DNA of 64,000 nt from Prosthecobacter sp. (lineage in GTDB: Bacteria > Verrucomicrobiota > Verrucomicrobiia > Verrucomicrobiales > Verrucomicrobiaceae), in assembly GCA_019186985.1 (NCBI GenBank), contig JABARQ010000014.1:62001-126000 (forward strand), written 5' to 3'. The position numbers were made by a program, and so were the translations under genes. The notes below the pieces were generated by a model. It was given only the letters and a program-made list of their open reading frames with translations, did not search any database and was not told where the DNA came from. This document shows, one piece after another, positions 1 to 64,000 of the stretch (positions are counted from its first letter, which is position 1; each line of letters starts with the position of its first letter).

Positions 1-3000
1 AACCTTGTCACTGGTTCCGGAGAGGGACGGAGCATCGTTGACCGCGTTGACCGTGATGGTCTCCGTGGCGGTCGCAGCGCTCAGCGAAGCCGTGCCCAGG
101 CCGGTGCTGACAATGTCAATCGCCCTGAACTCAAACTTGCTGCGCCAGTCGGTTCCTGTCACGGCCAGGGCGGAGTTGTAGTTGGCAGGCGGCGCGTAAG
201 TCATGCTGGTCGCCTGGGCCACGGTGATCACGTGCTCGCCGGCGCCGAGTCCCAGATAACTGGCAGGGGCGACCGAACCCGCTGCTGTCAGCGTCTGGTT
301 GTCGCTGGTCTTGAGCGTGCCCACAAGACCGGTGGTCGTCGGACTGTTGTCGGCGTAAATCTTGAGGTAATAATGAGTCACCCGGGCGTCCGTGGTGGAT
401 GAAGTGCCGCTGTCGACGTCGCTGGAGGACAAGGAGAAGGTCACCGTGCTGTCTTCATTCACCGAGGTGGCAAGGTTGGCCACGGCAGGCAGGTCGTTCA
501 CAGGATTCACCGTGATGGCCACCGTCTCCGTGTCGGACTGCGGAGTGTTGTAGGTGCCTGAGTTGCCGTTGTCGTTCACAACCACCGTCAGGGTGTCGGA
601 ACCGAAATAGTTGGCGTTCGGCGCGTAGGTGAGTCCGTTGAGGGCGGCCAGGATGTTCGTCCTGCTGCCGCTGAAGGTGATGGTGCCCGTGCCATTGCCG
701 GAGACTCCGGCCAGGCCGGTGGTGGAGGCCAGCGTGAGACTGCCCCGGGTCACGCTGACGCTGAAGCTGGCGCTTGCGGAGCCAAGGTCGCCGTCGGTGA
801 AGCTCAGGCTTGTGCTGTTCGCTGTCGAGAAGACAAGGCTGCCATCTTCATTGAGGGTTTGCGCACCTGGGACCGCAAGCACCGGACCTTCGTTCATGCC
901 CTCGATGGTCACGGCAAAGGTGTCGGTGTCAGATTTGGCCCCCCCTGAACCAGAATTGCCAAGATCGTCGACGACCATGGTGATGGTGTCGCTGCTTGAA
1001 ACTCCGGAAACCACGCCGGAGGTGTAGGTGGCCGAGGCCAGGGCGGTGTTCAGCGCACCAATCTTGCCCTGAATCACCACGGTGGAGGTTCCGTTTCCGC
1101 TCACCACCAGGGCAGGAGGCAGGTTGAGCACGCCGGCGGTGGCGCTCAGGGTGACACGCAGGGGGCCAAAGTTTGAGTCAACCAGGGTCGTCACTGCATC
1201 CACGCTGTCTGGATCCTGCACAGAAAGGCCAGTGATCGTCGTCGCTGTCTGTTCAACCACTGTCAGTCCGGCCGGCACCACGTTGACCGGCGCGTCATTC
1301 TCGGGCGTGATCGTGATGGCAAAGGTCTGCTGCTCCTCGGCACCGCCGCCGGAGTCGGAGATCTTGGCGTCAAAGCTGTCCGCCGTCGTCTCGCTCCCGT
1401 CATGCGTGTAGGAAAGCTTGTTGGCCTTCAGCTCCGCCAGCGTGATGCGACTGCCAACGCCGAGCACAACACCATCCAGCTTCAGGGATCCATGCTCAGG
1501 AGCGGTGACAAGCCGGAACTGCACCTGCGTGTCCGTGTTGTCTTCATCAGCACCCACAAGGAGAACCGCAGGAGCGCCTGTCCCCACCGTGCCGGGAATA
1601 AGCCCCGTGCCGCCTTCATCGACGGTCAGTCCGACATTGACGGTAAAGCGGGGGTCGTCATTGACCGGGATCACCTTGATCCGGATGCTGGCCTCCACCA
1701 CGGATGCCCCCTGTTCAGGAGGGCCGCGGTAAATTTGTCCTGAGGTGACGGTGGCCACCAGCGTGTCCGCATTGGCCGACTGGGCCGTCAGGCCCCAGTT
1801 CCGCGTGCTGTCCTGCGCAGCCCAGGTCTCACCGCCATCCTTGGAAAGGTAAAGGTTGTCGGCCGCCGTTGCGAGGACGGTCATGCCGTCCTCGGAGATG
1901 CTGACATGACGCCAGGCGCGCTCACGGCCCTCAGGCGTCCAGCTGATGCCCATGTTCGTTGAAACAAACACCTGCTCATCATCCGCCACCGCCACCAGGC
2001 GGCTGCCATCACCGGCGATTGCCACGGACTTCCAGTCACGCTGGCCGGCGGTCACCGCCTCCGTCCATTCGACACCGGCGTTGTCAGTGACATAGACGCT
2101 TCCGTTGGCGGCGCTCGCCACCATTTTGAAACCGTTGCTGGAGACGGAGAGGCTGTTCCATGCCTGGCTGGTGCCCGTGGCGCTCCAGGTGTCGCCTGCA
2201 TCGGTGGAGACATAAATCTGCCCGCCATCAACGGCCGCCGCCATGATGCCGCCGCTTTCACTCATCGCGGCCGCCGTCCAGGACCGCGCCGACTCCTTCG
2301 TGGTCCAGGTCGTGCCTCCGTCCTCACTGAGACGGAGGAGCTCTCCCGTGGCAACGGCCAGAACGGTCGACCCATCTTCATTCAGGGCGACCCCTGTCCA
2401 GCTGACTGCGGGCAGCGAACCGGCAAAGGCACCCCAGGTGGCTCCTGCATCCACGGAGGCACGCAGACCGCCCGAGAATGCGGCGACCAGCAGGTTGCCC
2501 TGGGCGCTTGAGGCAATCGCAGACCAGGCCCGGTTTGTGGCGCCGGCAGACCAGACCGGCGTGGCGGACATGCCGTCATCCACGGTGATGGTCACCAGGT
2601 CGGTCTTGGTTTCAGTGCCGTTGTGCAGGTAGCGCAGACGTCCGGCATCCACATCGGCCTGCGTGAAGGTGTCATTGGCCGCCAGGCTCGTCCAGGTGCC
2701 GGAGACATCCTTTTGCATCACCCCGTTCACCGGCAGCCCGGCTGACTTCAGGCTGTAGGTCAGCGTGTTGGTCGCGGCATAACCGGTGCTCTTGTCACTC
2801 GAAACACCATCCGCATCCGCCGCGGAGAAATTGCCGGTGGCGAGAATCTGCGACAATCCTTCATAGGTCGAGAAGCCGACGGTCAGAACATCCGGGGAAT
2901 CGTTCACCGGAATTGTGTCCAACGTGAAGGCCGCCACGGAGCCGGCAGGCACGGCGGGGTTGGAGCCGTCCTCAACCTGGAAGGTGAAGCTTGAAGAGAA

Positions 3001-6000
3001 CTTCTCTCCGCCATCATGGACGAACTTGACCCGCCCGTTGTTGATGTCGTCCTGGGTGAAGCTGTCATCCGTCTCCAGGATCTGTGCATCCGCCACGCTG
3101 TTGAGCGGCGTGGCATCCAGATACAGCACGCCGTTGTCAGGAAGAGCGTCAAGCACATAGAGAAGCTCGTCCGGCGCCTGCTCCTCATCCTCGGCCTCAA
3201 GCATGGCCTGCGTCAGCGCGAACTCCCTGCCTTCCTTGGGCGCGCCGCCCGTGTTTGTCGCAATGACCGGCGGGTAGTCCACATAAAAGACATACACGGT
3301 CACCGAGCCCGTGGAGGTTCGGCCGCCGCCGTCCTGGATGGTGTAGCTAAAGCTGGTGATGCCATAAAAGCCATGGTCGGGGACGAACTCGACATCGCTG
3401 CCCACCAGGCTGACGCTGCCATTGCCGCCCGTCATCGAAACAGAGGTGATGGTGAGAGGATTCCATCCGCCATCATTGGCGAGCAGGTCCGCCTGCGGCG
3501 TGGTCAGCGTGATGTTCTTGTTGGTGTAAAGAATGTCACCATAGACGCCGACGGCAACGCCTCCGTCACCCACGGTCCCGGTGGTGCCTCCTCCAGGGCT
3601 GCTTCCACCCGCTGGAATCGTGATGTTGACCGTCTTCTCCAGCAGCGTCGTGGTGACCGTGTTGGCGTACACACCGCCAGGGCGGTTGTAGCGGATGTTG
3701 AAGCCCTGGTCTCGCAGCGTCACCTTGAAGTAGTCCGAGGTGGAGCCGTACCCATTGTGCTGATACTTCAACTTGCCCGTATCCACATCGGCCTGTGTGA
3801 ACGTGCCTCCGACACCCAGCGGCTTGTCATTCAAAAGCAGGAAGCCGCTGGCAGGGATGCGGGTGACCCTGTAGAGCAGCTTGGAATCCGCCGAGTCCAC
3901 GTCGTTTCCGTCGAGAATAAGGTCAGGCGTGCCGGCCGGCTCCTTGTTGATCGTGTAAGTGGCGCCCTGCGCGCTAAGCGTGAAATTGCTCACCGTGAGC
4001 GTCGGATCATCGTCCACCTCACGCACCTCCAGGTTGAAGGTGCTTGTCGTTGACTTGGCGTTGGTGCCGACTGGATTGCCACGGTCGGTAATCTTCAACT
4101 TGAAGGAGACGTCCGGCGGATTGACACGGTCGGAGGACGTGTGTGTGATCTTCAGAAGGTTTACCTGGCTGCCGTTGAAGGTGAATCCTGTCGAGTTGAT
4201 GGCGGTGCCGTTGAACTTCAGCACGGCCTCACCGGCGGCCGGCAGCTCGACCACCTCGATGGTCAGGTTTGTATCGTTGGTGTCCTCCGTGTCACTGACG
4301 TCCAGCTGAAGGTCCACGTCCTGCTCAAGCTCCAGCATGGAGTAGGTCTCTGAAACGATGACGGGCGAGAAGTTCCTTGGGATGATCTGAAGGTTCACCT
4401 GAAGCGGCGTGGACGGCGTTCCTCCCGCCGCACCCAGGACGCCACCGGCACCATCTCTCAGGCTGACCGTAAAGCTGTCCGTCCCCACCCCGGCGGACGG
4501 TGTGTAGCTGAAGCTGGCATTGGTCTTGATCTCCGCAAAGTTGAACGTCGAGTTCACGCCCAGATCATTGCCATTCAGCTGCAGGGAGCCGTTGGACGGC
4601 AGGCTTTCAATGCGGAAGACAAGCTGTTCAGCCGTGTTGTCCGGATCCACCACGGTGATGTTGGACGTGCTGAAGATGAGCGTGGTCCCAACCTCCACGG
4701 AGCCCACCAGCGTCACTGGCGGAGTTCCAGGCACCACGTCACCAGGCAGATAGACCAGCGGGGCGTCATTCACCGGGCTCACGGGAATGTCCAGGGAACG
4801 CGTCGCCGTGGTCCCTCCGGCACCGGCTACCTGGTCGGTCACGGTGTAGGCAACCGACTGGGCCACCGTGGGCTCGCCGCCTCCATGCACATAACGAATG
4901 CGGCCGTTGTTGATGTCGGCCTGGGTGAAGGTGTCCGTGGCCGCAAGGTTCGACCAGGTGCCTGAGCCGCTGGTGTCCTTCTGGAGCAGGCCTTCGCTGA
5001 GCACCGTCCCCGAGCTCAGGATGGTGTACACGATTTGGGAGGCGGAAGCCTCCACGTCCGTGATCAGCAGGACTCCAGAGGAGAGAACAACCGTTCCTCC
5101 CTCTGAGACGACATAGTGCTGGTCGTTGACGATCTGAAACACATCGTTCACCCCGTTGACGGTGGTTCCCAGAGTCGTTCCCGTGCTGTCATAATCCGCG
5201 CCGGGACTGCTGACGTTCAATGTCTGACGGCTGGCGGGATTGCTGGTGAATGTCCTGCCGACACTGTTGTCAACGGCGTGAATGGCGAGGCCCGCAGGAG
5301 TGCCATAAAAATTTGCCACCGGGACGAAACGCAGGCGCGCCGTGGAAGGCAGCAGAAGCGCGGAGGCGGCGCTTACCGTGCCGACCCCGTTCCAGCTCGC
5401 ACCGTTGTTCAGGGAGTACTGCCAGGTCCCCTCGGTGGATGAGTTCGCTGCATTGCTACTAACGGCGATGCCCGCCAGGCTGTTGCTGTCAGCATCTGTG
5501 TAGCCCGTCAGCAGGGCCGAAATGACCGCACCCGTCACGGCGACGGGATCCTCGTTGATGGCCGCCAACGTGGCGGTGCCGGTCACCGGGGCATCCGGTA
5601 CGTTGGTGATCGTGATGGTCTGTGTTCCCGTGGCTGTCTTGGCCGGCGGCGTGGCGTTGCCGAGGTCGTCAACAACCAGGGTCAGGGTGTCGGATCCATA
5701 ATAATTGGCCGTCGGCGCATACTTCAACCCGGTCAGGGCGGTGTTGATCGCCGACATGGTTCCGTAAAAGGTCTGGCTGGCAAAGGTGTCAGCCGTGAGC
5801 GCAGCTCCGCCGGAGGCGGCGTCCGTCAGCCCCGTGAGACTCGACAGCGTGACCGAACCATGCAGAACGGACAGGGTGACCTTGACCGTGGCGCTGCCAG
5901 CGTCGCTGTCGGCAACGGAGGGGCTGCCCAGAACGTTGGCAATGCTGTCCTCGGCCACCGTCACCGCCGTCGGCATGGTGGTGGTGGGCGGTTCATTGAA

Positions 6001-7374
6001 GGGTGCCACGGTGATGTTCACGTTGCTGGCGTTGCTTTCCGCACCCGCCGCATCCACCGCCAGGAAGGCAAATGTGTCACTGCCGACATAGTTGGTCGTC
6101 GGCGTGTATTTCATGTTTGTCGCCTGGGCGACGGTAAGGACGTCATTGGCGCTGATCGAGCCATTCGAACTGGTCTTGATCGTGCCGTGGCTGGGAAGTG
6201 ACGTGATCTTGTAGCTCGTGACCAGGGCGTCGATCGTCGTGGAGGTGCCGCTGTCCACCTCCGTGGAGCTCAGCGAAAACGTGGAGGTCGCATTCTTGGT
6301 TGCGCTCAAGGTGATGTCCGACGTGGCCGGCGCATCATTGACCGCCGTCACCGAGGTGGACAGCGACACCGTGGCAAGGGAATAAGCCGTGGTGCCGCCT
6401 GCGGAGGATGCATTGACGACCGTGCCAGAGGTCACCGCACCACCGGAGTTGTCCACCAGCCTGAGACTGAGTGAGGAGGGGGTTCCAAACCAGTTGGCCG
6501 CCGGCATGAACCTCAGTTTGCCTGCACCTGCCACCAGCAGGGCCGAGGAAGCGCTGCGGCCGCCCACGTTGCTCCAGCTGCTGCCGTTGTAGTATTGCCA
6601 CTGTCCCTGCGCCGCATTGACCGTGTAACCAACCACGGCCACACCCGCCAGGGTGTTGGCCGATGATCCACCGCTGACATTGTCGGCGGAGTCGCTGAAG
6701 CTGGCGCTGAACAGGCCGCTCACCTCGGCACCGGCGGGGGCGGCGGCATCTTCATCAACATTTGTCAGGGATGCGGACCCGCTCGCAACAGGCGCATCGT
6801 TCACGGCTGCCACCGTCAGCGGCACGTCGATCGTCACCGTGTTGGACGCTGTCTGGTTTGTCCTGTCCGAGGTGATCCTGATCCTGAACGAGCCGGCGCC
6901 GTTCCAGTTCGCCGCCGGGATGATGCTCAGGGTGTTCAGAAACTGGTTCACGTCCGTGATCTGTCCGTCGACCACGATCGAGGGGGCCGTGACAATGCCG
7001 TTGGTGAGGGCCAGGTTCGCGCCACCGGTGACAATCGAAACCGTGGCCCTCAAAAGGTTGCTCGCTGGCGCTGTCTCGGTGACCGTGAACCGTCCATTCA
7101 AAGTGTAGGTGGAGTCCTCGTTGGTTGTCTGGGAGCCCGGGTTGTTGATCATCGGAGCATCATTGACGCCTGCCCAAGCCATGGGCTGCACCGACATGAT
7201 CACGGCCAGCAGCGATGCCAGAAAAGGAACCGCCGGCCTCGGCGGGCATGGCTCCGGCAGCCGCGCTGCATGCAAGGCAGGGCATGCCGGTTGGGACTGG
7301 TGATGCGTCTCCAGGGCCTTGGTCCGTTCATGGGCGTGGCAGCTGATTTCGCTTTGGGCGTTACTTCTCTTCAT
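1..7374 (-). CDS. giant secreted cadherin/CSPG-repeat adhesin-like protein with embedded beta-propeller (3' end outside window)
   Basis: The frame is open from an ATG at 7374 to the window edge, giving 2458 codons with no stop. After a long polar N-region there is a hydrophobic core (about residues 50-64) and an AWA-type cleavage site. The rest is a chain of about 80-120-residue modules with recurrent 'VNDAP' linkers and CSPG/cadherin-like signatures (FTQADINNGRIRYVH, SLTFDDGDLG-like motifs). At about residues 1610-1880 lie seven repeats of roughly 42 residues, each ending in an Asp-box-like SxDxGxTW motif, which fits a seven-bladed BNR propeller. Such proteins are typically cell-surface adhesins or matrix components, so the role in attachment is inferred. 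The C-terminal anchor or sorting domain is not visible. Two GTTAAC operators lie 12 and 51 bases upstream of the start codon. Confidence 0.9.
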   Translation of the reverse strand, partial: MKRSNAQSEISCHAHERTKALETHHQSQPACPALHAARLPEPCPPRPAVPFLASLLAVIMSVQPMAWAGVNDAPMINNPGSQTTNEDSTYTLNGRFTVTETAPASNLLRATVSIVTGGANLALTNGIVTAPSIVVDGQITDVNQFLNTLSIIPAANWNGAGSFRIRITSDRTNQTASNTVTIDVPLTVAAVNDAPVASGSASLTNVDEDAAAPAGAEVSGLFSASFSDSADNVSGGSSANTLAGVAVVGYTVNAAQGQWQYYNGSSWSNVGGRSASSALLVAGAGKLRFMPAANWFGTPSSLSLRLVDNSGGAVTSGTVVNASSAGGTTAYSLATVSLSTSVTAVNDAPATSDITLSATKNATSTFSLSSTEVDSGTSTTIDALVTSYKITSLPSHGTIKTSSNGSISANDVLTVAQATNMKYTPTTNYVGSDTFAFLAVDAAGAESNASNVNITVAPFNEPPTTTMPTAVTVAEDSIANVLGSPSVADSDAGSATVKVTLSVLHGSVTLSSLTGLTDAASGGAALTADTFASQTFYGTMSAINTALTGLKYAPTANYYGSDTLTLVVDDLGNATPPAKTATGTQTITITNVPDAPVTGTATLAAINEDPVAVTGAVISALLTGYTDADSNSLAGIAVSSNAANSSTEGTWQYSLNNGASWNGVGTVSAASALLLPSTARLRFVPVANFYGTPAGLAIHAVDNSVGRTFTSNPASRQTLNVSSPGADYDSTGTTLGTTVNGVNDVFQIVNDQHYVVSEGGTVVLSSGVLLITDVEASASQIVYTILSSGTVLSEGLLQKDTSGSGTWSNLAATDTFTQADINNGRIRYVHGGGEPTVAQSVAYTVTDQVAGAGGTTATRSLDIPVSPVNDAPLVYLPGDVVPGTPPVTLVGSVEVGTTLIFSTSNITVVDPDNTAEQLVFRIESLPSNGSLQLNGNDLGVNSTFNFAEIKTNASFSYTPSAGVGTDSFTVSLRDGAGGVLGAAGGTPSTPLQVNLQIIPRNFSPVIVSETYSMLELEQDVDLQLDVSDTEDTNDTNLTIEVVELPAAGEAVLKFNGTAINSTGFTFNGSQVNLLKITHTSSDRVNPPDVSFKLKITDRGNPVGTNAKSTTSTFNLEVREVDDDPTLTVSNFTLSAQGATYTINKEPAGTPDLILDGNDVDSADSKLLYRVTRIPASGFLLLNDKPLGVGGTFTQADVDTGKLKYQHNGYGSTSDYFKVTLRDQGFNIRYNRPGGVYANTVTTTLLEKTVNITIPAGGSSPGGGTTGTVGDGGVAVGVYGDILYTNKNITLTTPQADLLANDGGWNPLTITSVSMTGGNGSVSLVGSDVEFVPDHGFYGITSFSYTIQDGGGRTSTGSVTVYVFYVDYPPVIATNTGGAPKEGREFALTQAMLEAEDEEQAPDELLYVLDALPDNGVLYLDATPLNSVADAQILETDDSFTQDDINNGRVKFVHDGGEKFSSSFTFQVEDGSNPAVPAGSVAAFTLDTIPVNDSPDVLTVGFSTYEGLSQILATGNFSAADADGVSSDKSTGYAATNTLTYSLKSAGLPVNGVMQKDVSGTWTSLAANDTFTQADVDAGRLRYLHNGTETKTDLVTITVDDGMSATPVWSAGATNRAWSAIASSAQGNLLVAAFSGGLRASVDAGATWGAFAGSLPAVSWTGVALNEDGSTVLAVATGELLRLSEDGGTTWTTKESARSWTAAAMSESGGIMAAAVDGGQIYVSTDAGDTWSATGTSQAWNSLSVSSNGFKMVASAANGSVYVTDNAGVEWTEAVTAGQRDWKSVAIAGDGSRLVAVADDEQVFVSTNMGISWTPEGRERAWRHVSISEDGMTVLATAADNLYLSKDGGETWAAQDSTRNWGLTAQSANADTLVATVTSGQIYRGPPEQGASVVEASIRIKVIPVNDDPRFTVNVGLTVDEGGTGLIPGTVGTGAPAVLLVGADEDNTDTQVQFRLVTAPEHGSLKLDGVVLGVGSRITLAELKANKLSYTHDGSETTADSFDAKISDSGGGAEEQQTFAITITPENDAPVNVVPAGLTVVEQTATTITGLSVQDPDSVDAVTTLVDSNFGPLRVTLSATAGVLNLPPALVVSGNGTSTVVIQGKIGALNTALASATYTSGVVSGVSSSDTITMVVDDLGNSGSGGAKSDTDTFAVTIEGMNEGPVLAVPGAQTLNEDGSLVFSTANSTSLSFTDGDLGSASASFSVSVTRGSLTLASTTGLAGVSGNGTGTITFSGSRTNILAALNGLTYAPNANYFGSDTLTVVVNDNGNSGTYNTPQSDTETVAITVNPVNDLPAVANLATSVNEDSTVTFSLSSSDVDSGTSSTTDARVTHYYLKIYADNSPTTTGLVGTLKTSDNQTLTAAGSVAPASYLGLGAGEHVITVAQATSMTYAPPANYNSALAVTGTDWRSKFEFRAIDIVSTGLGTASLSAATATETITVNAVNDAPSLSGTSDKV

Positions 7375-7512
7375 AACGTCCGTGTGTTAACCCTGTTCCG
7401 CCCCATCTGCGGCCACTTACATGAGTTAACCCAAAAGCTGTGCGCACTTCAGAAATGAGTTACCTCATCTGCATGGTTATCATGCTGGCATGCAGCGGTT
7501 AACAGCGTCCGT
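7375..7512. promoter_or_regulatory. divergent control region with three GTTAAC sites
   Basis: This gap separates the giant repeat protein (minus) from the C40-type peptidase (plus). GTTAAC occurs at 7386-7391 (TGTGTTAACCCTG), 7425-7430 (GAGTTAACCCAAA) and 7498-7503 (GCGGTTAACAGC). A related near-palindrome, ATGAGTTACCTCAT, lies at 7455-7468. The first site is only 12 bases from the adhesin start codon and the third is 9 bases from the peptidase start, so a bound protein could block either transcription or translation start. The regulator is inferred, not identified. Confidence 0.6.
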
Positions 7513-8163
7513 GTGCATGGCACTCGCTTAACCATTTTTGCACTGACAAGCTTCGCGCTGTCCGGGATGGACTGTCTCCACGCGCAGCCATCTTGGCATT
7601 CCTTGGCTGCGGATCCCTGGAGCGCCTACGCTAAGCAGCTTGCTGAATACCATGAAAAGCTTCGTGACTATCATGTCCAGCTCGCCGCCTGGAGGGCCCG
7701 GCATGCGGGCCCTGGCTTCAGCCCACAGAGCCCGTCCACACCCAAGGCGCTTCCGTTGATCAGCCTTGTGCACGGCCAGGCGGCCTGCTCAAGACTGGTC
7801 CCCGTGCAGGTCATGTACGCGGTCAACGCGGCCAACCATCTGCAGACAAGCCCCTATGTGCTGGGAGCGGGCCATCGTCGCATCGAGGACTTTGCATATG
7901 ACTGCTCCAGCGCCGCCTCCTATGTGCTGGTCAAGGCGGGTCTTCTCGACAGAACGCTTACCTCCCAGCAGTTCGCTGAATTTGGTGAACCGGGCGTGGG
8001 AAGATTTATCACGCTCTGGGTGAAACCCGGCCACCATGTGTTCATGACCCTTTGCGGCCTCAGGCTGGACACCAGCGGCGGCGCAACCGCCCAGGGGCCG
8101 CGGTGGCGGACTCAGGGCCGCAGCCATGACGGATTCTTGCCCCGTCATCCCCCCGGCTTTTGA
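7513..8163 (+). CDS. secreted NlpC/P60 (C40)-like cysteine peptidase
   Basis: The 216-residue protein starts with a probable signal peptide (residues 1-25), then has a helical stretch rich in K, E, Y and H (about 35-65), then a C40-type core. The catalytic cysteine is C131 in the YDCSSAASYVL motif, and GHHVFM (H174/H175) carries the likely catalytic histidine. The C-terminal GPRW...GFLPRHPPGF pattern is a recognised ending of one NlpC/P60 subgroup. Members cleave peptidoglycan stem peptides in the envelope. The gene is divergent from the giant surface protein, and wall remodelling during its export is a plausible inference. A GTTAAC site lies 9 bases upstream of the ATG. I see no strong ribosome-binding site. 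Confidence 0.75.
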   Translation: MHGTRLTIFALTSFALSGMDCLHAQPSWHSLAADPWSAYAKQLAEYHEKLRDYHVQLAAWRARHAGPGFSPQSPSTPKALPLISLVHGQAACSRLVPVQVMYAVNAANHLQTSPYVLGAGHRRIEDFAYDCSSAASYVLVKAGLLDRTLTSQQFAEFGEPGVGRFITLWVKPGHHVFMTLCGLRLDTSGGATAQGPRWRTQGRSHDGFLPRHPPGF

Positions 8164-8195
8164 GGCCGAACAAGGAAGTCCGGTGAAGCCTGCGC

Positions 8196-8579
8196 TTAGT
8201 TAGCAGCATCCGATACCCGCAGAAGTTCCACACAGGAGGGCACGCGCAGGCTGCTCAGGCTGCAGCACTCGACCCGCACCCGCAGGTTCTCACAAAACTG
8301 TACTGAGTCGCCATCATAGAGCAGCCGCGTCCGGATCGAATCTCCTCCCATCCACAAGCGATGATCTGCAGAGACATCCACGACCCGTAGTTCATTGCCA
8401 CTGTTCACCGCCTGAAACTCAGCATGAAAGGCGGCAATGGACGGCTCATTGAAAACGACATCATTCAACGGATGCCTGCCGACGCTGATGGAAAGACGGT
8501 CGATGGGGATGACACTTTCGGCGCCCGACCGCCATCGAAAACGAAGCCTGTAGGTTTCCTTGGATGAGATGACATCCAC
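8196..8579 (-). CDS. small FHA-domain protein (degenerate phosphothreonine loop)
   Basis: About 127 residues when started at the GTG at 8579, which has AGGGG seven bases upstream. An in-frame ATG at 8639 would add 20 residues but has no ribosome-binding site and adds sequence before the first FHA strand. The FHA core begins with ISVGRHPLNDVVFNEPSIAAFHAEF (quoted here in parts: VGRH, ND, S..FH). The usual SSNGT segment is replaced by ADHRLWMGG, so the conserved Asn that contacts the phosphopeptide is not evident. It may therefore act as a protein-interaction domain without classic phosphothreonine binding. It resembles the FHA protein at 19116-19529 in size and layout, and both lie at the borders of the NO-sensing block. 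No Ser/Thr kinase gene is in the window. Confidence 0.75.
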   Translation of the reverse strand: MDVISSKETYRLRFRWRSGAESVIPIDRLSISVGRHPLNDVVFNEPSIAAFHAEFQAVNSGNELRVVDVSADHRLWMGGDSIRTRLLYDGDSVQFCENLRVRVECCSLSSLRVPSCVELLRVSDAAN

Positions 8580-9022
8580 ACATCTGCCCCTATTCGGTGC
8601 TTGTCTTGATTGAAAGGCGGCGGGTGTTGTTGCGAGCATCAGAATGTCTGGAAAATGCAGAATTAATTTCCTGTCGATTTGCTCTAATTTATGCAGATCA
8701 TTGCGGCGAAGTCCCCGATTCAGATGTGTTAACCCTTCCAGAATCGCGATGCGGGCTTGGCATTCCTCATCATGATACTTTTTAAAAGAGGCGACCCTTT
8801 ATCGTGAATAGCTCCAGCGATCTTGAAGCGCAGAGACAAACTTTTATCAGTGCCATCTGCTATCAGCCGTTCATATTATCGAGTTAACCCGTCTAAAGTT
8901 TTGAAAAAATACGAAATATTTTAAAAAATAAAAGGGTCACGACTAACTGACTAGTTATGGCAAACCTGACCAACTAAAATTCAGGGGTCAGAAAACATCC
9001 TCAATCCAGCACCCAAACTGCC
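8580..9022. promoter_or_regulatory. AT-rich intergenic region with two GTTAAC sites
   Basis: The region is much more AT-rich than its surroundings, especially 8860-8960, which has runs of A and T. GTTAAC sites lie at 8728-8733 (TGTGTTAACCCTTCC) and 8883-8888 (GAGTTAACCCGTC). The latter matches, on the opposite strand, the 13 bases around 19626. It probably holds promoters for the FHA gene on the minus strand and, if that gene is real, the small gene at 9023. No hairpin terminator was seen. Confidence 0.5.
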
Positions 9023-9232
9023 ATGCGAATCACAAAACCTACGACGCAGCTCAGCGAAAAAGTGGCCCATGAGTTTAATCTTCAGATCGCTGCATGCAGC
9101 CTTCGAGGCTATGCGGAGCAAGCTTCCAGGCTTTCCGCAAGACTTAGAAAAAGGGGTGACGACAAGTTCTGCAAATATTGTGATTACTATTCAGAAGCAT
9201 TCCTGAAGCTGGCCTCCATGATCACACCCTGA
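9023..9232 (+). CDS. hypothetical 69-residue protein
   Basis: This is an open frame starting with ATG directly after the AT-rich region. The product is basic and helical (QLSEKVAHEFNLQIAACSLRGYAEQASRLSARLRK, in parts), with a C..C pair (KFCKYCDYY) near residues 50-53. No family is recognised. There is no convincing ribosome-binding site, but its position between the FHA gene and the kinase operon, downstream of a GTTAAC site, and the lack of any competing gene make it possible. Chance occurrence cannot be excluded. Confidence 0.4.
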   Translation: MRITKPTTQLSEKVAHEFNLQIAACSLRGYAEQASRLSARLRKRGDDKFCKYCDYYSEAFLKLASMITP

Positions 9233-9259
9233 TCAAGCCACTGCATCGAAGCCGCCTGT

Positions 9260-11491
<2,232 letters not shown>

Positions 11492-12694
11492 CTATTCACA
11501 GCCCTCACCGCGGTACAACGCGTAGATGGCGGTCGTGTAGTTATGGTAGGTGTTGGCTCCGCCGAGGCGGGCAAACTCGCCAAATCCATACATGCCAAGC
11601 CAGGCCGGAACCACGCCTCCCACGCTCAGGGGAAACTGCATCCTTCCCACCAGCTCCTCCTTCATGACCCGGTTGAACAGGTAGCGACCGCGTGCCAGGC
11701 AGTCGGCATGGAAGACAGCCACGGGCATGCGCCCTGACGACCGGGCGGTCATCTGCTGCATCATCCGTTCGAGGTCCTTGAAGATCCGCTCTTCATCCCT
11801 GATGGTCAGCCAGAGTCGGCTCCCTTCGCAAACCTCCGTCGCGTAGTGCATCGTGCCATCCACCTCACGGCGGGTCACCACTCGCAGGATGTGGGGGTTG
11901 CCATACTCTTCCGCTAGCTCCTGAGGCAGCTCCTCCGCCAGAGCCCCGATGGGAATCGAGTCGCCGCAGGTGGCCGTTTCGGGGTCGAGCCCCAGCCGGG
12001 CCGCATACTCCTCCCAGGCGGGCCTGCCGTTGAGTTCGATGATCCGGGAACCCTCCGCCTTTGTCACGATCATTGGCTCTCCAACCGCCAGGAAGCCATG
12101 CGTCGCCTGGGTGTCCACCTCCAGGCTGGAGTCCGCGTATCCGACCGCCCAGGCGGCATGTTCAAAGACCTGGTCGTCCACCATCTGGTAGCTTGTGACC
12201 CCCTTCATGTTGTCGGATGAAGTCGCGCCAAAGATCGTCACGTCAGGGCCCAGCACCGCCTCCAGGCCTGCGATGCAGCGATCATTGGCGATGTCGATGC
12301 CCGAGGCCAGGAAATGCACCATGCTGATGTTCTCCTGCTGTGCCTTCAGCTGTCGCGCGAGCTCCATGGATTTTTCAAACGAGTTGCGGCCGTTGATGCC
12401 GTCCACATGCGCCACCGCGAACTCACTGCCCTTCACCGCCATGATCGCCAGATCCTTCATGGATTCACTGACGCCTTCGGTGCCGACAATGCCGCAGCAG
12501 GATGCGCCCAGAACCCTGGCTCCCGGCATCAGCCGGCGGGCTTCATCCAGCATGGCGTGATAGTCATGCCCGATGGAGGCGTGCAGCAGAACGAGGTCGC
12601 ACTGAGTTCCGGGCCCGAGCGCCGCCTCCAGGCATTCCTGGACGGCATGACGGGTGTTGACCATTCGTGTGCTCGCTGAGTGAAACTGTAGCAT
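11492..12694 (-). CDS. FIST-domain sensor (NosP-like, candidate NO sensor)
   Basis: The 400-residue protein contains FIST_N (about residues 25-230, with GASCCGIVG) and FIST_C (about 235-390, with FHADCLARG and FGEFARLGG motifs). FIST proteins are cytoplasmic sensors. A subset (NosP) binds heme and NO and controls a co-encoded histidine kinase. Here the stop codon abuts the kinase start, which supports the same partnership. Heme binding cannot be read from the sequence with certainty. Divergent from it is an H-NOX gene, the other main bacterial NO sensor, which strengthens the NO assignment. A GTTAAC operator lies about 77 bases upstream of the ATG and a GTTACCTCA variant about 28 bases upstream. 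Confidence 0.85.
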   Translation of the reverse strand: MLQFHSASTRMVNTRHAVQECLEAALGPGTQCDLVLLHASIGHDYHAMLDEARRLMPGARVLGASCCGIVGTEGVSESMKDLAIMAVKGSEFAVAHVDGINGRNSFEKSMELARQLKAQQENISMVHFLASGIDIANDRCIAGLEAVLGPDVTIFGATSSDNMKGVTSYQMVDDQVFEHAAWAVGYADSSLEVDTQATHGFLAVGEPMIVTKAEGSRIIELNGRPAWEEYAARLGLDPETATCGDSIPIGALAEELPQELAEEYGNPHILRVVTRREVDGTMHYATEVCEGSRLWLTIRDEERIFKDLERMMQQMTARSSGRMPVAVFHADCLARGRYLFNRVMKEELVGRMQFPLSVGGVVPAWLGMYGFGEFARLGGANTYHNYTTAIYALYRGEGCE

Positions 12695-12856
12695 GGAAGA
12701 TGCTTTGAATAGTGTAGAAGGGTTACCTCAACATTAGGCCGCCTCCGGAGTGCAGGTATGAACCATTTGGGTTAACCCATTTTAACCGCTGTGATTTCTT
12801 GCAGGGCCGGCGGCAAACGGGTTAACCTACCTTTAAAGAAGCACTACCCCAGGATC
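12695..12856. promoter_or_regulatory. divergent NO-sensor control region with two GTTAAC sites
   Basis: This region lies between the FIST gene (minus) and the H-NOX gene (plus). GTTAAC sites are at 12771-12776 (ATTTGGGTTAACCCATTTT) and 12821-12826 (ACGGGTTAACCTACC), 50 bases apart, with a related GTTACCTCA at 12722-12730 and TTTTAACC at 12779-12786. The 12771 site shares ATTTGGGTTAACCCA with the core of the 38-bp palindrome at 19061. The second site would be coding if H-NOX were started at the upstream frame opening (12791); starting at 12857 keeps it intergenic. Confidence 0.6.
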
Positions 12857-13423
12857 ATGTACGGAATGGTGAACAGAGCAGTCCAGGAACTCATCACGCA
12901 TGAGTTCGGGGAGTCCCGATGGCTGCAGATCCGGCAAATGGCCGGGGTGGAGGATGAAATCTTCGTTTCTACTGAACCCTACCCGGATGAAATCACCTAC
13001 CGGCTGGTTGCCGCCGCCTCCGAAGTGCTCGGACTCCCGTCCGCGCGGATTCTTGAACAGCTAGGCCGCTGGTGGGTGCTCCAGACGGCTCAGCAGGGGT
13101 ATGGTCATCTCATGAAGGCCGCCGGACGTACCCTAGCGGACTTCCTGGTCAACCTGCCGAACTTTCACACCAGGATCGAGATGATGTATCCGGGCCTGAG
13201 ACCACCCGAGTTTGAATGCACCGACATTCTGCCGGGCAGCCTCAAGCTGCACTACCGGAGTCATCGTAAGGGGCTCGCCCCCTTCGTCACCGGACTGCTG
13301 CAGGGCCTGGGTGAAATGTTCGCAACCGCCATCCAAATCAGCGCCGAAGAGGTGGATGAAGGAGGAGACGCGCACCATGTCTTCCACGTCTCCTGGAAAA
13401 CCCCGCCCGAACATGCCCTTTGA
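12857..13423 (+). CDS. H-NOX heme nitric-oxide sensor
   Basis: This is a 188-residue H-NOX (HNOB) protein starting with the canonical MYGMVN. The open frame extends 22 codons further upstream, but those residues are not part of the family and would contain an operator site. The proximal heme ligand is H104 in LPNFHTRI, the propionate-binding YxSxR motif is Y133-S135-R137 in LHYRSHRKGL, and a P-rich YPGLRPPEF lies between. No Tyr is visible at the distal-pocket position (about 140-144, LAPFV), which in this family fits an NO-selective, O2-excluding pocket. The last 11 bases overlap the kinase gene that follows, the usual arrangement for H-NOX and its effector kinase. Confidence 0.95.
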   Translation: MYGMVNRAVQELITHEFGESRWLQIRQMAGVEDEIFVSTEPYPDEITYRLVAAASEVLGLPSARILEQLGRWWVLQTAQQGYGHLMKAAGRTLADFLVNLPNFHTRIEMMYPGLRPPEFECTDILPGSLKLHYRSHRKGLAPFVTGLLQGLGEMFATAIQISAEEVDEGGDAHHVFHVSWKTPPEHAL

Positions 13424-16400
13424 GCAGCAGCCCGTGATCAGCCTGGGAAGGCTTGAGGAGGCGTTCCCATTCCTTCTGGCCTGGGATCAAAATTCCACGA
13501 TCATCCGGGTGGGAAGGTCCCTGCAGCGAACCTGCGGCACAGAACTCCGCGGACGTCACTTGGGCGATTTTTTCAGCCTGGTAAGGCCGACGGGACGAAT
13601 GGATGCAGCATGGCTGGGCAGCCATCCCGGCACGCTGATGCTTGTTCGTTATGAAGGCAGCGGCATGATTCTGCGCGGCCAGGTGCTGGCACCTGATGAA
13701 CCCGCCTGCGGGGTGTTCATGGGCGCCCCCTGGGTCAGCTCTCCTGGCGATCTCGACCGGCTGGGCCTCAATCTGGCGGACTTTGCGCCTCATGATGCCG
13801 CCCAGGACCTTCTTCATGTGGTCCAGGCCCAGCGCATCGCGAACCACGAGCTGCTCGAAATGAACGCCAGGCTGAAGGAAAACCAGGCCAGGCTGCAGGA
13901 AAAGGAGGCAGAGGCCAGGAAGCTCGCGCTTGTGGCGGAACGCACGGACAACGCGGTGATCCTTGCCAGCATCGACGGGAAGATCGAATGGGTGAACGCC
14001 GCCTTTGAAAGAATGACCGGCTGGTCGCTGGCCGAGGTGAAGGGCCTCAAGCCCGGTTCGTTTCTCCAGGGACCACGGACGGACGGGGCCGCCGTCGAGC
14101 GCATGCGCGCAGGCCTGCTCAGCAAGGAGGGCTTTCGCACGGAGATCCTGAATTATCGCAAGGATGGAAGCCCCTACTGGGTGGACATCGAAGTCCAGGC
14201 GATTGCGGACAAGGATGGAAAGGTGCAGAAGTTCATGGCGCTTGAGGCTGACATCTCGGATAAAAAGCACCAGGAGATGAGACGCCGGCTGGAAACGGCC
14301 TCCGCCCGGGTTCTGGCGACTGCCAGCAGGCCGGCGGATGTCATCCCAACCCTTCTCGCCAACATCGCCACGGAACTGGAATGGCCGCATGCGGCCTGGT
14401 GGCAGGTGGATGACTCCGGTGACTGCCTGATCCTAGCGGACGCCTGGCATGACTCACGTTTAACCCACCAAGCGGCCACCCGTGCCGGGTGGAGTGTGAG
14501 GCTGAAAAAGGGGCAGGGGCTTCCTGGTCGCGCCTGGGCGGAAGGAAGCCCCGTGTGGGCGGGCGAAGCTGAGGTCGCGGACCATCTGCCCAGGCTGGGC
14601 GGAAGGACGGAAGTTCCTGCACTTTGCGGGCTGGGATTCCCGGTTTCAGTGCGGGGAGTCTTTCGCGGTGTGCTGGAGTTCTACAGCATTCACCTTGATC
14701 CGCCGGATGATGACCTGCTCCAGACGCTTCAGCACATCTCGGCACAAACCGGGCTCCTGCTTGAACGGCTCGATGCCGAGGACGCCCTTCGCCGGAGCCA
14801 GCAGGCCATGAAGACCGGTCAGCGGATCGCCGGGCTTGGTAACTGGAGCTACAACACAAGGACGGGCAAGATTGAATGGTCGGATGAAAAGTTCCGCATC
14901 TACGGTCACGAACCCGGCAGCGTGAAGGTTGACCTGGATTTCTGCCGCAAGGCCATTCACCCGGAGGATGTCTCCAAGGTGATGGACGCCATCCAGCATT
15001 CCGTTGAAACAGGAGAGGCGATGCAGATGACGTATCGGATCGTCCGGCCTGACGGGGAGACACGACACCTGCGAACCCGTGCTGAAATGCTGCCTGCGGC
15101 CGAAGGCATGTCAGAACTGCTCATGGGAACCGTGCTCGACATCACCGAAGTCGTGGCCGTCCAGCAGGAGCTTCACCAGATGGAGGAACGCTGGCAGTTC
15201 GCCCTGCAGAACAACGGGCTGGGCGTCTGGGACTGGAACGTGCAGTCGGGATCCGTGCTATATACGGACCGTCTTCAGCAGATGCTTGGATACGAGGCCG
15301 GGGAATGGCAGCAGCATGTGGACAGCTGGAGTTCCCGTGTTCACCCGGAAGACCTGCCGGCTGTGATGGACGCCATGAACCGCTGCCTTGCCGGGGAGAC
15401 GCATGACTACATCTGCGAACACCGGCTTCGCTGCAAGGATGGTTCCTGGAAATGGGTCCAGGACGTGGGACGCATCGTGTCATTTTCCAAGGACGGCAGG
15501 CCGCTGCGGATGATTGGAACGCAAATGGACATCCACATCCGGAAGGAGGCCCAGGAAACGACCCGCAGGCGCGCCAATCTTCTCAACCGGATCCGGACCG
15601 CTCAGGAGCGGTACATCGCGGCAACCGACCCCGTGCCCGTCTTTGCCGAAATGCTGGACATCATCGTGCAGCATACGCGAAGCGAGTTTGGATTCATCGG
15701 TGAAGTGCTCCGCGACAGCAGCGGCAGCCCCTTCCTTCAATCCTACGCCGTTTCCGACATCTCCTGGGATGAACCCTCCCGGACCCTCTTCCAATCCATG
15801 GGGCCTGCCGGGCTTGTTTTTCGCAATCTCAACACGCTTTTCGGCCGGGCGATGGTCACCGAGGAGGTGTTGATCTCCAACGATGCCGCCGCCGACCCAC
15901 GTTCCGGAGGGCTTCCACCAGGGCACCCGCCGCTGAAGTCGTTCCTGGGTCTTCCTGTACATCATGGCCTCGAAATGGTCGGCCTCGTCGGCCTCGCCAA
16001 CCGCGAGGGCGGTTATGACACGGACATGCTCAAGGAGCTTGACCCCTTCCTGGCGGCCATGAGCAGCATGATCGTGGCGCGCCGTGAAGCCCGCAGACGC
16101 CAGCAGATCGAAGAGGAGCTGCGCCAGGCCAAGGACAAGGCGGAAGCCGCCAGCCATGCCAAAAGCGAGTTCCTGGCCACCATCAGCCATGAGATCCGCA
16201 CGCCAATGAACGGCATTCTCGGCATGGCCCGTCTTCTTCGCTCCGGAGGTCTGGATGACCGGCAGACGGAAATGGCGGACTCCATTCTTCAAAGCGGTTC
16301 GGCGCTGGTCAGCATCATCGACGACATCCTGGACTTTGCCAAGATCGAGGCGGGACAGATCGAGCTTTGTGAGCAGCCTTTTGACCCTGACGAAGTTGTC

Positions 16401-18002
16401 GGAGGCGTGGTGGAGCTTCTTGCCCATGAGGCGGCGGCCAAGGGCATTGAGCTGTCAGCAGTTCTGGATCCCTCCATTCCTGACCTTCTCGTAGGCGATG
16501 CCGGCCGCATACGCCAGGTGCTGCTCAACCTGGCCGGCAATGCCTTGAAATTCACCCTGGAAGGGCATGTGACCATCCATGTCAATGCATCGTCCGGCGC
16601 CATTGAGTTCCGGGTCACGGACACCGGCATTGGCATGTCCCCATCAGACCTTGACCGGCTGTTCAAGCCGTTCACCCAGCTGGACAGCTCCCACTCCCGG
16701 CGTTTCGGAGGCACCGGCCTGGGCCTGGCGATCTGCAAGAAGCTTGTGGACCGGATGGAGGGTGAGATCAGCGTGCAGAGCGAACCTGGGAAGGGGTCGC
16801 AGTTCTGGTTCCGGCTGCCGCTCCAAATAGCCGCTGCTAAGCCCGCAGGCCGTGGCTCACCTCACATGCAACTGCGCCTGTGGGTGGCCGAAGCCTCTCC
16901 TCAAATCCAGAAGCAGATCTGTCAGAGCCTGGAGCGCCAGGGGCATGTCCTGACCGTGTTCCGCAGCCCTGATGCCCTGATGGAGCGACTTCTTTCCGGC
17001 ACCGCCGAGGCTGATGTGCTGATCATCAGCGCATCCTGGCTTCTTGACGGACTCCAGGAAGCGGCCGGACATTGGCTGAAAACCCCGGCCACACCCGCAA
17101 GAAGGGTGCTGGTCATGGCGTGCAGTCACGATGAATCCCCTCGTCTGGCTGATTGGGAGGTTCTGCGGCTCCCTCTTCGCAGACGGCGCATCAGGGAAGC
17201 CGTGCTCAGTCCCGTCACAGCCGAATCCACGAGGTCCTCCCAGGACGATTGCGTCCGGGCAGATCTGGGGCTTCATGTGCTGGTGGTGGAGGATAATTCC
17301 GTCAATGCACGCCTGGCCAGGCTGCTGCTGGAAGGCCTTGGCTGCACATCCCACCTCGCCGTGAACGGAGCGGAGGCGGTCGCCGCCTTCCGCCGTGAGC
17401 ATTACGATGCCATTTTGATGGACTGTCAGATGCCCGTCATGGACGGATATGAAGCAACCCGGCAGATTCGCGAGATCGAATCCCGACGGACTGCTCCCAT
17501 CCCGCCTTGCCAGATCATTGCCATGACCGCCAACGCCCTTCAGGAGGAGCGCCATCGCAGCCTGCAGGCGGGCATGAACGCCCATTTGTCCAAGCCCTTC
17601 AACACTTCCGAACTAGCCTCCCTGCTGGCACGCACGGCCGCGAGCTTGGTTCCTGCATTACCGGCCCGGCACGAAGGCTTCGAGCTTCTGGCCGGTCAGG
17701 TGGGCCAAGAAGCTGCGTCAGAAATCGCCAGGATCTGGATCGAGGAGGCGCCGGAAAGGCTGAGGCTTATCAGGACTGCCATGATGGAAGGCGATGCCGC
17801 CCTGGTGAGGAAGCAGGGCCACGCACTGCGAGGATCCAGTGTCGTGTTCGGACTTGAATCCGTGATTGATGCCTGCCTGGCGCTTGAACGCCAGGAACAG
17901 GCTGCCAGCGACCAGAGGCTGCTGGCAGCGCTGGAAAAGGCGGTCAGCCAGGCGTCACTGATTCTCAAGGCCGACATCGACTGCCAGGGCCTGCAAAGCT
18001 GA
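13413..18002 (+). CDS. giant HNOBA-PAS-GAF hybrid histidine kinase with two receiver-like domains and Hpt
   Basis: 1529 residues from the ATG at 13413, inside the end of the H-NOX gene. The longer frame from 13212 would lie over H-NOX codons and is rejected. Order: HNOBA/H-NOXA domain (about 10-140), coiled coil (140-175), PAS (170-285), GAF (295-450), PAS_3 (470-580), PAS_3 (590-710), GAF (720-890), HisKA with H926, HATPase_c (NLAGNALKFT, DTGIGM, GTGLGLAI), a receiver-like domain without phospho-acceptor Asp (1150-1265; ADVLIISAS), a true receiver with D1337 (MDCQMP), and Hpt with H1470 (HALRGSS). No membrane segments. HNOBA is the domain that pairs with H-NOX in soluble guanylate cyclases, so NO state is probably read directly through H-NOX/HNOBA contact. 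Confidence 0.93.
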   Translation: MPFEQQPVISLGRLEEAFPFLLAWDQNSTIIRVGRSLQRTCGTELRGRHLGDFFSLVRPTGRMDAAWLGSHPGTLMLVRYEGSGMILRGQVLAPDEPACGVFMGAPWVSSPGDLDRLGLNLADFAPHDAAQDLLHVVQAQRIANHELLEMNARLKENQARLQEKEAEARKLALVAERTDNAVILASIDGKIEWVNAAFERMTGWSLAEVKGLKPGSFLQGPRTDGAAVERMRAGLLSKEGFRTEILNYRKDGSPYWVDIEVQAIADKDGKVQKFMALEADISDKKHQEMRRRLETASARVLATASRPADVIPTLLANIATELEWPHAAWWQVDDSGDCLILADAWHDSRLTHQAATRAGWSVRLKKGQGLPGRAWAEGSPVWAGEAEVADHLPRLGGRTEVPALCGLGFPVSVRGVFRGVLEFYSIHLDPPDDDLLQTLQHISAQTGLLLERLDAEDALRRSQQAMKTGQRIAGLGNWSYNTRTGKIEWSDEKFRIYGHEPGSVKVDLDFCRKAIHPEDVSKVMDAIQHSVETGEAMQMTYRIVRPDGETRHLRTRAEMLPAAEGMSELLMGTVLDITEVVAVQQELHQMEERWQFALQNNGLGVWDWNVQSGSVLYTDRLQQMLGYEAGEWQQHVDSWSSRVHPEDLPAVMDAMNRCLAGETHDYICEHRLRCKDGSWKWVQDVGRIVSFSKDGRPLRMIGTQMDIHIRKEAQETTRRRANLLNRIRTAQERYIAATDPVPVFAEMLDIIVQHTRSEFGFIGEVLRDSSGSPFLQSYAVSDISWDEPSRTLFQSMGPAGLVFRNLNTLFGRAMVTEEVLISNDAAADPRSGGLPPGHPPLKSFLGLPVHHGLEMVGLVGLANREGGYDTDMLKELDPFLAAMSSMIVARREARRRQQIEEELRQAKDKAEAASHAKSEFLATISHEIRTPMNGILGMARLLRSGGLDDRQTEMADSILQSGSALVSIIDDILDFAKIEAGQIELCEQPFDPDEVVGGVVELLAHEAAAKGIELSAVLDPSIPDLLVGDAGRIRQVLLNLAGNALKFTLEGHVTIHVNASSGAIEFRVTDTGIGMSPSDLDRLFKPFTQLDSSHSRRFGGTGLGLAICKKLVDRMEGEISVQSEPGKGSQFWFRLPLQIAAAKPAGRGSPHMQLRLWVAEASPQIQKQICQSLERQGHVLTVFRSPDALMERLLSGTAEADVLIISASWLLDGLQEAAGHWLKTPATPARRVLVMACSHDESPRLADWEVLRLPLRRRRIREAVLSPVTAESTRSSQDDCVRADLGLHVLVVEDNSVNARLARLLLEGLGCTSHLAVNGAEAVAAFRREHYDAILMDCQMPVMDGYEATRQIREIESRRTAPIPPCQIIAMTANALQEERHRSLQAGMNAHLSKPFNTSELASLLARTAASLVPALPARHEGFELLAGQVGQEAASEIARIWIEEAPERLRLIRTAMMEGDAALVRKQGHALRGSSVVFGLESVIDACLALERQEQAASDQRLLAALEKAVSQASLILKADIDCQGLQS

Positions 18003-18070
18003 ATAAAGCGTCCTGGATGCAGGCTGAGGAACGAGCACCGTTTCAGAAAAGCCGAAGGCGGCTAAGGCAG

Positions 18071-18745
18071 TCAGCCGTTCCTGCTTTTTGCCAGCAAGGC
18101 CACGGCCGCTGTTTTGGAGCCCACATGAAGCTTCTGGTAGATCTTCTTCAGATGAACCCTCACCGTTTCATGACTCAGCCCCAGGCTTGCCGCCACATCC
18201 TTGGCGTTTCCAAGCTGTTGAACTTGTTGAAGAACCTCCCGTTCACGTTCGGTGAGTTTTTCCAATGAACTGACCTGGGGTTCGGTCGGAGCCGCCGCCT
18301 CGGCCTTGAGAAAGGCATCCACCACCAGCCGGGCGACAGACGGGCTGAACGTCATGCCATCCTTGACGGCATCCTGAAGGTTCTGCAGCAACAGTTCCGC
18401 CCTGGCTTCCTTCACAAGGTAGCCAGAAGCACCCGCCCTGATGGCCTGGAACACGTTTTCGGGATTGCTGGAGGCTGTCAGCACAATGCACGCGGTCTCC
18501 GGCTGCTCGGCACGCATCCGCCTGATGACGTCGATGCCGCTGTCCCCAGGCAGTTCCAGGTCCACCAGAAGCCATCCCAGACCCTGGTGACGCCGATCGG
18601 CAAAGAACGCTTCGGCGCTTTCCCAGGCATCGACGGATTCAAGCTCCTCCTGCCTGCTTAACAAGGCCTTCAAGTAGGCTCTCATCACCGGATCATCTTC
18701 AATCAGGCCGGCTCGTATGGGGCGGGGGGAGGTGCTCATGGTCAT
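18071..18745 (-). CDS. NarL/FixJ-family response regulator
   Basis: 224 residues: a receiver domain (about 10-125) with acidic pair E16-D17-D18, phospho-acceptor D62 in LLVDLELPG, T and K switch residues (VLTASS, GYLVKEA), and a LuxR-type helix-turn-helix at about 160-222 (LTEREREVLQQV...NAKDVAASLGLSHETVRVHLKKIYQKL, in parts). It converges with the giant H-NOX-linked kinase, 68 bases from its stop. It is the only DNA-binding response regulator in the block and hence the best candidate for the output of both NO kinases and for binding the palindromic GGGTTAACCC sites; that is inference. Two ATGs (M1 and M3) are possible starts. Confidence 0.93.
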   Translation of the reverse strand: MTMSTSPRPIRAGLIEDDPVMRAYLKALLSRQEELESVDAWESAEAFFADRRHQGLGWLLVDLELPGDSGIDVIRRMRAEQPETACIVLTASSNPENVFQAIRAGASGYLVKEARAELLLQNLQDAVKDGMTFSPSVARLVVDAFLKAEAAAPTEPQVSSLEKLTEREREVLQQVQQLGNAKDVAASLGLSHETVRVHLKKIYQKLHVGSKTAAVALLAKSRNG

Positions 18746-19060
18746 GGCGCTCAGGCGGCCGTTTGTATCGTTCGGTCAGCCTTGGTTTATTTCAGTCGTT
18801 TATGATGCTTCTGCTGACATCCGCCTGGCATTGACATTCAGCTGCAGCTGCATCCTCGCGGGTTTTTGCAGGGTCCCTTCCACCATCCTGTGCTTGGCGA
18901 AAAGCAGGCGCCTGCCCTTCTGGGCTTGCCCAGCCTTGTGAGTGAAGATTGCCGTGACAGCTCCAGGAATCCGTCCAAGGCCTTTCATTCCGGCGTTCCT
19001 GGCTGTTGTTGTTTGATTTGCGTCATTTCTGCAAGCACTAACGACATGGAGGCCATCCGC
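18746..19060. other. intergenic region without recognised gene
   Basis: About 315 bases upstream of the response regulator and downstream of the second FHA gene. Short open frames on both strands have no ribosome-binding site or family resemblance. The regulator promoter presumably lies here, but I see no clear -35/-10 pair. Confidence 0.4.
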
Positions 19061-19098
19061 TCACCCCTTCATTTGGGTTAACCCAAATGAAGGGGTGA
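19061..19098. repeat. perfect 38-bp palindrome centred on GTTAAC
   Basis: The left arm TCACCCCTTCATTTGGGTT is followed directly by its exact reverse complement AACCCAAATGAAGGGGTGA, with no mismatch and no spacer. GTTAAC is at 19077-19082. It starts 17 bases beyond the stop codon of the FHA gene on the minus strand. It could fold into a long hairpin, but there is no T-run on either side as in intrinsic terminators. The inner 18 bases, ATTTGGGTTAACCCAAAT, are the most symmetrical version of the motif repeated in the other gaps of this block, so a protein-binding site is the preferred reading. Confidence 0.85.
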
Positions 19099-19115
19099 CG
19101 CATCTCACGACGGTC

Positions 19116-19529
19116 TCATGAGACTCCGGCATCCTTTCTGACAAACAAGGACCTGACGCTCTTGGCAAGCTCCCTGAGCAAGGCCGTGTCAGGCCGAACG
19201 AACCCTTCACTTTCATCGTCCTCAAGGACAAGCACCTCGACGAGGCGGGCAATGGAACGGACATCCCCGTGGGCGAGCCTCTCCCTGCACACCTGCCTGC
19301 CGTTCAACCAGGTGCCGTTGCTGGAGCCCGCGTCCAGGACAACCAGTCCATCCTCCTCCAAACAGAACTTGGCATGGTGCGCCGAGACCGCCGGGTCCTC
19401 GATGACGATGTCATTATCCTCGTGTCTTCCAACCGTCAGGACCCGTCCGTCGAAGTTCACGCACAGGCTCGAACGTGTGTTGGGTTGAAACACCAGCTGA
19501 TACATGTCTGTCTCTGCTCCGGAGGACAC
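19116..19529 (-). CDS. small FHA-domain protein
   Basis: The 137-residue protein is almost entirely one FHA domain (about residues 9-110). It has all the hallmark residues: VGRHEDNDIVI (Arg), DPAVSAHHAKF (Ser and His) and DAGSSNGTWLNG (Asn), so phosphothreonine-peptide binding is expected. A short acidic and then basic tail follows. It is probably cytoplasmic and acts as an adaptor. No Ser/Thr kinase or secretion-system gene is near, so its phosphorylated partner is unknown. Two GTTAAC sites lie 47 and 97 bases upstream, which groups it with the NO-sensor genes under the same putative regulator. Confidence 0.88.
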   Translation of the reverse strand: MSSGAETDMYQLVFQPNTRSSLCVNFDGRVLTVGRHEDNDIVIEDPAVSAHHAKFCLEEDGLVVLDAGSSNGTWLNGRQVCRERLAHGDVRSIARLVEVLVLEDDESEGFVRPDTALLRELAKSVRSLFVRKDAGVS

Positions 19530-19780
19530 TTCGGCACTCTAACATGCCTGCGGCTGCACCGGCGGGCTTTTCTTGGTTAACCCTCCATGGGGCGGCACTC
19601 AAGCCGGGCACATGCCTGACGACGGGTTAACTCTCCGGAGTTCTGGCCTGCCTCGCCCCCGCCTGCATTGTTGGCTCACAGGTGGTCGGCACATGAGCTC
19701 ACTGACGAGTTCATTGTTTTCTGCATCCACCATGCGGCCCGCCCATTTCCAGACATGCTGACACCCCGTCTTGCAAGAAC
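19530..19780. promoter_or_regulatory. control region with two GTTAAC sites
   Basis: GTTAAC sites lie at 19576-19581 (TTGGTTAACCCTCC) and 19626-19631 (GACGGGTTAACTC), 50 bases apart, the same spacing as the pair in the FIST/H-NOX gap. They lie upstream of the FHA gene (minus) and of the small gene at 19781 (plus), so they may serve both. Confidence 0.55.
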
Positions 19781-20008
19781 ATGAACACTGCTTCGCTGAA
19801 AAGATCCAGCCCCACCACCCAAAGCTCGGAGGCCCCCAAAGCTCGCAGACGCAGAAGCAAGGCCAGCCCGGCCACTCGCGGATCCTGGTCCAAAAAGCCC
19901 GTGATCAGGCTTTTCAACGAGTCCGGTGAAATCAACGTCAACATCATGCTGGGATTGTTGTTTGATTTCCTGAAGGACTACGACCACTCCATCGAATTGA
20001 AGGACTGA
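19781..20008 (+). CDS. hypothetical 75-residue protein
   Basis: The product has a strongly basic, Ser/Pro/Ala-rich first half (residues 1-40) and an ordered-looking second half (VIRLFNESGEINVNIML, then LLFDFLKDYD). The two-part design suggests a short globular or peptide-binding segment with a basic tail, but no family is recognised. No strong ribosome-binding site is visible. It is divergent from the FHA gene across two GTTAAC sites. The frame on the opposite strand looks like its shadow. Moderately likely to be real. Confidence 0.5.
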   Translation: MNTASLKRSSPTTQSSEAPKARRRRSKASPATRGSWSKKPVIRLFNESGEINVNIMLGLLFDFLKDYDHSIELKD

Positions 20009-20050
20009 AAGGAGATTTGACGCCGCATTGCCGCCCCAGCCACGGCGCAG

Positions 20051-20653
20051 CTAGGTTCCGCGGCGCTTGAGCACGGCGACCCAGCGGTCCACGGACTTGC
20101 CCGGGGCGTCGGAGAGCGCGCGGCTGGCCTTGTTGCGCCGGTTGCTCACGACCTCCATGCCGAGGGCCTCCAGGGCGCGCAGGGCGAGCCGGTGCTCGAC
20201 ATCAAAGTAGCTGGTGATGACCAGCATGCCGTCCGGTCTCAGCCTGGCGATGCCCTGGTCAAAGATCTTCTTCCACAGCTCCTGGCCGTGCCAGAAGTTC
20301 TGATGGCGCAGGAACACGAGGTTGAAGTCATCGCCAAGCTCCTTGTGTTGGTCGATCTTCGACGCGTCCTCGATCAAAAACTGCGCGGGCAGATGCGCGT
20401 GGTTTTCTCGCGCCTGGCGGATCTCCCGGATGCGGATGTCGGCGCCGATCATCTCCACGCCGCCGCCCTGGGTCAGGTCCGAGCCCACCTGGATCAGCGT
20501 CTCCGCCTCGTCACAGCGTCCGCAGGCGAGGTTGAGGATGCGCATGTCCTGTGCGGCCGGCAGGTGCGGCTGCAGGGACTCGTGCAGAAGCGATTTCAGC
20601 TTCGACATGTCTTCCGCGATGACGGCGGGCATGGAGGGCGGCTTCTCGCTCAT
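20051..20653 (-). CDS. class I SAM-dependent methyltransferase
   Basis: 200 residues from the ATG at 20653 (MSEKPPSMPAV); the frame is open further upstream but there overlaps hemA in a different frame. Motif I is seen as ILNLACGRCDEAE (about residue 40), an acidic residue follows strand 2 (EMIGADIRI), and a DGMLVITSY motif fits strand 6. The substrate is unknown. It lies 22 bases after hemA on the same strand and is probably the last gene of the hemX/ccsA-like-hemA operon. A link to heme biosynthesis is only suggested by position. Confidence 0.75.
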   Translation of the reverse strand: MSEKPPSMPAVIAEDMSKLKSLLHESLQPHLPAAQDMRILNLACGRCDEAETLIQVGSDLTQGGGVEMIGADIRIREIRQARENHAHLPAQFLIEDASKIDQHKELGDDFNLVFLRHQNFWHGQELWKKIFDQGIARLRPDGMLVITSYFDVEHRLALRALEALGMEVVSNRRNKASRALSDAPGKSVDRWVAVLKRRGT

Positions 20654-20675
20654 GACATGGCGGAGGATGGGGGCG

Positions 20676-21722
20676 TCACGCACCCTGGACAAATCCAAAC
20701 CTGGCGAGCTGCTCCTCGATGATCCTTTCGCAGAGGGCGAGCTGCTTCTCACGTTCGCGCCTGCCTTCATCAGCGATGGCCTGGAGCGCGTCGATGTCAT
20801 ACAGGTACACGCCCTCGATGTCGTTGACGTGAGGGTCCACGTCACGCGGCACGGCGATGTCGATGATGAGCAGGGGCTCCCAGCGGCGCCGGCGCATCAC
20901 CTCGCGGACCAGCTCGGGCTTGATGATGAAGTGCGGGGCGCTGGTGCTGGAGATGATCACGTCCACCTCGTGCAGGCAGGCCTCCCATTCATCGAAGCGG
21001 ATGGCGCTGCCGCCCATCTCCGCCGCCATCTCGACGGCGCGCTCATGGCTGCGGTTGGAGACGATGATGCTGTGGGCGCCGCGTGAGAGCAGGCTCTGGG
21101 CGCAGGTGCGGCTCATCTCCCCCGCGCCGACGAGCATGACGCGGCACTTCTTCAGGTCGTGCACCTTTTCCGCCAGGTCCACCGCCACGCTGCCGACGCT
21201 GGTGGAGCCGCGCTGGATGGTGGTGTCGTTGCGCACCTTCTTGCCGACCGTGAAGGCCTGCTGGAACAGCTTGTTGAGCGCGCGGCTGGTGGTGCCTGCT
21301 TCCAACGCTTTTTGGTAGGCGGCCTTCACCTGGCCGAAGATCTCCGTCTCGCCAAGGACCATGCTGTCGAGGCCGCTGACCACGCGGAAGAGGTGCCGGG
21401 CGGCCTCGGCGGCGTCCAGCTTGTAGGTCACCAGGGCCTCCGCCTGCTCGGGCGCCAGTTCAAAGCGGCGCACGAGGTAGTCCACCATCGCCTCATGGGC
21501 GGCCTGAGGATCCGCATGGGAGTGGGTGGCGTAGAGCTCGACGCGGTTGCAGGTGCTGAGCACCACGCCTTCTTCAAAGCCGGGCAGCGAGCGCACTTCC
21601 TGGACGGCCTCGGGCACCTTCGCCTCCGGGAAGGCCACGCGTTCACGCACCTCCACGGGCGTGGTGCGGTAGTTCAGGCCAAGGCAGACCAGTTGGGGGT
21701 TGGCGGTCGCTGCGTCAGCCAT
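20676..21722 (-). CDS. hemA: glutamyl-tRNA reductase
   Basis: Catalyses NADPH-dependent reduction of glutamyl-tRNA to glutamate-1-semialdehyde, the first step of C5-pathway tetrapyrrole synthesis, in the cytoplasm. At 348 residues it carries the family signatures GLNYRTTPVEVRE, STCNRVELY (catalytic C58), GLDSMVLGETEIFGQVK and the GAGEM nucleotide-binding loop. It is shorter than the usual 400-430 residues because the C-terminal dimerisation helix region is largely missing (it ends EEQLARFGFVQGA). Its ATG lies inside the last codons of the upstream membrane protein gene (8-bp overlap), indicating translational coupling. Confidence 0.95.
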   Translation of the reverse strand: MADAATANPQLVCLGLNYRTTPVEVRERVAFPEAKVPEAVQEVRSLPGFEEGVVLSTCNRVELYATHSHADPQAAHEAMVDYLVRRFELAPEQAEALVTYKLDAAEAARHLFRVVSGLDSMVLGETEIFGQVKAAYQKALEAGTTSRALNKLFQQAFTVGKKVRNDTTIQRGSTSVGSVAVDLAEKVHDLKKCRVMLVGAGEMSRTCAQSLLSRGAHSIIVSNRSHERAVEMAAEMGGSAIRFDEWEACLHEVDVIISSTSAPHFIIKPELVREVMRRRRWEPLLIIDIAVPRDVDPHVNDIEGVYLYDIDALQAIADEGRREREKQLALCERIIEEQLARFGFVQGA

Positions 21723-22497
21723 GCGTCGTCACAAGCCAGAGGGAGATGAACGGAATGACAAAGCCCACCGCCGCGAGCCAGGCCGTCTGCCGCGGTGAGA
21801 GCACATGACGCCACATGATGAGCCCGATCACGGCGTACAATCCCCAGACGGCCCAGGCGAAGACCAGCTTCGGGTTGGAGATCGGGGTGGTGAGCTTGAA
21901 GGAGATCGCCAGGCTGGCGCTGAGCAGGATCAGCCCGAGCAGCACCAGACGCTGGATGGCCTTCGCCAGCCCCTGGATCGGAGGCAGCTGGTAAAACAGC
22001 CCGCCGATGCGGTGCTGCTTCAGGAATCGTTCCTGCAGCAGGTACATCACGCCGGTGATGCAGGCCAGGGCGAAGGCGGCATAGGCGATCAGCGCCAGGG
22101 CCGCATGCACCTCGACATAGGGGTCGATCTTCACCTTGCCGGGATAATCCGGGAATGCGTTCGGCAGCACGAAGGCCAGTACATGCAGGGCGGAAACCAG
22201 CGGTGCGCTGAAGATGCCCAGCAGCGACACCCGGTAGGCAGGCCCCACCAGGAAGTACAGCAGCACGACGCTCCAGGCGATGAACACCAGCACGTCCGAC
22301 AGGCTTTTCATCGGGCACTGCTTCACCGTCTCGCCTCTCAGGAAGATGGCCCCGGTTTGAAAGGCGAAGCCTGCCAGCATGGGCAGCCACTGGCGCGAGG
22401 TCCTCCACTGTCCGCTGAGCAACGCCCGCACGGCAGGCACCACCGCCACAAGAAACGCGGCGGTGGCCAGGAGGAGAAGCTGACGGTCTGGGGGCAT
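21715..22497 (-). CDS. HemX/CcsA-like cytochrome c assembly family membrane protein
   Basis: 260 residues with about eight hydrophobic segments. It matches the cytochrome-c assembly (CcsA/HemX) family layout, including the EVHAALALIAYAAFALA segment with its conserved His, and LASI/ISFKLTTPISNPK near a late loop. The tryptophan-rich WGxxWxWD heme-handling motif of true CcsA is not visible, and the gene overlaps hemA, so a HemX-like role (membrane regulation or stabilisation of HemA) is more likely than heme export. Start at 22497 (MPPDRQLLLL). Confidence 0.85.
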   Translation of the reverse strand: MPPDRQLLLLATAAFLVAVVPAVRALLSGQWRTSRQWLPMLAGFAFQTGAIFLRGETVKQCPMKSLSDVLVFIAWSVVLLYFLVGPAYRVSLLGIFSAPLVSALHVLAFVLPNAFPDYPGKVKIDPYVEVHAALALIAYAAFALACITGVMYLLQERFLKQHRIGGLFYQLPPIQGLAKAIQRLVLLGLILLSASLAISFKLTTPISNPKLVFAWAVWGLYAVIGLIMWRHVLSPRQTAWLAAVGFVIPFISLWLVTTHG

Positions 22498-22590
22498 CCG
22501 GGGTTCTCAGTTACACGTGGTCCTGGCAGGTGGTCAAGGAGGCAACAACCCCGGCTTTACTTCCCCGGCCTCCTAGGCTGGATTAGGCCC

Positions 22591-23430
22591 ATGTCCCTCG
22601 TCTGGCGCATCCGCGACACTGACCACGACCTCTCCCGGCGTGGCATGATCATGGGCATCGTCAACGTCACGCCGGACTCCTTCTCCGACGGCGGACGCTT
22701 TCTCGACACCGGCCGCGCCGTCGAACACGCCCTGCGCCTGGTCGAGGAAGGGGCCGACATCCTCGACATCGGCGGCGAATCCACCCGGCCCGGGGCGGAG
22801 CCCGTGGATGAGGACGAGGAGCTGCGCCGCGTCCTGCCCGTCATCCGTGCCCTGCGCTCCGCCACCCGCAGCCTGATTTCCATCGACACCATGAAGGCCT
22901 CGGTCGCCCGGGCCGCCCTGGACGCCGGGGCCGACATCATCAACGACGTCACCGGCCTGCGCGGCGACCCCGCCATGTCCCGCGTGGCGGCGGAGTGCAA
23001 CGCCGGCCTGGTCATCATGCACATGATCGGCACGCCCCGGACCATGCAGCTCCAGCCGCAGTACGAAGATGTTGTCGCCGAGGTCCGAACCTACTTTGAC
23101 GAACGCCTGCAGCTTCTCGCCCGGCTCGGCATCGCCCCCGAACGCATCGCCCTCGACCCCGGCTTGTGCTTCGGCAAGACCCTGGAGCACAACCTGACCC
23201 TGCTGCGCGCCCTGCCCCGGCTGGCCGAATCCGGACGCCCGCTGCTGGTGGGCGTCTCCCGGAAAAGCATGATCGCCCGGCTGCTGGAGGACGACCGGCT
23301 GGAATCCCGCGACTGGCCCACCGTGGCCCTCACCTCCCACATGCGCGAGCACGGCGCCCGCCTCTTCCGCGTTCACGATGTCCGGCCCAACGCCCACGCC
23401 CTGCGCATGACCGAGGCGATCCTTGGCTGA
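22591..23430 (+). CDS. folP: dihydropteroate synthase
   Basis: Condenses 6-hydroxymethyl-dihydropterin pyrophosphate with p-aminobenzoate in folate synthesis. The 279-residue protein has the family signatures MGIVNVTPDSFSDGG, DIGGESTRPGA, DVTGLRGDP, ALDPGLCFGKT, LLVGVSRKSM and the terminal RVHDV. The open frame extends far upstream (to 21805), but that part lies antisense to the hemX/ccsA-like gene; the ATG at 22591 gives the standard length. A short AGG lies six bases upstream. It is divergent from the heme operon. Confidence 0.96.
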   Translation: MSLVWRIRDTDHDLSRRGMIMGIVNVTPDSFSDGGRFLDTGRAVEHALRLVEEGADILDIGGESTRPGAEPVDEDEELRRVLPVIRALRSATRSLISIDTMKASVARAALDAGADIINDVTGLRGDPAMSRVAAECNAGLVIMHMIGTPRTMQLQPQYEDVVAEVRTYFDERLQLLARLGIAPERIALDPGLCFGKTLEHNLTLLRALPRLAESGRPLLVGVSRKSMIARLLEDDRLESRDWPTVALTSHMREHGARLFRVHDVRPNAHALRMTEAILG

Positions 23431-23525
23431 TCACCGGCTGCGGAGGTCCAAACACCGGCGCCGCCAGGAATGGCCGCTGGGATAAAGCTCCGGGGTCCAG
23501 CGATCGGTGCATCATTCGAGGATAT

Positions 23526-24737
23526 TCACTGCTCGAGCCATTCCAGGTTGAAGCGGGCCACGGTGAGCCGGCCGCCGGCGAAGTGCGCCAGCGCTGAGCC
23601 GTCACCGCTGCGGCCATAGAAGCACAGGATGGTGCCCGACTGCGTCACGGCGATGTCGGAATACATGCTGGGTCCGGCCTCCAGGGTCTTGCTGACGGCC
23701 CAGGTCCTGCCCTCGTCCCGGCTGACCTTCACGCTGACATTCTTCCGGTCGCGGTTCTTGCCGGGCTCGGCCTTGCCCTTGGCCTTGTCGAGGTTGTGCG
23801 GGTTGGAGAAGAGGATCAGGCTTTTCCCGTCATGGGCATAACGAACGATGCCACCCATGCAGATCGGTTCCAGCAGGGCCTCGTCAAAGGCGGGGCGGCT
23901 CCAGCCGGTGGCGCCGTCAGGACTGAGGGTGACGAGCCGGCGGTGCGCCTTGGATTCGCTGCGCACGTTGAGCATCACCCGTCCGTCATTGAGCTCCACG
24001 GCCACGGTTTCATTCGGGTTGATCCACTCCTCGGTGCAGGGCACGGCGATGTCACCGGCCTTCCAGGTCCTGCCGTCGTCATCACTGTAAATTGTGGCGG
24101 TGACACTGGGACGGTGGGCGTTGCCGCCTTCACCGGTGGAAAGCCAGACGGGCACGACGAGGCGGCCGCTGCGCAGCTGGATGCTGTGGTTAGGACCGGT
24201 GGCGAGCACCTTCCAGGCGTAGTCCTTTTTGAAGGCGTCAAAGGCGGCGGTGACCTCCACCGGGCGGCTGAAGCTGAGGCCGTCGTCCTCGCTGCGCTGA
24301 TAGAAAACCCGCATGTATTCCAGGCAGAACAGCATGTGCACGGTGCCGTCACGTCCGGCGATGAGCACGGGGTTGTTGTAGGTCACGTCGTTGGGATCAA
24401 CGTTCTTCATGCGCATGGCGAAGGGGTTTTTGGCCTTCGGGCCGTCCACCTGGGCGATGCTGCGCGGGGCGCTCCAGGTTTTCCCGTCATCGGTGCTCCG
24501 GCGCAGCAGGATGCGGATGTCATCCCAGTCGCTGACCCCTGCGGCGCGCTTGCGCGCCTCGCACCAGGCCAGCACGGTGCCTTTCGCGGTCACGACAATG
24601 CCGGGGATGTGGTAGAGCTTGTAGGCCGGGTCCTCGCCGGTGATGAAAAGGTCCTGCTTTTCCAGGAAAGGCTCGGCGGCAGGCAGGGCGGCGGTGGCTA
24701 GCAGGGTGCAGAGGCGGAGGAGTGGACGCAGGTTCAT
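23526..24737 (-). CDS. secreted sialidase-like (BNR repeat) protein
   Basis: 403 residues from the ATG at 24737 with a signal peptide (LCTLLATAALPAAE). At least three Asp boxes are visible (STDDGKTW, SDDGRTW, SRDEGRTW), and FYGRSG lies near the end. It is a six-bladed sialidase-fold protein. The N-terminal YRIP motif of true GH33 sialidases appears as YHIPGIV, so the first Arg of the catalytic triad is replaced by His and the substrate may not be a sialic acid. It is divergent from a GntR-LacI regulator, 76 bases apart, which probably controls it. Confidence 0.85.
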   Translation of the reverse strand: MNLRPLLRLCTLLATAALPAAEPFLEKQDLFITGEDPAYKLYHIPGIVVTAKGTVLAWCEARKRAAGVSDWDDIRILLRRSTDDGKTWSAPRSIAQVDGPKAKNPFAMRMKNVDPNDVTYNNPVLIAGRDGTVHMLFCLEYMRVFYQRSEDDGLSFSRPVEVTAAFDAFKKDYAWKVLATGPNHSIQLRSGRLVVPVWLSTGEGGNAHRPSVTATIYSDDDGRTWKAGDIAVPCTEEWINPNETVAVELNDGRVMLNVRSESKAHRRLVTLSPDGATGWSRPAFDEALLEPICMGGIVRYAHDGKSLILFSNPHNLDKAKGKAEPGKNRDRKNVSVKVSRDEGRTWAVSKTLEAGPSMYSDIAVTQSGTILCFYGRSGDGSALAHFAGGRLTVARFNLEWLEQ

Positions 24738-24813
24738 GACGCGATGGATAACGGCGCGGCCTGCGGTTTTCTCCGTGGTCAAAGCCGTTGACCATCGGTA
24801 GTGTGAGGGTGTC

Positions 24814-25878
24814 ATGCAGGCCGTTCCGCATCTTCCCTCGCTCATCACCCACAGCACGGACTTCCTGCGCGAGGCCCTGCGGCGTGGCGAATGGACGGAC
24901 GTGCTGCCTTCCGAGCGCGCGCTTTGCGCACGGCTGCGCATCAGCCGCCCGACCCTGCGCGCCGTGCTGCTCCGCCTGGAGAAGGAAGGGATGGTCAGCG
25001 GTGTCGAGAACAAGCGCCGGCGGGTGCTTGCCGGAGGCCTGAAGCAACCGCCTGTGCGGACGGCCCGGACCATCGGCCTGCTTTCACCCGTCCCGGCGCA
25101 GATGATGCCGCCCTTCGTGCTTTTCTGGCTGGACGCCCTGCGCGAGCTGCTGGGGGAGGCGGGCTACCAGATGGACCTGCACATCGCCCCTGCCTGCTTT
25201 TCGTCCAGGCCTGCGGCGGCGCTGAAAAAGCTCACTCAACGGGCGCCGGCCGCGGCCTGGGTGCTGTTCCGCTCGACCCCGTTGATGCAACATGGGTTTG
25301 CCGGACAGGACGTCCCGGCAGTCGTGGCCGGCTCCTGCGCGGGGGACGTGCGGCTTCCCTCCGTGGACATCGACTACCGCGCGACCTGCCGCCATGCGGC
25401 GGCGATGCTGGCACGAAAGGGCCATCGCAGGATCGCCCTGCTGCTGCCGGATTCTGGGCATGGGGGCGATGTGGAAAGCGAACACGGTTTCCGCGAAGCG
25501 CTGGCTGGAGGCCAGGCCGCGCCGCAGGTGCTGCGGCATCAGCAGGGCGCGGCCCAGCTCTGCCGCTGCCTGGATGAGGCCCTGTCCCGCCGTGACGCCC
25601 CCACGGCCTTCCTGGTCGCCCGCTCGATGCACACGCTGACCGTGGTCACCCACCTGCTGAGGCTGGGCAGACGCCTGCCGCAGGACACCGCCGTGGTGTC
25701 GCGCGATGACGACGCCTATCTCGATCATGTCGTGCCGAAGGTGTCCCGCTATGCGGCGGATCCGGCGAAGTTTGCCCGCCGCCTCGCCAGGCTGGTGCTC
25801 GAGCTTGCCCAGACCGGACGCACCAGTACGACGCCGGTCCGGCTCATGCCGGACTTCCGGCGCGGCGAGACCGTGTGA
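24814..25878 (+). CDS. GntR-type regulator with LacI-like sensor domain
   Basis: 354 residues: an N-terminal winged helix of the GntR type (about 10-75; LPSERALCARLRISRPTLRAVLLRLEKEGM in parts) followed by a periplasmic-binding-protein-like domain of LacI regulators (about 85-345; TIGLLSP, VDIDYRATCRHAAAMLARKGHRRIALL in parts). Such hybrids are common in Verrucomicrobia and sense sugars or related ligands. GAGGG lies upstream of the ATG. The divergent sialidase-like gene is the likely target. Confidence 0.88.
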   Translation: MQAVPHLPSLITHSTDFLREALRRGEWTDVLPSERALCARLRISRPTLRAVLLRLEKEGMVSGVENKRRRVLAGGLKQPPVRTARTIGLLSPVPAQMMPPFVLFWLDALRELLGEAGYQMDLHIAPACFSSRPAAALKKLTQRAPAAAWVLFRSTPLMQHGFAGQDVPAVVAGSCAGDVRLPSVDIDYRATCRHAAAMLARKGHRRIALLLPDSGHGGDVESEHGFREALAGGQAAPQVLRHQQGAAQLCRCLDEALSRRDAPTAFLVARSMHTLTVVTHLLRLGRRLPQDTAVVSRDDDAYLDHVVPKVSRYAADPAKFARRLARLVLELAQTGRTSTTPVRLMPDFRRGETV

Positions 25879-25917
25879 CTGTGTTTTTATTTGAGTTTCA
25901 CCGCCGCCCTGCCAGCG

Positions 25918-27021
25918 ATGGGGCCTGTGATCCTTGTTTTAACCGCCGGCTTTGGAGATGGCCACAACACTGCCGCCGCCTCGGTGGCAGAGGCCCTGCG
26001 CCGCCTGTCCCCGGGCGAAGAGGTGGTCGTGTCCGACCTGATTTCCGAAACGCTGCCACGCCTGGCCGATGTCCTGAAAAGCCTCTACCAGGTGGCCATC
26101 ACCCATCTGCCAGGCGCCTGGCGGGCGGTTTACAAGCTGCTGGAAAAAGGCGACCTGGACGCCGGCAGGGATCCGTGGCTGCGCCCGCTCACCCAGGCCA
26201 TGAAGCGGCGTCTCGAAACCGACCGTCCGCGCCTGATCGTCAGCACCTATCCTCTTTATGCCGGACTGCTCGCCGCCCTGCGACGACAGGCGCCCACACC
26301 GCCCCTGGTGACCGTGATCACGGACTCCACCAGCGTCCATCCCATCTGGCTCAAGGATCCCAGCGACCTCTACTGCGTGGCTGATGAGGAGACCTGGGAG
26401 GTGGTCGGACGCATGGGAGCCGCCCGGGAAAAGGTGCGCATCACCGGCTTCCCCGTGAGCCTGCAGTTTGTGGATCCGGCACCGGCCCCGGTTCCGGGCC
26501 GCAGCATCCTCTACCTGCCCTCGACCCCCGCCGGCCATGTCGCCGCCACGCTGGAGGCCCTGCGCCCGCATCTTGTCGCCGGTGTCCGCCTCACCCTTCC
26601 GGTCGGCAAGCATCATTCGCGGCTTTATCATGTACTGCGCCGCTTCACCGACTCCCTGCCTGCCGGGTGCGTGGAGATCATCGGCTGGACGCGCCGGATC
26701 CCCGACCTGCTGCGCAGCCACACCCTGGTCATCTGCAAGGCGGGCGGAGCCATCCTTCATGAAGTCATGGCGGCGCGCATCCCGCCGGTGATTGATTACG
26801 TCGTGCCCGGCCAGGAGGAGGGTAATGCGGACTACCTGCTCAGCAGGCACTGCGCCCTGCGCAGCACCACGCCGCAGGAAACCGGCGCGGCGGTGGCACG
26901 GCTGCTGGAGCATGACGCCCGGCTGGCCCGGCAGATGCGCGAAAGGATGCTGCCCATCAGCGTGCCGGACGCCGCCCTGCGTGTCGGCCAGGAAGTCCTG
27001 ACCCTGGCGGGGCCGGGCTGA
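25918..27021 (+). CDS. GT28 diacylglycerol glycosyltransferase (MGDG synthase-like)
   Basis: 367 residues from the ATG at 25918; a TTG at 25891 would add nine residues. The N-terminal ILVLTAGFGDGHNTAAASVAEAL loop (in parts) and C-terminal KAGGAILHEVMAARIPPVI plus PGQEEGNADYL are typical of the MGDG synthase/processive glucosyltransferase branch of GT28, which transfers a sugar to diacylglycerol at the inner membrane face. The donor cannot be read from sequence. It follows the regulator gene by 39 bases on the same strand. Confidence 0.88.
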   Translation: MGPVILVLTAGFGDGHNTAAASVAEALRRLSPGEEVVVSDLISETLPRLADVLKSLYQVAITHLPGAWRAVYKLLEKGDLDAGRDPWLRPLTQAMKRRLETDRPRLIVSTYPLYAGLLAALRRQAPTPPLVTVITDSTSVHPIWLKDPSDLYCVADEETWEVVGRMGAAREKVRITGFPVSLQFVDPAPAPVPGRSILYLPSTPAGHVAATLEALRPHLVAGVRLTLPVGKHHSRLYHVLRRFTDSLPAGCVEIIGWTRRIPDLLRSHTLVICKAGGAILHEVMAARIPPVIDYVVPGQEEGNADYLLSRHCALRSTTPQETGAAVARLLEHDARLARQMRERMLPISVPDAALRVGQEVLTLAGPG

Positions 27022-27027
27022 ACCCGC

Positions 27028-27657
27028 TTACTTTTCCTTCTTCTGGAAGAGCCTTTTGAAGAAGTTCGTCTTCGGCTTCTCCTCGGTGGGCGGGGTGACG
27101 GGAGCAACCTCCTTGATCCCCTCCGTGGGAATCTGCATGGGTGCAAAGCGCGAGGCTCCCGAGGCGTCCACGGGAGTCGGGGCGACTGCTCCAGGCTGCT
27201 GCGTAAAGTCGATGGGCGCGGGTTTGATGCTGGGCGCCGCGACATTCAGGTTGATCACCTTGGGCTTCAGAGCCTTGCCGTCCGCTCCGTATTCATGCAG
27301 CACCTGCTGAAAGACCTCGCCGTTGAGGTTGATCAGGCGGTCCTCCTTCCGCCGGCCCAGGTCATCGTAGATGCTCTGGCAGCGCGCCACCAGGTTGCCC
27401 CGGCCGTCATAGACATTGCCCTGGAGCGGCTCGCCCTTTTCATTGAGCAGGAAGACCTTGCGCACCGTGACGACGTTGTCCGGGCTGTAGGTCGTCTCGG
27501 TCAGCTCACGGGTTTCAGGGTTGCTGAGCGATTCCGTGCGGGACTTGTCGGGGTGATAAATCGTGCGGCCGACCACCCGCTGCATGGCGGGATTGGCGAA
27601 CGAAGAGGTGGCAAGCAGAAGCCACGAAAGGCCAAGAATGGCGGCGCGGTTTTTCAT
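27028..27657 (-). CDS. hypothetical secreted protein
   Basis: 209 residues from the ATG at 27657 with a signal peptide (LGLSWLLLATSSFA). The middle part contains short tandem-like strands (VYDGRGNLVARCQ, IYDDLGRRKEDRLI, EYGADGKAL) resembling RHS-type repeats, followed by a Pro-rich linker and a strongly basic tail (FFKRLFQKKEK). No enzyme motif. It converges with the glycosyltransferase, only six bases apart, and is divergent from the GAF gene. Confidence 0.75.
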   Translation of the reverse strand: MKNRAAILGLSWLLLATSSFANPAMQRVVGRTIYHPDKSRTESLSNPETRELTETTYSPDNVVTVRKVFLLNEKGEPLQGNVYDGRGNLVARCQSIYDDLGRRKEDRLINLNGEVFQQVLHEYGADGKALKPKVINLNVAAPSIKPAPIDFTQQPGAVAPTPVDASGASRFAPMQIPTEGIKEVAPVTPPTEEKPKTNFFKRLFQKKEK

Positions 27658-27722
27658 GGTGAGGGGGAGAATTCCCGCCAGAATAGCGCCCCCGACCTTT
27701 TCCGACAAACACGATTTCCGCC

Positions 27723-28178
27723 ATGAACTCCCCGACCCTCCAGGCACGCGACGAATCTGAGTGGAACCAGTTCCTCCAGCAGGTCATCCATGAATTTGGC
27801 TGCACCACCGGCACGCTGCATCGGCTGGACCCGGCGGACCGGCACCTGAAGCTGGTGGCCGCCCAGGCCATCCCGTCCCAGCTCATGCCCATCATCCAGT
27901 CCATCCCCGTCGGCAAGGGCATCGCCGGAGCGGCGGCGGAGCGTCAGGAGCCTGTCGAACTTTGCAACCTGCAGACGGACACCAGCGGCGTCGCCAAGCC
28001 CGGCGCCCGCCAGACCAATGTCCAGGGCAGCCTCGCCGTGCCGATGATGGACGGCAGCCGCCTCTGCGGCACCCTCGGCATCGGCAAGATGACCCCCTAC
28101 GAGTTCAGCCCGGATGAAAAGGAACGCCTCCTGACCATCGCCCGCCAGGCCGCCGCCAGGCTTCTGCCGGCTGGATGA
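27723..28178 (+). CDS. single GAF-domain protein
   Basis: 151 residues forming one GAF domain: VIHEFGCTTGTLHRLD, IPVGKGIAGAAAERQEPVEL, SLAVPMMDGSRLCGTLGIGK and the C-terminal helix. It has no output domain and no signal peptide, so it is a cytoplasmic small-molecule-binding or scaffold protein. The ligand is unknown. The gene stands alone between divergent and convergent neighbours. Confidence 0.85.
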   Translation: MNSPTLQARDESEWNQFLQQVIHEFGCTTGTLHRLDPADRHLKLVAAQAIPSQLMPIIQSIPVGKGIAGAAAERQEPVELCNLQTDTSGVAKPGARQTNVQGSLAVPMMDGSRLCGTLGIGKMTPYEFSPDEKERLLTIARQAAARLLPAG

Positions 28179-28197
28179 CAAGGCGACGGGCCATCCC

Positions 28198-30522
28198 TCA
28201 CTCCGCCAGCCGCCGCCGGTACACTTCCCTGGCGTGCTCATAGGCGGCGATGGCGTCCTGCTGCTCCCTCGGATCAATGAGGGCCTGCTTCTGGGACCAG
28301 CATTGGTCGACGCCCTGCAGGCACCATTCGAGGCTGCGTTTGTCGCGGATGGGCCTGTCATTCACGAGGACAAAGACCGGGTTCGTGTGCGAGCTGGCGC
28401 GGATGCGCAGGGCCAGCCAGCAGCTTCGCTCCACCGGCACGTCAAAGACGAGGTCGCGCAGCGTGCCGTCAGCCACAAGGTTCCGCTTCTGCACGGCATA
28501 ACCATTGATGAGCAGCTCCACCGGCACTTCGCGGCTGCCGCCGATGCGGGCGCGCTCAAGGTCCCAGAACGGCTTCTGGCCCGCAGGCGCGTTTTGAATC
28601 TCCGGATGCGGCTGCACGTCCAGCAGGGCGGCGGCCTTGACGCCGACCTTCACCGTGGACGGTTTCGCCAGCCGCAGCTCGCTGCCATGGGTGCCGACCT
28701 CCAGGCCGTCCGCCGTGAAGTCCATGAGGTGGCTCTTGCCGTCGCTGACATAGGCGCGCCCTGCCCGGATGCCCTCGCACCAGGCGTCGTAGCTGAGGCG
28801 GCCGTCCAGCTTCACATAGGCGCGGCCCAGGCCCACGCGTTCTCCGTAGATGCAGGGGAAGTCGGTCTCGCCGCTGATGCGCGTGCGGAAGCCGGCGTTG
28901 AGGGTGTGATACCAGATGTTCAGCTCCCAGGTGTGCGGCGTGTCCACCATGCTGAGGAAGTCCACCGCCGGCACCGGCCTGCCGTCCGGTCCCTCAACCT
29001 CGTGCGTGACATCGACGATGTACTCGCAGGCGCCGATGCCGTTGAAGGCAGGCACGATGTGGTTCGGCAGCTCGTCGGTGGCGCTGGGCAGGCCTAGCTT
29101 GTAGGGCTGACTCCTTGCCGGATCGTTTTCCGCGAGCGGCTGCAGGCCCCAGCCGCTGTGCGCCGGACCGCAGAGCGCGCCCTGCTTCTTCGCCCACTTC
29201 AGCGTGTTCAGGCACAGCGTCGGCCAGTGCGCGGTGCTGTCGCCGCCGGGATACATCTGCTCCTTCAGCTTCAGCAGGCAGAGATGCCCGCTCCTGTGCG
29301 AGCCGAAGCCGCTCACCTCCACGTCGTAGCGCAGCAGGAAGGGAAAGCGCGACTCCTTGTCCTCGGTGCCGGTGAAGAACTGCTTCTGATAGTCGAAGCA
29401 CGGCCCCCAGGTCAGGTTCGCGCCGACCTTGAGGTCCTCGCCCTGGCAGTGACGCGCCATGTCCGGCGCATGCACGCCCTGCGACGGCACGGAGTAATGC
29501 GCGCAGCCGGCGGCATGGATGTGATGGTCGCCGCTCCACCAGCCAAGCCGGGACGGATCAATCCAGCGCCTCACCTGGAAGCTCCACAGGCCGTCCTTGT
29601 CCTCGCCGGAAACCCTGACGCGACGTGTTTCAGGCAGCGACTCCGGCCCGCGGCGAAACACCACGTCATAGGTGCCGTCGGGCAGCTTCAAGGTTTCGCC
29701 ATCACCCCGGTAGATCTGCGGATGAAAAAAGAAGTCCGGCGCCTGGCGCTTGATCTGCGAGGGATAGACACGTCCGGCCAGGTCCTTGATGAGCAGCTCG
29801 GCGATGCAGGGTTTTCCGGTTTCATCGGTGATCGCGAGCCGCACCTGCCGTGCAGGCCGGCAGTCAAACAGCACGCTGGTCTCGTTGCGGAAGCCGAGGT
29901 CCTGGGTGCCCTGGCCGGTGTCGAAGCTGAAGGTGGCGTCGCGTTTGCCCGCATCCCGGCTGTAAAGCTGCACCACGCGGTATTCGAGGCTCAGGCCGCT
30001 CAGGGTCGGCGGCATGGGCGGGGATTCAAACATCTGCAGGTCCAGCCAGCGCGCCGAGAGCGCCGGTTCGCCCGGATCCTTCGGCTGCGCATGCGGGGCC
30101 ACGGGCGGCGAACCCTTCACATAGGCCTCCCTGGCCTGCGGACTCGCCACCGCAAGCCGGGCGGTGACCCCGGCCTCGTTTTCCACCCGTACCAAATATT
30201 GCCGCCAGCCCGCCTCATCCAGCACCGCCGGGGCCGTGCCGCGTTCCACCTTCACCTGCTGCTCCGGAGTGATCGTGACGTGGAACAAGGCATGGTCATC
30301 CAGCACGGCGCGGGCCTTGGCGACACCCTCGGCGTCGTTCCTGGCAACCGCCGCCTTGAGGGTGGCGACCTCCTCCTGGGTAAAGGGCGTGCCCAGGAAG
30401 TTCGTCGCCTCGATGAGCCGCTGGGCGGCGGCGAGAAAGGGCTGGGGCTCCACCTCGGCCGCGTCCAGGGGACGAAGGCAGCCGGACCCCAGAACGGCCA
30501 GGAGAAGAATTCGCGCGCTCAT
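28198..30522 (-). CDS. secreted CehA/McbA-family (PHP) metallohydrolase
   Basis: 774 residues with a signal peptide. The second half holds a PHP-type metal site signature (WWSGDHHIHAAGC) and further His/Asp/Glu motifs (CGPAHSGWG, FPCIYGERVG) as in CehA/McbA-like hydrolases. The N-terminal 330 residues look like beta-sandwich modules. The substrate is unknown. Members are periplasmic or secreted in planctomycetes and Verrucomicrobia. It converges with the GAF gene, 19 bases apart. Confidence 0.82.
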   Translation of the reverse strand: MSARILLLAVLGSGCLRPLDAAEVEPQPFLAAAQRLIEATNFLGTPFTQEEVATLKAAVARNDAEGVAKARAVLDDHALFHVTITPEQQVKVERGTAPAVLDEAGWRQYLVRVENEAGVTARLAVASPQAREAYVKGSPPVAPHAQPKDPGEPALSARWLDLQMFESPPMPPTLSGLSLEYRVVQLYSRDAGKRDATFSFDTGQGTQDLGFRNETSVLFDCRPARQVRLAITDETGKPCIAELLIKDLAGRVYPSQIKRQAPDFFFHPQIYRGDGETLKLPDGTYDVVFRRGPESLPETRRVRVSGEDKDGLWSFQVRRWIDPSRLGWWSGDHHIHAAGCAHYSVPSQGVHAPDMARHCQGEDLKVGANLTWGPCFDYQKQFFTGTEDKESRFPFLLRYDVEVSGFGSHRSGHLCLLKLKEQMYPGGDSTAHWPTLCLNTLKWAKKQGALCGPAHSGWGLQPLAENDPARSQPYKLGLPSATDELPNHIVPAFNGIGACEYIVDVTHEVEGPDGRPVPAVDFLSMVDTPHTWELNIWYHTLNAGFRTRISGETDFPCIYGERVGLGRAYVKLDGRLSYDAWCEGIRAGRAYVSDGKSHLMDFTADGLEVGTHGSELRLAKPSTVKVGVKAAALLDVQPHPEIQNAPAGQKPFWDLERARIGGSREVPVELLINGYAVQKRNLVADGTLRDLVFDVPVERSCWLALRIRASSHTNPVFVLVNDRPIRDKRSLEWCLQGVDQCWSQKQALIDPREQQDAIAAYEHAREVYRRRLAE

Positions 30523-30626
30523 GCGGCATAAACGCTCTTCAAGACAGGGCTTGTTCGACCACTTCGCGCTTTCCCGGGATCATGGCATCGGAAGTGACGG
30601 CGTGCGTCAGGAGCCGGAAGCAGGCG

Positions 30627-31844
30627 TCAGGGCCGCAGCTTTCCAAGCTCCTGCCGGAGATAGGCCGCCGCCTCCCTGCGAAAAGCCGCCTCATCCGGCG
30701 GCGACCCGCTTTTCATGGTGGCCTCGCGCACATGCCGTCGCGCCCATTCGAAGTAGCGGCGGTGAGTGTGCCAGATCGGCTGCTTCTGGTTCCTTTCATC
30801 GATGAGCCAGAATCCGCCTGGCTTTTCAGGGCTGCCCTCATTGTCGTAAAGCTCCCAGTAGAGCACGAACGGACAGCCCCAGTCCATGGCCGCAATCATG
30901 ACCTCGAGGCTCTTGCGGTTCTGCTCCTCCGGTGTGTAGCGCCGGGCGGGAAAGCCGTATTCGCCAATGAAGACGCGCTTGCCGGCCACCCCGGGCTTCG
31001 GCTTCATCCGCGACTCGATGTGGCTCAGGGTGGCGAAGAGGTCCTCACGGATGCCGCGCTGCAGGCTGTCGTAGGAGGAGTAGCTGACAAAGTCGACATC
31101 GACCTGCGGCAGGATGTCATTGGTCAGGCACTGGCCGCCTTTGAGGAAGGGCTCGACCAGGTTCGCCTCGGTGTAGTGCCAGACTTCAACGTCATGATGC
31201 GGCGTGTCGCGCTTCGCATCGTCCACGGCCTGCTGGCGCACCTTGAGCCAGGCAATGAAGTTGTCGCCAAAGCGTTCCGGAAACGGCTGCTTCGGGTCAA
31301 AGTGCGGCCGCAGATGCCAGTCGCCCTCCCAGTGGCCGAGGTAGAACTTCTTGCCGCTGCCGCTGTAAGTGCGCAGCAGGTGCGCGACGAGGTCATGCAT
31401 CTCGCGGTACTCCAGGTCACGCTCCGCCGGCCTGAAGGTGCCCGCACTGCCATGAGTGGTGAGCGGATAGGCCCAGAAGAAGAAATGGGTGAACGGCATG
31501 TCGAGCACCGCGCGATGCGTGGGTTCCCTGCCGGCGATGTCCACCAGCGTCTTCAGGCCAGGATCGCATTCCCGCACGTTGACCTTCATCTTGCCGAAGC
31601 AGGCCTGCTTCGAGATCGAGAACTTCATGATGCCCGACCCGAGGCCGGCGATGAGCCTGGCGCTCTCCAGCAGCGGCTCGTCCTGCGTGAAGTGGTAGCG
31701 ACCTCCGATCGCCTGCGTGCCGAGAATCAGGTTGGGCGGTTCCGCGGCCGACAAGGCACAGACGGCCCACAGCATGACCCACAGGCTGCCCTGTACCAAT
31801 AAGCGGACGCAGGCCGGGGCAGCGAGTGCAGGCAAGGGCTTCAT
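30627..31844 (-). CDS. secreted TIM-barrel glycoside-hydrolase-like protein
   Basis: 405 residues with a hydrophobic N-terminal signal. Motifs fit a clan-A-like barrel: HYTEANLV (possible acid/base Glu), FIGEYGFPAR (possible nucleophile Glu on strand 7) and VLYWELYDNEG (strand 8). No exact CAZy family can be assigned by eye. Its ATG overlaps the end of the upstream gene by four bases, so the two are one operon. Confidence 0.7.
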   Translation of the reverse strand: MKPLPALAAPACVRLLVQGSLWVMLWAVCALSAAEPPNLILGTQAIGGRYHFTQDEPLLESARLIAGLGSGIMKFSISKQACFGKMKVNVRECDPGLKTLVDIAGREPTHRAVLDMPFTHFFFWAYPLTTHGSAGTFRPAERDLEYREMHDLVAHLLRTYSGSGKKFYLGHWEGDWHLRPHFDPKQPFPERFGDNFIAWLKVRQQAVDDAKRDTPHHDVEVWHYTEANLVEPFLKGGQCLTNDILPQVDVDFVSYSSYDSLQRGIREDLFATLSHIESRMKPKPGVAGKRVFIGEYGFPARRYTPEEQNRKSLEVMIAAMDWGCPFVLYWELYDNEGSPEKPGGFWLIDERNQKQPIWHTHRRYFEWARRHVREATMKSGSPPDEAAFRREAAAYLRQELGKLRP

Positions 31845-32506
31845 GGCAGGGATGGACTCACCCGGATGTCATCAAGCTCGATGCCGGCCCCGCCGCCGTT
31901 CTGCATCCAGAGCAGCTTGCGCTTGGCGGCGTTGAAGTTGGGACGCGTCAGGGTTTTGGACCAGGTCCGGCCGTCCAGGGTGACGGCGACCTCCTCGCCG
32001 CGGAAGACGAGCTTGACCTCGCGCCAGGCGTCGGCTGTCAGGTCCACCTTTTCGAGTGGAAGAAACTCGTTCAGGCGGTAGGCGCCGCTTTTGGGATCGG
32101 CCGCGCGGCCGGTGTTTTGACGCATCGGATGGCTGGCGTCTTTCGAATGAGCATCGACCTGCAGATGCACGCCCTCACGCAGCAGCTTGACACGCAGCAT
32201 GTGATCCTCGCTGCCGAAGCCGTCATCGCCATCAACAAAGAACCACAGCCACCCTCCCGGCGCGAGATGACGATAACGAAAGGAGATTGTCAGGTCCTTC
32301 CCCTCGACCGGCAGATAGACCATGGGCGGATACTTCCCTCCGCTGGATCCCCGAGTCCACAGCACCCCTTCACGCACGCTTGTGTTCTTGTTCGGAATCG
32401 GCGTCAGAAAGCGCTTCGCATCAAAGTCGGGGCCAAAGCTTTCATGAAACGGCTCGGCGGCCAAGGTGCTGGAGAGGAGGCAGAGGGCGAAAAGCAGGCG
32501 TGGCAT
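31841..32506 (-). CDS. secreted LamG/concanavalin-like protein
   Basis: 221 residues with a signal peptide (LLFALCLLSSTLAAE). The sequence is a beta-sandwich type (DLTISFRYRHL, GWLWFFVDGDDGFGSEDHMLRV in parts, and a terminal IELDDIRVS), as found in secreted carbohydrate-binding or DUF1080-like proteins. No catalytic residues are clear. It is the first gene of a two-gene operon with a glycosidase-like protein, 4-bp overlap. Confidence 0.75.
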   Translation of the reverse strand: MPRLLFALCLLSSTLAAEPFHESFGPDFDAKRFLTPIPNKNTSVREGVLWTRGSSGGKYPPMVYLPVEGKDLTISFRYRHLAPGGWLWFFVDGDDGFGSEDHMLRVKLLREGVHLQVDAHSKDASHPMRQNTGRAADPKSGAYRLNEFLPLEKVDLTADAWREVKLVFRGEEVAVTLDGRTWSKTLTRPNFNAAKRKLLWMQNGGGAGIELDDIRVSPSLP

Positions 32507-32520
32507 GATGAGAAAGTGGC

Positions 32521-32536
32521 TTCGGCTTTAGCCGAA
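32521..32536. repeat. short perfect hairpin TTCGGCTTTAGCCGAA
   Basis: A 7-bp stem with a two-base loop, in the 104-base gap between the BNR-repeat gene and the LamG-like gene, both on the minus strand. No T-run follows on either strand, so a terminator function is uncertain. Confidence 0.45.
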
Positions 32537-32610
32537 TCAAGAGACGCCGTGAGCTTTCTCAGATGCGGCCAAGGCCCCAGCCACTTGGTGTCCGGTGCCG
32601 GGTTGAAGGG

Positions 32611-34143
32611 TCACCTCGTTGCCGGCGACGCGATCTCCGCAACAACGACCGCAGTGTCGGGTGCCTTGCCGGAATAAAAGGAGATGAAGTGGGTGTCCCC
32701 GATCACGGTGGCGTTCGCGTTGCCAGCATCGAAGGTGACTTTGCTCCCGGTGGCGACAGCTTCGGAGCCGGGCCAGCTGAGCGGATGGTCAAACACCTGG
32801 CTCGGATCGACGACGCGCCGCCGCAGGATGCCGCGCCCTCGCTCATAATAGTAGTTGCTCAAAAGCCCGGTCTTGGCATCGAGGATCAGGCTCGGCGTGG
32901 AGGCGGAGACATCGCTGATGTTGGTGCGCGTGCGTGTCCAGGTGGCTCCGTAGTCCGTTGAGATCATCTGGAACTGCGCGGGACCGGTCTCCGTCCGCGC
33001 GATGGCGAGGATCTTGCCTTCGCCGAGGTGAACCGCGGCGGGTTCGGTCGGCCAGTCAGGTTTCAGCAAACCGGATTCAACAGGCGTTTGAGTCCACGTT
33101 TTACCGTCGTCACTGCTGGTCATCCTGCCCCAGGATTGCGTGGGCTTGTCGCTGTAATCACCGCCGAACCACAGCGCCATGAGCCCGACTTTCGGGACGC
33201 TGAAGACGTCCGTGATCTGCATCGGGCGCACGGCTAGCGTCGGTGTGGCGATGAGCGTGAAGTTGATCCCGTCGGTGCTGCGGTAAAGATCGTGGTGCCA
33301 CTCGTTTTTTCCGATGCGGCGCACCCAGAGCAGCATCGCGCCGGTGGAATCCAGCCCTTTCCCGACCGCGACCTCGCCGTAGCCTTTGGCATCGGCGACC
33401 ACCGTTTCCGCGGTCCAGGTCTTCCCGCCGTCCGTCGAGGTGCGCGCATAAACAGCGCGATCATCGCTGGCGATGGTGTGCCCTTTGCCACGGCCATAGA
33501 CGCAGACGAGTTTCCCACCGATGGCCTGAAGCATCGGCCATGAATTGTAGCCGGGCGCGTCCTGGACCACATGGGGTTTCGGAAGCGCTTGCAAGGGCGT
33601 CACCTTCACCGCAGCCAGGCCTGTGGGCTTGATGAAGGTGTCGCCGGGATCACCGGGCTCCCGCTGGATGCGCACCGCCAGCGGCGCGTCCGGCACGACC
33701 TCGTAACAGGATTCCAAGACGATGGTCCGCGAATGAAACGGCGCAGCGGACAGCGCCGTGCGCACCGGTTTGCCCAGCGCATACCGCTCCGTGAACGGCG
33801 CACCGTCCACCATCTGCGAAAGATGCACGCGATACACATCCTGAAACTGCGCGCTCGTCGTCTCATCCGTCGTCGTCACGACAATCTCCACCTTCACCGC
33901 CCTGCAATCGCCGGGCAGCCCCGTCACCACTCCCGCCACCGACTGCCCCACCGTCCCTCCCGACAGCGACCACACCGGGATGTGCGTGGAGCCGCTCGAC
34001 ATCAACACCAGCGAAGGCTGGCCCGTGGCGATGGACATCTGGTTGGCGTTCAGGCCGATGGGGGTCGCTTCGGCGCTGAAGCTGGTCGCCGCAGTGGTAA
34101 GCAGGGTGATGAGGAAGCAGAAGTGCCGGGAGTGAGATCGCAT
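32611..34143 (-). CDS. secreted BNR-repeat sialidase-like protein
   Basis: 510 residues from the ATG at 34143 with a signal peptide (FLITLLTTAATSFSA). An N-terminal beta-sandwich (about 25-180) precedes a propeller with Asp-box motifs (STDGGKTW, SSDDGKTW, STDYGATW). No clear catalytic Arg-Arg-Arg set can be read. The frame is open to 34269 but the extension has no signal features. Next to it begins a restriction-modification system on the opposite strand. Confidence 0.8.
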   Translation of the reverse strand: MRSHSRHFCFLITLLTTAATSFSAEATPIGLNANQMSIATGQPSLVLMSSGSTHIPVWSLSGGTVGQSVAGVVTGLPGDCRAVKVEIVVTTTDETTSAQFQDVYRVHLSQMVDGAPFTERYALGKPVRTALSAAPFHSRTIVLESCYEVVPDAPLAVRIQREPGDPGDTFIKPTGLAAVKVTPLQALPKPHVVQDAPGYNSWPMLQAIGGKLVCVYGRGKGHTIASDDRAVYARTSTDGGKTWTAETVVADAKGYGEVAVGKGLDSTGAMLLWVRRIGKNEWHHDLYRSTDGINFTLIATPTLAVRPMQITDVFSVPKVGLMALWFGGDYSDKPTQSWGRMTSSDDGKTWTQTPVESGLLKPDWPTEPAAVHLGEGKILAIARTETGPAQFQMISTDYGATWTRTRTNISDVSASTPSLILDAKTGLLSNYYYERGRGILRRRVVDPSQVFDHPLSWPGSEAVATGSKVTFDAGNANATVIGDTHFISFYSGKAPDTAVVVAEIASPATR

Positions 34144-34301
34144 GATTAGTTGAAAATTGATCTGTTGTGAGGCCACCTCAAGCACGGAGAGGCATGGTTC
34201 CCCTACGAACGAACTGATACTTCCCGGCCAGTCATACAGGCAAAGGCCGGTCCGAAGCAGGATTTTCATTTCATTGAACAGCGTGTTCGGATCGTTAGGA
34301 T
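34144..34301. promoter_or_regulatory. divergent promoter region before the methyltransferase
   Basis: About 160 bases, more AT-rich than the flanking genes, between the BNR-repeat gene and the DNA methyltransferase. It must hold both promoters. I see no convincing C-box repeat. Confidence 0.35.
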
Positions 34302-35981
34302 GTGCCCGTGAAATTAGACGCCAGATCCACCAAGAAGACCCAAAAGCAGGAGGGAGCGCATTACACGCCCGCCGGGCTGGCGGAGTTTGTGGCCCGGCAT
34401 CTAGCGGCGGTTTGCGGGGTGAAAAAGCCTCTCGTGCTCGATCCTGCCGTAGGAGATGGGGAACTGTTGCTGGCTTTTGGGAAGGCTTTCGGAAAAGGCT
34501 GCACGCTCAACGGCTTCGACCTCGATGAAGTAGCCGTCGCGAATGCAGGGAGAAGGTTGCTGGAGGAAATGCCTCAAATGACGGGAAAAGTGCAGCGGCA
34601 GGATTTTCTCGACTTTGCTTTGGAGCATCGGGAGGATTCGCTGTTTTCGACACCGCCCTTGTATGACGTGGTGATTGCGAATCCACCATATGTGCGGACG
34701 CAGGTGATGGGCGCGGAGCGTTCACAGCGCTTGGCGCAGCAGTTTGACCTTAGCGGACGCGTGGATTTGAGCTTCGCTTTCATCGAAGGCATCGCGGACG
34801 TGCTCAAAGAAGGCGGCGTAGCCGGAATCATCGTCTCGAACCGTTTTATGACTACGAGAGCAGGCTCTCAGGTGCGGGAGCGCATCCTGTCCCGATTCGA
34901 GGTGCTGCATGTTTGGGACTTTGGGGACACAAAGCTGTTTGAGGCGGCTGTTTTGCCTGCCGTGCTGCTTGTCCGGAAACGTCGCGGCGCAACTGCGTCG
35001 AATCCACGATTCACTTCCATTTACTCGACGAGCGAACCTCCGGTGCATCAAGCGGCCACGGTGTATGAGGCACTCTCGAACGGTAGTGGTTCGGTGAATG
35101 TCACCGGGACGACTTTTCTCGTCCAACACGGCCTGCTGCATCATGGCACTGCACTCAACGGCACCTGGCGCATCGCCACGGAGCATGGTGATGCGTGGCT
35201 GGATACTGTGCTTGCTCACACGTTCTGCACCTTTGGTGAAATTGGCAAAATCCGCGTCGGCGTGAAGACCACGGCGGATAAAGTCTTCGTGCGAAAGGAC
35301 TGGGACACGCTTCCCGAGGAGATGCGGCCCGAGGTGCTGCGCCCTCTCATCACGCATCATGTGGCGAGGCGTTTCAAATCGTTGCCCGCCGACCGGCAGA
35401 TTCTCTACACGCACGAGGATCGCGCTGGGAAGAAGGCGGCGATTGATCTCGACAAGCATCCTTTCACCCGACGCTATCTGGAGATCCATCGCACCACACT
35501 GGAGGCGCGGACATATGTCATCGAGTCAGGACGAAACTGGTATGAAATCTGGGTCCCACAGCTTCCGGCGCTCTGGCCTGTGCCTAAGCTGGTGTTTCCC
35601 GACATCTCCGAGCGTCCGACCTTTTGGATGAGCTTGGACGGCGAGATCATCAATGGCGACTGCTATTGGTTGGCTCCCGATGATCACACAGACAGTGATC
35701 TGCTCTGGCTGGCGCTCGCGGTGGCAAACTCGCGTTTCATCGAGAGCTTTTACGATCACGCCTTCAACAACAAGCTCTACGCAGGACGCCGCCGCTTCAT
35801 GACTCAGTATGTGGAGAAGTTTCCGCTTCCATCACCCGAGTTGCCCGTCTCGCGTGAGATCATCGCGCTCGCGAGACGGATATATGAACTGACGCCTGGC
35901 GAGGAAGCAGACGCACTGGCCGCAAAGATCGACGCCTTGGTTGAATCAGCCTTTGGCCTTGCCGAAGAAGCCACGCGGTAG
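34302..35981 (+). CDS. type II N6-adenine DNA methyltransferase
   Basis: 559 residues from a GTG at 34302; a second GTG at 34308 has AGGA seven bases upstream and is about equally likely. Motif X-like GAHYTPAGLAEFVARHL (residues 18-34), motif I LDPAVGDGELLLAFG (46-60) and catalytic motif IV NPPY (127-130) are in the order of Eco57I-type gamma methyltransferases, with a C-terminal target-recognition region (about 330-520). It protects host DNA from the nuclease encoded on the opposite strand. Its last 36 bases overlap the nuclease gene's end. The recognition sequence is unknown. Confidence 0.9.
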   Translation: MPVKLDARSTKKTQKQEGAHYTPAGLAEFVARHLAAVCGVKKPLVLDPAVGDGELLLAFGKAFGKGCTLNGFDLDEVAVANAGRRLLEEMPQMTGKVQRQDFLDFALEHREDSLFSTPPLYDVVIANPPYVRTQVMGAERSQRLAQQFDLSGRVDLSFAFIEGIADVLKEGGVAGIIVSNRFMTTRAGSQVRERILSRFEVLHVWDFGDTKLFEAAVLPAVLLVRKRRGATASNPRFTSIYSTSEPPVHQAATVYEALSNGSGSVNVTGTTFLVQHGLLHHGTALNGTWRIATEHGDAWLDTVLAHTFCTFGEIGKIRVGVKTTADKVFVRKDWDTLPEEMRPEVLRPLITHHVARRFKSLPADRQILYTHEDRAGKKAAIDLDKHPFTRRYLEIHRTTLEARTYVIESGRNWYEIWVPQLPALWPVPKLVFPDISERPTFWMSLDGEIINGDCYWLAPDDHTDSDLLWLALAVANSRFIESFYDHAFNNKLYAGRRRFMTQYVEKFPLPSPELPVSREIIALARRIYELTPGEEADALAAKIDALVESAFGLAEEATR

Positions 35982-36995
35982 CGGGATTTGGATTTTCTTG
36001 TTCAAGACCTTGCCCTCGAATCGGGGGAACCTGCTGAAGAAGTCCTCGCCCGAGGTCAAAACGAGGCTTGTGAGCATCACCTGGCCGTCATTCGCCGCCG
36101 CGCCAAAGATCGCATAGCGGACATCACAGTGACGCACAGTGCCTTCAGGCAGCTCATTCAGGTCCAACGGTTCGGTGCTTGATGGCTCGACAAGCCCCAG
36201 ATCAATCGTCGGCGATGTTTGCAACTTCACTTCCAGCAATTGATGCCGCACATCGGGAAACTGGCCGTCGTCAGCATAGCTTTGGTAAGCCAGCGCTTTG
36301 CAGACCAAGCGATGAAGCTCAGCTCCGCGATTTCGCTCCTGGTCGGACCCTGCATTCGCGAACGACGTGCCGACCACACTGCTCAACTTTTCAAACACAG
36401 TCCGAATCGGCAGAACAGAGCCTTTTTCAGGGTCATCGGTGGGCTGAGAACTCGAAATGCTTGCGCCTGAACCGATCAAAGGCTGCAACTGGCTCGTGTC
36501 ATTACCCGATACGAGTTCCAAAGCCTCTGTGCCAGCATTGAACCGCGCTTGATACTTCTGCGTGAGCGCTCCGGTGGTGTCGAGCTTTGCTAGCATCGCT
36601 CCTGTCACCACCTTTACTTTGTCCACGAGGCCGGCTTCGCCCACCGAGATGAGGACATAGCGACGGCGTGGTTTCAGCTCCTCGTTCCAGATTTGCAGGT
36701 TGTCCGATGCCTGGACGTAAGTGTCGAAGTTCTGCCCCGGAAAGCGGGCGTGCGGCTTGTTGCATTTGCGAAAGGACTTTGGAACCGCGTAGCCCAACAC
36801 CCGGCAAACCTCGCTTTTCACGACTTTCGATCTTGTCCGCAGCGGCATTCCAGCGGTGGAGAAACCACGAAGTCCTTCATCGAGAAGATTTTCTAGCTCC
36901 TTGGTCGGAATGTAGAGCGGTGATTCCTTTGGTAGCAGATCAAAGATGCTCAATCCGCTCGCACAGATCGCTTCCACATAGTGAACCGCACTCAT
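35946..36995 (-). CDS. type II restriction endonuclease, PD-(D/E)XK type
   Basis: 349 residues, no database family recognised by eye. A PD-(D/E)XK active site is visible near the C-terminus: P247-D248 and E255-V256-K257, with an upstream helix carrying E226 (NRGAELHRLVCKAL). It lies between a DNA methyltransferase (convergent, overlapping by 36 bases) and an XRE controller gene (4-bp overlap with its start), the usual company of a type II enzyme. The N-terminal 110 residues probably take part in DNA recognition. Confidence 0.8.
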   Translation of the reverse strand: MSAVHYVEAICASGLSIFDLLPKESPLYIPTKELENLLDEGLRGFSTAGMPLRTRSKVVKSEVCRVLGYAVPKSFRKCNKPHARFPGQNFDTYVQASDNLQIWNEELKPRRRYVLISVGEAGLVDKVKVVTGAMLAKLDTTGALTQKYQARFNAGTEALELVSGNDTSQLQPLIGSGASISSSQPTDDPEKGSVLPIRTVFEKLSSVVGTSFANAGSDQERNRGAELHRLVCKALAYQSYADDGQFPDVRHQLLEVKLQTSPTIDLGLVEPSSTEPLDLNELPEGTVRHCDVRYAIFGAAANDGQVMLTSLVLTSGEDFFSRFPRFEGKVLNKKIQIPLPRGFFGKAKG

Positions 36996-37219
36996 GCCAC
37001 TCCGTTCTTGGTGAGAAGTGTCGGCACATCGGTCTTCATCGCGTTCGCGAAAAGCTCCAGCGTTGCGAGCGTGACGTTCCGCTCACATCGCTCGACCTGA
37101 CCGACATAAGTGCGATGCACGCCACACTCGATGGCGAAGTTGTCCTGCGAGATGCCAACACGCGCACGGTAGCGCCGCACATTGTCAGCCAGGATTTGCC
37201 GGAGGTTTGATTTGGCCAT
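36992..37219 (-). CDS. XRE-family controller (C) protein
   Basis: 75 residues forming one HTH_3 domain: LADNVRRYRARVGISQDNFAIECGVHRTYVGQVERCERNVTL (in parts, residues 10-50). Controller proteins of type II systems have this size and delay expression of the nuclease until the methyltransferase has accumulated. It precedes the nuclease gene with a 4-bp overlap, so the two are cotranscribed. The promoter must lie in the 55 bases before it or inside the next gene; no symmetrical C-box was seen. Confidence 0.88.
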   Translation of the reverse strand: MAKSNLRQILADNVRRYRARVGISQDNFAIECGVHRTYVGQVERCERNVTLATLELFANAMKTDVPTLLTKNGVA

Positions 37220-37274
37220 GACCGACCAGTGGCCTGATGATGACCATGAGGCGACCGACTCTGAGTAGCATTTC

Positions 37275-39134
37275 TCACTCCCACGCCACCCGCAGATAAT
37301 CCGGTGCGGGGCCTTTCCAGAGCGGGACTTCGTTGGCTGGGAGGCCGTGGCTGGCGCAGAGGCCGAGCTGGTCGGTTTCAGACCAGCTTGTGGGCGAGCC
37401 TTCGGCGGAGGTGAAGTCGCTCAGGGCGAGGGTGAGGGTTTGTGGAGCATCGGAGCCTGGGATTTCGCGCTGGCAGACGAAGGTGCGGCGTGGGCCGCGG
37501 TAGCTGCGCCATTCGTTTTGCTGGAGGACGATGCTGAGGCGATTCGTCTGCGGGAGTTTGAGCGTGATGGCGAGTTTGGAACCTTCAGGGCCGCGCCAGC
37601 GGGGATCGGTGACTTTGCGCGTCCATAGCTGCTGATGCGTGGCGTTGCCGGCGTTGAGCATATACCAGTCACGGATGCCGTGAGTGAAGTCGTCGATGAG
37701 TGTGGACGGTTTCGCGGTGAGCTTCGAGTTCGCTTGCTTGATTTCGTCGGCGCTGTGCGAATGGAAAAGGCTGCTGAGGCAGAGCTCGGTGACCGGTTTG
37801 GAGTAGCCGGGCAGCTGCGCCATCGACTCGGGCTTTGGAAGCGTGTGGTAAACGTTGGCGAAGGCGAAGAGCGGCGTGTCGAGGTTGTGCAGCGGCAGTT
37901 GGGCGATGAAGCCCTCCGCGTCGCGATGCACCTCGGCACTGCGCCAGAAGCGAGCGCGAGGATCGGGGTCGATGCTGTAATAGACCTCCACGCGGGCGAC
38001 GGGCAGCGTTTTCGCATCCGGCCGAACGCGCAGCATGGGCACGTCGCCGTTCGATCTGAGGTGCAGTTCGCTCTGCGGTGTGTCGGGCAAGGCAGGACCG
38101 CCTTTGAGATGATGATCGAACCAGAGCGGCATCGTGATGGCGACCTCGGGGGTGAGGCGGTGGTTCATGTGCGGCACCCAGCTGTAGCGCGTGGGCTGGT
38201 TTGGAATGAGCGCATTCGTACGATACACGTCGTCCATCCAGCCGTGGAAGTCGTTCGTGGCGCTGCGGTGCAGCACCGGGCACTGGATGAGCGGCGCGTA
38301 GCTTTCAAAGCTGAGCGTGCGTCGGAAGAGATCGACGTCGCCCTGGACGTGGTCCTCGCGCGCACGGCCACCGATGAACTCATGGTCCTGCCATCGCCAG
38401 CCTGCACCGCCGACGGCGGGAACGGCGGCCTTCACACGCCGGTCAGTGCCGGCGACATACATCGTGAGATTGCCTCCCATCGAGTAGCCATGCACACCAA
38501 GCCGGGCGCCATCGACCTCCGGCTGCTGTTCAAGAAAGGTGAGCCCGCGACGGCAGCCGAGCGTGAGGAGATACCAGTTGTTGTTCTTCGGATGCTCGCG
38601 GTCTTCGAAGAGCTGCTTCGGACCCGGCAAGATGGAGCTGTAGCGCTCTGCATTGAGCTGTGAGGGATCAACAGCACCCCAGTCGGTGTTCGGATCACCG
38701 GGCTCGGCCTTCTCGCAGGTGTTGAACGGCGGTTTCCCCGTGCCGCTGCCGCCCCAGTTGACCGAGAGCGCCGCGTAACCTCGCGCGGCAAGCAGCTTCA
38801 CCTCGCTCACCGAACCCCGCTGCCCACCGCCATGGATGTGCATCACGGCCGGGAGTTTTCCCCTGGCACCTTCGGGAAACCCATACACCGCCGCCATGCG
38901 TGCCGACCGGCCTTTGAACGTGCCGATGAAATACCGCACATGCCGGAACACGCCGCCGTCCTCCTTCCACTCGCGAATCACCTCGACCTCCAGCGGGTCC
39001 TTCCGCGGATCAAGGTCGGCCCAGAGGTCGATCACCGATTGAGGAAGCCCTGCCTCGGCAGAAGGATTCTTCGCGTTGCTAAAAGCAGCACTGGCGAGCA
39101 GCGAAAAGACGAGAATGATGATGCGCATGGTCAA
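37275..39134 (-). CDS. secreted alpha/beta-hydrolase (acetyl-esterase/dienelactone-hydrolase type)
   Basis: 619 residues with a signal peptide; the start could also be the ATG at 39128 (MRIIILVFSLL). The hydrolase domain (about 50-420) has the oxyanion loop MHIHGGGQRGS and nucleophile motif GYSMGG; a beta-rich module follows (about 470-619). Such esterases deacetylate polysaccharides in planctomycetes and Verrucomicrobia, but the substrate here is not determined. It is 6 bases downstream of the DUF1552 gene, so probably in that operon. Confidence 0.82.
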   Translation of the reverse strand: MTMRIIILVFSLLASAAFSNAKNPSAEAGLPQSVIDLWADLDPRKDPLEVEVIREWKEDGGVFRHVRYFIGTFKGRSARMAAVYGFPEGARGKLPAVMHIHGGGQRGSVSEVKLLAARGYAALSVNWGGSGTGKPPFNTCEKAEPGDPNTDWGAVDPSQLNAERYSSILPGPKQLFEDREHPKNNNWYLLTLGCRRGLTFLEQQPEVDGARLGVHGYSMGGNLTMYVAGTDRRVKAAVPAVGGAGWRWQDHEFIGGRAREDHVQGDVDLFRRTLSFESYAPLIQCPVLHRSATNDFHGWMDDVYRTNALIPNQPTRYSWVPHMNHRLTPEVAITMPLWFDHHLKGGPALPDTPQSELHLRSNGDVPMLRVRPDAKTLPVARVEVYYSIDPDPRARFWRSAEVHRDAEGFIAQLPLHNLDTPLFAFANVYHTLPKPESMAQLPGYSKPVTELCLSSLFHSHSADEIKQANSKLTAKPSTLIDDFTHGIRDWYMLNAGNATHQQLWTRKVTDPRWRGPEGSKLAITLKLPQTNRLSIVLQQNEWRSYRGPRRTFVCQREIPGSDAPQTLTLALSDFTSAEGSPTSWSETDQLGLCASHGLPANEVPLWKGPAPDYLRVAWE

Positions 39135-39140
39135 TTCAGC

Positions 39141-40424
39141 TTAAACAGAGAGAGACCCCGTGCTTGAACCGAAAGCTTCAGCCTCCACGCCGAGGTGCTG
39201 GAGCATGGAGACGAAGAGATTGCAGAGCGGTTTGTCGTGATCCCCCTTGAAGGCGTGGTGCTGGCCGTGTTTGAGGCCACCACCGGCGAGGAGGATCGGG
39301 AGGTTGGTGTTGTCGTGCTTGTTGGCGTCGCCCATGTTGCTGCCGAAGAGCACCATCGTACGGTCGAGCAGGCGGGCGTCGTCCTCACGCTTCGCAGCGA
39401 GGTTTTGGATGAGTTTGCGAAAGAGCACCATCTGCTGGCGGTCGGCGTCTTCGAGCTGCTTCACCTTTTGTGGAGCCTGTCCGTGATGGCTGAGGCCGTG
39501 GTAGCCTTCCGTGGTGCTTTCTTCGTCGTCGATCTTGAAGGCGGGCGTGGCAAAGGCATCCACCATGAGGGTGATGATGCGCGTGGAGTCGGACTCAAAC
39601 GCGAGCTGCGCCATGGCTAGCATGAGGTCGAGTTTTTCAAAGATGCGCTTCTTGTCCTGAATGTCGGCGGGCTCGGGCAGTTGGGTGACCGGCTTGGGCC
39701 GCAGTTCCCACTCGCGGGCGGTGAGCAGTCGCTCCTCCACCTCGCGCACGGAGGTGAGGTATTGATCGAGGCGCGAACGGTCATCGTTGCCAAGATCGCG
39801 GCTGAGTTTCTTCGTGTGATGCAGCAGCGTGTCGAGGATGCTCCCGCGTTCATCCAGCCGGTTGAGCTGTTTTTTCACCGCTGCGGGATCGCCCTGGAGA
39901 AACATGTGCCGAAACAAAGCCGGCGCGCTGTCTTCCGCTGGCAGCAGAACGCCATCGCGAGTCCACGAGAGGCTGCGGTTCGCCTTGTCGATGTTCACGC
40001 CGAGGTTCAGCGTGGGGAATCGTGTGAGCTGACCGAGCTTTTCCACCGCAAACTGGTCGAGCGAGATCTGATTGCGAAACCCGCTCTTCGTCGGCCCGCG
40101 CGCGGCAGTGAGGAAGCAGTTCTCCGCGCTGTGCCCGCCATTCACATCCGGGTGTGACATGCCGCTGAAGACACTGAACTCACTCTTCACCCCAGCCAGA
40201 GGCGCGAGCGTCTGCGTCAGTTCATAATCCCGCCCGGCCTTCGTCGGGAAAAACGGCTTCGGCAGAAATCCAAGGTTGTTCGAGATGATGAGCATCCGGC
40301 GCGGGGCCCTGGCTGATGCGCCACGAGCCATGGATTGCTCGAAGAAGGGCAAGCCAAGCAACACCCCAGCTCCACGCAGAAACTGGCGTCGAGGGAGCGG
40401 CTTTGAGATGTGGGGGAAGGTCAT
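39141..40424 (-). CDS. DUF1552 protein, Tat-exported
   Basis: 427 residues. The N-terminus has a twin-arginine signal (PRRQFLRGAGVLLGLPFF). The rest matches DUF1552: RMLIISNNLGFLPKPFFP, GMSHPDVNGGHSAENCFL, ILLAGGG and HDKPLCNLFVSMLQHLG (in parts). The family occurs with DUF1592-type cytochromes in planctomycetes and Verrucomicrobia, where the pair is thought to act together in the periplasm; the biochemical role is unknown. The cytochrome gene lies upstream, but a SUKH gene separates them here. Confidence 0.9.
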   Translation of the reverse strand: MTFPHISKPLPRRQFLRGAGVLLGLPFFEQSMARGASARAPRRMLIISNNLGFLPKPFFPTKAGRDYELTQTLAPLAGVKSEFSVFSGMSHPDVNGGHSAENCFLTAARGPTKSGFRNQISLDQFAVEKLGQLTRFPTLNLGVNIDKANRSLSWTRDGVLLPAEDSAPALFRHMFLQGDPAAVKKQLNRLDERGSILDTLLHHTKKLSRDLGNDDRSRLDQYLTSVREVEERLLTAREWELRPKPVTQLPEPADIQDKKRIFEKLDLMLAMAQLAFESDSTRIITLMVDAFATPAFKIDDEESTTEGYHGLSHHGQAPQKVKQLEDADRQQMVLFRKLIQNLAAKREDDARLLDRTMVLFGSNMGDANKHDNTNLPILLAGGGLKHGQHHAFKGDHDKPLCNLFVSMLQHLGVEAEAFGSSTGSLSV

Positions 40425-40433
40425 AACGGCTGG

Positions 40434-40862
40434 TTACTCTTGAAACGCTTTGCCCATCTGGGAGACGAAGTCTTTAAAATTAGGAGCCACTGGTATCGCC
40501 TCTTTGGCGTCCAATCCGATGCACGGCAAAGCTACAACAGGCCAAGGAGTGCCGCTCCGGGTATCGAAAGCCAAAAGTTCACCGCCGCCATTGCCCCCGA
40601 AGGTGAAAAAGCCAGGCGCGTATTTCGGAACCTCATGCTCTAGTCCTGCCTGAATAACTTCTTCAGCCTGCCAGATGCGAAACCAGCCTGGCTGAATCCC
40701 CAATTCTCCCTCACCGCCATTCGATTGAAGCAGGAAAGCCAAATAGTCCTCGGGCAGTTTGAGTCGTGACTCTGAAATGAGTTTCCCGATCACCTCCGCC
40801 GATGCTGGAGGCTCACGATCCCATTTGGCAGATAAATCGTGAACTTGTTCGGTGATCGTCAT
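40434..40862 (-). CDS. SMI1/KNR4 (SUKH)-family protein
   Basis: 142 residues from the ATG at 40862. The N-terminal helix, then LPEDYLAFLLQSNGGEGELG and the FRIWQAEEV, YAPGFFTFGGNGGGELLAFD and LPCIGLDAKEA motifs (in parts) fit the SUKH fold. SUKH proteins often serve as immunity proteins to nuclease or other toxins, though many are solitary. No toxin gene is recognisable near. It is inserted between the DUF1592 cytochrome and DUF1552 genes, on the same strand and with short gaps. Confidence 0.85.
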   Translation of the reverse strand: MTITEQVHDLSAKWDREPPASAEVIGKLISESRLKLPEDYLAFLLQSNGGEGELGIQPGWFRIWQAEEVIQAGLEHEVPKYAPGFFTFGGNGGGELLAFDTRSGTPWPVVALPCIGLDAKEAIPVAPNFKDFVSQMGKAFQE

Positions 40863-40893
40863 GAGTGTGAAGGGTTTGAGATGAAGCTCAGAA

Positions 40894-43404
40894 TCAGTTT
40901 TGAGTGGCGCCAAGAAATATCTCGCTCCCCACCAACGCGAGCACCAAGTCCCGCACGCGATAGCCATCCTTCCCGCATGCATCGAGCATCGTCTCGATCT
41001 CGCGTCGATCGGAGTAGCGCACGGGCGTTCCGGTGGCATAGACGGTGAACTGGTGGAGCAGATTCCCTGCGAGTTGGCGCGGGTTGGCGGCGAGGAGGTC
41101 TTTGAGGTCGTGCACGTTCTGGAACTCGCGGCCGTCGATGAGTTTGCCGCTGGGATCGACCTGTGCGGCGAGCGTGTAACTGAAGTCGTGGCCCGCACGG
41201 TCAATGCCGGTGATGCGTTCGCCTTCTTCGATGCCGCGATAGCGGGTGCGCCAGCCCCCGAGGATGTCAAAACTCTCCAAGGCGAGGCCCACGGGATCAA
41301 ACTTGGCGTGGCAGCCGGCGCAGGATTTTTCTTTCGTGTGCAGCGCCAGGAGATCGCGGATGGTTTTGGCGCCGCGAATGTCAGGCTCCACGGCAGGCAC
41401 GCTGGGCGGTGGAGGCGGGGGCGGTTGGCCGATGAGACGCTCCATCACCCATGCACCGCGCACGACGGGCGAGGTGTTGGTGCCGTTCGCACTGACTTTC
41501 AAAACAGCCGCCTGTGTCAGCAATCCACCAAACGGGCTGCCCTTCGGCACGGGCACTTTGCGCATGGCAGAGCCGCTGAGAGGCGGGAGCTGGTAGTGTT
41601 TGGCGAGGCGGTCATTGGCAAAGACGAAATCGGCCTTCGCGAGCACGCTGGCGGGCAGGTTCTCGCGGATCATCGCGTTGAAAAAGGTGCGCGTCTCACG
41701 CTCCATGCTTTCCACGAGGTATTCGTCGAAGCGATACTCGGGAAAGAGCCGGATGTCAGGATCATCGCGGCGGACATGACGCAGACTGAGCCAGTAATCG
41801 GTGAAGTTGTTCACGAAGCGCTCAAAGCCGCCGCTGGCGATGAGACGTTCGGTTTCCGCACGCAGCGTCTTCGCATCGCGCAGCCGCTTTTGTGCCGCGA
41901 GGTCGCTCAAACGCACATCAGGCCGCGAGTTGGTCAGGAAATGCGAAAGGCGACCGGCAATGGCAAACTGGTCATCGGCGGACTCAGGCTCGCGGAGGTA
42001 AATGAAGTCGCCAGAGGCCAAAAAGGCTTTGTAACCGGCCAGCAACGCCTCTTTGAACGCAGCGGCTTTCTCCAAGCGCTCCGCGATCAGAGCATCAAAC
42101 AAGCGCAGGTCATCCTCAGCCACCGGTTCGCGTGCCGCGAGGCTTACAAAGCGACGCAGCAGGCGCCTCGCCTCCTCGGCAGCATTTTTTGGCTGCACGT
42201 CGATGCCGAGGTCATCAAACAGCACGCGATGCGAAGGCGGCGGCCAGCTTGGTGGAGGCAGTGGCCCTTCGACCTCCAGCCATTGGACAGCTATCCCCGG
42301 CTGACCACCTTCCGGGAAAGGCGGGTAGCGATACGTCGGCGCGGAGCCATTCGGATTCTGCGCCAGCGGCATCGGCAGGCCGAGCAGGCTGTATTCAAAG
42401 GACTCGCCTGCACGCAGCGTGATCGTCGTTTCATAAATCTGCTGCTGCGGCTGGATGTCGATCACGCCACCGGAGGCACGCACTTCGTTGATGATGTCCA
42501 CACCGGCGGGTTTTCGCGTGCGAAAGGTCATCGGCACCGGTTGTTTGGCGGGAAGCAAAACGTAGCCCGGCTGCTGCAACACCGCGCGGGCGGAGAAACG
42601 CACCCGGTAACGCCCCGCGTGCTTCGCCACGACATCACGCGGCGTGCCGAGGTAGGGCCAGCTCGCCGAGCGAAAGAGCGCCAGCTCGAGCGATTCGTCC
42701 TTCGCGGATTCTTTGGCATTCTTGCCATCCAGCTCGATGAACTTGTTGTCTTTGGCGAAAAACATCGCCTCGCGATTCCCAAAGGTGTTCGTGCCTGGAA
42801 ACAAATCCGTGCCCACGACCCGCTTCTTCACCACGGGCGGCGGCGCAGGCTCGGTGGCCATCGCCACACGCAGCGCGGCCTCGGCGGCGTCCAGGTAGGC
42901 CGTGAGCTGCACACGCGACATGTCGAGCATGCTGCCTGTTTTGTTGAAGCGATGCCCCTCGCGGTCCTCCGGCAAGATGTCGCGAATGTCGAGATCCGGC
43001 AGCTGCAGCACATCCCGCAGGTTTTGCTCATACTCGTCGCGGTTCAGCCTGCGCAGCGGCCCACGCCCCTGAGCGAGCACCTCGGCACGATCCGCCTCGT
43101 AGAGTGAAGCATCCAGCACCTTCACCAACGCCGCACGATCCTCCGCCGACATGTCACCCGCCTTCGGTGGCATCTCCCCCTTCTCCACGCGATCAAACAC
43201 ACGCACCCAGCGCTCACGCGTCACGCCATCGGCCATATCAAACTTCAGCGCCGTGAGATCGAGCCCGCCTTTCTTCGTTTCGTCATCATGACACTCGATG
43301 CAGCTCTGCTCAATCTGCGGCGGCAGACCCTGAGCATGTGCCGAGTAGGGCGGCAAAATGCCACAAAACAGGAAGAGCTGATGGATTTGGCGGCGGTAAT
43401 TCAT
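40894..43404 (-). CDS. DUF1592/DUF1588/DUF1587/DUF1585 planctomycete-type cytochrome c protein
   Basis: 836 residues with a signal peptide (residues 1-25). A c-type heme site CIECH (C35-C38-H39) opens the protein, and a CAGCH motif (SCAGCHAKFDPVGLALESFD) lies near the DUF1588 part. The remaining blocks (DEYEQNLRDVL, LSHFLTNSRPD, VRRDDPDIRLFPEYRFDE, GYRVRDLVLALVGSEIFL, in parts) are the DUF1587, DUF1592 and DUF1585 signatures. Function is unknown, but a periplasmic redox role with DUF1552 proteins is accepted from co-occurrence. It overlaps the upstream esterase gene by four bases. Confidence 0.93.
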   Translation of the reverse strand: MNYRRQIHQLFLFCGILPPYSAHAQGLPPQIEQSCIECHDDETKKGGLDLTALKFDMADGVTRERWVRVFDRVEKGEMPPKAGDMSAEDRAALVKVLDASLYEADRAEVLAQGRGPLRRLNRDEYEQNLRDVLQLPDLDIRDILPEDREGHRFNKTGSMLDMSRVQLTAYLDAAEAALRVAMATEPAPPPVVKKRVVGTDLFPGTNTFGNREAMFFAKDNKFIELDGKNAKESAKDESLELALFRSASWPYLGTPRDVVAKHAGRYRVRFSARAVLQQPGYVLLPAKQPVPMTFRTRKPAGVDIINEVRASGGVIDIQPQQQIYETTITLRAGESFEYSLLGLPMPLAQNPNGSAPTYRYPPFPEGGQPGIAVQWLEVEGPLPPPSWPPPSHRVLFDDLGIDVQPKNAAEEARRLLRRFVSLAAREPVAEDDLRLFDALIAERLEKAAAFKEALLAGYKAFLASGDFIYLREPESADDQFAIAGRLSHFLTNSRPDVRLSDLAAQKRLRDAKTLRAETERLIASGGFERFVNNFTDYWLSLRHVRRDDPDIRLFPEYRFDEYLVESMERETRTFFNAMIRENLPASVLAKADFVFANDRLAKHYQLPPLSGSAMRKVPVPKGSPFGGLLTQAAVLKVSANGTNTSPVVRGAWVMERLIGQPPPPPPPSVPAVEPDIRGAKTIRDLLALHTKEKSCAGCHAKFDPVGLALESFDILGGWRTRYRGIEEGERITGIDRAGHDFSYTLAAQVDPSGKLIDGREFQNVHDLKDLLAANPRQLAGNLLHQFTVYATGTPVRYSDRREIETMLDACGKDGYRVRDLVLALVGSEIFLGATQN

Positions 43405-44372
43405 CGACTGGGGGATGGTAAAACGCGCTCCAGATGCGTTTTCATAAAAGCAGCCGTCTTTGTCATGATCTCATCGAGCGTTGGACGCAATGCTCCGCCG
43501 ACTTCGCGCCAGTTGTGGCCGGAGTTATCGACGATGAAGACCTCCACAGGCGCTTTCACCGCATCACCGCGTTCCTTCATGTGGCGGGCGTGATGCACGG
43601 GGATCGTCGGATCTTGATCGCCCTGCATCATGAGCAGCGGCGGGCTGGTGGAGCGCAAATAAGTCACCGGACTCACCTCGCGATAGGCCGCAAGCTTCGC
43701 CTTCTCATCCACGCCAGCTTGGATGATGCGCGTGGCAAAGCGATCACCCACGCCCTTGCCTCCCGGCGGCGTGAAAAGGTCGATATTCTCAAAATCACAT
43801 GGCCCATACCACGACACACCCGCGATCAGTCGATACTTCGCATCTTCAAGCGTCGGACCGCCCGGAAACGACTCCGGCGGCGACAGCAGCAGCATTTGCG
43901 CGAGGTGTCCGCCCGCCGAATCGCCCCAGGTGAACACGCGCTCCGCATCGAGCGAGAACCGCGCCGCGTTCTTTGCGAGAAACCGCAGCGCGTCCTTCGC
44001 ATCCGTCACGCAATCGCACACCGTGATGCCGCTGCCGTTCGTGCAAAGCCGGTAATCGGCCGAGGCCACGCAAAAGCCTTGCGCATTCAGCGCCTTCAAG
44101 CCCATGAGCCTCACTCCGCGCTCAATCGTCTTGTCCCCCGTCACCCAACCGCCGCCATGCGTGAAAAGCACGAGCGGAAGCCTCGCGCCATCCTTTGACG
44201 CGGCCGGATAATGCAAATCGAGCTTCAGCGGCCCCTCCTCAGTCGTTTTATAGACCACATCGAGCTTGGTCGTGGCCGCCACGGGTGTCTGCGCATGCAG
44301 CGCGGCGAACTGAGCCACCCAAAAGGCGGCGATGAGAGAGAGCTTCGAATGCATCGAGAGTGAGTTTGTCAT
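43401..44372 (-). CDS. secreted alpha/beta-hydrolase (carboxylesterase type)
   Basis: 323 residues from the ATG at 44372 (MTNSLSMHSK); a second ATG at 44354 would also leave a signal peptide (LIAAFWVAQFAALHA). The frame upstream of this lacks coding features. HGGGW (oxyanion), TWGDSAGGH (nucleophile Ser), GDQDPTIPVHHARHM (Asp) and DNSGHNW (His) give a full catalytic set. It is the first of an overlapping pair with the DUF1592 cytochrome gene (4 bp). Confidence 0.85.
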   Translation of the reverse strand: MTNSLSMHSKLSLIAAFWVAQFAALHAQTPVAATTKLDVVYKTTEEGPLKLDLHYPAASKDGARLPLVLFTHGGGWVTGDKTIERGVRLMGLKALNAQGFCVASADYRLCTNGSGITVCDCVTDAKDALRFLAKNAARFSLDAERVFTWGDSAGGHLAQMLLLSPPESFPGGPTLEDAKYRLIAGVSWYGPCDFENIDLFTPPGGKGVGDRFATRIIQAGVDEKAKLAAYREVSPVTYLRSTSPPLLMMQGDQDPTIPVHHARHMKERGDAVKAPVEVFIVDNSGHNWREVGGALRPTLDEIMTKTAAFMKTHLERVLPSPSR

Positions 44373-44443
44373 GGAAGCGCCAGCTAATGTGGTGCCGCCG
44401 TCCCGGCTGCTACATCTGAGTCCAGAGGACTCCACCACATTCT

Positions 44444-45151
44444 TTATTTCCATGCCGGCAACGCCTTCAGCACCTCCTCGACGCACTTGTCGCCGAGAAG
44501 TTGATGCGCGGGCGCATTCCAGTGGAACTTGTCCTTGCCGCCGCGGGCGAGATCGAGTTTGTCCACGAGCAGGGCGTAGAAGTCGCTCACGGGCACGCCG
44601 CATTCGGCCATGACTTTGGCGGCCATCCCGTTGTGCTCAATGATGGTGCCGTTGATGACGGGATCGAGCTTCTTGACCTCACCTTCGAGCAATACGGGCG
44701 TGCTGCTGGCCCAGATGAGCTTCGCGTCGGGCAGCTTCGCTTTGATCGCATCAACGTAGCCCTTCGTCAGCGGCTCAAAGGTGCCCGGCTTGATGCGTCC
44801 CTCCTGCCAGCCATGCAGGCCCATGTTGAAATGGATCACATCATACGGGCCTTTTGCGAGCACCTCGGGCAGGATCTTCGTGTTGAGATGCTCCGACTGG
44901 TTGTAGGGGTTCACCCAGGCGTCGACGTAGGCCCTGCCTTCGAGCTTCTTGATCACATGCGCCATGTAACCGCTGAGGATCGAGTCGCCGATCAGAAGCA
45001 CACGTGGACGCTTCGGATCCTTGATCGTCGCCTGGTTCAGCTTCCAGCCCTTGCCATCGGAATGCAGCCGTGGATCCGTTTCGACCGGGGTCTCGGCGGC
45101 AAAGATCTGAAAGGCAAAAACAGCCGTGAAGAGGAGGGAGAGGCGGTGCAT
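44444..45151 (-). CDS. secreted SGNH/GDSL hydrolase
   Basis: 235 residues from the ATG at 45151 ([18 protein letters not shown] signal peptide). Block I is [11 protein letters not shown] (Ser), block III is [10 protein letters not shown], and a C-terminal [13 protein letters not shown] gives the D/H-type block. SGNH enzymes are esterases often active on acetylated sugars. It lies in a run of minus-strand secreted genes. Confidence 0.85.
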
Positions 45152-45229
45152 GGAGATGGTTTCAAATACGATCTCCAACTACCTTCTTCGCAAACAACGG
45201 CCCTCCAGGAGGCTCAAGCAGCCGATTGA

Positions 45230-46129
45230 TCACCTGACCTCGCCCCCCATCCACCGCACCGCATTCTCGATCACCCGCAGCGTCTCGGCCTGCCGGAAGA
45301 TGGGATAGGTCTCGTGGCCGGGGCGGAAGTAGAACACGCGGCCCCGGCCCACGGTCCAGACGCAGCCGCTGCGGAAGTGCTCGCCCTTGTCCCACTTTTC
45401 CTCGAACACGACTTCATCCGGCAGCGGCACGTGGAAGGGCTCGCCATACATCTCCGTGCGCGGGATGTCCCACTGCGCGGGCAGGCCGGCGGCGATGGGA
45501 TGCTGCGGCAGCAGCGTGGTGACGTGCGAGGGCATGCCGTCGTTGCGGTACGCGGGAAAGACGCACTGCGGCAGCGTGAGCCGCCAAACCGCGCCCTCGC
45601 CCCTTTCGACAAACGGCGTGATGCGCGACGCACGGCCGATGAGCTTGTAATACGGCGCCTCATTGACGAACTCCCACTTCACCGCCGCCCGCTCCGCCTC
45701 CGGCACCTGCTTCAGCGCGTCGGCTTTGGCCCGTTCCTGCATCAGTCTCACAAACGGCTTCGCCCAATGCGCCGAGTGCAGTCCGATGAATCCAAGCCTG
45801 CCCTCCTTCACGCGTTTCACCACCGCCTCGGCCCGTGCATCGTCCTGCTCCCTCGCCCGGCGATGACTCCAAAAGAGGAGCACATCCGCCGCGTCGAGCG
45901 CGGCTTCGCTCAGCCCTTGATCGGCCTCGTCGAACTTCGCCGTCTTTACGGACAGTCCCTGCAGCTTCGCCAGATGCGCCGCCAGCGTTTCGCCGAGGAA
46001 CTTGTCGTCATAGCCCTGCTTCTGCTCCGGCTGCTGCTCGTCCCACACAAGCACGCGGACGGACTCGGCGGCGTGAAGGGCTGTGAGTGAGACAAGGAGC
46101 AGGGCAGAATGAATGAGCGTGGATTTCAT
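45230..46129 (-). CDS. ThuA-domain secreted protein
   Basis: 299 residues from the ATG at 46129 with a signal peptide (LIHSALLLVSLTALHA). It has the ThuA layout, related to class I glutamine amidotransferase folds: VRVLVWDEQQPEQKQGY, LLFWSHRRA, GFIGLHSAHWAKPF and VWTVGRGRVFYFRPGHE (in parts). ThuA was named for trehalose utilisation, but the exact reaction remains unclear. Neighbouring secreted hydrolases suggest a role in carbohydrate use. Confidence 0.85.
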   Translation of the reverse strand: MKSTLIHSALLLVSLTALHAAESVRVLVWDEQQPEQKQGYDDKFLGETLAAHLAKLQGLSVKTAKFDEADQGLSEAALDAADVLLFWSHRRAREQDDARAEAVVKRVKEGRLGFIGLHSAHWAKPFVRLMQERAKADALKQVPEAERAAVKWEFVNEAPYYKLIGRASRITPFVERGEGAVWRLTLPQCVFPAYRNDGMPSHVTTLLPQHPIAAGLPAQWDIPRTEMYGEPFHVPLPDEVVFEEKWDKGEHFRSGCVWTVGRGRVFYFRPGHETYPIFRQAETLRVIENAVRWMGGEVR

Positions 46130-46245
46130 GTGCATCGCGCGGACATTTACGTGCATCCACCTTTGGGTCTTCATTCCCGGTCACCTCTGGGCGGCTATCG
46201 GCTGACGCTTCCCATGCCCCTGCTCCTTTGCCTTCGAACACACAG

Positions 46246-46677
46246 TCACAGTTGTTCAGAGCCCTGCGCCGACCGGGGCGTGGCCCAGAGGATGGCAATA
46301 CCCAAGAGCAGGCACCCAAGGCTGTCCATGAGCGTCCACCAGAGCGGCAGCGGGCACTGAAGATCGATGGAAAGGTAGGCTGGCCCGGCAATGATGAACA
46401 CCCAGCCAACGGCACGCACCAGGGGTTGATAGCGCGGGAGGTCACGGCTGATCATCCAGGCGAGAATGCCCAGCGCCGTGTAGGCGAACCCGGCATTGCC
46501 GGAGAGGTAGATGATCAAAGGCGTCATCGGCTGCCTGCCATGGCCCATGAGCCACGCAAATTTTTGGAATGCCACCTCGGGCAACAGCGCCCCAGGCAGC
46601 CCCGTGAGCATGATAAAGATGCAGATGCGCAGCAGCCAGAGCTGCACTTTGAGGCGGGGAGGGCGTGAGGCGTCCAT
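46246..46677 (-). CDS. small four-helix membrane protein, copy 2
   Basis: 143 residues from the ATG at 46677 with four hydrophobic segments. It shares spaced identities with the gene just upstream: FAWLMGHGRQPMTPLIIYLS against FSALMGFGEPPHLPLLIYMT, SRDLPRYQPLVRAVGW against SRDVVRYRPLIVFCGW, and a shared SIDL/WIDI. Function unknown. The two are tandem, four bases apart. Confidence 0.75.
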   Translation of the reverse strand: MDASRPPRLKVQLWLLRICIFIMLTGLPGALLPEVAFQKFAWLMGHGRQPMTPLIIYLSGNAGFAYTALGILAWMISRDLPRYQPLVRAVGWVFIIAGPAYLSIDLQCPLPLWWTLMDSLGCLLLGIAILWATPRSAQGSEQL

Positions 46678-46681
46678 GCGG

Positions 46682-47188
46682 TTACTTTTCGAGGGACGAA
46701 TCTGAAGGCAAGGCTGCCGAGCTCCCGGTGACGGTGACTTCGTGAATGATCCTGGCTTTGCCGCCGCAGTGGCAGGCAACCAGCAATGCGCCTCCTGCGA
46801 GAAGGCAGCTCAGGGAGTCAGCAGCGACTTGAAACGAGGGCATGCCGGCACTGATGTCGATCCAAAGAAACAGCGGGCTGAAGGCCAGATAAGCCCACCC
46901 GCAGAAGACGATGAGCGGGCGGTAGCGCACGACATCGCGTGACACAAACCACAGCAGCAGCCCCTGCCCGACATACACGCAGGAGGCGCCGGAGGTCATG
47001 TAAATGAGCAAAGGCAGATGAGGTGGCTCGCCAAAGCCCATCAGCGCCGAAAACTTCTTCACGGCAAGCCGGGGCGCAAAAATCGCGGGGAGTGCGATGA
47101 ATGAAACGGCTGCGATCACCCTCAGGACGACACGCTGGATTCGCGGACTGCCGCGTTCAGGCTGGAGCGTTGGTTCGGATTTGTTCAT
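46682..47188 (-). CDS. small four-helix membrane protein, copy 1
   Basis: 168 residues from the ATG at 47188. Four hydrophobic segments follow a polar N-terminus, and a hydrophilic tail of about 25 residues ends the protein. It is a paralogue of the gene downstream; the match covers residues about 45-115 of this one. No family name is recognised, and no catalytic motif is seen. Confidence 0.75.
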   Translation of the reverse strand: MNKSEPTLQPERGSPRIQRVVLRVIAAVSFIALPAIFAPRLAVKKFSALMGFGEPPHLPLLIYMTSGASCVYVGQGLLLWFVSRDVVRYRPLIVFCGWAYLAFSPLFLWIDISAGMPSFQVAADSLSCLLAGGALLVACHCGGKARIIHEVTVTGSSAALPSDSSLEK

Positions 47189-47256
47189 GGTGGGAAGAGC
47201 CAGATGAGTGTGGTGGGAAGCAGGGTCCATGGCTGGACATGATGCTTCAAGCAAGG

Positions 47257-48519
47257 TCACGGCATCACCGCACCACTGACAGGCCGGGTCCGCTTCGCGC
47301 CCTTAAAATCCGTTTCAAGCATGAATTTCGCGTCGGCATGCTCAAACGGCGCGCCTTTAGCAGGGGTGGCATCTTGTTTCTCACCGTCCCAGCTCAGGCT
47401 GACGAAGTCCTCCAGGCCATGTCCGGGGGAGGTGCCTTGTTTTGGAGCATCCCCAAGGATGATGTTGCCCGTGATGACCACCCCCGCTTTTCCATTCGGG
47501 AAGTTCATCGCGCCTTGGTCGCGGGAGTAGAGGACGTTGTTGGCCAGGATCATGCCCTCACGGGCATTCCATGAACTGCCTTTGAAGGCATCACCGGTGT
47601 TGATGATGGTGTTGTGGATGACCTGAAGGTTCCGCGACCTGCCCTGGTGGTCGGTGCTGGCGAAGCCGGAGCCTTTGCCGCCGACGAGCACATTGTTCCG
47701 CACGATGGCCTCGCCCTGAACCTGCATGGTGCTGTCGTCGCTCCGGCGGCACAGGTTGCGCTCGATGATGTTCACGGGTCTCCCGGCGGTGCCATAGACG
47801 GTGATGCAGGGATACTGCGTGTCGTGGATGTCGTTCTCCGTGATCAGGTTGCCCCATGAGCCCTGTTTCACCTCAATGCCGTCGCCCTGGTCGCCCCTGC
47901 AGTCATGGATGTGGTTCAGCGCAATGACGCTTTCGCTCATGATGTGCTCGCCGTTGTTGGCGCCGAGATACATGCCCTCGGCGTGGCCGCCGCCATGATG
48001 GATGTGGTTGCGCGTGAGGAAAAGCCGCCGCGTGTCGGCGCTGTTCGCGCTCAGGCAGACCTCGCCGGTGTGATGGATGTGGCACTGGTCGATCCACACC
48101 TCGCTGCAACGGCCGAGGCGCAGGCCATGGCTGCCGCCGGTGATCTCCACGCCCCGCAGGCACAGGTGATGCACCGGTGCGCCCTGGCCGATGTTGAGCA
48201 CGTTTTGCTTCGCGTCCGACCGCGTGAGAACCACCTTCGCACCTGCTTCCGCCATGATCCAGATCGGAGCCTCCGCCGTGCCGCTGACGGTGATGTCCCA
48301 CATGCGCTCAACACTGTAGGTGCCTGCGGCAAGGACAAGCTGGTCGCCCGGCTGCAGGGTGGCCACGGCGTTGGCTAGGGTGTCGCTCTGCGTGTTCGAA
48401 TGCTTGATGACACGTTTCGGAGCGATATTGGCCCATTCAGGCGCATGGCGTGTCTCATCGGCATGCATTAAACCGATGACGCTCAGGAAAAGGGCGGTGA
48501 CAAGTGACGTCTGGATCAT
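47257..48519 (-). CDS. secreted right-handed parallel beta-helix protein
   Basis: 420 residues from the ATG at 48519 with a signal peptide (LVTALFLSVIGLMHA). Many short turns of 20-25 residues with HLCLRGVEITGGSHGL, HIHHTGEVCLSANS, HIHDCRGDQGDGIEV and NLITENDIHDT (in parts) mark a pectate-lyase-like beta-helix. Such proteins act on polysaccharides, but no lyase catalytic residues can be fixed. The longer frame upstream lacks a signal. Confidence 0.82.
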   Translation of the reverse strand: MIQTSLVTALFLSVIGLMHADETRHAPEWANIAPKRVIKHSNTQSDTLANAVATLQPGDQLVLAAGTYSVERMWDITVSGTAEAPIWIMAEAGAKVVLTRSDAKQNVLNIGQGAPVHHLCLRGVEITGGSHGLRLGRCSEVWIDQCHIHHTGEVCLSANSADTRRLFLTRNHIHHGGGHAEGMYLGANNGEHIMSESVIALNHIHDCRGDQGDGIEVKQGSWGNLITENDIHDTQYPCITVYGTAGRPVNIIERNLCRRSDDSTMQVQGEAIVRNNVLVGGKGSGFASTDHQGRSRNLQVIHNTIINTGDAFKGSSWNAREGMILANNVLYSRDQGAMNFPNGKAGVVITGNIILGDAPKQGTSPGHGLEDFVSLSWDGEKQDATPAKGAPFEHADAKFMLETDFKGAKRTRPVSGAVMP

Positions 48520-49096
48520 GGGGAGGCGTTTTACGCGCTTCAGCGCCAAACTTTCTCCTGCACATTCACCTCGCTCAGCTTGAAGCGCATGCCGACGACG
48601 GAACAGTCGCCATCTCCCCTGCGTGAGTTCGCATGCTATGGGTGCTGCGCAAGACGACACCAGGAGCGGCCCGGCTTGGGCAGGATCACCTGCAATCATT
48701 GGCATCGGACTTCACGACAAGGCGCTTGGATTCTCCAGTGTCTTCTTGACCTCCATCGCGCTTTGAAACTTTTCCAGTCCTTCGCATAACCAGCATTCAA
48801 CAGCCAGAAGCGGTGGACTTGTCACTGGATAAATCGGCGAACCCCATGGCATCGAAGCTCTCGACCTCGATGCCATTCATTTTGCAACGCGGATACTCAG
48901 GGCGAGATAATCAGGGGCGCCTTGCGGGTTTTGAGCCTCAACGGATTCGCGGGCTTGGGAGGGGGCGTCGCCACGATGCTCTTCGTGTCAGCGAGGATTT
49001 GCCCCAGCATCCGCAGCTTCTCTCCAGCCGGCAAAGCAGCCAGTTCCTTCCTTCGCTCGCGTTTACGGGCGATCATGTCGTCGAGCAGCAGATTCA
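48520..49096. pseudogene. region of decayed gene fragments, including a copy of the downstream hydrolase 3' end
   Basis: On the minus strand, about 48745-48860 encodes FADLSSDKSTAS, then after a one-base loss LLNAGYAKDWKSFK, then after another shift AMEVKK. This lines up with FADFTGDKSTASWLLNADYAKDWQQFQSTGKVEVKK (in parts) at the end of the gene at 49164. It is thus a frame-shifted remnant of a paralogue's last 40 or so codons. A second fragment, GAPDYLALSIRVAK followed by a stop, is read at about 48878-48920. The rest of the gap shows nothing I recognise. Confidence 0.7.
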
Positions 49097-49097
49097 T
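48897..49097 (-). CDS. small hypothetical protein (antitoxin-like helix)
   Basis: 66 residues from the ATG at 49097; a GTG at 49130 would add eleven. The first part, LLLDDMIARKRERRKELAALPAGEKLRMLGQIL (in parts), is a charged helix with the 'MxxRK...LPxxEKLxxL' pattern of small proteins found beside nucleotidyltransferase-type toxins in Verrucomicrobia; no toxin gene is here. It sits among decayed fragments and may be an orphan or itself decaying. Confidence 0.4.
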   Translation of the reverse strand: MNLLLDDMIARKRERRKELAALPAGEKLRMLGQILADTKSIVATPPPKPANPLRLKTRKAPLIISP

Positions 49098-49163
49098 GGT
49101 TCGAGATAGGTGCTTTGGAACTTCTGCCACCGTGGCATCAACTCATGTCGCTGTCAGTTCGTT

Positions 49164-51404
49164 CTACTTCTTCACTTCAACCTTCCCCGTGCTCTGAAAC
49201 TGCTGCCAGTCTTTCGCATAATCGGCATTCAACAGCCAGGAAGCGGTCGACTTGTCACCGGTAAAGTCGGCGAAGGGCGCGGTGGGGAGCTTCTGATAGC
49301 CTCCGGGCTTCGTCTGCCAGTTCTGGCCAAGATGACCGCTTTTGAGGGTCAGCGAACGCAGCTTCACGGGGCCGTTTTTTGCATCGGCATTGGCGGGGAC
49401 GCGGGCGGTGAAGGTGTGGCGTAGAAAGCTGAACACGAGCGGCCAGGTCTTGTCGCCGGGGCCGTGGCCGGTCTTCGGCTCGACGGCGATGTTCCAGAGA
49501 GCGTGATGGTTTTTTCGCAGGGCGGGCACGACGGCGAGGTTTTCCTCTTTGGAGGGTCGAGCGAGGAAGGGATCGTCCTCGCCGAAGATGACGAGGCCGG
49601 GCACCTGTGCGGCTCCGGGCTGGTAAACCTGAAATGTCGTACCCGGACGCATCGAAACCCAGCCCCAGACGCGGTCCGGCACATAGGACGTGAAGATGGC
49701 GGAGAAGCCGGTGCCGTTCGAGTGGCCGTAGAGGAAAAGCGGGGCGTGCTCGAGCTCGGGATGACCGCTTTTTTCGCCAAACTGCACCAAGTGCTCGAAA
49801 AGCAGGCCTTGAGGCCAAAAGCCACGCTGCATCGGATTGCCGGTGAACTTGAACAAGGCGAGCCGCAGCTCCTGCGCGAGCTTTCGCAGGTCGGCACGCT
49901 TGAAGAGACCTTCGCCGCTGCCGTGGCCGGACATGACAACGATGCCGCGAACCGTTTGAAGGTCCTTCGGCAGCCATAGCTCGAAGGCGACCTCCTCACG
50001 TTTGCCCCCGCCTTTTTGTTTCACGGCCTCATGCCACTGCGCCTCACTCACCTTCCAGTCCCAGTTTCGGCTGACGACCTGCTGTGGATCAGGCGTGCCC
50101 CATTTCGCCTCGTCGAGCACGCCGTTCCAGCCCGTGGTGGATTTCGTCTGCACGTTTGCGCTCACCCAGCCGAGACTGTGACATTCAGGGAGCTGCGCAT
50201 AATCACTCCACTCGGTGCCATCGTTGGTTGGGCGCGGCTCGGTCCATTGCCTCGCGAGCCACGGCAGCACCTTCACGGCCCATTTCGTGCCATGCTCACG
50301 CAGTCCCTCGCCGCTGAAGTGAACGCCCTGGCCATCGCGCTCGCGCAGCTTGCCCTTCAGCGCATCGGAGTCCGGACCTTCGAGTGCGATGCCGTCTTTC
50401 CAGAGCGAGGCCTGCGCGGCGCGGATGTCGTCGCTGCCTTCATCGCCGGGCACATGATAACTCGCCTGAGCCACAAACCACGGCGCGGTCCAGCCGATGT
50501 CACGTCGTGAATCGTGGATGATCTTCTCCAAACATTCGCGGTAAAGCTTTCCCGACAGCGTGCGCGTCGCGTCCTTCTGATTCGCATCGCTCTCGCCCTG
50601 ATGCCAGAGCACCGCGCGAAAGCCCTGTGGGCCCACCGATTTCATCCGCGTGATGAACGCCTCATAGGCCGCGCCCTTGCTGGCCCACCGGCCGTCTGGA
50701 AGCTGCTCCACACGGCTCACCAGCGTCGGAGGGTTCGGAAACGTTGCGCCTTTTGGCAACCACTCGCGCACGCTCGTCGCACCGATGCCGCAGGCGATGA
50801 TGCCCACGGGCACGTTTTCCTTCTCCACCACCGCATCCGCGAAAGCCGGAATGAAACTGCCGCCACCGCCGCTGGCCCCCGGCTGCGGATCATCCGCCAT
50901 GCGCCAGGCCCTGCCATCGAACGAGGCCACGCGCCGTGTCTTCGTCGTCTGCTTCACCTCGCCGTGATTGGCCGAGTTCGACTGTCCGGCGATGACAAAC
51001 AGCTCGCCAACGCCCACATGCGCCACACTGCCGAGCGCCAGCTGCTTCCCGCCCTGCGCAAGCCGCACCTCCAGCCGCCACCAACCACCCGCCGGGGCCT
51101 CGACGGTGCCCGCAAAAGTCCTCCCCATCACCGACCCACCCACGCGCTGCCACGACGTTCCTTCCTTCTCACCCATCACCCTCGCCTCCAGCGCCAGATC
51201 CGGCAGCGCGACCACCTCCGACAGCCCACCCGCAATGCGCAGCAGGCCTTTCCCCGGGCTGCTCCGCTGCACAACCTGGTGGTCGATGGGTGAGGTCAGG
51301 CTCAACTCCAGGGCAAAACCGGGACAGGCGACGAGGATCAAAAACACGCGTGATAGAAGGGCGGCGGCGGGTAGAAGGAAACGTGGAGGCATCAGCACAA
51401 ACAT
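49164..51404 (-). CDS. fused SGNH sialate-O-acetylesterase-like and alpha/beta-hydrolase protein
   Basis: 746 residues from the ATG at 51404 with a signal peptide (another ATG at 51389). The N-terminal SGNH part has GQSNSANHGE (Ser), CGIGATSVREW and WHQGESDANQ, as in sialate O-acetylesterases (about 110-400). The second half (about 470-680) is an alpha/beta hydrolase with the nucleophile elbow LYGHSNGTGF and GEDDPFLA plus TGHGPGD for Asp and His. A short C-terminal tail ends VEVKK; a decayed copy of it lies about 330 bases downstream. The two esterase domains may act together on acetylated glycans. Confidence 0.88.
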   Translation of the reverse strand: MFVLMPPRFLLPAAALLSRVFLILVACPGFALELSLTSPIDHQVVQRSSPGKGLLRIAGGLSEVVALPDLALEARVMGEKEGTSWQRVGGSVMGRTFAGTVEAPAGGWWRLEVRLAQGGKQLALGSVAHVGVGELFVIAGQSNSANHGEVKQTTKTRRVASFDGRAWRMADDPQPGASGGGGSFIPAFADAVVEKENVPVGIIACGIGATSVREWLPKGATFPNPPTLVSRVEQLPDGRWASKGAAYEAFITRMKSVGPQGFRAVLWHQGESDANQKDATRTLSGKLYRECLEKIIHDSRRDIGWTAPWFVAQASYHVPGDEGSDDIRAAQASLWKDGIALEGPDSDALKGKLRERDGQGVHFSGEGLREHGTKWAVKVLPWLARQWTEPRPTNDGTEWSDYAQLPECHSLGWVSANVQTKSTTGWNGVLDEAKWGTPDPQQVVSRNWDWKVSEAQWHEAVKQKGGGKREEVAFELWLPKDLQTVRGIVVMSGHGSGEGLFKRADLRKLAQELRLALFKFTGNPMQRGFWPQGLLFEHLVQFGEKSGHPELEHAPLFLYGHSNGTGFSAIFTSYVPDRVWGWVSMRPGTTFQVYQPGAAQVPGLVIFGEDDPFLARPSKEENLAVVPALRKNHHALWNIAVEPKTGHGPGDKTWPLVFSFLRHTFTARVPANADAKNGPVKLRSLTLKSGHLGQNWQTKPGGYQKLPTAPFADFTGDKSTASWLLNADYAKDWQQFQSTGKVEVKK

Positions 51405-51528
51405 ACGCCCCGGCCTGACAGGTCTTTGAAAGCCGTGAGGGACTGCCTTGCGAGGCCCGAACCAAAAATCGTTCAGACGGACTTGCCGCGTGCAAGGTTG
51501 CGCGGACATGCAATACATCGGCGATCCG

Positions 51529-53631
51529 ATGAAATTTCTGCCATTTCTTCTGCTCTTCACGTCAGCCGTCTCCGCCGCCGGGCTGAAAACCACGAACAAC
51601 GGCATTGAGGTCGCCGCAGGCAGCCTGGGAAGCTTTGTGCTGACCTACCCGGAGTTTGAGCCGGCGCACAAAATCATCGAGGTGAAGGCGGCCGAAGCGC
51701 AGGCGAACGTGAAGTATGAAGGAGGGGCGGAGTGTGTCGTTTCGGCGGCGAAGGATGAAGTCGCGGTGAGTTTTCGCGGTGTTCCCGCCGATGTGAAGTC
51801 CTGGAAGATGACGACGCTGATCGACATCGGCTTTGGCAAGGGAGGTTCGTGGCGGATTGCGGACCAGGAGGGCGTCTTCCCTGCCGAGAAGGCCGTGCCT
51901 CCGCACATCGCCAGCCTGAACGGCACCACCTTCAGATTCAGGAACGCCCAGGGCCAGAGCCTGGCCTTCACAACGCCGGAGTTCGCCTTTCAGCAGCTCA
52001 CGGACAACCGGGAGTGGAACTGGGCGGTGTATCACTGGCAGTTCATCGTGCCCTGGATGCCGGACCGTGCGTCGGTGAAGATCCAGGTGACCTCGGACCT
52101 CGCCTCGGTGACGAAGCTGATCGATCCGTTTGGCCAGAGCCTGAAGGATGAGTTTCCGAACAAGCTGAAGTCGCTCGAAGAGCTGAAGGCGGACCTGGAG
52201 GCGGACAAGGCCTACTACGCATCGATCAAGACACCGGCTCTGGACCGCTTTGGCGGGATGCCTGGCAGTGGTGAGGCGCTGGGGCTGAAAAAGACCGGTT
52301 ATTTCCATGTGGAGCCGAAGGGCGGCAGGTCGTGGCTTGTCGATCCTGACGGGAACGCCTTCTTCCACCTCGGCGTCTGCGGCTTCGCGCCTAACGATGA
52401 TTACACCTATGTGAAGGGCCGTGAAGGCATCTATGAGTGGCTGCCAAAGGCCGGTGGCGAGTTTGCCAGCGCCTTCCGCGAGGCGAACCCGGACCATTTT
52501 TCCTTCTACCTCGCAAACGTGATCCGGAAGTTCGGCGCCGCCTGCGACTACGACACGCACGCCTCCAGGATGATCGACCGCGTGCGCCGCTGGGGCTTCA
52601 ACAGCATCGGCGCCTTCAGCCCGGTGCCTCCCTCGGCGCATGTGAAGGCGGACTTCCCCTATGTGACGCATCTGCCGGTCAACGAATGGGAGGGCGTGCC
52701 GCGCATTCCCGGCGCCCATGAGGTCTGGGATCCGTTTGACGCCGCCACGGCGGCGAAGATCGCCGAAAACATCGCCCGCGAGGTGCCGGCGCGCGCAAAC
52801 GATCCCCTGCTCATCGGCTGGTTCATCGTCAACGAGCCGCGCTACGACGAGCTGCCGAGGGTGATCCCGTCGCTTGACGGCGGGCACGCCTGCAAGCGCG
52901 AGTTCGTGGCCTCGTTGAAGGCGAAATACGGAACGGTCCAGGCCTTCAACGCCGCCTGGCAGGCCGGGGCGGGCTCTTTTGAGGAGCTACCGGACGCCGG
53001 GCTGCCGGTGACCACCGAGGCGGCGAGGGCGGACGTGAAGGCCTTTGTCGGCACCTTCCTTGAGACCTGCTTCACGCAGGTGGAGAAGGCCTTCCGCCAG
53101 CATGACCCTAACCATCTTTTGATCGGCAGCCGCCTCCAGCCCGTCACCATCGAGGACGAGCAGCTCTGCCGCATCATGGGCCGTCATCTCGACGTGGTGA
53201 GCTACAACTACTACACCTTCGGCGTCGACACGGCGGCGCTGAGACGCTATCACGACTGGACGGGCGGGAAGCCGATGATGCTCAGCGAGTTCTTCTGGTC
53301 CTCACCGAAGGACAGCGGCCTGATCGGCGGACGCGAGGTGCGGTCGCAGCAGGAGCGCGGGCTGGCCTACCGCAACTATGTCGAGCAGGCGGCGGCGCTG
53401 GGCTTTGTCGTCGGCATCGAGTGGTTCACGCTTGTCGACCAGGCGACGACGGGGCGCTGGTTCAGCCAGTACAATGGTGAAAGCTACAATACCGGCCTGC
53501 TCAGCGTGGCCGACCGGCCGTGGAAGGAGATGCTGGCGGAGATGATGAAGACGAACCACACGATCTATGAACTGCTGCTGGGCAAACGTCCGCCCTTTGC
53601 CTGGGATGACGAACGTTTCCGGGTGAAGTAA
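51529..53631 (+). CDS. secreted agarase-like clan GH-A glycoside hydrolase
   Basis: 700 residues from the ATG at 51529 (MKFLPFLLLFTSAVSA signal peptide); an ATG at 51508 is possible. A beta-sandwich N-terminus (about 20-190) precedes a barrel with WLVDPDGNAFFHLGVCGF, FIVNEPRYD (acid/base Glu) and MLSEFFWSS (nucleophile Glu), a layout like beta-agarases of GH50/GH42-type. The substrate is not certain. It is divergent from the fused esterase and heads a plus-strand run of four genes, probably one operon. Confidence 0.85.
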   Translation: MKFLPFLLLFTSAVSAAGLKTTNNGIEVAAGSLGSFVLTYPEFEPAHKIIEVKAAEAQANVKYEGGAECVVSAAKDEVAVSFRGVPADVKSWKMTTLIDIGFGKGGSWRIADQEGVFPAEKAVPPHIASLNGTTFRFRNAQGQSLAFTTPEFAFQQLTDNREWNWAVYHWQFIVPWMPDRASVKIQVTSDLASVTKLIDPFGQSLKDEFPNKLKSLEELKADLEADKAYYASIKTPALDRFGGMPGSGEALGLKKTGYFHVEPKGGRSWLVDPDGNAFFHLGVCGFAPNDDYTYVKGREGIYEWLPKAGGEFASAFREANPDHFSFYLANVIRKFGAACDYDTHASRMIDRVRRWGFNSIGAFSPVPPSAHVKADFPYVTHLPVNEWEGVPRIPGAHEVWDPFDAATAAKIAENIAREVPARANDPLLIGWFIVNEPRYDELPRVIPSLDGGHACKREFVASLKAKYGTVQAFNAAWQAGAGSFEELPDAGLPVTTEAARADVKAFVGTFLETCFTQVEKAFRQHDPNHLLIGSRLQPVTIEDEQLCRIMGRHLDVVSYNYYTFGVDTAALRRYHDWTGGKPMMLSEFFWSSPKDSGLIGGREVRSQQERGLAYRNYVEQAAALGFVVGIEWFTLVDQATTGRWFSQYNGESYNTGLLSVADRPWKEMLAEMMKTNHTIYELLLGKRPPFAWDDERFRVK

Positions 53632-53698
53632 GGCGGCGGCCCGGACGGCAAACGCGACGTGACAGGAGCGGCCATCCGTTCAAGGATGCCGACTCTCC

Positions 53699-54967
53699 AT
53701 GAAGCGTCGTTTGTTCGTCACCACCACCCTTGCCACCGTATTGACCCCAAGGCTGCAGGCCGATGGCGCGGAGGCCGCCGCCGAGCTGGCGCACCGCGAA
53801 ATCTGGCGCCGTTTCATCGACGCCTACGGCATCATGATCGACTTCGCCGACATGGACGGCCGGGTTTCGCTGCCGACCCCGGAGGAATGCCGTGAGGGCA
53901 AGCCGAACGCACTGGGCTGGTGGGCGCCGATTGAAAACGGGGCGATGTTCAACGGCCTCTACATGGACGGCGCGGTGAAGCGCTGGAAGCGCACCCGTTC
54001 CGCCGAAGATGCGGGCAAGGCGCGCCGGCTGATGGAAGGCCTGCTTCTGCTCAATTCGATCAGCGAGGTCAAGGGCTTCGTCGGACGCGGCGTCAGCACG
54101 GACGGCAAGTCCCACTACCCGATGGGCTCCAACGACCAGACGCTGCCCTGGTTTCTCGGCCTGTGGCGCTACCGTGAATCTGGAATCGCCACGGAGGAGG
54201 AAAGGGCGCGCATTGACAAACACTGGGTGGAGACGGCGGAGGAAATCATCCGCCTGGGCTGGAAGATGCCCGCCGAGGCGCCCTTCGGCACCCGCGGCAG
54301 CTTTGAAGGCTTCCATTTCGAGGAGGCGGCCCGCAAGCTCTTCACGCTGAAGGTGCTTCACCAGGTCACCGGTGCCACGAAGTGGCAGGAGCTGTATCTG
54401 GCCGAACTGGAGAAGCGCGGCGGGGAGAAGAACCTGAGCAAGCGCGAGATCTGCGCCGCCGGCATGGCCTTCTTTTACGCGAAGACGCACAACTGGACCT
54501 CCTGCACCGCCGTCGGCGCCCTGCGCGGACTCTGGGAGCTGGAAACGGATCCGGCTCTGAAGACCGGCTTTGCAGACGGACTTGCCGCCAGTGCGCGGCT
54601 TGCGGCCGAAAGCCTGCCGCTGGCCGGGCAGTGGGACAACGCCGACACCAGCCGCTTTGAGATGGACTGGCGGGTCATGAGCGGGGAGTGGAAGCCGCAG
54701 CAGACCGAGCAGGAGGCCCAGGCGCTGGCGCTGGCCCAGCTGAAGAACTTCCTCAAGGTGGCGCCCCGCCGCAGCAAGGAGACCGCCTTTGTCCGTGAAC
54801 CCACCGCCGCGGCCTGGATCGTCAGCCTGTGCCCGGATGCCGAAGTGCTCGGACAGCACCGGGCCGGGGTCGAGAAGGTGGTCGCCAGCTACGACTACGC
54901 CAGGCTCTACTACTCCCAGTTCTTCTGGGCGGAGATGGCCTGGGAGCGCCTGAAGGATCGTCCGTGA
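53699..54967 (+). CDS. hypothetical secreted protein, probable alpha/alpha barrel
   Basis: 422 residues with a signal peptide (LFVTTTLATVLTPRLQA). The body is rich in amphipathic helices with W and E (RFIDAYGIMIDFADMDG, GRGVSTDGKSHYPMGSNDQTLPWFLGLWRY in parts), which resembles (alpha/alpha)6-barrel glycoside hydrolases or lyases. No family was recognised. Its position 67 bases after the agarase-like gene and 20 before an esterase gene supports a carbohydrate role. Confidence 0.75.
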   Translation: MKRRLFVTTTLATVLTPRLQADGAEAAAELAHREIWRRFIDAYGIMIDFADMDGRVSLPTPEECREGKPNALGWWAPIENGAMFNGLYMDGAVKRWKRTRSAEDAGKARRLMEGLLLLNSISEVKGFVGRGVSTDGKSHYPMGSNDQTLPWFLGLWRYRESGIATEEERARIDKHWVETAEEIIRLGWKMPAEAPFGTRGSFEGFHFEEAARKLFTLKVLHQVTGATKWQELYLAELEKRGGEKNLSKREICAAGMAFFYAKTHNWTSCTAVGALRGLWELETDPALKTGFADGLAASARLAAESLPLAGQWDNADTSRFEMDWRVMSGEWKPQQTEQEAQALALAQLKNFLKVAPRRSKETAFVREPTAAAWIVSLCPDAEVLGQHRAGVEKVVASYDYARLYYSQFFWAEMAWERLKDRP

Positions 54968-54987
54968 CCGGACGTTCCTTCATTGCC

Positions 54988-55971
54988 ATGAAGCGCTTTT
55001 GGTTCGCCACCGCCCTCGCCCTCCTTCTGTCGGCAGCCTCCGCCCAGGACCTGGCCGCCCGGAAGCAGCAGGCCCTGGAGGCCGCCGAGAAGTCGGGGGT
55101 CGAGGTGCGTCTCGACCAGCCCTACGCCGACGGAGCCAGCGCGAAGCAGAAGGTGGACGTTTATCTGCCGAAAAAGCGGAACAGCGAGAGCCTGCTGCCG
55201 GTGGTGGCCCTGATCCATGGAGGGGGCTGGGTCAATGGCGACAGGCTGGGTTATGCCGCCCAGGCCATCCAGCTGGCCAGGACCGGTGACTACGCCGCCG
55301 TCACGGTGGGCTACCGCCTGACCGGGGAGGCGGCCTGGCCGGCGCAGGTGCATGACTGCAAGGCCGCCATCCGCTGGATCCGCGCCCATGCCGGGGAGCT
55401 GCGGCTCGATCCGGAAAAGATCGCCGTCTGGGGGAGCTCGGCGGGCGGACACCTTTCCTCCCTGCTTGGAACCAGCGGCGGGGTGAAGGAGCTGGAGGGC
55501 GGCCTCGGGCCTAACACCAAGTTCAGCAGCCACGTCCAGTGCGTGGTGAACCTCTGCGGCCCCGAGGACTTCACCCGGCCGCTCATGTTCGACAAGGAAG
55601 GCCGGCCCGTGTGGAAGGACGACGCCGTCAGCGGCCTGCTCGGCGGCGGCGCCCTGGAAAGGCACGCCGAGGCCGTTGCTGCATCTCCGGTGACCTATGT
55701 CAGCAGGGACGACCCGCCGTTCATCACCTTCCATGGCACCCAGGACGGGCGCGTGGCCTTCCTTCATGCCGAGGCCATCCATGGCGCCTTGCAGAAGGCG
55801 GGCGTGACCTCGCTGCTGGTGCCGATCACGGGCGGCGGGCACGGCTCCGTCAGTCATCCCGAGGTGAAGGTTCGAGGGCAGCAGTTCACCGACAAGGTGC
55901 TGCGCGGCATCTCGACCGTCATCGACACCACGCCGCTCCAGGCCCCGCCGGAGGCGCCGAACAAAAGGTGA
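54988..55971 (+). CDS. secreted alpha/beta-hydrolase (esterase)
   Basis: 327 residues from the ATG at 54988 with a signal peptide (FATALALLLSAASA). HGGGW (oxyanion), VWGSSAGGHL (nucleophile) and GGGHGSVSHPE (His) show an active BD-FAE-like esterase. The Asp is in FHGTQDGRVAF. The frame extends upstream into the previous gene but in another frame. Third gene of the plus-strand run. Confidence 0.88.
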   Translation: MKRFWFATALALLLSAASAQDLAARKQQALEAAEKSGVEVRLDQPYADGASAKQKVDVYLPKKRNSESLLPVVALIHGGGWVNGDRLGYAAQAIQLARTGDYAAVTVGYRLTGEAAWPAQVHDCKAAIRWIRAHAGELRLDPEKIAVWGSSAGGHLSSLLGTSGGVKELEGGLGPNTKFSSHVQCVVNLCGPEDFTRPLMFDKEGRPVWKDDAVSGLLGGGALERHAEAVAASPVTYVSRDDPPFITFHGTQDGRVAFLHAEAIHGALQKAGVTSLLVPITGGGHGSVSHPEVKVRGQQFTDKVLRGISTVIDTTPLQAPPEAPNKR

Positions 55972-56010
55972 TGCCAGGAAGGAGCGGCGCTTCCACAGCG
56001 TATTCCGCCC

Positions 56011-57162
56011 ATGAGAAAGCTGCTTTGCGTACTTTCCGCGGCCGGCCTCGCCGCCGCCCAGACGCCCGCCAAAAAGCCTCGGCCTGAGTTTCAATACCAG
56101 TCCGGCGACATCCGCGTCAGCATACCGGCGGCGGCGGAGCCAAGGGTGAAGGCCTTCGGGCCGGAAACCGTGAAGGCGGCACTGAAGTACCTGGAGGACG
56201 GCGCGATCTGCTGGGTGCGGGAAAAAACCTGCGTGAACTGCCACACCACGGGCCCCTACCTCAGCGAGCGCACGGCCTGGACGGCGCAGTTTGGGAAACC
56301 GAGCGAGGAGGTGCTGGCGGACTTCATCGAGTCCGTGCCGAAGGAGGTCCGGGAGGTGAAGGAAACGACGACGAAGAGCGGCCACAGGCACTACCCGGCG
56401 GCCTTCACCAGCGTCTGGCGCAGCCTGGGGCTGGCCGAGTGGGACCGGCATGTCACCGGCAAGACCTCGGAGCACACCGACCGCTCCATCCGTGACATGT
56501 TGGAACGCCAGTCGGAGAACGGCGCCTTCGTCAGCCATGGAGAGGTCGAGATTCCGCACATCACGACGGACTTCGAGCTGAGCCTTCAGGCCGCACGCAC
56601 GATCACTTCGGCACCGGGCTGGCTGGCTGGACTCAAGGATGAGCGCCTGCTGTCCAGGGTGGCGAAGCTGAAGCACTGGCTGCGCACGGCTGCCCCGAAA
56701 AACGATTTCGACCGCATCCTGCGCCTGCAGCTGGCCCACTACCTGCCCGAGCTGGTCTCGCAGCCGGAACGGGATGCGGCGCTGGCACTGCTGAGTTCAA
56801 AGCAGCATGCGGACGGCGGCTGGAGCACGCGTGACATGTCGGCGCTGCAGGACTGGCACTTTGAAATGAGCGAAACCGTGGTCAGGCTCATCCAGGGACT
56901 GCCTGATGCCGTGCGGCCGGAGAGCGACACCTACATGACTGCTCTGGCCGTCATCCTGATGCGTCAGAACGGCGTGCCCGTGAATGACAGGCGCGTTCAG
57001 GCCGGGCTGGCCTGGCTGAAGCGCGAGCAGCGGGAATCCGGCCGCTGGTGGATGCATTCGCTGTATCGTGGCAACTACCACTACATCACCTACATCGCGA
57101 CTTGTCAGGCCCTCAAGGCGCTGGCGCTTTGTGATCAGCTGCCTACCTCCGGGGCTGAGTGA
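56011..57162 (+). CDS. CxxCH-containing protein with terpene-cyclase-like alpha/alpha repeats
   Basis: 383 residues with a short signal peptide. A c-type heme motif (C74-V-N-C77-H78) is followed by a region of helices with squalene-cyclase-type features: QHADGGWSTRD (a QW-like motif), LARLKREQ and a GRWWMHSLYRG. No catalytic DxDD motif is seen. The protein is therefore a cytochrome-like one with a cyclase-fold repeat domain and not an obvious cyclase. Last gene of the plus-strand run. Confidence 0.75.
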   Translation: MRKLLCVLSAAGLAAAQTPAKKPRPEFQYQSGDIRVSIPAAAEPRVKAFGPETVKAALKYLEDGAICWVREKTCVNCHTTGPYLSERTAWTAQFGKPSEEVLADFIESVPKEVREVKETTTKSGHRHYPAAFTSVWRSLGLAEWDRHVTGKTSEHTDRSIRDMLERQSENGAFVSHGEVEIPHITTDFELSLQAARTITSAPGWLAGLKDERLLSRVAKLKHWLRTAAPKNDFDRILRLQLAHYLPELVSQPERDAALALLSSKQHADGGWSTRDMSALQDWHFEMSETVVRLIQGLPDAVRPESDTYMTALAVILMRQNGVPVNDRRVQAGLAWLKREQRESGRWWMHSLYRGNYHYITYIATCQALKALALCDQLPTSGAE

Positions 57163-57522
57163 TCAACCCCGAAGGCAGGACAGTTCCGATTATTCAAGGA
57201 CTGCATGCGCACTGTTTCCCAGCCACCGTGATAACTGGGTTCCGGCAGAGACGACTTGCAACCCGTGAACACCGGTCATTACCGGAAAATCGGGTTTTCG
57301 TTACGCAATTGGCTATAATTATTTAATCGAAATAAATCTGCTCGTTGATTATCAATCAGTTGGCGGCCGTTTGATTTTGTTCGAGGCTTCGCACCCTGGG
57401 CCGCATGCAAGGGGTCTACAGGAGAAACCGGTCCATCTGACATGGATTTGCGGGCATTTTTGCCCATAAACACCGCCATCATCCCCTGTGGCCGTCGAAA
57501 TTCAGGTGCCGGAGCCGTTGTC
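57163..57522. other. intergenic region, partly AT-rich
   Basis: Between convergent genes. The stretch 57295-57360 is AT-rich and contains TATAAT at 57314-57319 without a well-spaced -35. A weak hairpin of GGAAAATCGGGTTTTC type lies near 57285-57299. No gene is supported. Confidence 0.4.
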
Positions 57523-58554
57523 TTATTTATCGGCTGACCTGGCTGGCAGCCAGGCTTCCGGGGCACCGGCCTTGGTGAGAACATCACGCAGGCTGACAAT
57601 CTTGCCATTCTGCTTTTTGCTCTCCTGGGCTGCCTCCATGAAGGCGTAGATTTCAAGCGTCTGCCTGGCGGTCAGCGGGGGCTGCCTGGTCTGGAAAAAC
57701 TTGATGATCTCGCGCAGCAGAGGCGTGTAGTCACCCTGGCTGGCCTGTTCCGTGATCTTTTCCTGGCCGAAACGGATGATCTTATAGTCGGTGGAGCCCA
57801 TGGGCAGCGTGTGCAGGGCATAGAGGGTGCCGAGACGGCCGCCTTCCCAGAGACCTGTGATGACGGAGACGTCCGGGGCGGAGGTGCGCTCCACGCTCAG
57901 GCAGCCGGAACCCATGACGGTGAACAGGGCCTCGGTGCTGTGAATGCCATAGAAGAAGAGGTCAGGATGATGCGGCAGCAGCGGCGCGGGTCCATAGGAC
58001 AGGGCGGCGCGCGCCGGCAGCTTCTCCGCATTCGCCACTTCGATCACTCCGGGCCACCAGCGTGTGGCGGAAGCGCTGAACATGGGGATTTTCGCGGCTT
58101 CGGCGAGCTTGTAGATCTCCACGGCGTCCTTCAGGCTGGAGGCGACGGGCTTGTCGAGAAAGAAGGGCTTGCCACCGGCGATGACCTGCTTGGCCTGGTC
58201 CAGGTGGGGGCGGCCGTCGACGCTGAGGATCATCACAGCATCGGTCGCCGCACAGACCTCGGCGATGCTGCCCAGCATCTTCACGCCGAACTTGTCACGC
58301 AGGGTGGTGGTGAATCCGTTGATGCGCGAGGCGCTTTCTGGCAGGTCCGGGCTGGCGCAGGGGAAGGCTGCCACGACCCGGGCGCCAGGCACGTGATTCG
58401 GGTTCGCCGGGTCGTTGAGCCGGAGCGTGAACTGCTCGGAATGAGAGGTGTCGAGCCCGATGAGGCCGATGCGGAGGTTGTCAGCCATGGCGGAGGCAGC
58501 GAACGAAATCGCGAGGACGGGCAGGATGAGGGGTTGGAATCTCAGGACGCGCAT
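57523..58554 (-). CDS. secreted Gfo/Idh/MocA-family oxidoreductase
   Basis: 343 residues with an N-terminal signal (LPVLAISFAASAMA). The Rossmann fold starts LRIGLIGLDTSHSEQF; the EKP-like motif appears as FFLDKPVASSLKDAVEI with D in place of E. The family oxidises sugars and polyols with NAD(P). Exported members are frequent in planctomycetes and Verrucomicrobia. Substrate unknown. Confidence 0.85.
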   Translation of the reverse strand: MRVLRFQPLILPVLAISFAASAMADNLRIGLIGLDTSHSEQFTLRLNDPANPNHVPGARVVAAFPCASPDLPESASRINGFTTTLRDKFGVKMLGSIAEVCAATDAVMILSVDGRPHLDQAKQVIAGGKPFFLDKPVASSLKDAVEIYKLAEAAKIPMFSASATRWWPGVIEVANAEKLPARAALSYGPAPLLPHHPDLFFYGIHSTEALFTVMGSGCLSVERTSAPDVSVITGLWEGGRLGTLYALHTLPMGSTDYKIIRFGQEKITEQASQGDYTPLLREIIKFFQTRQPPLTARQTLEIYAFMEAAQESKKQNGKIVSLRDVLTKAGAPEAWLPARSADK

Positions 58555-58582
58555 GGGCTTCTCAGACGAAGCGGTGGAGGGG

Positions 58583-59680
58583 TCAGTTCAGCGGCTTCAG
58601 CTCGGGCAGGGTGAACTTGCCGTCCTTGCGGATGAGCTGGCCGTCGAACCAGATTTCGCCTCCGCCGTAGTCGGGGCGCTGGATGCAGACGAGGTCCCAG
58701 TGGACCTGGCTGCGGTTGCCGTTGTCGGCGGGGCCTTCGTAGGCCTGGCCGGGGGTGAAGTGGAAGCTGCCGGCGATCTTTTCATCAAACAGGATGTCCC
58801 GCATGGGCTCGCGGATCTCGCGGTTGAAGCCGATGGCGAACTCCCCGATGTAGCGGGCGCCCTCGTCGCTGTCGAAGATCTTGTTGATGGCCTCGGTGTT
58901 GTTGGCGGTGGCCTTGACGATGCGGCCCCTGGAGAACTCGAGCTTCACGCTGTCGAAGGCGATGCCCTGGTAGATCGTCGGGGCGTTGTAGCTGATGACG
59001 CCCTCGACGCTGTCCTTCACCGGGGCGCTGAAGACCTCGCCGTCGGGGATGTTGTGCCGGCCGCCGCAGGCGATGGCCTTGAGGCCCTTCAGGCTGAAGC
59101 GCAGGTCGGTGCCCGGCCCCTTGATGTGCACTTCGCGGGTCCTGTCCATGAGCTTCTTGAGGGCGTTCATGGCCGGGATGAGGGCGGCATAGTCGAGCAG
59201 GCAGACCTTGAAGAAGAAGTCCTCGAAGGCCTGGGTGCTCATGCCCGCCTGCTGCGCCATCGCGGAGGTGGGCCAGCGCAGCACGCACCAGCGGGTGTTG
59301 TTCACGCGCTCGTTCTGGAACGGCCTCAGCCTGGACATGACCAGCTTCATCTTCTCGGCGGGCACGTCGCTGTTCTCGGTGATGTTGTGGCTGCCGCGCA
59401 CGGCGATGTAGCAGTCCATCTGCTTCATCAGCTCCAGGTTGTGGCGGGCGATGACTTCATACTGCGCCTCGTTGGCGTGAAGCATCATCTCACGTGTCAC
59501 GGTGGTGTCATGCAGGTGCACCAGCGGATGGGCCTTTGCCTCGACGACGGCGCGGATCAGCGCCTGGGCGACGCAGGCCGGGACGTCAAAGCAGTCAATC
59601 CAGACGAAGTCGCCCTTTTTGACCTGGGTGGAGTAGCGGACGAGGGTACGGGCAAGCTGGTCAATGCGTGGGTCGTGCAT
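58583..59680 (-). CDS. M29-family aminopeptidase
   Basis: 365 residues, no signal. It has the layout of thermophilic M29 metallopeptidases (AmpS/PepS): [27 protein letters not shown], the metal-binding Glu in GEFAIGFN and [35 protein letters not shown] (in parts) with His and Asp ligands. It removes N-terminal residues from peptides in the cytoplasm. It follows the oxidoreductase's start by 28 bases on the same strand. Confidence 0.9.
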
Positions 59681-59799
59681 GGATGCTTATAACGAACGAT
59701 GCCCGGGCAGGTAAACAGCATTTTTCGTCAATGCACGCGCCCGCCCGTCCGCAGGCGGACGATGCCGGGGAAACGGCGGCTGAAGCGGGCCGGGACGGG

Positions 59800-61410
59800 T
59801 CAGCCGGCGATCACGGCGGCGCGGGCGTTCTCCTCGGCGCCGGTCTTCTCCAGGTAGTAGTCATAGCCGCCGGCGTAAGGCGTGACCTGGCCGGCGTTGA
59901 TGTGCAGCACCTTGGTGGCGAGGCTGCGGATGAAGTGCACGTCGTGGGAGATGAACACCAGGGTGCCCTCGAACTTCTGCAGCGCCAGGATCAGGCCCTC
60001 AATGGCCCAGATGTCCAGGTGCGTCGTCGGCTCGTCCATCAAAAGTAGGTTAGGGGGGTCGACGAGGAACTTCACAAGGTTCAGGCGGCTCTTTTCACCC
60101 CCGGAGAGCACCTTGCACTTCTTGTAGACGTCCTCGCGCTTGAACAGGAAGCTGCCCAGGATGCTGCGGGCGTCGTCCTCGCGGATCTCGGGGGCGCAGC
60201 GCTTGATCTCCTCCAGCACGCTGCACTCGGGGTCGAGGGTGTCGGCCCGGTGCTGGCTGAAGTAGCCCATGCGGACGTTGGTGCCGAACTTGCGCTCGCC
60301 CTTCTGAAAGGGCAACACGCCGGCCATGATCTTGATGAGGGTGGACTTGCCCGCGCCGTTCGGGCCGACCAGCACGGTGCGTTCGCCCTTTTCCACCTCA
60401 AGGTCGAGGCCCTGGTAGATCTTCTTCTCGCCGTAGGCCTGGTGGATGTCGATGAGCTGGATGACGCGCTGGCCGCTGCGCTGAGGCTGGGGGAAGTTGA
60501 AGCGGAAGGCCTTCTTGAGCGGACGGGGGCGGTCCAGCTTCTCCATCTTTTCCAGCTGTCTCTCCCGGCTCTGCGCCTGCGCCGCCTTGGAGGCCACGGA
60601 ACGGAAGCGGTCGATGAACTCCTGCATGTCCTCGATTTCCTTCTGCTGGTTCTTCCAGGCCTGATAGGATCGCTCCCAGGCCTCCTCCTTTTGCTTGAGG
60701 AATTCGGAGTAGTTGCCGGTGTAGGCCACCAGCCTGCCTTCGTCGATGTCGTAGACGGTCTCAATCAGCTCGTCCATGAAGTCGCGGTCATGGGAGATGA
60801 GCAGGATGGCGCCCGGGTAGTTCTTCAGGTAATTCCGGAACCACATGAGGGACAGGAGGTCGAGGTGGTTCGTCGGTTCGTCGAGCAGGAGCAGGTCGGG
60901 CTCGATGACGAGCAGGCGGGCCAGATGGGCGCGCATGACCCAGCCGCCGGAATATTCGCGGGCGGGGCGGTTGAAGTCCTCCTCCCTGAAGCCGAAGCCC
61001 TTGAGGATCTTTTTGCACTTCGCCTCGGCCTGGGGGTCGTTGAGGGCCTCGTGCAGGGAGTGGGCCTGGTTGTATTCAGGAGCCGCGACATCGCCGCGGG
61101 CCTCATAGTCCTTGAGGATGTTCTCCAGCCTCTGCATTTCCCCGGCGCGGCCGGTGGCGATGTCGAGGATGGTCTCCTCGCCCACGGGCTCGCTTTCCTG
61201 CGGCAGGAAGCCGAGCGTGGTCCATTCATCCCGGATGATCTCGCCAGAGTCGGGCGTGTCCTGGCCGAGGATGAGGGAAAACAGGGTGGACTTGCCCGCG
61301 CCGTTCGGGCCGACGAGGGCCACGCGCTCGGAATAATTCACGGTCATCTTGGCACCGGTGAAGAGCGGGCGGGCGTTGAAGGACTTGGAGACGTCGCGGA
61401 GGGTGAGCAT
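59800..61410 (-). CDS. ABC-F family ATPase
   Basis: 536 residues from the ATG at 61410 (MLTLRDVSKSF). Two ABC domains: Walker A GPNGAGKST in both, signature SGGWVMRAHLA and SGGEKSRLNLV, Walker B LLLLDEPTNHLD and LLLMDEPTTHLD. No membrane domain is present. Between them is the charged linker (WKNQQKEIEDMQEFIDRF in part) typical of ABC-F translation factors (EttA/Uup type) that act on the ribosome. The long upstream frame extension overlaps the opposite-strand SGNH gene and is rejected. Confidence 0.93.
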   Translation of the reverse strand: MLTLRDVSKSFNARPLFTGAKMTVNYSERVALVGPNGAGKSTLFSLILGQDTPDSGEIIRDEWTTLGFLPQESEPVGEETILDIATGRAGEMQRLENILKDYEARGDVAAPEYNQAHSLHEALNDPQAEAKCKKILKGFGFREEDFNRPAREYSGGWVMRAHLARLLVIEPDLLLLDEPTNHLDLLSLMWFRNYLKNYPGAILLISHDRDFMDELIETVYDIDEGRLVAYTGNYSEFLKQKEEAWERSYQAWKNQQKEIEDMQEFIDRFRSVASKAAQAQSRERQLEKMEKLDRPRPLKKAFRFNFPQPQRSGQRVIQLIDIHQAYGEKKIYQGLDLEVEKGERTVLVGPNGAGKSTLIKIMAGVLPFQKGERKFGTNVRMGYFSQHRADTLDPECSVLEEIKRCAPEIREDDARSILGSFLFKREDVYKKCKVLSGGEKSRLNLVKFLVDPPNLLLMDEPTTHLDIWAIEGLILALQKFEGTLVFISHDVHFIRSLATKVLHINAGQVTPYAGGYDYYLEKTGAEENARAAVIAG

Positions 61411-61527
61411 GGGGCGGGGCGTGTAGCAGAAAACGGGCGGTTTGCAGCCTGTTTCTTCCAGGAGAGAAAAGACATTGCCCTGCGGATGCGCTTTCGCTTT
61501 GAATGGGACCTCCCCATCCCACCCATC

Positions 61528-62268
61528 ATGAAGCGCCTCCTTTTCGCCGTCTCCCTCCTGTCCTTGAGCGTCCTCGCCGCCGCCGATCCCAACTACGCCA
61601 CCCAGCCGGTCCCGCGTGACGAACCCTGGATGAAGCGCCACGAGGGCTTCAATGTCATCTCCAAGCAGGGCGAGGCTCCGCTCGTCTTCCTCGGCGACTC
61701 CATCACACAGGGCTGGAGCGGCAAGGGCAAGGCGACCTGGGAAAAATACTACACCCCCCGCAAGGCCGCGAACTTCGGCATCGGCGGCGACCGCACGGAG
61801 CACGTCCTCTGGCGTCTCGATCACGGCAACTTCGACGGGCTTTCGCCCAAGCTGGTCGTGCTCATGATCGGCACCAACAACACGGGTCACGTCGGCCGCC
61901 CGCAAAAGGAGCTGAACGGCGCCACCTACCAGTGCAGCGCCGAACAGACGGCCGAGGGCGTGAAGTTGATCCTGGAAACCCTGAAGAAGAAGTGCCCGAA
62001 GTCGAAAATCCTGCTTCTGGGCATCTTCCCGCGTGGGGAAAAACCCACGGACGCCATGCGTCAGCAGAATGAGGCCACCAATGCCCTCGTCGCCAGGTTT
62101 GCCGACGGCCAGACGGTGCAGTTCCTCGACATCGGCCGGACCTTCCTCCAGCCTGACGGCACGCTGACCCGCGAGATCATGCCCGACCTGCTGCACCTCT
62201 CTGAAGCTGGCTACGAAAAGTGGGCCGCCGCCATTGAACCAAAGGTGAAGGAACTGCTCGGCGAGTAA
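61528..62268 (+). CDS. secreted SGNH/GDSL hydrolase
   Basis: 246 residues from the ATG at 61528 with a signal peptide (LLFAVSLLSLSVLAA). Block I FLGDSITQGW (Ser), block II FGIGGDRTEHVLWRL (Gly), block III IGTNNTGH (Asn) and block V DLLHLSEAGYEKW (Asp/His) are all present. It resembles platelet-activating-factor acetylhydrolase-type enzymes active on acetylated sugars. The frame is open upstream but runs antisense to the ABC-F gene. Confidence 0.92.
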   Translation: MKRLLFAVSLLSLSVLAAADPNYATQPVPRDEPWMKRHEGFNVISKQGEAPLVFLGDSITQGWSGKGKATWEKYYTPRKAANFGIGGDRTEHVLWRLDHGNFDGLSPKLVVLMIGTNNTGHVGRPQKELNGATYQCSAEQTAEGVKLILETLKKKCPKSKILLLGIFPRGEKPTDAMRQQNEATNALVARFADGQTVQFLDIGRTFLQPDGTLTREIMPDLLHLSEAGYEKWAAAIEPKVKELLGE

Positions 62269-62297
62269 GACAGGGCTGGTCCGGCATTCCAAAACGG

Positions 62298-62328
62298 GGC
62301 CGTTGCTTCACCCGCACGGCCTTTTTTT
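62298..62328 (+). terminator. intrinsic terminator of the SGNH hydrolase gene
   Basis: Stem GGCCGT / ACGGCC with a 12-base loop (62298-62321), followed by seven T (62322-62328), 29 bases after the stop codon. Confidence 0.75.
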
Positions 62329-62420
62329 GAGAAGCTCACAACTTGAACCGAAGAGCGAAACTTGAAGTGAATCGGGGGTTGAGAACGGGGTACAGCCATC
62401 CTCGCCTGTCGCGGATTGGG

Positions 62421-63176
62421 TCAGAGCCAGGTCGTGAAGCCCAGGGTCTTGAGCAGGGTGCGCAGGCTGAGCAGGATCACCAGGGTCCCGACCACGACCA
62501 TCATGGGGCGGTGCGGCAGCCTCTTGGTCAGGTAGGCGCCCAGCGGAGCGGCAATCACACCGCCTGCAGCAAGGCCGGCGATGACCTGCCAGTGGCCGAG
62601 GCCGATGCTCAAGAAGAAGGTGATGGAGGCGGAAAGAGTGACGAAAAACTCCACTGCGTTGACGCTGCCCACCGCCTCGCGGACGGAGTTTCCCCGGACG
62701 ATGAGGTTGGTGGCCACGATGGGCCCCCAGCCGCCGCCGCCGACGGCATCCAGAAACGAGCCGATCAGGGCCAGGGGAGTCAGCTTGGTCGTCACCTCGC
62801 GGGGGGGAAAGGGCATGAACGCCTTCACGATGATGATCACGCCCATGATCATGAGATAACCGGAGATGTAAGGCTTGATGATCTCACCATCGAAGGAACT
62901 CAGGACGTAAGCTCCCAGGGCGGCCCCGATGATTCCCGGGATGAGCAGACGGCGGAACAGGTCGCGGCTGATGTTGCCAAAGGTATGATGGGAGATGGCC
63001 GAAGCCCCTGTGGTGAAGCATTCCGCCGCATGCACCGTGCTGCTGACCACGGCCGGAGGCACGCCAAAGCCCATGAGCAGGCTCGACGCCGAAATGCCAT
63101 AGGCCATGCCCAGCGCGCCATCAATGAGCTGCGCCACAAAGCCGGCGATGACGTAGATGAGGATGTCGTGGTCCAT
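62421..63176 (-). CDS. TauE/SafE-family anion permease
   Basis: 251 residues with seven or eight hydrophobic segments. The repeats carry the family features: VAQLIDGALGMAYGI near the start and SFLDAVGGGGWGPIVATNL in the middle, both with the G-rich loop. These proteins export sulfite or organosulfonates or act as general anion transporters. The substrate is unknown. It converges with the SGNH gene's terminator. Confidence 0.9.
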   Translation of the reverse strand: MDHDILIYVIAGFVAQLIDGALGMAYGISASSLLMGFGVPPAVVSSTVHAAECFTTGASAISHHTFGNISRDLFRRLLIPGIIGAALGAYVLSSFDGEIIKPYISGYLMIMGVIIIVKAFMPFPPREVTTKLTPLALIGSFLDAVGGGGWGPIVATNLIVRGNSVREAVGSVNAVEFFVTLSASITFFLSIGLGHWQVIAGLAAGGVIAAPLGAYLTKRLPHRPMMVVVGTLVILLSLRTLLKTLGFTTWL

Positions 63177-63406
63177 AAAGGAAATGGCAGCGCAGCTATT
63201 TTGCGGGAACGCTTCATGGCGGGGAAAGCCGGAAGGTCAAGTTAAAACATACTTTTCCGATAGAGAATAAGGATAAGTACGCTGCAAGGCCATTCGACTT
63301 CCCTTCATCTAACCGCCCTCTTGCCAGGACTGGTGCAGCCCAGGCAAAACTTATCGTGTTCGCCCGGCAAATCGGGTGCCGCGGCAACGTTTGACACACC
63401 CACCTC

Positions 63407-64000
63407 ATGCGCACGCTCCTTCTGATACTCGTCCTCGTCCCGCCCCTTTTCGCGGACACCCCGAAACTGCCAGGCATTGAAGAGGCGATGCTGGAGATGA
63501 TTGCCAGGAATGAAGTGGCTGGTGCGGTCACGGCGGTGGCGACCCAGGACCGTCTGCTGCACCTGCAGGCCAACGGCATGGCGGATGTGGTCGCACAAAA
63601 GCCGATGAGCGTGGACACCCTGTTCTGGATCGCATCGATGACAAAGCCGGTGACCGGCGCGGCGGTCCTGATGCTTCAGGACGAGGGCAGGCTGAGCATC
63701 ACGGATCCGGTGGCGAAGTTCATCCCGGAATTTGCTGCGTTGAAGACGCCGTCTGGCAGGCCGGCGAACCTCACGATCACTCAGATCCTCACCCACACCT
63801 CAGGCCTCGGCGAGGCGAACGGCCCCAAGGCTCAGGAAGCGCACACGCTGGCCGACCTGGCACCCCTCTGGATCACTGCCCCGATGCAGTTTGAACCGGG
63901 TTCGCAATGGAAGTACTGCCAGTCCGGCATCAACGCCGCCGCGCGCATCGTCGAGGTGATCAGCGGCATGAGCTTCGACGCCTTTTTGCAAAAGCGCCTG
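63407..64000 (+). CDS. secreted serine beta-lactamase-family hydrolase (3' end outside window)
   Basis: 198 codons are in the window from the ATG at 63407 to the edge. A signal peptide (LLLILVLVPPLFA) is followed by the class C beta-lactamase/esterase core: SxxK nucleophile S77-M-T-K80 in FWIASMTKP, LTHTSGLG and WKYCQSGIN for the Tyr motif. Likely an esterase or D-aminopeptidase of the EstB type rather than a resistance enzyme; the KTG-type motif is beyond the window. Confidence 0.88.
   Translation, partial: MRTLLLILVLVPPLFADTPKLPGIEEAMLEMIARNEVAGAVTAVATQDRLLHLQANGMADVVAQKPMSVDTLFWIASMTKPVTGAAVLMLQDEGRLSITDPVAKFIPEFAALKTPSGRPANLTITQILTHTSGLGEANGPKAQEAHTLADLAPLWITAPMQFEPGSQWKYCQSGINAAARIVEVISGMSFDAFLQKRL

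What the first reader, a model, noticed from the sequence alone, without database searches (positions are those of the whole stretch)
1..8163. NO signalling possibly tied to a giant adhesin and a wall peptidase
The adhesin and C40-like peptidase are divergent from one gap that carries three of the GTTAAC sites, one only 12 bases before the adhesin start. H-NOX and NosP control biofilm formation in several proteobacteria, so the block may be a complete sense-and-attach system with its own effector genes.
Basis: inference. Interest (0 to 1): 0.65.

Follow-up and report, generated by a model that had tools for sequence, protein, structure and literature searches.

The report
Nitric-oxide regulon with wall-enzyme gene
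In a freshwater Prosthecobacter-type bacterium, genes for two predicted nitric-oxide sensors, a response regulator, a cell-wall peptidase and a giant surface protein share a repeated DNA control site; comparison with related species supports the sensors, the regulator and the peptidase as one gas-controlled gene set, while the giant surface protein looks like a species-specific addition.

Summary
GTTAAC occurs 10 times in the window, only between 7386 and 19631 and always between genes (12857 taken as the H-NOX start). The whole genome has 87, so 0.18 are expected there. The site is a conserved operator, TGGGTTAACCCA. It lies upstream of 16/16 H-NOX genes of the window's clade and 12/12 NosP-like genes in the genus, although NosP sits away from hnox in other species. 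Genomes carrying the sensors also carry the block's NarL/LuxR-type response regulator (16 with both, 27 with neither, 5 with one).

The peptidase link is supported. Six copies in H-NOX/NosP genomes carry the box, in at least three lineages; 0 of 42 copies in genomes without the system do. The protein is a divergent NlpC/P60 enzyme.

The adhesin link is weaker. This ~4,500-residue cadherin-repeat protein has no N-terminal counterpart in 47 other genomes of the genus, and other species have a helix-turn-helix gene in its place. Boxes lie 12 and 51 bases from its start, and another giant protein with the same C-terminal domain also has a box upstream.

Verdict: real NO regulon, new variant of a known kind; sense-and-attach partly supported; direction of control unknown.

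The parts
1..7374 (-). Giant secreted cadherin-like/tandem-95 repeat protein ('adhesin'), 5' 2,458 codons; continues off the window to about 4,526 aa in all, followed by a SOUL heme-binding gene
   Evidence: Pfam Cadherin_3 273 bits, Cadherin_4, Big_9; NCBIfam tand_rpt_95; remainder read in L028; SOUL
7386..7391 (.). Box 1 of the divergent gap, TGTGTTAACCCT, 12 bases from the adhesin ATG, 127 from the peptidase GTG
7425..7430 (.). Box 2, TGAGTTAACCCA, the strong one (22.5 bits); 51 bases from adhesin ATG, 88 from peptidase GTG
7459..7464 (.). Variant box TGAGTTACCTCA (13.4 bits)
7498..7503 (.). GTTAAC without flanking arms; below 8 bits, probably not a functional box
7513..8163 (+). Exported NlpC/P60-like (C40-type) peptidase; conserved Cys131 and His175
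   Evidence: profile to LytE E=6.7e-6; AlphaFold model pLDDT 91.6; Foldseek to NlpC/P60 autolysin, probability 1.00; invariant residues
8196..8639 (-). FHA-domain protein 1, boxes at 8728 and 8883 upstream
   Evidence: Pfam FHA 35.5 bits; box scores 17.6 and 14.1
9260..11491 (-). PAS hybrid histidine kinase, same strand directly after the NosP-like gene
   Evidence: Pfam
11492..12694 (-). FIST-domain NosP-like NO sensor
   Evidence: Pfam FIST 111 bits and FIST_C; NCBIfam NosP 57 bits, below its cut-off of 450
12722..12826 (.). Three evenly spaced boxes (12722 variant, 12771 perfect, 12821) between NosP and H-NOX, 49-50 bp apart
12857..13423 (+). H-NOX (start by comparison with relatives)
   Evidence: Pfam HNOB 171.7 bits; relatives start at MYGMVN
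13413..18002 (+). HNOBA-PAS-GAF hybrid histidine kinase with receiver and Hpt domains
   Evidence: Pfam
18071..18745 (-). NarL/LuxR-type response regulator, proposed binder of the box
   Evidence: Pfam Response_reg and GerE; co-occurrence with the sensors
19061..19098 (.). Perfect 38-bp palindrome with a perfect box (19077) at its centre, upstream of the response regulator and just after FHA2
19116..19529 (-). FHA-domain protein 2, boxes at 19576 and 19626 (50 bp apart) upstream
   Evidence: Pfam FHA 64 bits

Best explanation
The block is the main locus of a nitric-oxide regulon of Prosthecobacter. H-NOX and a NosP-like FIST protein sense NO and control their hybrid kinases; phosphate passes through receiver and Hpt domains to the NarL/LuxR-type response regulator; that regulator binds the palindrome TGGGTTAACCCA, often two copies 44-50 bp apart. 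It controls the sensors' own genes, its own gene, the NlpC/P60 wall peptidase and, in this species, probably the divergent giant adhesin and the FHA genes. Shown by sequence: the conserved operator, its gene set, and co-occurrence with the regulator. Inferred: that this regulator is the binder, that NO is the signal, the direction of control, and that the adhesin responds.
For: 10 sites in 12.2 kb against 0.18 expected. Box upstream of 16/16 clade-I hnox and 1/12 clade-II; the exception, G051, carries this regulator 5 kb away. 12/12 NosP-like genes boxed, usually at about -115 and -71, although NosP is away from hnox in other species. Regulator clade in 19 of 48 genomes, H-NOX-I/NosP/boxed hnox in 18, 16 shared. 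About 13 of 29 regulator genes of the clade have a box upstream of the gene or operon; regulators scoring under 150 bits have no consensus box. Peptidase: 6 boxed genes, all in H-NOX/NosP genomes, 0 of 42 elsewhere, at least 4 changes of the label on the tree. Best armed non-block sites in this genome precede a pilin-like gene (19.3 bits) and a 3,614-aa protein sharing the adhesin's C-terminal domain (17.9 bits).
Against: No binding or expression data. Two genomes with sensors lack the regulator (G006, 74% complete; G055, 95% complete), and three with the regulator lack the sensors. Related species are not independent samples, so the P values overstate. The adhesin has no orthologue in the genus and its own-genome paralogue has no box. 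No clear sigma-70-like promoter was found in the gap.
Confidence: 0.72

Rival explanations
1. The regulon is real and includes the peptidase, but the adhesin is a bystander: the boxes in the gap serve only the peptidase promoter.
For: In G002 and G003 the boxes lie in the peptidase/HTH_17 gap without any adhesin. The window boxes at -88 and -127 from the peptidase start fall near the positions seen at NosP promoters. The adhesin is species-specific and its paralogue is unboxed.
Against: A box only 12 bases from the adhesin ATG; a second giant protein with the same C-terminal domain also has a box upstream.
Confidence: 0.4
2. The box is bound by another regulator (for example the small HTH_17 protein, or an unlinked factor), and the response regulator is merely another target.
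For: HTH_17 genes sit beside boxed peptidase genes in G002 and G003, and behind a box near hnox in G050; G006 and G055 have boxes without the response regulator clade.
Against: No HTH_17 gene is seen in the window block; the response regulator tracks the sensors far more widely and G014 keeps the regulator with boxes but no hnox.
Confidence: 0.22
3. The GTTAAC cluster is a compositional or mobile-repeat effect with no regulatory meaning.
For: The hexamer is palindromic and intergenic DNA is richer in A+T.
Against: Genome-wide scarcity, conserved spacing and position upstream of orthologues in other species with unlike flanks, absence from nearly all clade-II hnox promoters.
Confidence: 0.02

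Closest known systems
Shewanella oneidensis hno network (H-NOX/HnoK/HnoB/HnoC/HnoD)
   Same: H-NOX plus kinase, and a response-regulator transcription factor that feeds back on the network's own genes (HnoC, as summarised in PMC8738867)
   Different: Other phylum; two heme sensor types share one operator; the targets include a wall peptidase; no c-di-GMP enzyme was found among the block proteins scanned; HnoC sequence not compared here
NosP/NosK/NosR of Burkholderia pseudomallei and NosP systems of Vibrio and Legionella (PMC12570481, PMC8738867)
   Same: FIST sensor encoded beside a histidine kinase
   Different: Those outputs are an HD-GYP protein, other c-di-GMP proteins or quorum-sensing relays; here the only separate regulator in the block is DNA-binding
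NlpC/P60 (C40) peptidoglycan endopeptidases such as LytE, CwlO, MepS
   Same: Fold, conserved Cys and His, export signal
   Different: Divergent family below Pfam thresholds; found mostly in Verrucomicrobiaceae with a few actinobacterial (Patulibacter) hits
Cadherin-like/tandem-95 giant surface proteins
   Same: Repeat types and exported N-terminus
   Different: No retention or RTX module recognised; shares a C-terminal domain with several other proteins of the same genome

Membership tests
H-NOX two-component NO signalling | HNOB domain with proximal His and YxSxR motif | tested here: met
   Pfam HNOB 171.7 bits; PNFH...YP and YRSHR read in the translation
H-NOX two-component NO signalling | Adjacent kinase with HNOBA domain | tested here: met
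   HNOBA 69.7 bits, HisKA, HATPase, receiver, Hpt
H-NOX two-component NO signalling | NO binding and NO-dependent kinase control | not testable with these tools
   needs purified protein
NosP | FIST N and C domains, encoded with a histidine kinase | tested here: met
NosP | Score above the NCBIfam NosP equivalog cut-off (450) | tested here: not met
   57.1 bits; so described as NosP-like
NlpC/P60 (C40) | Sequence profile match | tested here: met
   Window protein alone: no Pfam hit. Family profile: LytE 6.7e-6, CwlO 0.0015
NlpC/P60 (C40) | Papain-like NlpC fold | tested here: met
   Foldseek to 7cfl E=5.9e-4, probability 1.00, TM 0.59-0.68
NlpC/P60 (C40) | Catalytic Cys-His plus third polar residue | tested here: inconclusive
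   Cys and His invariant in 37 sequences; the third residue was not assigned
HnoC-type regulator | Response regulator that controls the H-NOX network genes | tested here: inconclusive
   Co-occurrence and operator evidence only; no homology test to HnoC
Large biofilm adhesin (LapA type) | Retention module, RTX and LapD/LapG control | tested here: not met
   None among Pfam or NCBIfam hits of the N-terminal 2,457 aa; the C-terminal half was read by eye only

The most novel reading that the evidence does not exclude
A NO-controlled wall-remodelling and attachment regulon in Verrucomicrobiota: two different heme NO sensors converge on one DNA-binding regulator, NlpC/P60 peptidases were recruited to it at least three separate times, and this species added giant adhesins (two loci) and a pilin-like gene. 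A sister H-NOX clade uses a different C-rich operator, so sensor and operator have diverged together.
Probability: 0.4. Interest if true: 0.72.

Novelty: new variant of a known kind. Interest (0 to 1): 0.56.

Why it matters
H-NOX and NosP were worked out in proteobacteria, mostly through c-di-GMP. Here comparison alone predicts an operator and gene set for a NO regulon in a phylum for which no such study was found in the library searched. It names testable targets and ties NO sensing to peptidoglycan hydrolysis, a link not mentioned in the H-NOX review read here.

Tried and rejected
Chance or repeat origin of GTTAAC: rejected by genome count and conservation. 7498 as a box: rejected by score. 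Adhesin orthologues in the genus: none found. Box at the adhesin's C5 paralogue: none. FHA orthologues in relatives' loci: none at E 1e-6. Whole-genome motif totals as an indicator of the system: too noisy, controls are similar. Clade-II C-rich palindrome near clade-II regulators: not found with the pattern used. A sigma-70 promoter in the gap: none.

Full report
Observation. The window is part of a 5.88-Mb genome of the Prosthecobacter group (genus relatives named; mostly MAGs, several titled from lakes and ponds). The adhesin (start 7374, minus) and the peptidase-like gene (start 7513, plus) diverge from a 138-bp gap with GTTAAC at 7386, 7425 and 7498. All ten GTTAAC of the window lie in 7386-19631 and between genes once H-NOX is started at 12857, as in its relatives. 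The genome has 87 in all, so the cluster is far beyond chance (P about 9e-15).

Genes. Pfam gives FHA, PAS hybrid kinase, FIST (NosP-like), HNOB (H-NOX), an HNOBA-PAS-GAF hybrid kinase with Hpt, a NarL/LuxR-type response regulator and a second FHA protein. The adhesin has cadherin-like and tandem-95 repeats, runs off the window to about 4,526 aa and is followed by a SOUL heme-binding gene.

The operator. I searched the hnox gene in the genus (48 genomes) and read the promoters. All 16 genes of the window's H-NOX clade (58% identity or more) have GTTAAC within 195 bp upstream, 15 of them with a GGG or CCC arm (window gene); of 12 genes of the second clade one has it (one of the other 11 has a run of N there). 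That one (G051) carries the window's response regulator 5 kb away. The clade-II promoters mostly show another, C-rich palindrome. All 12 NosP-like genes of the genus have the box, mostly as a pair at about -115 and -71, in genomes where NosP is away from hnox. The consensus is TGGGTTAACCCA.

The regulator. Close relatives of the window's response regulator (bit score 165 or more) occur in 19 of 48 genomes; H-NOX clade I, NosP or a boxed hnox occur in 18; 16 have both and 27 neither (Fisher 5e-8, not corrected for relatedness). About 13 of the 29 regulator genes of this clade have a box upstream of the gene or operon, while regulators scoring under 150 bits have no consensus box (one has an unrelated GTTAAC). 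G014 has no hnox yet keeps the regulator with boxes and an orphan Hpt-like gene beside it. This makes the regulator the likeliest binder, by inference.

The peptidase. The family has up to 4 copies per genome in the genus. Only six of 67 genes carry an armed box, all in genomes with the NO system: G000, G002, G003, G006 (on a different contig from hnox), G023 and G049. On a tree the boxed copies need at least four changes of label and fall in at least three places, so NO control was probably gained repeatedly. The family profile matches LytE and CwlO, the model (pLDDT 91.6) matches NlpC/P60 structures, and Cys131 and His175 are invariant.

The adhesin. Its N-terminal 325 residues match nothing orthologous in 47 other genomes of the genus; a paralogue in the same genome has no box. 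In G002 and G003 the gene divergent from the boxed peptidase is a small HTH_17 protein, in G023 a ParA-like protein. So the adhesin is a local addition. In its favour: boxes 12 and 51 bases from its ATG, and, of the sites with a GGG or CCC arm outside the block and its flank, the second-best lies upstream of a 3,614-aa protein that shares its C-terminal domain, the best upstream of a pilin-like gene. Roughly 0.01 such coincidences would be expected for the 16 places with that domain (my estimate from about 14 sites, 250 bp each, 5.87 Mb), but it was noticed after the fact.

Mechanism. NO binds H-NOX and NosP, changes kinase activity, and the phosphorelay sets the state of the response regulator at paired boxes. 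This follows the established H-NOX/NosP literature (PMC8738867, PMC12570481) and the HnoC feedback precedent cited there; none of it was tested here. Whether NO turns the peptidase and adhesin on or off cannot be told from sequence.

Verdict. The reading 'NO signalling tied to a wall peptidase' is well supported; 'tied to the adhesin' is plausible (about 0.55); 'complete sense-and-attach system' is not shown.

Noticed in passing
L036-L039, L182-L187 (clade-II hnox promoters): The second H-NOX clade lacks the GTTAAC box and mostly has a C-rich palindrome such as TATCCCCCCAATTGAGGGATA about 70-85 bp upstream; a sister response regulator at about 40% identity often lies on the same contig.
   Followed up: partly
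window 19061-19098: Perfect 38-bp palindrome TCACCCCTTCATTTGGGTTAACCCAAATGAAGGGGTGA between FHA2 and the response regulator; its arms resemble the clade-II palindrome (TCCCCCCTCATTTGGGGGGA in L187).
   Followed up: partly
G000:C18:104485 (L176:6488): Best armed box outside the block, just upstream of a short type IV pilin-like gene.
   Followed up: partly
G000:C32 (L354:4467-15311): 3,614-aa RCC1/cadherin/Calx-beta protein with a box upstream and the same C-terminal domain as the window adhesin; 16 places in the genome carry that domain.
   Followed up: partly
L162:14856: In G023 a box precedes a gene with a di-haem cytochrome c peroxidase (MauG) domain.
   Followed up: no
window 20676-22497: Glutamyl-tRNA reductase (heme synthesis) and a cytochrome c assembly-like gene lie next to the NO block.
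   Followed up: no
window 7377 and 7506: 10-bp direct repeat CGTCCGTGTG at both ends of the divergent gap, next to both start codons; these are its only two + strand copies in the window.
   Followed up: no
window 9023-9232: Possible unlisted 69-aa gene (+) downstream of box 8883.
   Followed up: no
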